Source: Candidatus Binatia bacterium
GTDB lineage: Bacteria; Desulfobacterota; Binatia; UBA9968; JAJDTQ01
Reading direction: 5' to 3'
Assembly: GCA_022823055.1 (NCBI GenBank)
Contig: JAJDXX010000168.1
Coordinates: 1-38,291 of the forward strand
Length of the DNA stretch: 38,291 nt
In this document: positions 1 to 38,291 of the stretch, in pieces
Layout of the letters: every line of letters starts with the position of its first letter
How positions within the stretch are numbered: the stretch's first letter is position 1
The notes under the pieces: generated by a model
The model's input: only the letters and a program-made list of their open reading frames with translations
The model's database searches: none
What the model was told of the DNA's origin: nothing
Position numbers and translations under genes: made by a program

Positions 1-1866
1 GTGGTCTATAACGACAGGATTCCGCCGGAGTTCTTCGACTTCATCGTCATCGACGAGTGCCACCGGTCGATCTACAACCTCTGGCGTCAGGTCCTGGAGT
101 ACTTCGACGCCTATCTCATCGGCCTCACCGCCACGCCGGACAGCCGCACCTACGGGTTCTTCAGGAAGAACGTCGTCAGCGAATACGACCACGAGCAGGC
201 CGTGGCCGACGGCGTCAACGTGGGCAACGAGATCTATGTCATTGACACGGAGAGGACCCGCCACGGCGGCCGGCTCAGGGCGGACCAGCAGATCGAGAAG
301 CGCGAACGCCTGACGCGCCGGCGACGCTGGACGGTACAGGACGAGGACACCACCTACGCGGCCAACCAGCTCGACCGCAGCGTGGTGAACCCCGACCAGA
401 TCCGCACCGTCGTCGGCGCCTTCCGCGACAAGCTGCCGGAGATATTTCCCGGCCGCACGGAAGTGCCGAAGACGCTGGTCTTCGCCAAGACCGACAGCCA
501 CGCTGACGACATCATCCAGACCGTGCGCGAGGAGTTCGGCGAGGGCAACGAGTTCTGCAAGAAGATCACTTACAAGGTCGAAGAGGATCCGAGGTCGGTC
601 CTCGCCCAGTTCCGCAACGACTACTACCCCCGCATCGCCGTGACCGTGGACATGATCGCCACGGGCACCGACGTGAAACCGCTGGAATGCCTGCTGTTCA
701 TGCGCGACGTGCGGAGCCGCAACTACTTCGAGCAAATGAAGGGCCGCGGCACCCGCACCCTCGGCCACGACGATCTCAGGAAGGTCACGCCGTCGGCCCT
801 CACCGCCAAGACCCACTACGTGATCGTGGACGCCGTGGGAGTCACGAAGTCGCTCAAGACCGGGAGCCGGCCGCTCATCACCAAGCCTTCCGTGCCGCTC
901 AAGGACCTTGCCATGGGCGTGATGATGGGAGCGTGCGACGAGGACACGGTGGCGTCCCTGGCCGGACGTCTCGCCCGGCTCGATCAACAGCTCGATCCTG
1001 CCGAGAAGGAACGGATCAAGGCGAAGGCCGGGGGCGCCGAACTGACGCAGATCGTCGGCGATCTCCTGGCCGCCATCGACCCGGATCGCATCGACGAGAA
1101 GGCGCGGGAGATCGAGCCCGTGTCCGAAGGCGCGAAACCGTCGCCGGTGGCTTACGCCAAGGCGCGGGAAAAGCTGGTGGGCGACGCCGCGGCCGTCTTC
1201 AACGGCGAGTTGATCGAGCTGATCGACTCCATCCGCCGTGACAAGGAACAGACCATCGACCACGAAAGCCTGGACACCGTCCTGCGCGCCGAGTGGGAGG
1301 GCGACGCCCAAGAGAACGCCAAGGCCATGGTCCAGGACTTTCGAACCTACCTGGAAACCCACCGCGACGAGATCGAAGCCCTCACGATTTTCTACAGCCA
1401 ACCGCATCGCCGCCGGGAGCTGACGTTCGGCATGATCAAGGAGATCCGCGACAAGCTCAGGAGCGATCGGCCCCAACTGGCCCCGCTGCGGGTATGGCAA
1501 GCGTATGCGCTACTGGATGAATACAAGGGCGACCAACCGGCCAGCGAACTGACGGCGCTGGTCGCATTGATCCGCAGGGTGTGCGGCATCGACGCGACCC
1601 TGTCGCCCTACGCCGAGACCGTGCGCCGCAATTTCCAGAACTGGATCATGACCCACCACAGCGGCGGCGGCGAGAAGTTCAACGAAGAGCAGATGGAGTG
1701 GCTTCGCATGATCCGCGACCACATCAGCCACTCCTTCCACCTGGAACACCGCGACCTGGACATGGCGCCATTCGACGGCAAGGGCGGGTTGGGGCGGATG
1801 TACCAGTTGTTCGGCGACCGGATGGACGGCGTGATTGATGAGTTGAATGAGGCGTTGGCGGGATAA
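1..1866 (+). CDS. hsdR: Type I restriction endonuclease subunit R, 5'-truncated
   Basis: C-terminal part (at least 621 codons) of the motor and nuclease subunit of a type I restriction-modification enzyme. It translocates DNA using ATP and cleaves unmodified DNA away from the recognition site. The frame is open from base 1, and the GTG there is unlikely to be the true start, because the Walker A motif and the N-terminal PD-(D/E)XK nuclease domain must lie upstream of the window. Visible motifs are the DECH Walker B box (residues 18-21), LTATP motif III (42-46) and the RecA2 region ending in an EQMKGRGTR-type motif VI (about 220-252). An EcoEI-R-type C-terminal helical domain follows. The stop TAA abuts the hsdS ATG with no gap, so the two are translationally coupled. 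Family assignment is secure; only the missing 5' end is uncertain. Confidence 0.93.
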   Translation: MVYNDRIPPEFFDFIVIDECHRSIYNLWRQVLEYFDAYLIGLTATPDSRTYGFFRKNVVSEYDHEQAVADGVNVGNEIYVIDTERTRHGGRLRADQQIEKRERLTRRRRWTVQDEDTTYAANQLDRSVVNPDQIRTVVGAFRDKLPEIFPGRTEVPKTLVFAKTDSHADDIIQTVREEFGEGNEFCKKITYKVEEDPRSVLAQFRNDYYPRIAVTVDMIATGTDVKPLECLLFMRDVRSRNYFEQMKGRGTRTLGHDDLRKVTPSALTAKTHYVIVDAVGVTKSLKTGSRPLITKPSVPLKDLAMGVMMGACDEDTVASLAGRLARLDQQLDPAEKERIKAKAGGAELTQIVGDLLAAIDPDRIDEKAREIEPVSEGAKPSPVAYAKAREKLVGDAAAVFNGELIELIDSIRRDKEQTIDHESLDTVLRAEWEGDAQENAKAMVQDFRTYLETHRDEIEALTIFYSQPHRRRELTFGMIKEIRDKLRSDRPQLAPLRVWQAYALLDEYKGDQPASELTALVALIRRVCGIDATLSPYAETVRRNFQNWIMTHHSGGGEKFNEEQMEWLRMIRDHISHSFHLEHRDLDMAPFDGKGGLGRMYQLFGDRMDGVIDELNEALAG

Positions 1867-3495
1867 ATGTCGTTGGGGGTTACACCGCAAGAAATCGTGG
1901 CGAAGGGTACCCATCCCCTCCTTGCCACGGCAGATCACTGGCAACGAGTCTTGTTGTCGGACGTCGCTCATGTCCAGAACGGCTTCGCGTTCAAATCTGC
2001 GTACTTTCACCCCGACGACGGTGTTCCGCTTGTTCGTATACGCGATATCGCTAATAAAGAAACAGAACATCGTTATTTCGGGGACTTCGATGGCCGATAC
2101 CTGATAGCGAGAGGGGACATTCTTATCGGAATGGACGGCGATTTTGCCGTTTCTCGATGGAAGGGCGGCCAAGCGCTCTTAAATCAACGTGTATGTAAGA
2201 TTACGTTGACGAGTGACTGGTTTGATGAACGCTTCCTCTTTCTTTGCCTACAGCCCTTTCTGAATGCAATTAACGCCGAGACTTCATCCGTCACGGTAAA
2301 GCATTTGTCTTCAAGAACCGTCGAGGAAATTCCATTGCCCCTGCCGCCGATGTCGGAGCAGCGCCGCATCGTCGCCAAGATCGAAGAACTCTTCTCGGAA
2401 CTCGACAAGGGCATCGAGAGCCTGAACACGGCGCGCAGGCAGCTTGAAGTCTATCGACAGTCGGTCCTGAAGCACGCCTTCGAAGGGAAGCTCACGGCGC
2501 AATGGCGCGAAGAGAACAGGGACAAGCTAGAGACGCCCAAGGAATTGTTGGCGCGGGTGAAAAAGGTCCGTGCGGCACGCTATGAACAGCAACTTCAGGA
2601 GTGGGAAAGGGCAGTCAAGACATGGGAGGCGGAGGGCAAACACGGCAAGAGGCCTCCGAAGCCGGGCGGAGTCAGACTACAGACGGAAATGCCCTCTGAT
2701 GAAGTGGAGTGGCTCCCGAGTATTCCCAAGGGTTGGTGTTTCGTGCGTCTTTGTCAGGTTGCAGAGGTTGGATCAGGCATGTCGGTCAGTGCAACGAGGA
2801 AGCTCGAAGATTCCCTAAAAGTCCCCTACTTGCGGGTGGCCAACGTCCAGCGTGGGTTTCTTGATCTAACCGAAGTCAAGCACATGACCATCGAGAGGTC
2901 ACAGCTTGAAAGTCTTCAACTCAAGCAGTGGGACGTATTGTTTAACGAAGGAGGTGATAGAGACAAACTTGGTCGAGGCTGGATCTGGCGGTCGGAAATT
3001 ACGCCGTGCATAACTCAAAACCATGTCTTCAGAGCGAGCCCCTATCTGGCGTCAGAATTCAACTCAAAACTTCTTTCTTTTTGGGCCAATGCGTTTGGAA
3101 GGCGGTATTTTGACAAGGCAGGCAAACAGACGACGAATCTTGCTTCGATTAACAAGACGGTTCTCAGTCAGTTCCCAGTGCCCCTGATTCCATACGCCGA
3201 GCAAGAAGAGATCTGCACGCAGATCGATCGGTCCATGATGAGCTTGGACGCACAAGAAGAGGAGATCGACCGTGCACTCGGTATGGCTGACTTGCTTCGC
3301 CAATCCATTCTGAAGAAAGCCTTCGCCGGTCAACTAGTCCCCCAAGACCCGCATGACGAGCCTACCTCCATCCTGCTGGAGAAGATCAGGCTCGATAGGG
3401 AGAAGGCTGGCAGAGGCGCTCCAACCGCCAGAAGAAAAGGAAGGCGAAGCCTGTCGAATGAGCACCGTCCCCACCGTGCCGTAAACTTGGACTAA
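1867..3495 (+). CDS. hsdS: Type I restriction-modification specificity subunit S
   Basis: DNA-recognition subunit that directs both methylation and restriction by the HsdRMS complex. The 542 residues show the duplicated layout: TRD1 (about 20-155), a conserved helical spacer opening with a PMSEQRRIV-type motif (about 157-235), TRD2 (about 270-430) and a second helical repeat opening with PYAEQEEI (about 438-480). The two half-motifs are the pseudo-symmetric HsdM contact helices. The ATG directly follows the hsdR stop. Both TRD regions (roughly 1950-2300 and 2760-3180) look visibly less GC-rich than the conserved helices and flanking genes, as is usual for TRDs exchanged by recombination. The Lys/Arg-rich tail after residue 510 is unremarkable. 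The target sequence cannot be predicted from this alone. Confidence 0.93.
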   Translation: MSLGVTPQEIVAKGTHPLLATADHWQRVLLSDVAHVQNGFAFKSAYFHPDDGVPLVRIRDIANKETEHRYFGDFDGRYLIARGDILIGMDGDFAVSRWKGGQALLNQRVCKITLTSDWFDERFLFLCLQPFLNAINAETSSVTVKHLSSRTVEEIPLPLPPMSEQRRIVAKIEELFSELDKGIESLNTARRQLEVYRQSVLKHAFEGKLTAQWREENRDKLETPKELLARVKKVRAARYEQQLQEWERAVKTWEAEGKHGKRPPKPGGVRLQTEMPSDEVEWLPSIPKGWCFVRLCQVAEVGSGMSVSATRKLEDSLKVPYLRVANVQRGFLDLTEVKHMTIERSQLESLQLKQWDVLFNEGGDRDKLGRGWIWRSEITPCITQNHVFRASPYLASEFNSKLLSFWANAFGRRYFDKAGKQTTNLASINKTVLSQFPVPLIPYAEQEEICTQIDRSMMSLDAQEEEIDRALGMADLLRQSILKKAFAGQLVPQDPHDEPTSILLEKIRLDREKAGRGAPTARRKGRRSLSNEHRPHRAVNLD

Positions 3496-3580
3496 AGTTC
3501 TGCCCGACCGAGCCGAATATTCCTTGAAAGGGGACGCGTGGGTTGGCGTTCCCGGAGGTCACGTTCGGGAGGGCGGACGG

Positions 3581-4517
3581 ATGGCTCACGAGGTCGATCA
3601 CCCCCACGACCGGTTGTTTCGCGCCGTGTTTTCCGATGCGGCGGAGGCCGGCGGGCTGTTGCGGAGCGTGCTGCCGGCGGAGGTTCGCGAACGAGTCGAC
3701 TGGGGCAGTCTGAGCCTGCAAGAGGGCACGTTTCTGGACGACGCCCTGCGCGAGAGCGAGTCGGACCTCTTGTACGAGGCCGGGCTTTCCGGCGGCGACG
3801 GGCGCGTATGTGTGTATCTGCTGTTTCGAGCACCAGTCGCAGCCGGACAAGTGGATGCGGTTCCGGTTGCTCAAGTACTGCTGCCGGATCTGGGATGCGG
3901 CTTTGCGGGCGGAGCCCGGGCAGTCGGAGTTACGCCCGATCGTGCCGGTGGTGTTCTATCAGGGGAGTCGCGGCTGGCGGCACTCGACCGAGTTCGCAGA
4001 GTTGTTCCCCGAGGCGGTGCGGAGATGGCGGTGGGTGCCGCGGTTTGAGCACATGCTGGTGGACCAGACGGGTGTGGGTCCCGACGAGGTGGAGGGAGGG
4101 TTGAAGGGGCGTATTGCGCAGTTGTTGATGATGGCTGCGTATGGGCGGCACGCGGGCGCGGCGATGGAGGGGGCGGCGCGGTTGCTGGCGTCGTTGTCGT
4201 CCGGTGGCGGGGTGAACTATCTTCGTCTATTCTTGGTCTACGTGATGGCGACGCAGGATGAAGCGTCGGCGCAGGCTTTCGACGCAGCGCTGCGCAGCCA
4301 TGGCCGCGAACACGGAGGAGAGATCATGTCCTATGCCCAGCAACTCCTGGAGGAAGGCGCACGACAAGGAAAAATAGAAGCGGTTGAAGGTTTTCTGAGG
4401 GTCGGGGTGTCGTGGGACGTCATCGAGTCGGCGACAGGACTGAATGAAGCCCGGTTCCACGCTCTCAAGGAGCAGTTGTCGGCGTCCGACCGGTCCGACA
4501 CGCAGGGGGTGGAGTAG
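3581..4517 (+). pseudogene. Rpn-family nuclease (transposase_31-like), frameshifted
   Basis: Rpn/PF04754-family recombination-promoting nuclease of PD-(D/E)XK type. Relatives cut DNA and promote RecA-independent recombination, and some act in phage defence. The family N-terminus starts at ATG 3581 (MAHEVDHPHDRLFRAVF) and runs to VYLLF at about 3826. The family then continues in the next frame from about 3827 (FEHQSQPDKW) to the stop at 4515-4517. Removing one T from the TTT at 3824-3826 restores a single uninterrupted frame, reading CTG CTG TTC GAG CAC. A true +1 frameshift, programmed slippage or a sequencing error are all possible; I annotate it as broken. The C-terminal half keeps the helical segment near MSYAQQLLEEGARQGK that is typical of full-length members. 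It sits between hsdS and hsdM. Confidence 0.8.
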
Positions 4518-4538
4518 AGGCTATAGCGAGGCCAAGGC

Positions 4539-4715
4539 ATGACCGCAAGATCCTGCGGCGCGTGCGGGAAAACGGCTCTCCGGCCGGCCCTCGAAGCCGG
4601 CCTGATCGAAGTGACGCTCCCCGACAAACCAACCAGCCGGACACAGCGTTATCGGCGCACGTCCCCCGGCGAAGCCCTGGCGCGACAAGCCAGGTCCAAG
4701 GACTCCCGCGCATGA
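4539..4715 (+). pseudogene. Winged-helix C-terminal remnant of an AlbA_2/Fic-type ATP-binding regulator
   Basis: A 58-codon frame from ATG 4539 to TGA 4713-4715. Residues 12-45 (PALEAGLIEVTLPDKP and the SRTQRYRRT that follows) match, from memory, the C-terminal winged helix of Schlafen-AlbA_2-type ATP-binding or Fic-associated regulators, where this wing ends the protein. Everything before residue 12 is unlike the family and no ATP-binding domain precedes it, so I read it as a 3' gene fragment. The stop overlaps the hsdM start (ATGA at 4712-4715), so translating the fragment could feed hsdM. Such regulators often sit inside type I R-M loci, which fits an original regulator between S and M. 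The alternative is a chance small frame, but the wing motif is specific. Confidence 0.55.
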
Positions 4716-6205
4716 ACACCGCCCCCATCGTCTCCAAAGTCTGGAGCTTCTGCACCACCCTGCGTGACGACGGCGTCGGCTATGGCGACTACCTGGAACA
4801 GCTCACCTACCTGATCTTTCTCAAGATGGCGGACGAGTACGGGAAGCCGCCGCGCAATCGCGATGTGGGCATCCCGGTCGAGTACAACTGGACGAGTCTC
4901 AGGTCGAAGCGGGGCGCGGAACTGGAAAGCCACTACGTCACGTTGCTTCGCGAGCTGGGCGCCAAGACCGGCATGTTGGGGCAGATCTTCACCAAGGCCC
5001 AGAACAAGATCCAGGACCCGGCGAAGCTGTACCGCCTCATCGACATGGTAGACGCCACCGAGTGGGTCACCATGGTCGCCGACATCAAGGGTGACATCTA
5101 CGAGGGCCTGTTGGAGAAGAACGCCGAGGACACGAAGTCGGGCGCGGGGCAGTATTTCACGCCGCGCGCCCTCATCCGTGCCATGGTGGAATGCGTGCGG
5201 CCCGAACCCCGCAAGCTCATCGCCGACCCTGCCTGCGGCACGGGCGGGTTCTTTCTGGCGGCCTACGACTTCCTCACCAACCCGGACAACTTCAAACTGG
5301 ACCAGCAACAGAACGCGTTCCTGAAGCACGAGACCTTTCACGGCAACGAGATCGTCGCCAATACCCGGCGCCTGTGCCTGATGAACATGCTCCTCCACAA
5401 CATCGGCGAGATCGACGGCGGCGCGCCCATATCGCCCAACGACGCGTTGGTGGCCGATTCGGGGCAGCGGTTCGACTACGTGTTCGCGAACCCGCCTTTC
5501 GGCAAGAAGAGCTCCATGAGCTTCACCAACGAGGAAGGCGAGCAGGAGACGGACGACCTGACCTACAACCGGCAGGATTTCTGGGCCGCCACGTCCAACA
5601 AGCAACTCAATTTCGTGCAGCACATCCGGACCATGCTCAAGACCGACGGCCGCGCCGCCGTCGTGGTGCCGGACAACGTGTTGTTCGAGGGCGGCGCCGG
5701 CGAGACCATCCGGAAGAAGCTGCTGGACAACACGGACCTGCACACGATCCTCCGGCTTCCCACCGGCGTGTTCTACGCCCAGGGGGTCAAGGCCAACGTG
5801 ATCTTCTTCGACAACCGAGAAGCCAGCCCCGACCCGTGGACGAGACAGGTCTGGTACTACGACTACCGCACCAACATTCACCACACCCTCAAGAAGAAGC
5901 CCATGCGCTACGAGGACCTGTCGGATTTCGTGAAGTGCTACAATCCAAAGAACCGGCATCGGCGCAAGCCCACCTGGGATGAAAACGATGCGCCGGAAGG
6001 CTGTTGGCGCAGCTACAGCTACGACGAACTTACCGCGCGCGACAAGACCAGCCTCGACATCTTCTGGCTCAAGGACAAGAGCCTGACGGACCTCGACAAC
6101 CTGCCCGAACCCGACGACCTCGCCGAGGAGATTATCGAGAACCTCGAAGCGGGGCTGAACAGCTTTCGTGAAGTGCTGGCCGGTCTACGGCACTCGGATC
6201 GTTGA
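4712..6205 (+). CDS. hsdM: Type I restriction-modification DNA methyltransferase subunit M
   Basis: N6-adenine methyltransferase subunit that modifies the HsdS target using S-adenosylmethionine; 497 residues, normal for the family. The HsdM N-terminal helical domain (about 8-140) precedes the Rossmann methyltransferase. SAM motif I reads DPACGTGGFF (D172 onward) and catalytic motif IV is NPPF (260-263), the expected adenine-N6 signature. I chose ATG 4712 because MNTAPIVSKVW is the family N-terminus. The frame extends 50 codons further upstream, but that part is Pro/Arg-rich and unlike HsdM. ATG 4712 overlaps the stop of the preceding winged-helix fragment. hsdM lies about 1.2 kb downstream of hsdS, separated by the Rpn gene, whereas M and S are usually adjacent. 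All catalytic motifs look intact. Confidence 0.95.
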   Translation: MNTAPIVSKVWSFCTTLRDDGVGYGDYLEQLTYLIFLKMADEYGKPPRNRDVGIPVEYNWTSLRSKRGAELESHYVTLLRELGAKTGMLGQIFTKAQNKIQDPAKLYRLIDMVDATEWVTMVADIKGDIYEGLLEKNAEDTKSGAGQYFTPRALIRAMVECVRPEPRKLIADPACGTGGFFLAAYDFLTNPDNFKLDQQQNAFLKHETFHGNEIVANTRRLCLMNMLLHNIGEIDGGAPISPNDALVADSGQRFDYVFANPPFGKKSSMSFTNEEGEQETDDLTYNRQDFWAATSNKQLNFVQHIRTMLKTDGRAAVVVPDNVLFEGGAGETIRKKLLDNTDLHTILRLPTGVFYAQGVKANVIFFDNREASPDPWTRQVWYYDYRTNIHHTLKKKPMRYEDLSDFVKCYNPKNRHRRKPTWDENDAPEGCWRSYSYDELTARDKTSLDIFWLKDKSLTDLDNLPEPDDLAEEIIENLEAGLNSFREVLAGLRHSDR

Positions 6206-6287
6206 TACCCCGCCCGGCGTCTGTCAATGCCGCCGCCGCTGCCTTCCGTGTGTTGACAAACTGCACACATTTGGCGACGCTTGGATT

Positions 6288-6575
6288 GTGGAGTCTCGCT
6301 TCGACTGGAATCTGGAGAAGAACCAGGAACTCATTGAACAACGGGGTATTTCATTCGAACGCATTGTTTCGGCGATCGAGCAGGGCGATCTGGTGGAGGT
6401 CGTGGATCATCCCAATCAGCAGCGGTACCGAGGGCAGATGATCTATGTCGTGGACATCGATGGCTACCTTCACCTCGTGCCCTTCGTTACATCCGCCGAC
6501 GGTTCCAGGTTTCTCAAGACGATCATCCCGAGCCGGAAGGCGACGCGGGACTACAAGAGGAGGCAATCATCGTGA
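6288..6575 (+). CDS. brnT: BrnT family type II toxin
   Basis: Predicted RelE-fold ribonuclease toxin of a BrnT/BrnA module, 95 residues. The family pattern is visible: FDWNLEKNQELIEQRGISF near the start, a central MIYVVDIDGYLHLVPFV strand pair, and a C-terminal SRKATRDYKRR basic segment. I chose GTG 6288 because the family begins just before FDW. The frame is open 40 codons further upstream, but that stretch is Cys/Arg-rich and not toxin-like. A TTGACA hexamer lies at 6253-6258, without a convincing -10 at the right distance. The last four bases (GTGA, 6572-6575) overlap the antitoxin start, giving the usual toxin-first coupling. It follows hsdM by 82 bases, a common position for a module stabilising a defence locus. 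Confidence 0.82.
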   Translation: MESRFDWNLEKNQELIEQRGISFERIVSAIEQGDLVEVVDHPNQQRYRGQMIYVVDIDGYLHLVPFVTSADGSRFLKTIIPSRKATRDYKRRQSS

Positions 6576-6847
6576 AGAAACGACTGAACGCCGAAGAACG
6601 GGAGATTCTGGAGCATTTCGAGCGGGGCGAATTGGTGCGCGCTTCCGATGCCCAGCGTGAGATGGAGACGGCAAAGCAGGCGGCCCGCAATACGTTCAAC
6701 AAGACCCGGAGAGTCAACCTGCGGGTCACCGAGCGCGACTTCAACCTCGCCCACGCCCGTGCGCGCGAGGAGGGTATCCCGTACCAGACGCTGTTGTCGA
6801 GCGTGATCCACAAGTACCTTTCCGGACGGCTGACCGAGAACAGGTAA
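6572..6847 (+). CDS. brnA: BrnA-like ribbon-helix-helix/CopG antitoxin
   Basis: Predicted DNA-binding antitoxin partner of the upstream BrnT, 91 residues. The N-terminal half (about 1-48) is charged helix, probably the toxin-neutralising part. Residues about 50-88 carry the ribbon-helix-helix signature: RVNLRVTERDFNLAHARA, then EEGIPYQTLLSSVIHKYLSG, typical of CopG/BrnA antitoxins. It starts with GTG inside the toxin stop (GTGA), so it is translated by coupling. Members of this type dimerise and repress their own operon. No clear palindromic operator was found upstream of brnT, so that regulation is inferred from the family. The order toxin then antitoxin matches brnTA and higBA-like loci. 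Confidence 0.82.
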   Translation: MKKRLNAEEREILEHFERGELVRASDAQREMETAKQAARNTFNKTRRVNLRVTERDFNLAHARAREEGIPYQTLLSSVIHKYLSGRLTENR

Positions 6848-6926
6848 CAAGCGTCATCGTGCAGGATTGACTTCGGGAAGCCGGTGGCGCGTCATCTCCG
6901 GCTCCATGGCCAGCCTTTCCTTCGGC

Positions 6927-8384
6927 ATGAACCCTCCCGCAACAGTCCTCGTCACCGGTGCCACCGGCTACATCGGCGGCAGGCTGGCTCCGCGACTCCT
7001 TGACGAAGGCCACCGCGTGCGTGTGCTCGCCCGCGACGCGGGGCGTGTGCGCTCGCGTTCCTGGGCGGAACGGGTCGAGATCATCGAGGGCGACGCGCTG
7101 GATCGCGATACACTGACGCAAGCGCTGACCGGGGTGGACTGCGCATACTACCTGATCCACAGCATGGGCAGCGGCTCGGGGTTCCACGAGGTGGACGTGG
7201 AGGCGGCGCGGCTGTTCGGGCAGGCGGCCAGGGAAGCCGGCGTCCGGCGCATCGTCTACCTGGGAGGGCTGGGAAACCCGAAGGCTGACCTGTCGCAACA
7301 TCTGCGCTCCCGGCAAGATACCGGGCGGGCGCTTCGGGAAGGCGGCGTCCCGGTGACGGAATTCCGTGCGGCGGTGATCGTGGGCTCCGGCAGCATCTCC
7401 TTCGAGATGATCCGCTATCTGGTGGAACGTCTGCCGGTGATGGTGTGCCCGCGGTGGGTCTATTCGCGGGTCCAGCCCATCGCTGTGGGTGACGTGCTGG
7501 ACTATTTGGCGGCGGCGCCGGCCAACGCCGCCTGCGGCGACAAGGTCATCGAGATCGGCGGCGACGGGGTCACCACCTACAAGGGGATGATGCTGGGCTA
7601 CGCCCGGGCCAGGGGCCTCAGGCGCTGGCTGGTGCCGGTGCCGGTGCTGACGCCGCGCCTGTCGTCGTACTGGGTGCACTGGATCACGCCGGTCTCTGCC
7701 GGGGTGAGCGGTCCCCTCATCGAGGGGCTTCGGAACGAGGTGGTGGTGACCGACAGCCTGGCGCGGGAGCTGTTTCCGGGGATCGAGCCCCGGACCTACG
7801 CCGAGACCATCGCGGAGGTCATCGACGACCTGGAGCACGGCTGCATCGAGACCGCCTGGAGCGACGCCCACGGTGCGCCCGCGGCCCCGGATTCCTTCTC
7901 CCGCGTGGAGACCCACGAAGGAATGATCTTCGAGCGCCGCACCCGCACAGTGGCCGCGCCCGCCCGGGAGGTGTACCGGGTGTTCACCGGCATCGGCGGC
8001 GAGCGGGGGTGGTTCCACGCGGATTGGATGTGGCGGGTCCGCGGCATGGTGGACCGCTTGCTGGGCGGCGCGGGCCTGCGACGGGGACGCCGCCATCCCG
8101 ACGAGTTGCGCGTCGGCGATGCGCTGGATTTCTGGCGGGTGGAGGCGCTGGAGCCGGGGCGGCTGGTGCGCCTGCGGGCGGAGATGAAGCTGCCGGGCCG
8201 CGCCTGGCTCCAGTTCCGGGTGTGGGAGACGGATGACGGCAAGACCCAACTGGAGCAGACCGCGGCGTTCCTTCCCAAGGGCCTGGGCGGCCTGCTTTAC
8301 TGGTACGGGCTGTACCCGCTCCACGCGCGCATCTTCGACGGGATGGCGCGGGAGATCGCCAGGCGCGCCGAGGGAGGCAGGTAA
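6927..8384 (+). CDS. NAD(P)H-binding SDR-like protein with C-terminal DUF2867
   Basis: A 485-residue two-domain protein. The N-terminal half is an atypical (NmrA-like) short-chain dehydrogenase fold: TVLVTGATGYIGG carries the TGxxGxxG nucleotide loop, and the YYLIHSMGSG and RRIVYLGGLG strands follow. The C-terminal half (from about residue 310, near RVETHEGMIFERRTRTV) is a SRPBCC/DUF2867-type domain ending in a hydrophobic LGGLLYWYGLYPLH segment that may contact membrane. Substrate and reaction are unknown; homologues are annotated only as NAD(P)H-binding or DUF2867 proteins. The start is ambiguous: ATG 6927 begins just before the Rossmann strand, while ATG 6906 and TTG 6867 are in frame upstream without a better ribosome-binding site. 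It stands alone, separated from the next gene by a repeat element. Confidence 0.83.
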   Translation: MNPPATVLVTGATGYIGGRLAPRLLDEGHRVRVLARDAGRVRSRSWAERVEIIEGDALDRDTLTQALTGVDCAYYLIHSMGSGSGFHEVDVEAARLFGQAAREAGVRRIVYLGGLGNPKADLSQHLRSRQDTGRALREGGVPVTEFRAAVIVGSGSISFEMIRYLVERLPVMVCPRWVYSRVQPIAVGDVLDYLAAAPANAACGDKVIEIGGDGVTTYKGMMLGYARARGLRRWLVPVPVLTPRLSSYWVHWITPVSAGVSGPLIEGLRNEVVVTDSLARELFPGIEPRTYAETIAEVIDDLEHGCIETAWSDAHGAPAAPDSFSRVETHEGMIFERRTRTVAAPAREVYRVFTGIGGERGWFHADWMWRVRGMVDRLLGGAGLRRGRRHPDELRVGDALDFWRVEALEPGRLVRLRAEMKLPGRAWLQFRVWETDDGKTQLEQTAAFLPKGLGGLLYWYGLYPLHARIFDGMAREIARRAEGGR

Positions 8385-8394
8385 CGCCCCGGAT

Positions 8395-8630
8395 CGTCAT
8401 TCCCGCGGAACAGGCTGTGTCAAAACTCTGCTCAGACACGAAATGGCACCAACCCCCCAATACGTCATTCCCGCGGAAGCGGGAATCCAGGGGTGGTGCG
8501 GCGGGGAATACGGCCGTTTGGCCCCTCCCAAACCCTGGATTCCCGCTTCCGCGGGAATGACGGTTCGGGGTGTCCGTGCCATTCCGTGGTCGTCTGGGGT
8601 TTTGACACGGCCTGTTCCGCGGGAATGACG
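8395..8630 (+). repeat. 236-bp palindromic MITE-like element
   Basis: The element reads as one large imperfect palindrome centred near 8512. The outer arms (8395-8426 and 8599-8630) pair over 32 bases with one mismatch. The inner arms (8463-8492 and 8533-8562) pair perfectly over 30 bases. The 36-base spacers on each side are equal in length and still about 58 percent complementary. All four arms end in or contain CGTCATTCCCGCGGAA, a motif known from dispersed GTCATTCCCGC-type palindromic repeats. There is no coding potential, so if mobile it must depend on a transposase elsewhere. It occupies almost the whole intergenic gap between the DUF2867 gene and the LLM gene. Confidence 0.85.
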
Positions 8631-8682
8631 GAAAGATTGAAGGAATAACGGAGAGATTGAAAGAAGTGACGGAGAGACTGGA
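8622..8682 (+). repeat. Three 20-bp tandem repeats growing out of the MITE end
   Basis: Three degenerate copies of about 20 bases start at 8622, 8642 and 8662, each with the pattern GGAATGACGGAAAGATTGAA. The first copy begins inside the right outer arm of the palindromic element, so the array seems to derive from its end. The third copy runs into GGAGG at 8680-8684, which serves as the ribosome-binding site for the gene starting at 8694. Confidence 0.75.
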
Positions 8683-8693
8683 GGTTTGAATCC

Positions 8694-9707
8694 ATGCGTT
8701 TCGGCATCGCGTTCGGCAGCTACCCCTCGGATTTGGACCGGGCTGGCGTCTGCCGCGACTTCACCGAACGTGCGCGGGTAGCCCACGCCAGCAACTACGA
8801 GGCGCTGTTCGTGGCCCAGCACTACTCTACGGGACCGGACGCGGCCATGCTCCAGTCCCTGCCGCTGCTGTCGTACTTCGCCGGTCTCACCCCCGGCATG
8901 TACCTGGGCACCGCGATCTTCCTGTTACCCATGCACCAGCCCCTGATGGTGGCGGAGTACACCGCCACCCTCGACAACCTGTGCGGCGGCAAGTTCCTGT
9001 TCGGCATCGGCCAGGGCTACCGCGACATCGAGTTCACCTCCATGGGCGTGCCCTTGCGCGAGAAGCGCCCGCGCCTGGAGGAGGGCATCGAGGTCGTGAA
9101 GCGGCTGTGGACCGAAGACGAGGTGCGGCACGAGGGCCGGTACTACCGGATCGACGGCGTCACCATCCACCCCAAGCCCTTGCGGAAGCCTCGGCCGCCG
9201 ATCCTGTTGGGGGCCGACAAGGTGTCTACGGTGGAGCGGGTGCCGGAGGTGGCCGACCACTGGATCGCCAGCCGCCGCCACACCAAGACGTTCCTGCGCG
9301 AGGCCGTGCCCGCCTACAAGCGCGCCCTGGAGGCGCACGGCAGGCCCTTCGAGGGCCTCTACATCTTCCGTGACCTCTGCGTCGCCGACAGCCGCAAGGA
9401 GGCGGAGGAGCGCATCCGCCAGGGTTACGAGCGCCGCTACGAACGCTATCAGCGCTGGGGCCAGCCGGGCGAGCGCTACGACCTGCCGTTCGAGCAGTTG
9501 CAGCAGGACCGCTTGGTGCTCGGCAGCCCGGCCGAGGTGGCCGAGCAGGTGCTCTCCTACCACCAGGAGTTCGGCGCCGAGATCATGTGGTTCATGGTGG
9601 ACTGGCCCGGCATGGAGTCCGCCGTCACCCTCGAAACCATCCAGCGCTTTGGCGAGGAAGTCATCCCCGAGTTGAAGCGGCTGACGCCGGAGTGTCCGCT
9701 GCCGTAA
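8694..9707 (+). CDS. LLM class flavin-dependent oxidoreductase
   Basis: Luciferase-like monooxygenase family protein of 337 residues, the full family length (TIM barrel). It is expected to use reduced flavin (FMN or F420) supplied by a partner reductase. The N-terminus MRFGIAFGSYPSD forms the first strand. The segment TATLDNLCGGKFLFGIGQGY (residues about 84-103) is the conserved LLM loop, and the KPRPPILLGA strand and EFGAEIMWFMVDWPG near the C-terminus are also typical. GGAGG at 8680-8684 is well placed for ATG 8694 and lies within a tandem repeat derived from the upstream palindromic element. The substrate cannot be told from sequence, and no flavin reductase gene is adjacent. The fold and family are secure. 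Confidence 0.93.
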   Translation: MRFGIAFGSYPSDLDRAGVCRDFTERARVAHASNYEALFVAQHYSTGPDAAMLQSLPLLSYFAGLTPGMYLGTAIFLLPMHQPLMVAEYTATLDNLCGGKFLFGIGQGYRDIEFTSMGVPLREKRPRLEEGIEVVKRLWTEDEVRHEGRYYRIDGVTIHPKPLRKPRPPILLGADKVSTVERVPEVADHWIASRRHTKTFLREAVPAYKRALEAHGRPFEGLYIFRDLCVADSRKEAEERIRQGYERRYERYQRWGQPGERYDLPFEQLQQDRLVLGSPAEVAEQVLSYHQEFGAEIMWFMVDWPGMESAVTLETIQRFGEEVIPELKRLTPECPLP

Positions 9708-9746
9708 GAGCGTTCCGCTGGCGGCTCACTGGCTTGAGAAGGGCCG

Positions 9747-9808
9747 CTATTGCAATTTAGGGGGCCAAATTACAATAGTGCACGTGCCAATTGTCGAAGG
9801 TGCAATAG
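9747..9808 (+). promoter_or_regulatory. CAATAG inverted repeat plus third half-site before the Cys-rich gene
   Basis: CTATTG-C-AATTT (9747-9758) faces AAATT-A-CAATAG (9767-9778) across an 8-base loop, pairing 11 of 12 positions. A third CAATAG lies at 9803-9808, just before the ATG at 9812. TACAAT at 9771-9776 inside the right arm could be a -10, with only a poor TTGCAA -35 at 9750-9755 (15-base spacer). The AT-rich arms and the position suggest an operator overlapping a promoter. There is no T-run to make it a terminator. Confidence 0.45.
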
Positions 9809-9811
9809 CGC

Positions 9812-10477
9812 ATGACGAGATGGTCCACATTCGGACGCGTCGTTCCGGGAGAGATGAAGGCACCCTGGTCCGGCACCATCGTATCCGTGCAGCCGCGGAT
9901 ACGGCTGCTGCGTTCTCTCGACGAGCGCTCCCACAGCTATCACGGCTACGTGTTGCGGATCGACGGGACATGCGCCGGCGAGCGCGGGGAGGCCGGTATC
10001 GCAGTGGGTCGGGCGGCACATGCGAAGCACGGGTTTCGCGCCGGCATGGAGGTGAGCGGCGTGGCGGTGCCCGTGGCCAATCCGAACATCGAAACGGCGG
10101 GGTGGTACAGGGCGAGCCGGCTCAAGGTCCTCCGGGAGGCCGAAGCGGAGACGCCGGCCGGGCCGCCGTTCCATGGCGTGCCGCCGGACCTGGAAACCTA
10201 CCGCGAGCGCGGGCATCGGCGGTTGGACCCGCGTACCTACGAAAGCCGGTGCGCGACGTGCATGTGGGGCTGCCGGATGCCCGTGGGCATCATTTTGGAT
10301 AAATGGAACCCTTCGCGGCAGCGGTACAGGGTCGAGACTTTCTGCTATGGTCCGAAGAGTTGCCGTCTCTATCGGGCCGGGCGCGAGCGCACGGTTCCGG
10401 CGAAAGACGGGTTGTCGTACACCGAGGGCGACTGGGTCGACGAGTCGGCCACCGCGCACAGAGGGCCCGACGACTGA
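9812..10477 (+). CDS. Uncharacterised Cys-rich protein
   Basis: A 221-residue protein I do not recognise by name. The N-terminal half is strand-rich and resembles a small beta-barrel (SWSGTIVSVQPRIRLLRS-like opening, then YHGYVLRIDG and MEVSGVAVPV). The C-terminal half holds five cysteines in a tight pattern: C147-x2-C150-x3-C154, then C178 and C184, within ESRCATCMWGCRMPV and ETFCYGPKSCRLY. This spacing suggests a bound zinc or iron-sulfur cluster, but no known motif fits exactly. There are no signal peptide or membrane segments, so it is probably cytoplasmic. It lies 104 bases after the LLM gene and behind an AT-rich inverted repeat, so it may be separately regulated. An OB-like domain plus metal-binding domain acting on nucleic acid is possible but unproven. 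Confidence 0.75.
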   Translation: MTRWSTFGRVVPGEMKAPWSGTIVSVQPRIRLLRSLDERSHSYHGYVLRIDGTCAGERGEAGIAVGRAAHAKHGFRAGMEVSGVAVPVANPNIETAGWYRASRLKVLREAEAETPAGPPFHGVPPDLETYRERGHRRLDPRTYESRCATCMWGCRMPVGIILDKWNPSRQRYRVETFCYGPKSCRLYRAGRERTVPAKDGLSYTEGDWVDESATAHRGPDD

Positions 10478-10520
10478 CTGATAATTGAACATGGCGGACC
10501 TGTCTGAGGAGCAGGGCATC

Positions 10521-11348
10521 ATGAGCGAACACTCGCACTCGGCAAATGCACAGTTTCACGATCCCGCGCACGCGGCGGAGTTCGACAGGCGCGCGGCCGT
10601 GTCGGACATCCGCGGACAGTTGGCGGAGCGCTTGATCGAGGCCATGGCGCTGCGCGGCGACGAGACCGTGCTGGACGTGGCCACGGGCACGGGCCGCTTC
10701 GCCCGGCCGGTTTCCGGCTGCCTGGCCGGCGGGAGCGTCGTCGGCATCGACCCGGCGCTGGCCATGCTGCGGGTGTCGCGGGACTCGGACGCGGACCCCA
10801 TTCCCCGTTACGGTCGGGTCGCGGCCACGGCCGAGCGCATGCCGCTGCGGGAGGGCATCTTCGACTGCGCGTGGGTGGCCTTCAGCCTGCACCACTTCGT
10901 CAGCGCCACGGACATGGTGCGGGAGGCGGGACGGGTGCTCAAGCCGGGCGGCCGCCTCTTCATCCTCGATCCGATCATCGCGGCGGCGGACGACGCGCTG
11001 GACGCGGCCGTCAACAGCCTCATCAACGACGTCTTCCAACGCTCCCACGGCGCGGGATTCCGCTTCTTCGCCCAGGAGGAGATCCGGCGCCTCATGACCG
11101 ACGGCGGCATGGAGGTGGTGCGAGACGACCTTCACACGTACCCTGTCGATCAGGACGGCACCGACGGCATTCCCACCGGCCGGCACTGGATCGAGGTAAT
11201 GGACGAGCTGGAACATCGGCCGCCGGAGTTGAAGGCGCGCTTCCAGGAGAGATACTTCCGCTACGAAAGGACAGGCGACCAGGTTCACCTGAGCGGCGGC
11301 TTCCACTTCGGCCTTGTCGCCGGAGAGAAACGGCCGGGCGCCGACTGA
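10521..11348 (+). CDS. Class I SAM-dependent methyltransferase
   Basis: Predicted methyltransferase of the UbiE/Methyltransf_11 type, 275 residues. SAM motif I is VLDVATGTGRFARPV, the acidic loop follows at VVGIDPALAMLRVSR, and post-motif regions are FDCAWVAFSLHHF and AGRVLKPGGRLFILDPI. The acceptor is unknown; the family methylates quinones, lipids or small molecules. I chose ATG 10521 because GAGGAG at 10506-10511 sits just upstream; TTG 10485 and ATG 10491 are in-frame alternatives. The stop at 11346-11348 lies inside the ribosome-binding site of the next gene, 11 bases before its start, so the two are almost certainly cotranscribed. The pairing may point to a shared small-molecule pathway, but that is inference. 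Confidence 0.9.
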   Translation: MSEHSHSANAQFHDPAHAAEFDRRAAVSDIRGQLAERLIEAMALRGDETVLDVATGTGRFARPVSGCLAGGSVVGIDPALAMLRVSRDSDADPIPRYGRVAATAERMPLREGIFDCAWVAFSLHHFVSATDMVREAGRVLKPGGRLFILDPIIAAADDALDAAVNSLINDVFQRSHGAGFRFFAQEEIRRLMTDGGMEVVRDDLHTYPVDQDGTDGIPTGRHWIEVMDELEHRPPELKARFQERYFRYERTGDQVHLSGGFHFGLVAGEKRPGAD

Positions 11349-11359
11349 AGGAGCACCCC

Positions 11360-12256
11360 ATGAAAACGCCATCATCACTCATCACCCTGGGCACGTCGGG
11401 CGGCCCTTCGCTGACCCCGCACCGGGCACAGACCTCTCATCTCCTCACGGTCAACGGCACCTACTACGTGGTGGACGCCGGCGACGGCGTGTCCCGGCGC
11501 ATGGCCCGGGCGGGAGCGGACGTGCGCAAGGTGGGGATCATCTTCCTCACGCACCACCACGACGACCACACCGCCGGCCTGGGAACCCTCATGTCCCTGG
11601 CGTGGGACGGCCAGCGCACCGACCCCATCAACGTCTACGGCCCGCCCCGCACCAAGGAGTTGGTGGATGCCACGGTGGCGTACTGCAGCATCAGCGCCGA
11701 CATCCGCATCGCCGACGGCGGCCGCAGCGTGCCGCTGCACAAGGTGTTCTTCGGCCATGACCTGGGCACAGGCGAGGTGTACCAGGACGACAACGTGCGG
11801 GTGAGCGCGGTGGAGAACACCCACTTCAGCTTCCACCGGGGCGACGCGGCCGGCCGCTACAAGTCCTACTCCTACCGCTTCGAAACCCCCGACCGGGTCA
11901 TCGCGTTCACCGGCGACACCGGCGCCAGCGCCGCGGTCACCGCCCTGGTGAAGGACGCCGACGTGCTCGTTACCGAGACCTCCTCGTGCGACGAGCGCAA
12001 GAACGCCATGATCAAGGACGGGCGCTGGGAGGCCATGAGCACGGCCGAGCAGGAAGGCATCATGCGCCAAGCCACCCAGGGACACATGGGCCTGGAGAAC
12101 ATCGCCGTGCTGGCCACGCAGGCCGGCGTCAAGAAGGTGGTGCTGTCCCACTTCACCCGGCGCGTGGACAGCACCGACTACGAGCCCTGGGCTGAAGAGG
12201 TGCGCAAGGGCTACGCGGGCGAGGTGGTGGCGGCAGAGGACCTGATGGAATTTTGA
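11360..12256 (+). CDS. MBL-fold metallo-hydrolase
   Basis: Metallo-beta-lactamase superfamily hydrolase of 298 residues, close to the tRNase Z/arylsulfatase-like branch. The dinuclear metal site motif HHHDDH is at residues 65-70 (HxHxDH). Further ligands are likely in VENTHFSFH, in the FTGDTG strand (the bridging Asp) and in LSHFTRR near the C-terminus. The opening LITLGTSGGPS is typical of this branch. AAGGAG at 11348-11353 overlaps the upstream stop and gives a clear start at ATG 11360. It sits in one operon with the methyltransferase. The substrate is unknown; homologues are annotated broadly as MBL-fold metallo-hydrolases. No signal peptide is visible, so it is probably cytoplasmic. Confidence 0.92.
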   Translation: MKTPSSLITLGTSGGPSLTPHRAQTSHLLTVNGTYYVVDAGDGVSRRMARAGADVRKVGIIFLTHHHDDHTAGLGTLMSLAWDGQRTDPINVYGPPRTKELVDATVAYCSISADIRIADGGRSVPLHKVFFGHDLGTGEVYQDDNVRVSAVENTHFSFHRGDAAGRYKSYSYRFETPDRVIAFTGDTGASAAVTALVKDADVLVTETSSCDERKNAMIKDGRWEAMSTAEQEGIMRQATQGHMGLENIAVLATQAGVKKVVLSHFTRRVDSTDYEPWAEEVRKGYAGEVVAAEDLMEF

Positions 12257-12286
12257 AGAAGCACCGGTCAACTGCGGTCGAGCAAA

Positions 12287-12334
12287 GAGATGGCGTTCTG
12301 AGCGTAGCGAAGCGAGGTTGAAGGACGCCATCTC
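12287..12334 (+). repeat. Intergenic hairpin repeat
   Basis: Perfect 10-base arms GAGATGGCGT (12287-12296) and ACGCCATCTC (12325-12334) enclose a 28-base loop containing GAGCGTAGCGAAGCGAGG, itself partly self-complementary. It resembles a dispersed REP-like palindrome rather than a terminator, as no T-run follows. It lies between the MBL hydrolase and the molybdenum hydroxylase gene. Confidence 0.55.
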
Positions 12335-12355
12335 GTTCGGCGGGACCTGACAATC

Positions 12356-14563
12356 ATGGACATCATCGGCACCGCTGCCGCTCGCGTGGACGGTGCGGCC
12401 AAGGTCACGGGGCAGGCCGAGTACGCCTCGGACATCACCGTGCCGGGCATGCTGTGCGGCAAGATCCTGCGGAGCCCCCACGCCCACGCACGCATCCTTT
12501 CCATCGACGCCAGCGCGGCGGAGCGTATCCCCGGCGTCCGCTGCGTGCTCACGCGCGAAGACTTCCGCGACCGGAACCCCTGGTTCAGCGGCCGTATTCA
12601 GGACCATCCCATCGTGGCGCTGGAGCGGGCGCTCTTCGCCGGCCAGCCAGTGGCCGCGGTAGCGGCGGACGACGAGGCAGCCGCGGAGGACGCGCTCCGG
12701 GCGGTGGCGGTGGAATACGAGCCGCTCTCCGCGGTGGTGGGCATCGAGGAGGCCATCGCCGGCGGCGCGCCCCGGCTCCACGAGTCCGCGCCCGGCAACA
12801 TCTGCTTCAGTGACCGGCTGGAGAAGGGCGACGTGGCGGCCGGGTTCGCCGAGGCCGACACTGTGGTGGAGGACACCTTCACCTTCCCCATGGTGTACCA
12901 CTACGCCATGGAGCCCCACGTGGCCATCGCCAAGGTGGACGCCGACGGCGTCACCGTGTGGAGTTCCTGCGCCCACCCCTTCGGCGTGCAGCTAGAGCTG
13001 GCGCACATCTTTGCCCTGCCGCTGGCCGCGGTCCGGGTGATCATCCCCTACGTGGGCGGCGCCTACGGCAGCAAGTCCGGCGCCAAGATCGAGCCCTTGA
13101 CCGTGGCGTTGGCGCAGAAGTGCGGGCGGCCAGTGCGGGTGGCGCAGAACGTCTCCGAGGCGATGATGACCGTGCGGCGCCACTCGGCCCTGTGCCGCGT
13201 GCGCACCGGCGCCAGGCGTGACGGCACGCTGGTTGCCAAGCAGGCGGAAGTCTTCCTCAACACGGGCGCCTTCGCAGAGCTGGGCCCCGTCGTGACCAGC
13301 CGCACGCTGACGCGCATCCTCGGGCCGTACCGCATTCCGCACATCCGGGTGGAGTCCCACTGCGTCTACACCAACACGGTGTCCGCGGCGTCGTTCCGCT
13401 CCATCGGCGGCCCCCAGACCGCCTGGGCCAACGAGTCGCAGATGGACATCCTCGCCGACCGCCTCTGCATGGACCCGCTGGAGTTCCGCCTCAAGAACTT
13501 GCTGCACCGGGGCGAGGAACTGAAGCCCGGCGGCAAGCCCCTGGACGCCGACCTCCGGGAAGGGCTCGGGCACGTCACCCGGCGCATCGGCTGGGACGGA
13601 CCGGTGGCCCCCTCCGGCGCGGGCCGGGGCCTCGCCTTCGGCGTCACCGACCCTGGTGCGCCGCTGGCCTCCACCTCCACCGTGCACGCGCTCTCTGACG
13701 GCAGCGTGGTGCTGCTCATCGGCACGTCGGAGATCGGCCAGGGCTCGCGCACGGTCATGAGCCAGATCGTCGCGGAGGAGTTGCACGTGCCTCTGGACAA
13801 GGTGCGGGTGCGCCCGCCGGACACGGCCTACACCCCCTACGACCGCTCCACCGGGTCGAGCCGCTCCACCACGGTGATGGGCAAGGCCACCCAGTTGGCC
13901 GCGGCCGACGCCCGGGAACAGATCCTGGAGCTGGCCATGGAGCACTTCGAGGCGCCGCGGGAGGCCGTCGAGTTGGCGGAAGGCGAGGCCCGGGCCGGCG
14001 GCCAGAGCGTTTCCTACGGCGAGTTGATCCGCCGGCACTTCGCCATGCAGGGAGGCGAGATCGTTGGCCGCGGCTACGCCCACAGCGGCATGGCCGCGAC
14101 CCCGTCCAACCCGCTCTTCTGGGAGATCGGCATCGGCGCGGTGGAGCTGGACGTGGACCAGGACACGGGCGAGGTGCGGCTCCAGCGCTACGTCATGGCC
14201 GCCGACGTGGGCAAGGCCCTGAACCCGCTCCAGTGCGAGGGCCAGGACGAAGGCGCCGCCATGATGGGAATCGGCCACGCGCTGATGGAGTCCATCGAGT
14301 ATGCCGACGGCCAGATCCTCAACCCCAACCTCGTGGACTACCGCGTGCCCGGCTTCGAGAACCTGCCCGCCACCTTCGAATCGATCCTGGTGGAGAACAG
14401 CGACGGCCCCGGCCCCTACGGCGCCAAGGGCATGGGGGAGGGCGGCATCATCCCGGTGGCGCCGGCCGTGGCCAACGCCGTGTTCCGCTGCACCGGCGCC
14501 CGGGTCAAGGACCTGCCGTTGACGCCGGAGAGGGTCTGGCGCGCCATGCGGCGGTCGGGGTGA
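12356..14563 (+). CDS. Xanthine dehydrogenase family molybdopterin-binding subunit (CoxL-like), orphan
   Basis: Large Mo-cofactor subunit of a molybdenum hydroxylase, 735 residues, slightly shorter than most CoxL/XdhA-type subunits. The N-terminal a/b hammerhead (about 10-120) begins with VDGAAKVTGQAEYASDI. Mo-cofactor contacts are visible at YVGGAYGSKSG, QTAWANESQMD, the EIGQGSRT segment and GAKGMGEGGIIPVAPA. In the last, E695 is the catalytic glutamate of the GEGG motif. Such enzymes hydroxylate purines, aldehydes, aromatic compounds or CO together with FAD and 2Fe-2S subunits. Neither partner gene is in this window, so they must be encoded elsewhere or this subunit works differently. The active-site loop around position 240 is GAYGSK instead of the common GGFGGK. 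Substrate cannot be assigned. Confidence 0.92.
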   Translation: MDIIGTAAARVDGAAKVTGQAEYASDITVPGMLCGKILRSPHAHARILSIDASAAERIPGVRCVLTREDFRDRNPWFSGRIQDHPIVALERALFAGQPVAAVAADDEAAAEDALRAVAVEYEPLSAVVGIEEAIAGGAPRLHESAPGNICFSDRLEKGDVAAGFAEADTVVEDTFTFPMVYHYAMEPHVAIAKVDADGVTVWSSCAHPFGVQLELAHIFALPLAAVRVIIPYVGGAYGSKSGAKIEPLTVALAQKCGRPVRVAQNVSEAMMTVRRHSALCRVRTGARRDGTLVAKQAEVFLNTGAFAELGPVVTSRTLTRILGPYRIPHIRVESHCVYTNTVSAASFRSIGGPQTAWANESQMDILADRLCMDPLEFRLKNLLHRGEELKPGGKPLDADLREGLGHVTRRIGWDGPVAPSGAGRGLAFGVTDPGAPLASTSTVHALSDGSVVLLIGTSEIGQGSRTVMSQIVAEELHVPLDKVRVRPPDTAYTPYDRSTGSSRSTTVMGKATQLAAADAREQILELAMEHFEAPREAVELAEGEARAGGQSVSYGELIRRHFAMQGGEIVGRGYAHSGMAATPSNPLFWEIGIGAVELDVDQDTGEVRLQRYVMAADVGKALNPLQCEGQDEGAAMMGIGHALMESIEYADGQILNPNLVDYRVPGFENLPATFESILVENSDGPGPYGAKGMGEGGIIPVAPAVANAVFRCTGARVKDLPLTPERVWRAMRRSG

Positions 14564-14571
14564 AGCGTTCG

Positions 14572-14618
14572 TCCACCTCGAAGGCGATGTCGTGCAGCAC
14601 GCAAGCCTTCGAGGTGGA
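14572..14618. terminator. Hairpin between convergent genes, probable bidirectional terminator
   Basis: TCCACCTCGAAGGC (14572-14585) and GCCTTCGAGGTGGA (14605-14618) form a perfect 14-base-pair stem. Its 19-base loop contains the smaller palindrome CGTGCAGCACG. It lies nine bases after the plus-strand molybdenum hydroxylase stop and 36 bases past the minus-strand znuA stop, where a bidirectional terminator is expected. No long T-run is present on either side, so termination efficiency is uncertain. Confidence 0.65.
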
Positions 14619-14653
14619 GGTTGATGCCGCTCAGGCCCGCCGCGGCCTGTCGG

Positions 14654-15658
14654 TCAATTCATGTTGGTTTTCAGCGCCTGTCTGAAGGCACGGGCGTTGA
14701 ACTGTATCAGATCCTCGTAGGTGTCTCGCGCCGCATCGTTGGGATCTCCCAGCGGATCCACCATCATGGTTCTGGCACCGAACTCCTTGCTGATGGTCTG
14801 GGCCACACGAGGGTCCAGTTGCGGCTCCACCAGCATGGCCCCCAGCCCCTCGGCGCGGGCGTCGCGCACGAGCTTGGCGACTTCCTTGGGCGTCGGCTCC
14901 TCGCCGGCGAATTCCTGCACCACCGCCACCTTCTCCAACCCGTAGCGTTCGGCAAAGTAGGCCCAGGCAGCGTGAAATGCGATGTACTTGCGCGTCTTCG
15001 CCTCGGTCAGCTCGGCCCGGACCCTCTGGTCCAAAGCGGTCAGCCTCTGGTGGAAGTCCTGCCGGCGCTTTTCGTAGTAGTCCTTGCCGTCCGGGTCCGC
15101 GGCGATCAACCGTTGCGTCACCGCCGGAACGACGGCGTCCCTGACCCGGATCGGGTCCAGCCAGAAGTGCGGATCGAATTCCCCGTGTGCCTCGCCCTGC
15201 TTCTCGGCGACCTTCTCTTCACCGTGATCGTGATGCTTATGGTCGTGATGCTCGTCCTTCCTGGCAGCGTGCTCTTCGCCGTGGTGATGGTGGTGCTCTT
15301 CGCCTTCCAAGAGGTCCAGGTTCGGTGTCTCTATCAGCTCCACGGCCTCGATCCCCTTGGGGACCGCCGCCAGCAACTTCTTCGACCATGTATCCAACCC
15401 GCCGCCGATGCCGACGAAGTAGCGCGCACGGACGAGTTTTCGGACGTCGCTGGGCACGGGCTCGAACGTATGGGGGCTCCCCCCAGGCGGCACCAACGCG
15501 GTCACCTCGACCCGCGTCCCTCCCAGTTCCTCGACGATATACGCCACCGGAATCACGGTGGTGACGACGTTGACCGACTGCGCCCAGGCAACGGTTGAAA
15601 GCACGCTGATCCAAAGGCCCGCCGCGATGGCAAGAAGCGGTCTCCCCGGTCTCTTCAT
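14654..15658 (-). CDS. znuA: Zinc ABC transporter substrate-binding protein
   Basis: Periplasmic cluster A-I metal-binding protein that delivers Zn(II), or possibly Mn(II), to an ABC importer; 334 residues with an N-terminal signal peptide (cleavage probably after AWA, near residue 26). Likely metal ligands are H63 (GGSPHTFEP), H164 (FDPHFWLDP), H229 (IAFHAAWAY) and D301 (MMVDPLGD). A His/Glu-rich mobile loop at about 121-158 is characteristic of zinc-specific members. I chose ATG at 15658 because GGGAGG lies at the right distance (15665-15670) and the signal peptide follows. An in-frame extension upstream lacks a signal sequence and crosses the promoter. The permease and ATPase genes (znuB, znuC) are not in the window. 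Confidence 0.93.
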   Translation of the reverse strand: MKRPGRPLLAIAAGLWISVLSTVAWAQSVNVVTTVIPVAYIVEELGGTRVEVTALVPPGGSPHTFEPVPSDVRKLVRARYFVGIGGGLDTWSKKLLAAVPKGIEAVELIETPNLDLLEGEEHHHHHGEEHAARKDEHHDHKHHDHGEEKVAEKQGEAHGEFDPHFWLDPIRVRDAVVPAVTQRLIAADPDGKDYYEKRRQDFHQRLTALDQRVRAELTEAKTRKYIAFHAAWAYFAERYGLEKVAVVQEFAGEEPTPKEVAKLVRDARAEGLGAMLVEPQLDPRVAQTISKEFGARTMMVDPLGDPNDAARDTYEDLIQFNARAFRQALKTNMN

Positions 15659-15679
15659 TGAGATCCTCCCGGAATGTAA

Positions 15680-15718
15680 TGATAATGAGAGTATAATATC
15701 AATTATGAATATTGTCAA
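15680..15718 (-). promoter_or_regulatory. znuA promoter with overlapping Zur/Fur-like operator
   Basis: On the minus strand a perfect TTGACA (-35, 15713-15718) is followed after exactly 17 bases by TATACT (-10, 15690-15695), an almost consensus sigma-70 promoter. An AT-rich imperfect palindrome TGATA...TATCA (15680-15701, six of eleven pairs) covers the -10 and start site. Zinc-uptake genes are usually repressed here by Zur; the sequence fits a Fur-family site only loosely, so the regulator is inferred. Confidence 0.7.
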
Positions 15719-15823
15719 GCCCACCCGCCGTTTCGTCGGCGCCTTCAGCCCATCGACAAGAACGGGAGGCGCCTTCACCGGACCATGTACGGATTGACCT
15801 TGCGCCGTAGTGATCGTGCCCAT

Positions 15824-16199
15824 GCCGGTGGTCGAGCCGCTGCTGATCGTGGTGCTCAGCGAGACCTTGCGGCCGGCGGACCAGCCCGGGTCGGTGCCGG
15901 AGCAGAGCGGAATCTGACGGGTTCTGTCCGAGAAGGCTAACGCGGGCGAACCGCCGCAGAGGTTGAGTGCCTGGTGAACACCCCTGCGGCATTCGGGCTC
16001 GTCGCCGGAGCGGAGTTCATTGTTGCGGGCCGCGGACGGTAGGAAACACGCTGCAAAGGCCAGGTTTCAAACCCGCCCGTAATTCGATGGCAGCGATACT
16101 CTGTCGTGCGTTTCCGTCGCCAATAGGAATTTAGTTGAGGGTAGTCTAAGCCGCCAAACAGTGCCGCTTTCGCACGCACCTGCGCTCAGACTTCTTTTC
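15824..16199. other. Intergenic stretch without recognisable gene
   Basis: Between the znuA promoter and the next plus-strand leader I see only short frames in all directions, none resembling a family. The longest minus-strand frame here (80 codons, 15937-16179) has shadow-like composition. Stops are frequent from 16000 on, and AT content rises toward 16200. Confidence 0.5.
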
Positions 16200-16216
16200 T
16201 GGTGTTGACATTTGGG

Positions 16217-16261
16217 CTGACTGTTTGCGGATCCACGCGTACAATGCTCCCCATGGAGCAT
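16217..16261 (+). promoter_or_regulatory. Promoter with palindrome over the start region
   Basis: TACAAT (16240-16245) makes a good -10, with CTGACT (16217-16222) as a moderate -35 at 17 bases. A separate TTGACA at 16205-16210 has no -10 at the right spacing. The perfect palindrome ATGCTCC-CCAT-GGAGCAT (16244-16261) overlaps the -10 end and expected start site, a typical place for a repressor. It precedes the 16343 gene and a small leader frame. Confidence 0.45.
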
Positions 16262-16346
16262 GGAAGTGGCAGATCAAAACACCTCGGGCAAAAACGCGGC
16301 CAGGGTCAGCACCACCCTGGACGGCGGTTCAGTGAGGAGAACATGA
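16260..16346 (+). CDS. Possible 28-codon leader ORF
   Basis: ATG 16260 opens a 28-codon frame (MEVADQNTSGKNAARVSTTL and eight more residues) whose TGA (16344-16346) overlaps the ATG of the next gene at 16343. The overlap would allow translational coupling. It has no good ribosome-binding site, because it begins inside the palindrome, and no similarity I recognise. It could be a chance frame or the stub of a lost small protein. Confidence 0.25.
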   Translation: MEVADQNTSGKNAARVSTTLDGGSVRRT

Positions 16347-17503
16347 AGGATTCGCACACGGGCGAACCTCGATCGGTCTCAAAGAGAATCAAGGAGGCGA
16401 CGAGTCTGGCCGCCGAACAGGTAAAGGGTGCTTCCACAAAGGTTGCGGACAAGACATCTTCGACCTTGACCGAGAGTTCCGGCGCCGTCTCCCGGAAAGT
16501 TGTCGACGCCGCATCTTCGGTGGCGAGTTCCGCTCACGCCGCCTCCGGGAAGGCGGTAGGACTCACGATTGCGGCCATGGAAGGAGTGCAGACCCGCCTC
16601 AAGAAAGGCCTGGGTGCTACCGCGCCGATTGCCGACAAGCTCTCGGCGACGGCACAAGGGTTGTTGGCCAGCAATCTCTCGGACAACCTGAACGGATGGC
16701 TGCAGGAAATCGCCAAGGGCTCCGCAACCATCTATGACAAGGCCATGGATGCCACTTACAACGCAACCCACCTGGGCGGAAGTTATCATCGTTTGTTCGA
16801 TGGAGGTCATACCATCGCTGGCGCTTTCAATGCCGCTCGCGGCGCATCGGTCGATGACAACATCGTTCACGAAGCCCTGGGAACCCTTCAGGGGCTCTTC
16901 AGGGACGGGACCACACCCCGAGGGCTCCCGTTGGCGAACTGGAACAAGGAGACCTTCGACCACGTTGCGGGGACGCTGGAATCTAACTTCCATATCTCCA
17001 GGGAGTGGTTCTACGATCTGAATACCTACGATGCCGCCGAACTGCTCGGTGGCACAGTCGGCGTCCTCGCTTTGGCGCTCGGATGGAATCGCGTCGACAC
17101 GGAGACTTTTGCGAGATTCGTTGGCAGCATGGGACTGTCCTCCGCCATCAGCGCAAACCCGTTGCTGTTGGTGGTGACGGTGGCGGCCCTGGCCAAGGCC
17201 TTCCACAGGGCTCATCAGACCGGCGAATACGCCGAGTTCATTGATGGTCAACTCAAAGGCGGCATGGGTGCGGGAGCGACGGTGGCGGCGGTTTCGCTCG
17301 TCGGGGTGGCCGGCGGACCCGCGGGTGCGGCCTTGCTGGCCGGTGTCGCCGCCGGCGTTCTCGCCAACATAGCCGCGAGAAACGTAAGCGTCACGGGAAT
17401 CGGCCAGTTCATGGCGGAACAGACGCCCGCTATCGCCACCGAAGTGAAGGAGCTCGCCGTAAGGGCTGGGGCATGGCGGCCCAATGCCAATGCAGCGGGA
17501 TAG
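16343..17503 (+). CDS. Unrecognised helical/membrane protein
   Basis: A 386-residue protein I cannot name. Residues 1-90 are Ser/Ala/Lys-rich amphipathic helix with phasin- or apolipoprotein-like repeats (VSKRIKEATSLAAEQVKGAS). Residues about 130-235 form a conserved-looking soluble part: GGSYHRLFDGGHTIAGAF, LPLANWNKETFDHVAGTLES and FYDLNTYDAAELLGG. From about 235 the chain is hydrophobic and Gly/Ala-rich, with probable membrane or membrane-associated segments at GGTVGVLALALGW, ANPLLLVVTVAALAKAF, GAGATVAAVSLVGVAGGPAG and AALLAGVAAGVLANIA. I chose ATG 16343 because GAGGAG lies at 16334-16339; ATG 16244 is in frame upstream but inside the palindrome. No signal peptide is seen. Function is unknown; neighbours do not help. 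Confidence 0.75.
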   Translation: MKDSHTGEPRSVSKRIKEATSLAAEQVKGASTKVADKTSSTLTESSGAVSRKVVDAASSVASSAHAASGKAVGLTIAAMEGVQTRLKKGLGATAPIADKLSATAQGLLASNLSDNLNGWLQEIAKGSATIYDKAMDATYNATHLGGSYHRLFDGGHTIAGAFNAARGASVDDNIVHEALGTLQGLFRDGTTPRGLPLANWNKETFDHVAGTLESNFHISREWFYDLNTYDAAELLGGTVGVLALALGWNRVDTETFARFVGSMGLSSAISANPLLLVVTVAALAKAFHRAHQTGEYAEFIDGQLKGGMGAGATVAAVSLVGVAGGPAGAALLAGVAAGVLANIAARNVSVTGIGQFMAEQTPAIATEVKELAVRAGAWRPNANAAG

Positions 17504-17607
17504 GGGTCGCAAAGGCCGCTGTGAGAGGAGATCGCTTGGTTGCACGCGCTGACCCGCTGACCAGGAACGCTCACAAAACTCGACAGGCTTGCGTAGGAAG
17601 TACGCTT

Positions 17608-17623
17608 GGATTGGAATCAATCC
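17608..17623 (+). promoter_or_regulatory. Small palindrome in AT-rich intergenic region
   Basis: GGATTG-GAAT-CAATCC is a perfect palindrome 85 bases before the ABC ATPase start, in a stretch (17583-17707) clearly richer in AT than its flanks. A GATAAT at 17680-17685 could be a -10, but no -35 fits, so the promoter is unresolved. A regulator site is possible; evidence is thin. Confidence 0.25.
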
Positions 17624-17707
17624 GCTTTCAGTTTGATTACGTATTCTCCATGTACTCGGCTAACTGACTGAAATCAAACGATAATAGATTTGCTACCATA
17701 TACCGAC

Positions 17708-18487
17708 ATGGAACGCAAACCCGTGGTCCTGGTCGAGGGCCTGCACAAACGGTTCGGCGCGGTTCACGTCCTGAAAGGAATCGACCTCGCGGTCGACAGC
17801 TCGCGGGTGGTCTGCGTCATCGGCCCGTCCGGTTCCGGCAAGAGCACCCTTCTGCGATGCATGGCCTTTCTCGACCGCTACGACGAGGGCCGGGTGTTCA
17901 TCGAAGGCCGGCTGCTGGGCTACCGCGAGGTCGACGGCAAGCGGGTGCCCGACAGCGACCGCAACGTCGACAGCGTCCGCAGCGTCATCGGCATGGTCTT
18001 CCAGCACTACAACCTCTGGCCGCACAAGACGGCGCTCGGCAACGTGACCGAGGCGTTGCGCGTGGTCAAGAAGCTTCCCCGACAGGACGCGGAGGCGGTC
18101 GGCATGGAGATGCTGGCCAAGGTGGGGGTGGACGACAAGGCCCACTGCTACCCGGCCCAGCTCTCGGGCGGACAGCAACAGCGCACCGCCATCGCCCGGG
18201 CGCTGGCGATCCGGCCGCACGTGATGTATTTCGACGAGCCCACCTCGGCGTTGGATCCGGAACTCGTGGGCGAAGTGCTTCAGGTGATGCAGGAACTCGC
18301 CAGCGACGGCATGACCATGGTGGTCGTGACCCACGAAATGGGGTTCGCCGCGCACGTGGCCGACGAGGTCGTATTCATGGACGCGGGGCAGGTCATCGAA
18401 CGCGGCCCCCCGGACGATATCTTCAAGCGGCCGCGAAGCGACCGCTTGCGGGAATTCCTCGATACCTGGCGGTCGCGCACTATCTGA
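17708..18487 (+). CDS. Polar amino acid-type ABC transporter ATP-binding protein
   Basis: ATPase of the GlnQ/HisP (PAAT) importer family, 259 residues, full length. Walker A is GPSGSGKST (39-47), followed by the Q-loop at [14 protein letters not shown], the signature [15 protein letters not shown], and Walker B with D-loop at [15 protein letters not shown]. The H-loop is [17 protein letters not shown]. The insert after the first strand ([20 protein letters not shown]) is the HisP-type insertion. It energises uptake of an amino acid or opine by a permease pair and a binding protein, none encoded in this window. ATG 17708 follows an AT-rich leader without a good ribosome-binding site. All catalytic motifs are intact, so it may serve a transporter elsewhere or belong to a locus split by rearrangement. 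Confidence 0.9.
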
Positions 18488-18741
18488 AGGATACCTCCCG
18501 CGGCCGCCCTCGTCTCTCGGGATGACCCGCCGCCGTACCCGTGTCTCCGCCGCACCCGGCCGGTCGGCGCATCACCGGCCCTTGCCTTACCGTACCAACC
18601 CCTTGGGCGATCCGCCCCGATCGCTCCATCTGAGCAGGATGCCCGAGCCCAACCGGCGGGCGATCGCGGACGGGCGGTGTTCGATGGCGTCCGCGCCGCT
18701 CCCGTTTCATGAGGCCCATCGGCGTCGCTGGTGACCTGGAG

Positions 18742-21396
18742 CTAGAACTCCTTCCGCAGGTAGGCCGAGACTCCGCTGTCCCGGTTTTCGCTCTCATGTT
18801 CCAGGCCGAAGGCGATTCGTGCGGTCCTTCCGACCGGCAGGCTGTAGCCCAGAGCGTAACGCGTCGTTGGCCGCGCGCTCAGGTCGATGACCGTCCGTTG
18901 CCGCTCGAGAGACTGAGGGCGCCCGCGGTAGAACGCATCCACAAAGCTGCTGCCGGTGGCAACAACGTGGCGGAAGCGGGCCTGCCCTCCGCGCACCCCC
19001 GCTTCCTGGCGGACAGCGAACCTCAGGAGATCGTCGTCACGGAACACGTTCCGCCCCTGGGTTCCCGCGGACCATCCATCCGCCCGCAGCCCGGACATGC
19101 CGGACAGCATGCCGCCTGTCACCGAAACCTCTCCGTAGCCGTGCTCGTAGCCGGCGAACCCGCGCCAGCGGCCGCCCAGCGGAGTCGACAGGAACAACCG
19201 GTTCTGGATCGTCCGGGTCCGGGTGCGCCCCAGCGCGCCGAAGTTCGCGCCCCAGACACTGCGGGGTTCTTCGACCCGCGAGACCTCCGCCACCGACAGG
19301 AAGCCGCCGCCCTCGTGACGCCACCGGAGGCCGAACTGGCGCCACGGCGCCCGGCCCGGCGTCCGCCCGCCGCTGACCGCGGCAAACGGCCGCAGGCCCC
19401 GGCCCTGCATCTGCATCGACACCGCCCTCCCCGCGTAGGCGAAGAAGGGGGCGGCGGCAGCGGCGCCCGCGGATTCGACCGTGCTCCACTCCCTCCACGC
19501 GGACCGCCCACAGCCGCCGCACAGGTCGTGGCGCAACCGCCAGCGGCCAAGCCCGTAGGCTCCGAAATCCATCCCCACAGCGTGAAGCTCGCCCGCGCCC
19601 AGGCCGGTCTCGGCGAACACGCGGTGAGTGTCGAAGCCGGCCTCCAGGCGCCGGCCGCTACCCTGGCCGAACATGTCGCCGGCGGCGTGGCCCAGCGCCC
19701 GAGGTCTTCCCGCCTCGATGGCGACCGCGTCGAAGAGCCTCGTGTTGTAGTACGCGTTGCCCACCCCGCCCACGGCGACCCGGACGCCCCGCAGCCGCTC
19801 ACCCACCTGCGCGAGGGCGGGCGACAGGGTGACGCGGACGTCCCGGAGCGGCGCCGCCTGCGCCGTTCCGGCCACGGAGAAGGGCAAGGCGACCGTCCCC
19901 TGCATGGCCACCGCCCGCCCCAGGTTGAGCCGTCCCCAGCCATAGACGGCGTCCGGCTCGTCGGGATTGCTCACCCGGCTCCCGAGCGGGTCCGCAGAGT
20001 ACAGCAGCACGGCCTGCACCACCGCCATCGGCATGCCGGGCAGCCGGCTCTTGAGCACAGCCAATGCGCCGCTCACCATCGGCGCGGCGAAAGAGGTGCC
20101 CGTGAGCGCCTCGTTGGGGCCGACCCTGAGATCCTCCCCGGGCGCGAACAGGCACCAGTTCCGCGCCTCGCCGCATCCGTTGGAGAACCTCGCGATCCCG
20201 CCGTTCCTGTCCAGCGCCCCCACGACCAGCCATTTCCCCAGCAGTCCGGGCTCGAACAACGGCGCCACCATCCATCCCCCGATGGAATTGTAGTCCGCGC
20301 AGTCGTCGCTCCCGCACTCCGTTCCCCACATGTCCTTGAAAGAGACCGCAGGGCCGCGCTCGTCGTCGTTCCGCAGCCAACTGAAGTTCTCCATGAACTC
20401 CTGGGCGGTGAAGGCAAGGTCGCCCAGCCGGCAGCCGTCCTCGCCGATGAAGTTCTTTCCGCACATGTGAACCCTGTTGTTGATGGAGTTCCAGCTCTCG
20501 TTGCCGGCCGCCCACACCGTCACCATGTCCCTGCCGGCGAGTGTTCTCGCCGCCTGGGCAAACTCGCCCCTGTCTCCCGTGAGGAAGCGGCCGACCAGAT
20601 CCAGGTTGAGGAGAGGCCGGAACAGGGGCTTCCCCACGGTCAGCCATACCCCGTCCCGGCCGGCGTACCTCCCGTAGTAATGCTGCGTTATCCCGATGCT
20701 GAAGTTCAGCACTTGCGCCCCGTTGGCGGCCGCGTGTTCCAGCGCCTGCAAGGGTTGCCCGCCGCCTGCGAGCTGTATCGGCATGACCTGTGCCCGCGGC
20801 GCAACGCCGTGGACGTTGTAGGTGGGAATGGCGCCGCCGCCGGCCGCTCTTATCTCGAAAGTCCCTCCGGCATTCTCCCTCGCCCCCGCGGCAAGCAAAG
20901 CGACATAGGTGCCGTGTCCTGTCCCGAGTTCATCCGCCCGCCCCGGTTCGAACACGTTGGCGTTTCGATTGCGCACGTGACGCGGCGCCCTGATCTTGCC
21001 CGCCAGGTCGGGGTGGGTCGGGTCCAGTCCGTCATCCGCCACCGCGATGGTCACGTCCTGGCCGAAATAGCCGCGCTCGTAGGCCTCATCCGCCGAGATG
21101 GCGTCCAGGCCGTGGTGGCCCCGGAACTCCCGGGTGCGGTAGTCGCGGCCATCGGGCGGGTTGGGGGCGCCCAGGGCGGTCGGGCGGAACGTGAGTTCAA
21201 CCGGGTTCGGGCTGGTAGGCGCCGGCGGGCCGTCGCGGGGCGGCCCCCCCGCGCTCTCGTTGGCGCCGCTGCAGGCGCCCGCGGCGAGCACGACACACGC
21301 CAACAGGAACAATCGGCCACCACGGGAACGCGCGGACCACGAGAGGGAATCCCTTCGGGCACCCTTGTGCTGCGCTCGAGTTTTCGGTTTGTTCAT
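18742..21396 (-). CDS. S8 (subtilisin) family serine peptidase with barrel-like C-terminus, lipoprotein
   Basis: An 884-residue exported peptidase. The N-terminus has a basic region, a hydrophobic stretch and the lipobox LAAGAC (C42), so it is probably lipid-anchored. The S8 domain spans about 95-480. The catalytic Asp is D121 in VADDGLDPTHPDL (the usual DS/TG reads DDG), His is H161 in GHGTYVALLAA and Ser is S435 in LTGTSFAAPMVSG. From about residue 560 to the end the sequence is strand-rich and aromatic and finishes in F (SAYLRKEF), resembling an autotransporter-type beta-barrel. I chose ATG 21396 because the signal sequence follows and GGAG lies upstream; an in-frame start further upstream adds only Gly/Ala-rich sequence. 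A lipobox together with a terminal barrel is unusual. Targets are unknown. Confidence 0.85.
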   Translation of the reverse strand: MNKPKTRAQHKGARRDSLSWSARSRGGRLFLLACVVLAAGACSGANESAGGPPRDGPPAPTSPNPVELTFRPTALGAPNPPDGRDYRTREFRGHHGLDAISADEAYERGYFGQDVTIAVADDGLDPTHPDLAGKIRAPRHVRNRNANVFEPGRADELGTGHGTYVALLAAGARENAGGTFEIRAAGGGAIPTYNVHGVAPRAQVMPIQLAGGGQPLQALEHAAANGAQVLNFSIGITQHYYGRYAGRDGVWLTVGKPLFRPLLNLDLVGRFLTGDRGEFAQAARTLAGRDMVTVWAAGNESWNSINNRVHMCGKNFIGEDGCRLGDLAFTAQEFMENFSWLRNDDERGPAVSFKDMWGTECGSDDCADYNSIGGWMVAPLFEPGLLGKWLVVGALDRNGGIARFSNGCGEARNWCLFAPGEDLRVGPNEALTGTSFAAPMVSGALAVLKSRLPGMPMAVVQAVLLYSADPLGSRVSNPDEPDAVYGWGRLNLGRAVAMQGTVALPFSVAGTAQAAPLRDVRVTLSPALAQVGERLRGVRVAVGGVGNAYYNTRLFDAVAIEAGRPRALGHAAGDMFGQGSGRRLEAGFDTHRVFAETGLGAGELHAVGMDFGAYGLGRWRLRHDLCGGCGRSAWREWSTVESAGAAAAAPFFAYAGRAVSMQMQGRGLRPFAAVSGGRTPGRAPWRQFGLRWRHEGGGFLSVAEVSRVEEPRSVWGANFGALGRTRTRTIQNRLFLSTPLGGRWRGFAGYEHGYGEVSVTGGMLSGMSGLRADGWSAGTQGRNVFRDDDLLRFAVRQEAGVRGGQARFRHVVATGSSFVDAFYRGRPQSLERQRTVIDLSARPTTRYALGYSLPVGRTARIAFGLEHESENRDSGVSAYLRKEF

Positions 21397-21469
21397 GACT
21401 CTTGCTCCACTGATCGGACCCCTCGGTGCTCCAGTGCTTCCGGTTCCTGCGCCTCCCAATGATCGATGT

Positions 21470-22009
21470 TGGAGGCATCGACGATAAGAGTTCTTCGAAC
21501 CTGGCGCCGACGGCCGTCATCGCGTCCTTCATGCCCCGGCAGCGCGCCTTCAGCCCCTGGTGGGCGGCGTCATGCGAGGCGCAGACCACCTGCTTAGGCA
21601 CCGGAATCTTCCCGGCCTTCGCCTGGGCGACGGCGAATTCACCGAGCTTCTTGCCGGTCAGGTACTCGTCGCCGCCGACATAGGTAAGATAGGGAATCCG
21701 TTCTCCCTCGGGACGCATGTCGGGGATGTTGAATGCAACGACCGGGATCCCCTGCGCAATCGCCTTGCGCAACGTGCCCTCGAAGGCGTCGGAGCTGACG
21801 ATCGGCACCGCGATCCCGTGCGGACGGGTCGAGATCGCCTGCTCGATGAGGCGCACGTGCTCCTGCACGGAGTAGTTGTTGGTCGAGATGTACTCGGTCT
21901 TGTCGTCGGGATAGCGTCGCTCGAACTCTTCCAGCGACAGGGTCAACCACTTCATGTTCGGGTCGTTCGAGCCGATGTGCGAAACCATTTGTTGGCCGCC
22001 GCTTAACAT
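21470..22009 (-). pseudogene. Decayed sugar-type ABC substrate-binding protein fragment
   Basis: The reading frame from 22009 downward encodes the first lobe of a periplasmic binding protein of the sugar/LacI-like (peripla_BP_4) type. Typical segments are MVSHIGSNDPNMKW, GIAVPIVSSDAFEGTLRKAI, PVVAFNIPDMRPEGERIPYL, TYVGGDEYLTGKKLGE and VVCASHDAAHQGLKARCRG. Family proteins have a signal peptide before SHIG; here MLSGGQQ stands directly before it, so the export signal is gone. The family sequence stops around 21490, about halfway along a normal protein, and the frame then runs on as Arg/Pro-rich nonsense. Both ends are therefore lost. It adjoins the S8 peptidase start at 21396, which suggests a rearrangement point between them. 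Confidence 0.75.
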
Positions 22010-22695
22010 TTGTGGTCAAAGACTGTCAATATGTTCGGTCGCCAAATTGGCTGGACCACACATAAAAAATACTATTTATCCGATATTTATTTACGAATTC
22101 CATACTGTGGCGATGTATAGTTATGGTTCTTGTGTTGCCTGCACGGTTCCGTCGTTGGGAAGCAGGGAGAAACGAACCGGGCGCGCGTCAGGGCCAGTGG
22201 CTGGTCCGGAGAACGCGGACAAGGCGCTGGAGTTGACCGGGAAGGCAACGTCTCTGGGAACGCCTCAGGCCGTGCTTCCGGGAGAGCCGTTGTAGGGTTG
22301 GACGAACTCTTGTCAGCGGGCTCCGTTCCCCTGCGGGAGCGGGGTTCGACTGCACGGGGTGGTGGACGCCTGTGGCTCTTGCGCCTTTCGCATCCCGCGC
22401 ATCTCGAGGCGACCCCGAGGTCGCGGTGACGGTGGTGCACAAAGCCCTGCCGCCGTTCTACCGCCGGGCGACACCTGAGGTGAGGCCCGTCGTTTGGGCG
22501 CCACCCCTGCGAACTCTACCGGGATCTGCGCGGCATGGACAGCGTCAAGCTTCGTTAACGTATCGACGACGCCAACCGGACAACACGTCAGGTGCCTCTT
22601 CGCGGAATCACGTCTCGTGTGTCCGGAGCATCAACATGACGTTGCAGGAGAAGGGAAACGGTTCAGTCCGCCGGGACGAAGGGAGCAGTGAACCA
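22010..22695. other. Intergenic region, no recognised gene
   Basis: The first 120 bases are strongly AT-rich and hold an inverted pair TGTGGTC (22011-22017) and GACCACA (22054-22060), plus an element repeated near 30107. From 22140 on the DNA is GC-rich with short frames only. The hairpin GCGACC-CCGA-GGTCGC lies at 22409-22424. None of the frames resembles a family I know. Confidence 0.5.
22057..22117 (+). repeat. AT-rich element, copy A
   Basis: CACACATAAAAAATACTATTT followed by CCGATAT and, about 25 bases on, GATGTATAG. It aligns with copy B at 30107-30170: of the first 22 bases from ACAC on, only the interspersed purine or pyrimidine transitions differ. All three minus-strand frames contain stops, so it is not coding. 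Its role may be regulatory. Confidence 0.5.
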
Positions 22696-23304
22696 ATGAA
22701 GCCGAACAAACGCCTGGTCACCAAGCTGGGTCTATTCCGCCTCGCCGCGGTGGTTTTCGTTGCGGGGCTGGCCGCGTGCGACGGCAAGCCTTCCGGCGGG
22801 TCGGGCGAGTCGGTGGGGATACCCCCGGAACGCATGGCGGACGCGCTGTTCGCCGTCATGGCGGCCGACCGCACCGTCTACTCGAACGAGGTGGTCTATC
22901 GCCTGCAGGACGTGGAGGAGGTGGTCAAGGCCAGCGAGCACTGGGATAGCCAGAAGGCCTTGCCGCTGCCGGCCCAGATGTTCCGCATGGGCGCCGGGTT
23001 GGTGGCCAAGCAGACCGACGGGTTCAGCTACGCGCTGCTATCCAAGTGGCCCCTCAACAAGGCGAGCGTACCCAAGACCGATGTGGAAGTCGCCGGACTG
23101 GACAGCGTCGCCGAGAACCCATCGAAACCCTACTACGGGCGAGAGAAAATCGGCGATGTCGAGTATTTCACCGCGGTGTATGCCGACGTCGCCGTCTCGC
23201 CATCCTGCGTGACCTGTCACAACGCCCACGAGGACAGTCCACGGAACGACTTCAAGCAGGGAGACGTCATGGGCGGCATCGTCATCCGCATTCCCTTGCG
23301 CTGA
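22696..23304 (+). CDS. DUF3365 (Tll0287-like) heme-type lipoprotein
   Basis: A 202-residue lipoprotein with a signal sequence and lipobox GLAAC (C28). The mature part is a Tll0287-like/DUF3365 domain, a PAS-related fold that in characterised members binds c-type heme. The heme attachment motif CVTCH is at C171-C174-H175, near the C-terminus, followed by the family ending NDFKQGDVMGGIVIRIPL. Upstream features SKWPLNKA and NPSKPYYGREKIGDVEYFTAVYADVAV are also typical. I chose ATG 22696, which begins the signal peptide; earlier in-frame starts lack one. It would face the periplasm and may sense redox, gases or a small ligand. It lies 128 bases upstream of the ammonium transporter in the same direction and may be cotranscribed with it. 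Confidence 0.88.
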   Translation: MKPNKRLVTKLGLFRLAAVVFVAGLAACDGKPSGGSGESVGIPPERMADALFAVMAADRTVYSNEVVYRLQDVEEVVKASEHWDSQKALPLPAQMFRMGAGLVAKQTDGFSYALLSKWPLNKASVPKTDVEVAGLDSVAENPSKPYYGREKIGDVEYFTAVYADVAVSPSCVTCHNAHEDSPRNDFKQGDVMGGIVIRIPLR

Positions 23305-23432
23305 CGATGCGGACGGCGCAGAGGGACCGGGGACCTCGGATCGGCTATGCGCGTGGGCGTTGATGGTAACGTCTTCGATTCGTGAGCGTATCGCCAAAGA
23401 AGAACCAACCGGGCGAGATCGGAGGAGTATCC

Positions 23433-24812
23433 ATGCCGAGACGCTTGCGTACAGTCGCTGCCCTGGCGCTCGCAATGATGCTGTTTCCCGCCATCGCGTA
23501 TGCGCTGGACGGGAGGGTCGACGGCAGGCCGGTATCCGAAGTGCGGGTCGTGGTCGATACCATGTGGACCACCATGGCCGGCTTCCTGGTGTTCCTGATG
23601 CAGGCGGGCTTCGCCATGGTGGAGGGCGGGTTCACCCGCGCCAAGAATGTCGTCAATATCATGATGAAGAACATCGGGGACTTCTCCATGGCCTCCCTGG
23701 GCTTCTGGATACTGGGCTTCGGCATCATGTTCGGCAGCGGCAACGCCTTCCTGGGAACCACGGGCTTCTTCGTTCTGCCGGACACGGGCGACCTGTACCC
23801 CCCTCTCGGCACGACCTCGGTTCCGACCTTGACGGCGTGGTTCTTTCAGTTGATGTTCTGCGCCACGGCGGCGACCATCGTTTCCGGCGCCATGGCCGAG
23901 CGCACGAAATTCGTGAGCTTTCTTATCTTCAGCTTCTTTGTCTCGCTGGTGTTCTATCCGATGGTGGGGCACTGGATATGGGGCGGCGGATGGCTTTCGG
24001 CATTGGGCATGCAGGACTTTGCCGGGGCCACCGTCGTGCATTCCACCGGCGGGTGGTTCGCCTTGGCGGGCGTGATCGTGCTTGGACCGAGGCTCGGCAA
24101 ATATGACGAGTTGGGGAGACCCCAGGCCTTGCCGGGTCACAACCTGATGCTGGCCACGCTCGGGGCCTTGATCCTCTGGTTCGGCTGGTTCGGCTTCAAC
24201 ACCGGAAGCATCATGGGCGCCCGAGTGAGCGACATGGCGCTGATCGCGGCAAACACCAGTCTTGCGGCGGCCGCGAGCGCCGCCGGCGCCACGGTGACGG
24301 CGTGGGTGATGTTTTCCAAGCCTGACCTCACAATGACCCTGAACGGCGCACTCGCCGGTCTCGTGGCGATAACGGGCGCATGCGCTTTCGTGGAACCCTG
24401 GGCCGCAATCCTGTTCTTCGGCTTCATGCCGGGAGTCGTCGTGGTCCTCTCCGTGCTGGCGTTCGATTGGATTCAGATCGACGATCCGGTGGGAGCCATA
24501 TCCGTCCATGGCGTGTCGGGTGCGTTGGGGACGGTGCTGTTGGGACTGTTTCACGTGGAGTCCGGGCTGTTCTACGGCGGCGGCATCAGCTTGCTCTGGG
24601 CCCAGGTGGTGGGGGTGGTATCCGTTTTCGCTTTCTGCATGGTGTCCGGTCTGGTGTTGTTCAACGTCATCAAGAGCGTGGTTGGCTTGCGCGTGTCGCC
24701 GGAAGGGGAGATCGCCGGTCTGGACGCGACGGAACACGGGAACGACGGCTATCCGGAGTTCGGCATCCCGGATGCCGTGTTCCAGGAACGCCGTCCGCAG
24801 TCCGGGTCGTGA
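23433..24812 (+). CDS. amt: Ammonium transporter (Amt/MEP/Rh family)
   Basis: Inner-membrane ammonium channel of 459 residues with about eleven membrane segments after a cleavable N-terminal signal (AMMLFPAIAYA). Family signatures are visible: MQAGFAMVEGGFTRAKN in the first segments, DFAGATVVHSTGGWFALAG (D and the first pore His region), WFGWFGFNTGS, and DDPVGAISVHGVSGALGT with the second pore His. GGAGGA at 23421-23426 sets ATG 23433; a start 17 codons upstream is less likely. The C-terminal tail (LRVSPEGEIAGLDATEHGNDGYPEFG) is the conserved cytosolic part contacted by PII proteins. No glnK gene is adjacent, unlike the usual amtB-glnK pair. The neighbour is a heme-type lipoprotein. Confidence 0.96.
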   Translation: MPRRLRTVAALALAMMLFPAIAYALDGRVDGRPVSEVRVVVDTMWTTMAGFLVFLMQAGFAMVEGGFTRAKNVVNIMMKNIGDFSMASLGFWILGFGIMFGSGNAFLGTTGFFVLPDTGDLYPPLGTTSVPTLTAWFFQLMFCATAATIVSGAMAERTKFVSFLIFSFFVSLVFYPMVGHWIWGGGWLSALGMQDFAGATVVHSTGGWFALAGVIVLGPRLGKYDELGRPQALPGHNLMLATLGALILWFGWFGFNTGSIMGARVSDMALIAANTSLAAAASAAGATVTAWVMFSKPDLTMTLNGALAGLVAITGACAFVEPWAAILFFGFMPGVVVVLSVLAFDWIQIDDPVGAISVHGVSGALGTVLLGLFHVESGLFYGGGISLLWAQVVGVVSVFAFCMVSGLVLFNVIKSVVGLRVSPEGEIAGLDATEHGNDGYPEFGIPDAVFQERRPQSGS

Positions 24813-24998
24813 AGGCGGCGTCCGGGGGCAAGGCTCACGAGAGGTGCGGCGTTCCGTTCGGCGCCCAGTTGGGGAACAGCCTCGATGTCGGCCGGGTAAG
24901 GGCTCTGGAAAGGACCCCGGCGGGGTTGCGCGTGGCAAGTCCGCGGCCGGGGCTTCCCGGCTCTGAACGCGGCTCCCCGGGCTCATCAGGTCAGTAAC

Positions 24999-26342
24999 AT
25001 GAACGAATGCGCCTCCATTCTGGCGATCGGCGATGTTCACCTCGGCGCGCCCTGCTCGGGTGTGCCCCGCGGCATTTCCGCGTGGGGAGTGGATCTCGGA
25101 GAACTCACGCCCGTTGCGGCACTCCGGCGATCTGTTGATTTCGCGATCCAGCAGCACGTCGACGCGGTCCTGTTCGCCGGTGATGTGGTTGAGAGCGTCA
25201 ATGCCAGATTTGAGGCAATGCTGCCGCTCGAAGAAGGCGTCCGGCAACTGCTGGAAGCGGGAATCGAGGTTATCGCCGTTGCCGGCAACCATGATGTCGA
25301 AGCGTTGCCGCGGCTTGCGGCCGTGATCGACGGGTTCACCCTGTTGGGCGCCGGCGGTCGGTGGGAAGCGAGAATGATATCGAAGGACCGGTCTCCGGTT
25401 GCCCAGGTGGTCGGATGGTCTTTCGATGACAGGTTCGTGCGCCAGAGTCCGGTGGCGGGACTGCCCAGGGAACCCCTCGAGGCGCCGTCGCGTGCTGTTC
25501 CCAGGATTGGTCTGCTGCACGCGGATCTGGACGCTCCCGGCGGACACTACGCGCCCATCCGACGGGCCGAGGTTGACGATGCCGGCTACGACGCCTGGCT
25601 CCTGGGCCATGTCCACCAGCCTTCGCTTGAGACGTCATCCACGGCCACGGAAAGCCGTCCCTGCGGCTATCTCGGTTCGCTCGTCGGACTCGACCCGTCG
25701 GAACCGGGCCCGCATGGTCCCTGGCTCCTTACGGTAGGCAATGATGGACGCATGGACCTCAGGCAGGTTCCCCTTGCGCCCCTGCGATGGGAGGAGGTGT
25801 CCGTGTCGGTGGAAGGGCTCCATCACGTCGAGGAAGTGCCTGACAGATTGATAAGGGAAGCGGAGAGAGTCGTCCACCGACTCGGCGAACACTCCATCCT
25901 TCCCCGAGCCCTCGGCCTGCGCGTGCAGCTCACGGGGACAAGCGCCGGCTATGAAGGGGTCCGGCGGTGGATTTCCGACGGCGAGTGGAACGCCATGGGG
26001 CGTAACGTCGATGGCACGGCCGTCTTCTTTAGCGAGATCGTCGACTCGATGGACCTGCCGCTGGACCTCGCCGAGATCGCGTCTGGAGACGATCCCGCGG
26101 CCCTGATGGCGCAACGGCTGCTGATGCTCATGCACGACGACGCCCGATCAAGGGCGCTGCTGGAGGATGCCCGTGCCGCCTTGAGCGAGACCGCCGGAGA
26201 GGACGTCTGGCTGCCGGTTCAAGATCATCGCAACGCCCCGGACCCCCTGTCGGACCATGCCCTCCGCGATGTTCTTCTGCGTTCAGGGAAGGCGGCATTG
26301 AGCGCCATGCTCACGGGCTGCGAGGAGAGCAATCCATCGTGA
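24999..26342 (+). CDS. SbcD/YhaO-like metallophosphoesterase
   Basis: Calcineurin-like phosphoesterase, 447 residues, of the DNA-repair exonuclease (SbcD/Mre11, YhaO) type. Metal ligands are in GDVHLG (D12, H14), AGDVVE (D62), GNHD (N97, H98) and GHVH (H204, H206), all intact. The C-terminal third (after about 260) resembles the capping and partner-binding part of YhaO. Proteins of this type act as Mn-dependent nucleases driven by an SbcC/Rad50-type ATPase. The stop overlaps the start of exactly such an ATPase (GTGA at 26339-26342), so the two are translated together and very likely form one complex. ATG 24999 is preceded only by a weak AGGT. Role in repair or in defence against foreign DNA is not decided by the sequence. 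Confidence 0.9.
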   Translation: MNECASILAIGDVHLGAPCSGVPRGISAWGVDLGELTPVAALRRSVDFAIQQHVDAVLFAGDVVESVNARFEAMLPLEEGVRQLLEAGIEVIAVAGNHDVEALPRLAAVIDGFTLLGAGGRWEARMISKDRSPVAQVVGWSFDDRFVRQSPVAGLPREPLEAPSRAVPRIGLLHADLDAPGGHYAPIRRAEVDDAGYDAWLLGHVHQPSLETSSTATESRPCGYLGSLVGLDPSEPGPHGPWLLTVGNDGRMDLRQVPLAPLRWEEVSVSVEGLHHVEEVPDRLIREAERVVHRLGEHSILPRALGLRVQLTGTSAGYEGVRRWISDGEWNAMGRNVDGTAVFFSEIVDSMDLPLDLAEIASGDDPAALMAQRLLMLMHDDARSRALLEDARAALSETAGEDVWLPVQDHRNAPDPLSDHALRDVLLRSGKAALSAMLTGCEESNPS

Positions 26343-29300
26343 AACTGCTGCGGCTTGTCGTAGGCCGGCTCCCGGGAATAGGCCGACCTTTTGAAATCGA
26401 AGCGGCGGGAGCGGGCTTCCACGTCGTATTCGGTCCGAACGGTATCGGCAAGTCGAGCATCTGTCGGGCGGTGGAGGGATTGTACTGGGAGGATCGCGGC
26501 CCCACGCGGTTGACGTCGGTTGTCGGCGAATTCGAACTGGACGGAGAAACTTGGCGGGGCGAGCGCGAAGGGGCGCGTATCCGATGGCAAGACGGCGACG
26601 GCCGGAATGTTTCTCCGAATTTGCCGCCGTCCTACAGCTCCCGCTGTTTCTTTCTGAACCTCCGCTCTCTGATGGATCCGTCGCGGGACGGCACCGCCGA
26701 CATCGCCTCGGAAATACGGCGGCAGATGTCCGGCGGATTCGATCTGGAAAAGATCGCCTCGGGCCTGTTCGCCACCGTGACCACCCAGCGTGGCCGCCGC
26801 GAGCGGAATGACTTCAACAAGGCGGCGGAAGACGTCGAGGAGTTGGCCGGAAGGCACAACGACCTCCAGCGGCGCGCGGATGAGCTTGAAGAACTGAAGT
26901 CGCAACTCCGTGACGCAGAGACCGCCACCCGGCGGCTCGCTCTTGTCGAACGCGCAATAGGACTTGCGCGCCGCCGGGAGGAGCTTGCCGCCATCGTCGA
27001 GAGAATCAGGGCCTTGCCCGGCGCCTTGGCGAACCTGACCGGCAAGGAGGTGGAGGAGGTCGAGCGCCAGCAGGCTCAGGTGGACAGGTTGGCCGAACGG
27101 GCCCGTTCCCTGGAACGAGAGTTGGCCGAAGCGCGCGAGGCGAGGCGGAAGTCCGGGCTTGCCAGCCCCCTGGAGCAGGCCGATCTCGCGGCTTGGCGCG
27201 AAAACGCGGGTGAATTGGAACGCGTCGAAGTGGCGCTCGCGGCGGCAAGGAGCGAACGCGACGTTTCCCGCAGCAGACTTGCGGCGGCATCGCACGCGAT
27301 GGGTGGCGGCGGTGCCGACAACGTCGCGCTGACCTTGCCGGAACAGAGCGAGCTGTTCGAGTTCCTTCGGTCGAGCCAAGCACACGAGATCCGGGTCGGC
27401 ACCGTCCGGGAAAGACTGAATCTACTCGAATACGTCGATGCGCCAAGCGGCGGTCGGCGGGATGTCGACACGCTCCGGGAGGCGGCGGAGGCCCTGCGTT
27501 CGTGGCTGCGCGTATCCGAGCCGGACAACCCGGCGATCAGGGCGCGCGCACGGTGGGCTTGGCTCGTTTCGGCCCTCGCCATGCTTTCGGCAAGCGTCGT
27601 ACTGGCGGTGCTCGTCGATCCGTCGCTGATCCAGCTCGCGGCCGCGGGTGTCGCGCTCGCCCTGCCGGTCGTGGTCTTGGGCAATCGAAGCGCCTCGAGA
27701 GCCGCACGAAACGCCGCAAGATCGGCATTCGAAAGGCTGTGTCTTGAAGAGCCCGACGAGTGGGAGATTTCATCGGTGGAATCACGGTTGCACAGTCTGG
27801 AAGGCGAGACCGTAGATGTCCTGGCCTCCGTGCAGCGCACGCGTGACCGTGCCGTGGAACGACAAGCGCTCGAAAGCGAAATGGAGGGCTTGGCGGAACA
27901 GCGGGGTGCCCTTGATGCGCGCAGAAAGGAGCTTCAGGGAAGGCTCGGCCTGGATACGCTTCCGCAGGATGCGGAGCTCGTGGATTTCGCGCGGGCGCTT
28001 GATCAACTCCGCATGGCCCGGGGCGACGACGAGGCCGCCGCGGGCAAGGCGGGCGGCCTCGAAGAGCGTCAGGCCACCCTCGTGGCGGAGTTGGCGGGTG
28101 TTCTGGAACATTACGGCGAACCGCGGCCGACGAGCGCCGCAACGGCCCGGGCGCGTCTCAACAGTCTAGCGGACAGAAACTCGCTGCTGGTGCGGGCGCT
28201 CTCGGACGAAAGGGCACTGACGGCCCAGCTCGAGGAAATTTCCGCCGCCCGTGAAGGGGCTGCCGGTTCCATCAGAACGATCTACTCGGAGGCGGCACTG
28301 GAGGAAGGCGACCTGAGCGGCCTCGTTCGGCTGCTCGGCTCATTGCAGCGCTACCGTGAACTGAACAGCGAAAGGACAAGCCTGGAGGGCCAGATCGGCC
28401 TCGATTGCGCGGAGCTGAAGAAAGCCGGCGAACCCGAACTGGCCGAATGCGACGGTCTGTCCCTGGTCCCGCTCAAGGAGAGTCTGACGAGCCTGGCGAC
28501 GAAGGCGACCGCACTGAGAAGCGAGATCGCCGGGACCGCTGCCCGGATCGATGAGGCGAAGAGGAGCAACGCCATGCGGGACCTCATCGGCGTTCGCGAG
28601 GAAGCCCGCGCCAGGTTGCGGAATCTCCGTGACGAGGCGTTTCACGCCAAGGCGGGGAGATATCTCATGGACGCCGTAAGAGGGGAGTACGAGCAGAGCC
28701 GGATGCCCCGGGTCCTCGAACGCGCCCGCGAGCTTTTTTCCGGGTTCACCTATCATGGCTATGAACTTCGCTTGGCCAAGGACGAAGAGACGCCCCGTCT
28801 CGTTGCCGTTGAGTTGCGTAGCGGAGAGGCGCGCGAACTCGATGAGCTCTCGGACGGTACGCGCGCCCAGTTGCTGTTGGCGGCGCGAATCGCGTTTGCC
28901 GAGCAGGTGGAGCGGGGAATGGTGCTGCCGCTGTTTCTCGACGAAGCGCTCGACCAGAGCGATCCCAGGCGATTCGAAGCCATGGTGCGAAGCATCGGGC
29001 GCGTCGGAAGAGAACAGGACCGCCAGATCTTTTACTTCACCAGCGATCCGCTTGATGTCGACCGGATTCGCCATGCGCTCGGGAAGGAGGATTGCGACAT
29101 CGCCGCTGCCATCGACCTGGGCCGGATACGAACGAACGTGGACAGCGCGGGCGGGTCGCGCGCGCTGAGCATTGATCCGGGGCCGACGGTTCCGGCGCCC
29201 GACGGGCGGTCCCCGGAGGAGTATGGTGCGGTCATCGGCGTGCCGGCGTTCCTTCCGGCGCTCGGCCATGCCGAACAGCATTTCTTCTACGTTCTGTGGG

Positions 29301-29839
29301 ACGATCTGGACCTGGTGCACGACCTTCTGTCGAACGGTATCGAGCGTGTGGGCCAGTGGAAGACGGTTTCGGGCACTCCGCTTGCCGATAGGCTCGGTTC
29401 CCGTTCGGTGACTCCGTCGGAAACCTCGTTGCGGTTGGACCTTCTCGAGGTCTTTTGCGGGTTGTGGAAACAGGGAAGGGGCCGGACTGTGGACCGCGAC
29501 GCCCTCGAAGAGAGCGGCGCCCTCACCGGGCGGCTCCTCGAAGATGTGGCGTCCATTGCCCGAGAACTCCATGGCGACGCGAAGCGGCTTGTCGCTGCGC
29601 TCGGGGAGAACAGGGAACCGCGTCTGCGGAGTCTTCGGAGAAGCAGCGTCGAGAGGCTCAGGCGTCATCTGATCGAATACGGCTATCTCGACGAACGCCC
29701 CGTTCTCGCCGAGGGCGAACTGCGGCTCCGGGCACTGACCAGCCCGGCGGCGAACGGACTACCCGGCACGGTGGCGAGCGGCTGCCTCAAGCGTTGGTGG
29801 GAATGGGCCCGGAAATCTTCCGAGCCCGAGCTTCGATAA
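26339..29839 (+). CDS. SbcC/YhaN-like AAA ATPase with membrane hairpin and C-terminal extension
   Basis: A 1166-residue SMC/Rad50-like ATPase. Walker A is GPNGIGKSS (32-40), Walker B with catalytic Glu is LPLFLDEALDQSD (D868, E869), and the signature region reads DELSDGTRAQLLLAARIA. Long coiled-coil arms lie at about 155-400 and 455-830. In the middle, where Rad50 would have a zinc hook, two hydrophobic segments (about 406-427 and 434-452) form a likely membrane hairpin, as in YhaN. After the ATPase (from about 910) comes an extension of roughly 250 residues not found in SbcC or YhaN as far as I know (VIGVPAFLPALGHAEQHFFY, then helices rich in Leu/Arg). Translation starts at GTG 26339, inside the stop of the phosphoesterase gene. 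Confidence 0.9.
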   Translation: MKLLRLVVGRLPGIGRPFEIEAAGAGFHVVFGPNGIGKSSICRAVEGLYWEDRGPTRLTSVVGEFELDGETWRGEREGARIRWQDGDGRNVSPNLPPSYSSRCFFLNLRSLMDPSRDGTADIASEIRRQMSGGFDLEKIASGLFATVTTQRGRRERNDFNKAAEDVEELAGRHNDLQRRADELEELKSQLRDAETATRRLALVERAIGLARRREELAAIVERIRALPGALANLTGKEVEEVERQQAQVDRLAERARSLERELAEAREARRKSGLASPLEQADLAAWRENAGELERVEVALAAARSERDVSRSRLAAASHAMGGGGADNVALTLPEQSELFEFLRSSQAHEIRVGTVRERLNLLEYVDAPSGGRRDVDTLREAAEALRSWLRVSEPDNPAIRARARWAWLVSALAMLSASVVLAVLVDPSLIQLAAAGVALALPVVVLGNRSASRAARNAARSAFERLCLEEPDEWEISSVESRLHSLEGETVDVLASVQRTRDRAVERQALESEMEGLAEQRGALDARRKELQGRLGLDTLPQDAELVDFARALDQLRMARGDDEAAAGKAGGLEERQATLVAELAGVLEHYGEPRPTSAATARARLNSLADRNSLLVRALSDERALTAQLEEISAAREGAAGSIRTIYSEAALEEGDLSGLVRLLGSLQRYRELNSERTSLEGQIGLDCAELKKAGEPELAECDGLSLVPLKESLTSLATKATALRSEIAGTAARIDEAKRSNAMRDLIGVREEARARLRNLRDEAFHAKAGRYLMDAVRGEYEQSRMPRVLERARELFSGFTYHGYELRLAKDEETPRLVAVELRSGEARELDELSDGTRAQLLLAARIAFAEQVERGMVLPLFLDEALDQSDPRRFEAMVRSIGRVGREQDRQIFYFTSDPLDVDRIRHALGKEDCDIAAAIDLGRIRTNVDSAGGSRALSIDPGPTVPAPDGRSPEEYGAVIGVPAFLPALGHAEQHFFYVLWDDLDLVHDLLSNGIERVGQWKTVSGTPLADRLGSRSVTPSETSLRLDLLEVFCGLWKQGRGRTVDRDALEESGALTGRLLEDVASIARELHGDAKRLVAALGENREPRLRSLRRSSVERLRRHLIEYGYLDERPVLAEGELRLRALTSPAANGLPGTVASGCLKRWWEWARKSSEPELR

Positions 29840-30548
29840 CGGAGCCCTGCGTTCATCAGTTCGGCAACGTCGTGGGGGGGACTCCTTTTGCCCGGGCTTG
29901 CGGACAGCCCCACCGTACCCGCGGGGCCGTAGCCCCGGTCATGCGGGGTCCCGGATTTCGCACGCGCCAGCCTCGTTAACCGAGGGGCCGCGAAAGACCC
30001 TGGCAGTGAACGCGCGACTCATCGCCGCGGGCGCGCGGGCATGGATGGATGCCGCATCTCCGACCGTGGTCAAGGTTGAAGAATGCCTTTGCGGTCTCAC
30101 CATTGACACACGCAAAAAATGCTATTTGGTCGTATATGACTACGCGAAACACACCCATGATGTGTATAGTCAATGCGTCGAAAAGGGCTTAGCAAGTCTG
30201 CGGACGAGCGTCCCCGGCCGACTCGCAATAGTGCCCCGGGTCGTGGCTGGCCCGGGCATCGGCATGTCGCAGGCGGCATGGCCGTCGAACACCAGGGGTG
30301 GTTGCGGACCGCAGGACACGAGCGCGACGGGACCGAGTTGGAGACGGTCTCGTCGAGGAGTGAAAGGAGATATGACGCGCGGACCGACGCGTTCCGTGTG
30401 AACGTGTTCGCATGCGCCAGTGTGAGAGCGCGAATCCAGCTTGACCGGATCGGCTTGCGTTGTCTTGATCGCGGACCTTCGCGGCGAGGGTCTGCCGCAG
30501 GTGTGAGTCGTGTCGGGATGCGGCTTCGCTGGTACTCGGAGGTGCTCC
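29840..30548. other. Long intergenic/leader region
   Basis: About 700 bases without a convincing gene. Overlapping short hairpins GGGGC-CGTA-GCCCC (29923-29936) and CCCCG...CGGGG (29933-29948) could end the upstream operon, though no T-run follows. TTGACA at 30103-30108 begins an AT-rich patch, but no -10 is well placed. A 133-codon frame (30173-30574) is Arg/Gly-rich and looks non-coding. Confidence 0.5.
30107..30170 (+). repeat. AT-rich element, copy B
   Basis: CACACGCAAAAAATGCTATTT then CGTATATGAC, and about 25 bases on GATGTGTATAG, matching copy A at 22057-22117 in order and spacing. Inside it ACACA...TGTGT and GACTA...TAGTC form nested inverted pairs. It sits about 380 bases upstream of the TPR gene. 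Confidence 0.5.
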
Positions 30549-32681
30549 ATGGAACGCCAAGGGATGGGCCATAACGAACGACGGGACGGACTCGATTCGC
30601 CCGAAGGCGCAACCGCCCCTGCGCCGGATGAAGCGAACCGCGGGGAGACGGAAGCGGGCGGGGTTTCCGAGCCTGTGGATCAACCTTGGTGGGATGGCGG
30701 GCCGAGGGACGAAGAGGCGGACGGCGACAGATCCCGTGACGCGGGGGTTGCGCAGCAGGCAACCCTGGCCGAGTCTCGCAAACACAGGCCGGGGGGATAC
30801 ATGTACAGAGGGGTGATGTACGGCGGCGTGGCGCCGGAGCCGGGAGCGGGAGCGGCGGAGGCCGGCGACGAGCCGCCGGACGATGCCGTGCTCGCCGTCA
30901 TGTCGGAGGAGCAAGCGGGCGGTCCTGCCGTCGAAGAAGATGCGCCGCCGGCCATGGATTCTCCGTGGTGGCAGGAAGCTGCGCCGCTCGGGGATGCCGC
31001 CGGGCAGGGACTTGGCGAGGGCGGTGACCAGGAAGAACCTCCTGCGCCCGCGGCGTCCATGCCGGCGGAGTACGGCGGCGCGGCGCCGGAGCCGGGAGCG
31101 GGAGCGGCGGAGGCCGGCGACGAGCCGCCGGACGATGCCGTGCTCGCCGTCATGTCGGAGGAGCAAGCGGGCGGTCCTGCCGTCGAAGAAGATGCGCTCC
31201 CGGCCATGGATTCTCCATGGTGGCAGGAAGCTGCGCGGCTCGGGGATGCCGCCGGACAGGGATTTGGCGAGGGCGGTAACGAGGAAGAACCTCCTGCGCC
31301 CGCGGCGTCGGAGCCCGGAGCGGGAGCGGCGGAGGCCGGCGACGAGCCGCCGGACGATGCCGTGCTCGCCGTCATGCCGCCGAAGCCGGCGGATGGTCCC
31401 GTCACCGAGGAAGAGGCGCAGGTGCCGCCGGCCGTGGATCCTCCATGGTGGCAGAAAGCTGCGCGGCTCGGGGATGCCGCCGGGCAGGGGCTTGGCGAGG
31501 GCGGTGACGAGGAAGAACGCGAGCTGCAGAATCGGGTGCATCCGGCTTCGCCGCCCGGTTTGTCGCAAGCGGCGGAAGGGCTGGCCGAGGTTCCGTCCAT
31601 CGATCCGATTCGGTCCATCGTGGCCGAGGTCTGTCCCGACGGGCTGTTGCTGGTCGAGAAGGTTGAGGCTCCACTGCCGGAGTGGGCCCATGCCGCCGTG
31701 ACCGCAGCGCGGAACGACCTGGCCCGGCGTTCGGCGGAACGCCGGGCGGTGGATGCCGACGAGTATCTTCAACTGGCCATCGTTGAACACATCTTGGGCC
31801 TTCACGAGGACGCGGACGGTCACCTCAAGGAGGCGCTGCCGCACAGCGAGCGGTTCGGGCCTGTCTTGAACGCGCTGGCCGTCACGAACCTGGCGCGCGG
31901 GAAGATCGCTCCGGCCATCGTCTACTGCAAGGAGGCTCTCCGCGAAACCGACGGGGACGACGCCGTCCGCGCGGCCGCATCTTCCAACTTGGGAGATCTT
32001 TACCGTCTTCAGGGAAACGCCTCCCAGGCGGCCGAGGCGTACGAGGCGGCCATCCGCTGCGCGGGATCTCATGGGGACGACCCCCGGCTGCCGCGGCTGC
32101 ATTTTCATGCCGGGTCCCTCTACCGGCACTTGGGAGAAGCGGACAAGGCGCGCGCCCACCTCTCCGAATCCGTCCGCCTGTTCGGGGACGCGGGTGACGA
32201 ACCGGGGCACATCCGCGCCCTCGGAACGCTGGGCCTGGCGTTGAACGACGCAGGCCTCCACGACCTCGCCTTGAGGAGCTTCGAAGAAGGGGTGCGGATT
32301 TGTCTGCGGACCGGGGACAAGCCCGGGGCCGCGTTGGTGCAGGACGGCATGGGCGTGGTCTACATGTCTCAGGGGCAGTTGACACGCGCTCTCGCGTATC
32401 TGGAGAGCGCCCTGTCGCTGTACCGGGAGTTGGACGACCGCGAGGGCGAGGCAGCCACCCGCCGCAACATAGCGGAAATCCATCAATTCCGGGGCGAGAC
32501 GGACCCCGGTCAAGCGGGCGAACCCGCGCCGCGCCGGCCGGAGTCCGGAGACCCGGAGGGAGCCCCCCGCAGGGCTCTGGAGGCAGAGGAAATTCTCAGG
32601 CGCGCCGGGTCGGCGGAGTTGCAGGAGAAGCGCGAAGCGGGTGATCCGAATGCCCGGGTCGAGAACGCGCGTCGCGGGTGA
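30549..32681 (+). CDS. TPR protein with acidic Pro/Gly repeats and four PWW motifs
   Basis: A 710-residue protein of unknown function. Residues 1-340 are acidic, disordered-looking Pro/Gly/Ala/Glu sequence with PWW motifs at 46, 139, 223 and 299. The last three lie in near-identical units of 84 and 74 residues. Residues about 385-650 are tetratricopeptide repeats (AVTNLARGKIAPAIVYCKEAL, ASSNLGDLYRLQGNASQAAE, LGTLGLALNDAGLHDLALRS and others), a protein-binding solenoid. No signal peptide or membrane segment is visible. GGAGGT at 30538-30543 places ATG 30549 well. It is followed 59 bases later by a Cache-HAMP receptor. The PWW units could be repeated docking sites for a partner, with the TPR part as adaptor, but this is inference. 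Confidence 0.85.
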   Translation: MERQGMGHNERRDGLDSPEGATAPAPDEANRGETEAGGVSEPVDQPWWDGGPRDEEADGDRSRDAGVAQQATLAESRKHRPGGYMYRGVMYGGVAPEPGAGAAEAGDEPPDDAVLAVMSEEQAGGPAVEEDAPPAMDSPWWQEAAPLGDAAGQGLGEGGDQEEPPAPAASMPAEYGGAAPEPGAGAAEAGDEPPDDAVLAVMSEEQAGGPAVEEDALPAMDSPWWQEAARLGDAAGQGFGEGGNEEEPPAPAASEPGAGAAEAGDEPPDDAVLAVMPPKPADGPVTEEEAQVPPAVDPPWWQKAARLGDAAGQGLGEGGDEEERELQNRVHPASPPGLSQAAEGLAEVPSIDPIRSIVAEVCPDGLLLVEKVEAPLPEWAHAAVTAARNDLARRSAERRAVDADEYLQLAIVEHILGLHEDADGHLKEALPHSERFGPVLNALAVTNLARGKIAPAIVYCKEALRETDGDDAVRAAASSNLGDLYRLQGNASQAAEAYEAAIRCAGSHGDDPRLPRLHFHAGSLYRHLGEADKARAHLSESVRLFGDAGDEPGHIRALGTLGLALNDAGLHDLALRSFEEGVRICLRTGDKPGAALVQDGMGVVYMSQGQLTRALAYLESALSLYRELDDREGEAATRRNIAEIHQFRGETDPGQAGEPAPRRPESGDPEGAPRRALEAEEILRRAGSAELQEKREAGDPNARVENARRG
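30831..31520 (+). repeat. Three in-frame direct repeats (252 and 222 bp period)
   Basis: Units start near 30831, 31083 and 31305 (anchor AGGCCGGCGA at 30859, 31111 and 31333). They are nearly identical at nucleotide level, including third codon positions, so duplication was recent or is kept uniform by recombination. Each unit carries DEPPDDAVLAVM, a PWW motif and GDAAGQGLGEGG. The periods are multiples of three, so the frame is kept. Confidence 0.9.
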
Positions 32682-32695
32682 CGGCAAAGAGCCGC

Positions 32696-32712
32696 GGGAG
32701 AAGCGTTTTCCC
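32696..32712 (+). terminator. Weak hairpin after TPR gene
   Basis: GGGAGAA-GCG-TTTTCCC forms a 7-pair stem with one G-T pair and a 3-base loop, followed by GGTTTGAC. It could attenuate transcription between the TPR and receptor genes. It is a weak terminator at best. Confidence 0.3.
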
Positions 32713-32740
32713 GGTTTGACAAACAAGAGGGCATCCTCCA

Positions 32741-34210
32741 ATGACTCATTCGCTTGGTGTTCGTTTCGGGTTGGCCGTGTTCCTTCTTGTGTGGGTTCCG
32801 TTGCTGGCAGTGACGGGATGGGGAGCATACTGGTTGTGGCTGCGGACGGAGGGCCGCCCGTCGCCCGCCCTTGAGTCGCTGGCGTTGCGTGGCGACGCAC
32901 TGAAGCTCACCGAGGCGGCCTCGGGTCTTGCGGAAACGATCGACAGGTTCATGCTCGACCGCATCGTCGAGGTGCGGACCTGGGCGTCGTCGCCGGTGGT
33001 GGTGGCGGCGGTGAAGAAGGCGCGAGCCGCCCACGCCAAGGAGGGGCTGGACAACCTCGCCGTACAGCAGATCGAGGGGAAGTTCCGGGTCCGGAAGAGC
33101 ATGGGGGTCGCGCCCGCGGCGCGCACGTACCTGAGCGAACAGATCAGGATGTCCCCTCACTTTGCGGAGGTATTCTTCACGGACAACTTGGGCTTCAATG
33201 TGGCGCTGACGAACCCGACCTCGGACTTCGTCCAGTCCGACGAGGATTGGTGGCAGCGGGCGTGGTCGGCAGGGGTTTCCGTTGGCGAGATAGAGTTCGA
33301 CTCCTCGGCCAACGTATGGGCGCTGGCCCTCTCGGTGCGCATTCATGACTCCGGAGCCGGGACTCCGATCGGCGTGATGAAGGCGGTTCTGTCCGTCCGC
33401 TTCGTGCAGTTGTTCGCCGACCGCGTGGCGCGTCGTCTGTCCGCCCCCGGGCACCTGCTGCATGCCCAACTTTCCGATTCGGCGCGTGACGGCCGCGCGC
33501 TCGGGTCGCAGTTCCTGGTGGTGACCCGCAACGGGTTGCTGGTCGCGGAGACGCGCTCCGCGCACGCTCGCGGGCGGATCATGCAGCCGGACATCAACCT
33601 GCGCACGGATGACTCGCTGACTCACTTGAACCTGTCCTATGAGGGCGACCAGTCCGGAGCGTTCATCGCCACGCGGAACGGACTTCAGAACAGCCCGGAC
33701 GGCCCCTTGGCACCGAGTACGCTTGTCGCTTTCGCGCGTTCGGCGAGTACGGGATTCTACGAGCCGGTGGTGGAGAACTTCTCCGGTTTCGACTGGATGA
33801 TCATCGTGGAGGCGCCGAATCTGACCGGTCACAGCAACCTGCCGGAGCTCGTCGGGACACAGTGGCAGGAGCAACAGGGCTGGATCGGGGACGTGCTGTG
33901 GGTCGGCGTGGCGCTGTGCGTGGCGCTGCTGCTGTCCTCGATCCTGCTCTGCTGGCTGTTCGGGCGGTGGGTGCTGGTGCCGGTGCGCGCGTTGACCAGT
34001 CGCGTGCAACGCATGGAGCAGGGGCATATCAGCGGCAAGATCGACGTGCCGTCGAAGGGCGAGGTTGCGGAACTGGCGGAGGCCCTCGATCGCGTACGTT
34101 ACATGGTCACCAAGATGGCCGATCGGCTGCGCCAGACGTCGTCCGCGAAGGCGCAGACGACGACGCCCGCGGACGCAGCGGCCCGGCGCCCCGCGACCGA
34201 GGACACCTAG
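32741..34210 (+). CDS. Cache-HAMP membrane receptor lacking an output domain
   Basis: A 489-residue sensor-like protein. One membrane segment (about 9-31) is followed by a long periplasmic region (about 35-380) with double-Cache features: HFAEVFFTDNLGFNVALTNP, DWWQRAWSAGVSVGEIEFD and FSGFDWMIIVEAP. A second membrane segment lies at about 381-406, then a HAMP domain (LVPVRALTSRVQRMEQGHIS to AEALDRVRYMVTKMADRL, ending near 458). The chain ends after a short Pro/Ala-rich tail. Normal relatives continue into a kinase, methyl-accepting, cyclase or PP2C phosphatase domain, and none is present. The missing part could be encoded separately or lost. The ligand is unknown. GAGGG precedes ATG 32741. It is in a run of same-direction genes with a truncated STAS protein further on. 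Confidence 0.88.
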   Translation: MTHSLGVRFGLAVFLLVWVPLLAVTGWGAYWLWLRTEGRPSPALESLALRGDALKLTEAASGLAETIDRFMLDRIVEVRTWASSPVVVAAVKKARAAHAKEGLDNLAVQQIEGKFRVRKSMGVAPAARTYLSEQIRMSPHFAEVFFTDNLGFNVALTNPTSDFVQSDEDWWQRAWSAGVSVGEIEFDSSANVWALALSVRIHDSGAGTPIGVMKAVLSVRFVQLFADRVARRLSAPGHLLHAQLSDSARDGRALGSQFLVVTRNGLLVAETRSAHARGRIMQPDINLRTDDSLTHLNLSYEGDQSGAFIATRNGLQNSPDGPLAPSTLVAFARSASTGFYEPVVENFSGFDWMIIVEAPNLTGHSNLPELVGTQWQEQQGWIGDVLWVGVALCVALLLSSILLCWLFGRWVLVPVRALTSRVQRMEQGHISGKIDVPSKGEVAELAEALDRVRYMVTKMADRLRQTSSAKAQTTTPADAAARRPATEDT

Positions 34211-34273
34211 CCTCGGGAGTCTGCGCGCCGCAGGCAAAGAAGTTGCCGCAGGTGCGTGGATGAAGGGTGTGGA

Positions 34274-35653
34274 ATGGGGCCGGACAACAAGAAGCTTCCC
34301 CGGCCGTTGCGCCTGACGGCCGCAACGGCCTGCCTCGCGCTGTCTCTGGGCGCCTGCGCCGGTTTGCCGGAGGGAAGGCGCGGGGAGCGGCTCGGAGCCG
34401 CGGAAAAACAGCAGTTGGACAGCAGTCTGAAGGTGGCGTCGGCGTCGGCCGATGCCGGTCAGCTCGAGGCCGCGGAGCGGCTTTATTCGCAACTCTCGCG
34501 CCACTATCCGGACGCGCCGGAGCCCAGACTCGGCCTCGGCTACCTGGCGTTGCAGGCCGGTGATTTCGCGCTCGCCGGCAAGCTTTTCGCCGAGGCCGAC
34601 GAGAGGGCAACGGCGCCGGCGGCCAAGGCCGAGGCGTTGCTCGGCGCGGGGCGGACGAGCCTCGGAACAGGAGACATCGCCGCGGCGAAGCGCCGTCTCC
34701 TCGCCGCCTCCAAGCTGGCCGAGGGCACCGCGGCCGAAGCGTGGGTGGCCAACGGGCTCGGCGTGGTGGCGACGCTGGAGGGCGACCACGCGCGGGCTCG
34801 GATGCTCTACGACCGGGCTCTCGAGCTGTCGCCGTCGCATCCGATGATCACCGCGAATCTGGTGCGTTCGCTTGCTCAGTCGGGCGCGACGGGCGAGGCC
34901 AGGGAGTTCTACGCCAGGTACGCCGCCTCCCACTGGCTGGACGGCGACAAGGCGGACCTTTCACGTCTGCTCAAGACTGCGAAGGGAGCCGTGGCGGCTT
35001 CCGCATCGGGCGCCCAGGTGCAGCTCTACTCGGCGCGTTCGCGGGACGGAGCGGTTGCCGCCTGGAGCCACCTTTCCTCCGAGGAAAAGGACCTGCTCGG
35101 CTCTCTCGAGCACCGCGTGGTGAAGGTCGAGATTCCCAAGCGCGGGACGTTCTACCGCCTGTGGGCGGGCCCCCTGGCGGACAAAACGGCCGCCAGGCGG
35201 CTGTGCGGGCAGTTGAAGGCGCGCGGCCGGGACTGCTTCGTCCGCGCGGAGAAGTGGGCAGGAGGCGCCGGGCCGGCCGGGGAAGAGGGTTCCGCCGGGG
35301 CCGCGCCTTCCGCGCCCCTCGCTCCCGCGGCGCCGGTGGTCGACGCGGCCTCACCGGGCGCCCTGGTGCAGCTCCACTCCGCGCGTTCGCGGGACGGGGC
35401 GCTGGCCGCCTGGAGCCTCCTCTCCTCCGGGGAGGAGGACCTGCTCGGCTCTCTCGAGCACCGCGTGGTGAGGGCCGAGATTCCCAAGCGCGGGGTGTTC
35501 TACCGCCTGTGGGCAGGCCCCCTGGCGGACAAGGCGGCCGCCAGGCGGCTGTGCGGGCAGTTGAAGGCGCGCGGCCGGGACTGCCTCGTCCGCGCTGGAA
35601 AATGGCCGGCGGCGGGCGCCCCCGGTGCAACCCCGCCAAACGGAGCGGAGTGA
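34274..35653 (+). CDS. TadD-like TPR lipoprotein with two SPOR domains
   Basis: A 459-residue lipoprotein (signal with lipobox LSLGAC). Residues about 40-230 are TPR repeats (LEAAERLYSQLSRHYPDAPE, GDFALAGKLFAEADE, GDHARARMLYDRALELSPSH), as in the Tad-pilus assembly lipoprotein TadD. Two SPOR domains follow (about 248-330 and 364-446), a peptidoglycan-binding fold recognised by VQLYSARSRDGAVAAW, EIPKRGTFYRLWAGPLADK and LCGQLKARGRDC. The two copies are nearly identical and separated by a Pro/Ala linker. Start ATG 34274 follows AAGGG; a GTG six codons earlier is possible. It is probably anchored in the outer membrane and bound to septal or denuded peptidoglycan. cpaA starts 13 bases after its stop, which supports a pilus-assembly role. 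Confidence 0.87.
   Translation: MGPDNKKLPRPLRLTAATACLALSLGACAGLPEGRRGERLGAAEKQQLDSSLKVASASADAGQLEAAERLYSQLSRHYPDAPEPRLGLGYLALQAGDFALAGKLFAEADERATAPAAKAEALLGAGRTSLGTGDIAAAKRRLLAASKLAEGTAAEAWVANGLGVVATLEGDHARARMLYDRALELSPSHPMITANLVRSLAQSGATGEAREFYARYAASHWLDGDKADLSRLLKTAKGAVAASASGAQVQLYSARSRDGAVAAWSHLSSEEKDLLGSLEHRVVKVEIPKRGTFYRLWAGPLADKTAARRLCGQLKARGRDCFVRAEKWAGGAGPAGEEGSAGAAPSAPLAPAAPVVDAASPGALVQLHSARSRDGALAAWSLLSSGEEDLLGSLEHRVVRAEIPKRGVFYRLWAGPLADKAAARRLCGQLKARGRDCLVRAGKWPAAGAPGATPPNGAE
35015..35608 (+). repeat. Recent tandem duplication of SPOR domain
   Basis: Bases 35015-35260 recur at 35363-35608 with a period of 348 bases (116 codons). Stretches such as that from GACCTGCTCGGCTCTCTCGA to CACCGCGTGGTG are identical, including silent positions. 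The linker between copies is not duplicated. Confidence 0.9.
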
Positions 35654-35666
35654 GGAGAAGTCTTTC

Positions 35667-36131
35667 ATGCTTGAATCGTCCTTGCTGATGACCTGTTGCG
35701 CGCTGCTGGCGGCGTCGGTCGTCTTCGACCTCGCCTCCCGGCAGATCCCGAACGTGGTTCCGGTGGCCATGCTCGGTCTGTTCGCGCTCCAGGTCGCGGT
35801 CGTGGGCCACCGGGACGTGGCGCCGCTATGGGCGCACGTTTTCACCGGCGCGTTGCTGCTGGCGGTGGGTTTCGGTCTGTTCCTGACGGGCGCCCTCGGC
35901 GCCGGCGACGGGAAGCTCATGGCGGCGGCAGGGTTGTGGATCGGGCCTGCCGCCATCGGCAGCTTCCTTCTCGGGGTAGGGCTGCTGGGCATCGGGCTTG
36001 GCCTGGTCTCCCTGTTGCCGTTCGACGCCACGCGCCGGCTGCGTAACGACCTTCCGTTCGCGGTGGCGATCGCTCCCCCGGCCATCGCGCTGCTGGCGAT
36101 GCGGGCCCTCGTTTCGGGCGGGAGCGCGTGA
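35667..36131 (+). CDS. cpaA: Tad pilus prepilin peptidase (A24)
   Basis: A 154-residue polytopic membrane aspartic peptidase that processes Flp-type prepilins. The two catalytic aspartates are D21 in VFDLASRQIPN and D81 in the GxGD motif (GAGDGK, 78-83). It has about five membrane segments and no N-terminal methyltransferase domain, as in CpaA/TadV. GAGGAGA at 35652-35658 serves ATG 35667, 13 bases after the upstream lipoprotein stop. Its TGA overlaps the start of cpaB (TGATG). Its substrate pilin is not in this window. Confidence 0.92.
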   Translation: MLESSLLMTCCALLAASVVFDLASRQIPNVVPVAMLGLFALQVAVVGHRDVAPLWAHVFTGALLLAVGFGLFLTGALGAGDGKLMAAAGLWIGPAAIGSFLLGVGLLGIGLGLVSLLPFDATRRLRNDLPFAVAIAPPAIALLAMRALVSGGSA

Positions 36132-37060
36132 TGCCGAGAGCCCGTATCGCGATAGTCGTCCTCCTGCTGGGCGTCGTGCTTGCCGGGGCCGTCGGCGGCG
36201 GGGCATGGCTCTACTTCCGGCCGGCCCCCAAGGCGCCCGTGCGGAAGGCCGCCCCGCGGCCCAAGCCCCTGCCGATGGTTCTCACCGCCTCGAAGGACCT
36301 GAAGCTCGGGAGCCTGATCACCGCCAACGACATCGCGTGGTCGCCGCTCAAGAACGGCGTCCTGCTGTCGGCGCACCTGCTGAAGGGCAAGACCAACCCG
36401 AACCAGGTGATCGGCGCGGTGGTCCGCAGGGCGGTGTTCAAGGACGCGCCGCTCACCTGGTCGTCGATCGTGCGCCCCGGCCAGTACGGGTTCCTGGCCG
36501 CGGCCCTCAGGCCCGACCACCGCGCCGTCACGATCAGCGTCAACCGCGCCACCAGCCAGGCCGGGCTGATCTATCCGGGCGACCGGGTCGACGTGATCCT
36601 TACCGTGCAGGTCAAGGAGGGACGCAATACCGAGACCTTCACCGGGACGATCCTGGAGCACATCCGCGTGGTCGCCGTCGACCGCCAGGTGGAGAGCAGC
36701 GCGGCCAACACGGGACAGTCGGCCAGGAAGTCCTCCCGGAATGCCGGAGCCACGGTCACTCTCGAGGTCCTGCCGGCGGAGGCCGAGCGCCTGATCCTCG
36801 CCACTTCCAAGGGCAACATCTCGCTCGCCATACGCTCGCTGACCGACGCCCGGCGGCATGACGACCGCACGCGGGCGGCCATCGAGAACCTGCTCTCGCG
36901 GCCGCCCGCCGAGGCCCCCGCGAATCCCGCCCCCGTGCCCGCTTCCCGGGAGCCGGCGCCCGTGGCGGAGGAGCCTGCACCCGTCGCGGAGGAACCGGAG
37001 CCGGTGCGGGTGCAGATCTTCCGAGGCACCGCGCGCGAAGAAGTGCTCCTGGAGAGATGA
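36131..37060 (+). CDS. cpaB: Flp pilus assembly protein CpaB/RcpC
   Basis: A 309-residue periplasmic protein anchored by an N-terminal segment (about 4-26). A SAF domain (about 48-115, MVLTASKDLKLGSLITANDI) is followed by the RcpC/CpaB core (AVTISVNRATSQAGLIYPGD, RVDVILTVQV, TVTLEVLPAEAERLILA). The tail is Pro/Glu-rich with a PAPVAEE repeat. CpaB supports the Tad secretin and pilus biogenesis. The ATG overlaps the cpaA stop. In a complete Tad locus cpaC (secretin) follows; here the next gene is an outer-membrane barrel relic. Confidence 0.92.
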   Translation: MPRARIAIVVLLLGVVLAGAVGGGAWLYFRPAPKAPVRKAAPRPKPLPMVLTASKDLKLGSLITANDIAWSPLKNGVLLSAHLLKGKTNPNQVIGAVVRRAVFKDAPLTWSSIVRPGQYGFLAAALRPDHRAVTISVNRATSQAGLIYPGDRVDVILTVQVKEGRNTETFTGTILEHIRVVAVDRQVESSAANTGQSARKSSRNAGATVTLEVLPAEAERLILATSKGNISLAIRSLTDARRHDDRTRAAIENLLSRPPAEAPANPAPVPASREPAPVAEEPAPVAEEPEPVRVQIFRGTAREEVLLER

Positions 37061-37844
37061 GAGCGTTGCCGTTGCCCGCGGTGCCTGTTCCCTACATGCA
37101 GGTCATCGGCCTCTGCGTCGCCCCGTCCACCCCCGGCTACTCCGGCAAGTTCCACGACACCAGGTACGATGCGGATCTCAAGACCGAAAGCGGCTTCGGA
37201 CTCCTCGCGGCCCTGGGCTACGGAGCGGACACGGGTCTTAGGGGCGAGATCGAGATAGGCTACCGGAAGATCGACTTCGACAAGCTGACGAAGGTGAGTC
37301 CCAACGAGTTCGAGGTGCCGGGCTTGGGAACCCTGCGGGGAAACCGGCTCGATCCGTACGAGGGCGACATCGCCACCCTCAGCCTCGTGGGCAACGGGAT
37401 CTTCGCGTTCGAAGCGGGAAGGCTGGGCTCATACATCGGGCTCGGACTCGGCGTGGCGAGGCACGACTCCACCGCTGCCGCGCAGACCCCTTCAGTCGAG
37501 CTCGTTGGGGCAGGACGGATCCGGTTGCCCCTCACCAGGTCGTCCGAGAGCGACTGGGTGCTTGCCTATCAGGCGATGGCGGGGGTCGCCTTCGCCCTCA
37601 GCGACAGCGTCGAGGCCAGAATCGGTACCGCTACTTCGCGACCGGCAACGGCGTCCGCGACGAGCACGAATACAGCTACGGGACACACGGCTTCGAGAGC
37701 GGGCTCCGGGTTCGCTTCCAGGAGTCCGTCCGAGTAGTCAAACCCAACCCCCTCTCCCTCTGGGAGAGTGTGGCGGAAGGCCGGGTGAAGTCTTGTCTGG
37801 TTCGAGCCTGCCGGTGTGGTTTCGGTACGCGGGTGCCGGGATGA
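37057..37844 (+). pseudogene. Outer-membrane beta-barrel protein, frameshifted
   Basis: OMP_b-brl/opacity-like barrel. Strands are evident in SGFGLLAALGYGADTGLRGE, IEIGYRKIDFD, AGRLGSYIGLGLGVARHDS and WVLAYQAMAGVAFALSDSVE. After EARIG the family pattern (YRYFATGNG, then YSYGTHGFESGLRVRF) continues in another frame, so one base is missing near 37624-37625. The in-frame product instead runs into Thr/Ser-rich nonsense and stops at 37737. The shifted frame passes its natural barrel end, an F at 37716-37718, where a CAG stands next, and continues to a TGA at 37842-37844. No signal peptide is evident at the start (ATGA overlap with cpaB at 37057). A disabled gene is likely, though a sequencing error could explain the shift. 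Confidence 0.7.
37752..37768 (+). repeat. CTCTCCC hairpin, dispersed-repeat type
   Basis: CTCTCCC-TCT-GGGAGAG is a perfect 7-pair stem with a 3-base loop, just past the barrel end. It resembles the CCCTCTCCC-type intergenic repeats common in high-GC bacteria. It may terminate transcription weakly, but no T-run follows. Confidence 0.4.
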
Positions 37845-38008
37845 GGCTGCGAGACGGACCCGCGACGCCGGCATCGCCGCATACAAGAACAGCCTGGGCA
37901 TGGACATCCGGTTCCCGGTGGTGGGGCGCCGGGTGCCGGAGCTGGGGAAGAAGGAGGGGCGGGGCCCGGAGACTTCCACGGAGTCCGTGGCGAAAGGAAT
38001 CGAAAACC

Positions 38009-38236
38009 ATGGAGCTCGATATTGAGTGGGGCCGGAAGGGCGGAATCGTAATCGCAATGCTCGCGGGTCGTGTCAGCGACGACAACGCGGGCCTGTTCGA
38101 GCGCATGTTGAAAAGTGGAGTCGGTTCGTCGGATCAAGCCCTGATCCTTGACTTTGGGCAGGTGACCTTCTTCAGCAGCGCCGGAATGAAGGTCGTTTTG
38201 ACCATTGCAAGGAGAGCCACTTGCAAAACCCACTGA
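38009..38236 (+). pseudogene. STAS-domain anti-sigma antagonist-like protein, truncated
   Basis: The 75-residue frame opens with a normal STAS domain: DIEWGRKGGIVIAMLAGRVS, QALILDFGQVTFFSSAGM with candidate phosphorylatable S56/S57, then KVVLTIARRA. Full STAS proteins have about 100-110 residues; here the frame ends soon after RRATCKTH, before the last helix and strand. The final 70 bases have a different character (TTGCAAAACCCACTGAGTGA then GGGGGTTTAG), so an insertion or rearrangement may cut the gene near 38217-38222. Window end prevents proof. STAS proteins are switched by serine kinases and PP2C phosphatases; neither is nearby. Confidence 0.7.
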
Positions 38237-38291
38237 GTGAGGGGGTTTAGTTGGTGTGAAGGAGTGAGGGAGGGGTCGTTCCCTGGTATGT

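Follow-up and report, generated by a model that had tools for sequence, protein, structure and literature searches.

The window, by which we mean the whole 38,291-nt stretch of DNA analyzed here (contig JAJDXX010000168.1 of a Candidatus Binatia bacterium), carries a pair of overlapping genes encoding a Mre11/SbcD/YhaO-like metallophosphoesterase and a YhaN/Rad50-like coiled-coil ATPase, with the following features (position, strand, identity).

24999..26342, +, Mre11/SbcD/YhaO-like metallophosphoesterase, 447 aa, predicted nuclease subunit (Pfam Metallophos, 1.7e-10)
25029..25046, +, metal motif I, GDVHLG, residues 11-16
25176..25193, +, metal motif II, AGDVVE, residues 60-65
25281..25298, +, metal motif III, AGNHDV, residues 95-100
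25512..25529, +, metal motif IV, LLHADL, residues 172-177
25602..25619, +, metal motif V, LGHVHQ, residues 202-207
26339..26342, +, 4-bp GTGA overlap of the phosphoesterase and ATPase genes
26339..29839, +, YhaN/Rad50-like coiled-coil ATPase, 1166 aa (AAA_27, 9.5e-05)
26432..26455, +, Walker A, GPNGIGKS, residues 32-39
27548..27691, +, hydrophobic hairpin of two predicted membrane segments with basic flanks and a short acidic loop, residues 404-451
28847..28864, +, ABC signature, LSDGTR, residues 837-842
28928..28945, +, Walker B, PLFLDE, residues 864-869
29021..29053, +, H-loop region, RQIFYFTSDPL, residues 895-905, His replaced by Asp
29054..29836, +, C-terminal extension, residues 906-1166, a predicted helical domain without known relatives, kept family-wide

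An earlier note on this DNA had described two open reading frames overlapping by four bases, and both were confirmed (24999-26342 and 26339-29839): the ATPase gene has a GTG start codon, and the four shared bases, GTGA, end in the TGA stop codon of the phosphoesterase gene. Nearly every bacterial or haloarchaeal pair seen had a 4-bp overlap; in Halorussus it was 8 bp. All five metal motifs, a feature of SbcD/Mre11, are intact in the phosphoesterase, as the note had held for its metal ligands, and they are intact in the family members displayed other than G063. The phosphoesterase matched the NCBIfam sbcd model at 1.6e-08, below the cut-off, and scored 34.6 bits with TIGR00619 (SbcD), the curated cut-off of which (77.65) was not reached; a full-length model of the ATPase, with a low pTM (0.33), matched SMC/Rad50 structures. 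The motifs and the pair structure support the assignment to a Mre11/Rad50-like pair, and a chance origin can be set aside because full-length homologs score 400-2150 bits and dN/dS is low. Measured against the nearest ortholog (L018), dN/dS was ~0.24 for both the phosphoesterase and the ATPase gene and 0.30 within the extension, indicating that both genes and the extension are under purifying selection. The Mre11-like partner in G063 (L029, 8195-9973), which stands beside an intact ATPase and extension, has lost the motif I His (GDMLIG) and reads GERD at GNHD, and is predicted to be a nuclease-dead member. A relative from G003 (L024, 7846-11346; 75% identity) contains two stop codons within the ATPase gene; this copy is either decaying or affected by sequencing error.

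In ABC-type ATPases, the H-loop His normally supports ATP hydrolysis. Of the 12 ordinary YhaN-like proteins compared, 11 have this residue (in FTCHP or similar, after the last core strand); it is missing from all 23 family members, which read FTSDP, LTSNP, FTAQG, FTARS, LAASD and variants at the site. The Walker A and Walker B motifs, correctly reported as kept in the window protein (GPNGIGKS and PLFLDE), are invariant among the members where covered, the catalytic Glu included, and the Walker B Asp-Glu is invariant across the family; the ABC signature (LSDGTR) of the window protein is intact as well. Because the H-loop His is lost, the ATP cycle of the family may be slow or regulated differently, and hydrolysis may be weak or absent. 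With the H-loop His missing, the earlier expectation that an active complex is likely becomes less certain where ATP hydrolysis is concerned.

Alignments of ordinary YhaN-like proteins of the same phylum to the ATPase stop at about residue 905-915, and these proteins end 18-38 residues past the column of residue 905, whereas family relatives carry 241-270 further residues past the H-loop that can be aligned along their whole length. Identity within the extension ranges from 22 to 86% among relatives, and this conservation, together with the purifying selection, ruled out an assembly artifact or read-through. In every relative found, the extension matches the ATPase core in conservation (mean distance between the bacterial and haloarchaeal groups, 0.73 for the extension and 0.75 for the core), and it was never found without the ATPase in 148 genomes of the class. 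The core, the extension and the phosphoesterase appear to have co-evolved, because their distance matrices correlate with an r of 0.99 across 19 pairs, a value reached in 0 of 2000 permutations. The HMM and structure-based searches proposed in the note were run, and they bear out its description of ~250 extra residues with no match: the extension (~906-1166) is real, had no match among Pfam, PHROG or solved-structure families, and did not match the C-terminus of YhaN or SbcC. Specifically, Pfam gave no match to the extension; Pfam and PHROG scans of single members gave scattered weak matches, none of them reproducible across members; and a sequence search of solved structures with a 20-member extension profile found nothing convincing (best E, 0.061). 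The AlphaFold2 model of the extension, based on 14 sequences, is helical (mean pLDDT 83.8, pTM 0.68), and comparison of this model with PDB chains gave no fold match with E <1, a second-look structure comparison gave a best Z of 4.1 over 76 residues, and viral models gave no match. A known domain was rejected on these grounds; for a helical model this lack of matches is weak evidence that the fold is new, and a known fold may have been missed. A weak extension match in G872 (4.7e-07) lies within an apparently glutamate-cysteine-ligase-like ORF and was set aside as chance. Inspected by eye, the stretch DLVHDLLSNGIERVGQWKTV of the extension looks like a helix-hairpin element, which we record as a lead only.

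YhaN is known for a membrane hairpin, and the earlier note had placed a double membrane segment where a zinc hook would be (about residues 406-452). Our prediction agrees, with a hairpin at residues 404-451, and no CxxC zinc hook, a feature of SbcC/Rad50, was found in the 11 members examined. Full-length relatives have a hydrophobic stretch at the homologous place: all bacterial members show two hydrophobic segments at the same position, joined by a loop of nearly none to 28 residues, and haloarchaeal members keep the stretch, with only one segment clear by a two-window test in the closest group. Bacterial hairpins contain 1-4 Lys/Arg residues before, 3-5 after and 0-2 within the loop, and because Lys/Arg is richer on both flanks than in the loop, a cytoplasmic location of both coiled-coil arms would fit. 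The topology prediction thus yielded a conserved hairpin with basic flanks, but hydropathy alone is less telling, the 19-residue maximum being 2.4 compared with an average of ~1.7 and values of up to 2.8 for composition-shuffled proteins; membrane anchoring is predicted more from the conserved position than from the height of the hydropathy.

The pair resembles YhaO/YhaN in that a phosphoesterase gene lies directly upstream of a long coiled-coil ATPase gene, in its similar head, and in an AAA_27 (PF13514) match just over the cut-off (22.5 versus 22 bits), which is short and confined to residues 16-50. Unlike ordinary YhaN-like proteins, most of which have a Walker B ending in DD, mostly retain the H-loop His and end soon after the H-loop, the family has a Walker B ending in DE, no H-loop His and a 250-aa helical extension, and it forms a separate clade with full support, the outgroup branches being long. 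Since the H-loop His loss and the extension mark the family off, and the pair fails two features of ordinary YhaO/YhaN (the H-loop His and a short C-terminus), we place it, on its sequences, as a divergent branch beside YhaO/YhaN; the note's view of it as the strongest candidate for a new system is to be tempered accordingly, as it is not a wholly new one. With SbcCD/Mre11-Rad50 it shares the metal and Walker motifs and the coiled-coil ATPase with a phosphoesterase partner, and it differs from them in having no CxxC zinc hook, in falling below the sbcC/sbcD cut-offs, and in possessing the hairpin and the extension. Mre11/Rad50 fusion proteins occur in Mimivirus, plasmids and scattered organisms, with a sporadic plasmid/viral distribution (PMC3175470). 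The present pair is likewise a second Mre11/Rad50-like machine that is sporadic and found on plasmids, but the fusions are single proteins, while here there are two genes with a 4-bp overlap and one Halorussus copy that reads fused. In that copy, the second on its Halorussus plasmid (L064, 8648-13486), the phosphoesterase and ATPase form one fused 1285-aa ORF and the extension is a separate annotated ORF after it, a split that is probably a frameshift. SMC-like ATPases in immunity, Lamassu and Wadjet included, have been reviewed (PMC10586767). Like these, the pair joins a coiled-coil ABC ATPase with a nuclease. The coiled coil and head of the haloarchaeal member weakly matched LmuB and JetC, and the PADLOC LmuB model matched the window ATPase at 2.2e-05 over just 29 residues. 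It differs from them in that no LmuC-, JetA- or JetB-like partner was recognized, in having a phosphoesterase in place of their effectors and in its membrane hairpin, and the Lamassu arrangement (LmuB with an LmuC partner and an LmuA effector) was not found in the window. The open-access literature yielded no paper devoted to YhaO/YhaN-type pairs and none on a pair of the present kind.

The window's genome contains three copies of the pair, all with the extension, the other two showing 61-62% identity to the window copy. The pair is carried by 6 of the 9 genomes of the genus and, in the class, by 8 of 145 relatives (whole-protein search) or 8 of 148 genomes (extension profile), the carriers being the six genus genomes and two other genera. 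Named relatives comprise MAGs of Deltaproteobacteria bacterium (APA_bin_73, RHO3_bin_65), Candidatus Binatia and Wenzhouxiangella. No further carriers appeared in a phylum sample of 395 genomes; one Wenzhouxiangella carries the pair, and 398 genomes of its phylum contained none besides this seed and one chance match. The genus tree has three supported clades that are older than the species, and because each is present in more than one genome, the copies appear to be old paralogs. The three copies in one MAG could include a binning error (contamination is 2.95%), yet G002, G003 and G008 hold two copies each. The note had allowed that the pair might always occur as ordinary housekeeping genes; with 6/9 genomes in the genus and 8/148 in the class this was not so, and the distribution marks the pair as accessory and apparently mobile.

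A particularly clean comparison was provided by site B of the window's genome (contig C106, locus L023), where an aminotransferase-like gene and a conserved gene of 450 aa flank a copy of the pair. This site is empty in G004 (one contig, 98% complete) and in G006: the 5.2 kb between the matching flanks is reduced to ~0.2 and ~0.1 kb, the pair alone is absent, and the flanking genes are adjacent. G001 also lacks the pair, and the second site B neighbor was not found beside its aminotransferase gene. The difference is either a gain or a loss, the comparison being silent on direction. Because site B differs by two genes alone, the functional unit appears to need no third local gene, and a linked third gene, also considered, was not supported there. 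The ammonium transporter gene, used as a landmark for comparing the site of the window copy, had no match in six genus mates at a strict threshold applied without a positive control.

Such a pair might be a DNA-repair nuclease, a membrane-anchored branch that replaces a missing SbcCD and trims hairpins, blocked ends and broken forks. The sbcC and sbcD models had no match above cut-off in the window's genome (TIGR00618, SbcC, did not match the window ATPase at E 0.1 and matched nothing in the genome above cut-off), and sbcD had none in the genus or order; elsewhere in the class it was above cut-off in 25 of 145 relatives. These absences, the intact nuclease motifs, the purifying selection and the several maintained paralogs would all suit a repair enzyme. 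However, the near-complete genus mates G001 (4 contigs) and G004 (one contig) have neither the pair nor SbcD, nor does the rest of the order, and because of these two genomes the pair does not appear to be required as an SbcCD replacement; one would not, moreover, expect such a substitute to appear and disappear as an insert of two genes or to ride archaeal plasmids. We consider repair the foremost alternative and, on balance, unlikely.

Full-length pairs with the extension were also found on haloarchaeal plasmids, where copies from Haloarculaceae and Natrialbaceae are 87-93% identical; because this identity spans families, recent horizontal transfer among these plasmids is indicated. The Halobacteria were searched through a plasmid collection alone, and the plasmid location is thus partly a sampling effect. 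A viral origin was rejected, since four viral-contig scans and phage records contained no pair. Around the haloarchaeal pairs lie genes of replication (NrS-1 polymerase domain, primase, orc1/cdc6), helicase and nuclease genes, a gene annotated as a CRISPR ring nuclease and one for a TmtA-like protein; such contexts suggest mobile, conflict-rich surroundings without proving defence. Replication genes are as frequent beside these pairs as defence-like ones. Three plasmids (L052, 1550-7347; L061, 2762-8556; L062, 2921-8556) share an upstream gene pair, of which one gene encodes a large ATPase-like protein that weakly matches HerA DUF87 and the other a protein of 562 aa carrying an NrS-1 polymerase helix-bundle domain. 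This arrangement, the primase and orc1/cdc6 genes beside other copies, and the plasmid location itself would accord with a pair that serves the mobile elements carrying it, by processing replication or recombination intermediates or by removing rival plasmids, the bacterial copies having descended from such elements. We judge this improbable in view of the sampling effect and of the bacterial copies, which are kept under selection with no adjoining replication genes.

Bacterial contexts vary between copies and are mostly metabolic. PADLOC, which has no model covering the pair, recognized among 83 bacterial neighbors a DNA methyltransferase (L031), Fic proteins and a few others, all scattered; matches to AbiEi/AbiEii, mad3 and PDC-M66B were counted overall and not assigned to single genes, and a Fic-type gene is also present in a genome with an empty site B. 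The neighborhood survey that the note had suggested thus brought out an accessory two-gene unit but no conserved defence partner beside it. Within the window the pair is not followed by a further gene of the unit, the next predicted gene starting 0.7 kb downstream. The pair is flanked there (22696-24812 and 30549-35653) by ammonium transporter, Tll0287-like, TPR, Cache/HAMP and SPOR genes, which recur in altered order near copies L022 and L031 and are possibly an accessory block of their own. Elsewhere in the window, type I restriction-modification genes occupy positions 1-6205: the final part of an EcoEI-like R subunit, truncated where the window begins, is accompanied by a specificity subunit (2350-3495) and an N6 methyltransferase (4712-6205), with a piece of a YhgA-like transposase (3855-4517) between these two. 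A large subtilase-family peptidase is encoded on the minus strand at 18742-21396 in a GC-rich stretch, where the opposite strand has an open frame of the same length.

A structural or signaling membrane complex that does little nuclease or ATPase work, its phosphoesterase being a binding subunit in some lineages, would account for the loss of the H-loop His in 23/23 members and for the G063 phosphoesterase devoid of the motif I His and GNHD, but is very unlikely given the intact metal motifs of the other members displayed and the Walker A/B motifs and catalytic Glu that are invariant where covered.

The reading we prefer is that the two proteins would form one complex, with Mre11-like phosphoesterases bound to the heads of two coiled-coil ATPases whose coiled-coil tips are anchored in the cytoplasmic membrane by the hydrophobic hairpin and not joined by a zinc hook. 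The heads would bind DNA ends or unusual DNA near the membrane, ATP binding would open or close access to the metal site, and the phosphoesterase would cut the DNA. The helical C-terminal domain, placed directly after the H-loop, would bind DNA or a partner and regulate the heads, a regulatory role that would fit the loss of the H-loop His. The DNA target would be incoming phage, plasmid or conjugated DNA, the least certain step of the scheme, and the pair as a whole would be an optional module for protection that passes from one genome or plasmid to another. Points against this scheme are that PADLOC has no model for the pair, that phage records and viral contigs lack it, that its bacterial neighbors are mostly metabolic with scattered defence matches, one of which (Fic) persists where the pair is missing, that haloarchaeal pairs adjoin replication genes as often as defence-like ones, and that the H-loop His is gone and the G063 relative has lost two metal motifs. 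We hold the complex and its mobility to be very probable. That the pair is a self-contained, membrane-anchored DNA-end-processing nuclease, as predicted from its sequences, is in our estimate an even proposition, and an anti-invader role falls slightly short of that, although distribution alone somewhat favors action on invading DNA over repair. The full proposal, a new two-gene, cross-domain anti-invader system in which an anchored nuclease would combine a C-terminal recognition domain of its own with an altered ATPase cycle, and which would have spread horizontally among bacteria and haloarchaeal plasmids, is put forward tentatively.

YhaO/YhaN-type pairs seem barely studied, and the branch described here is a small, testable system that offers a clean two-gene insertion site, paralogs, a lost switch residue and a conserved extra domain. 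It opens the questions of why a Mre11/Rad50 machine should be at the membrane and whether foreign DNA is its target.
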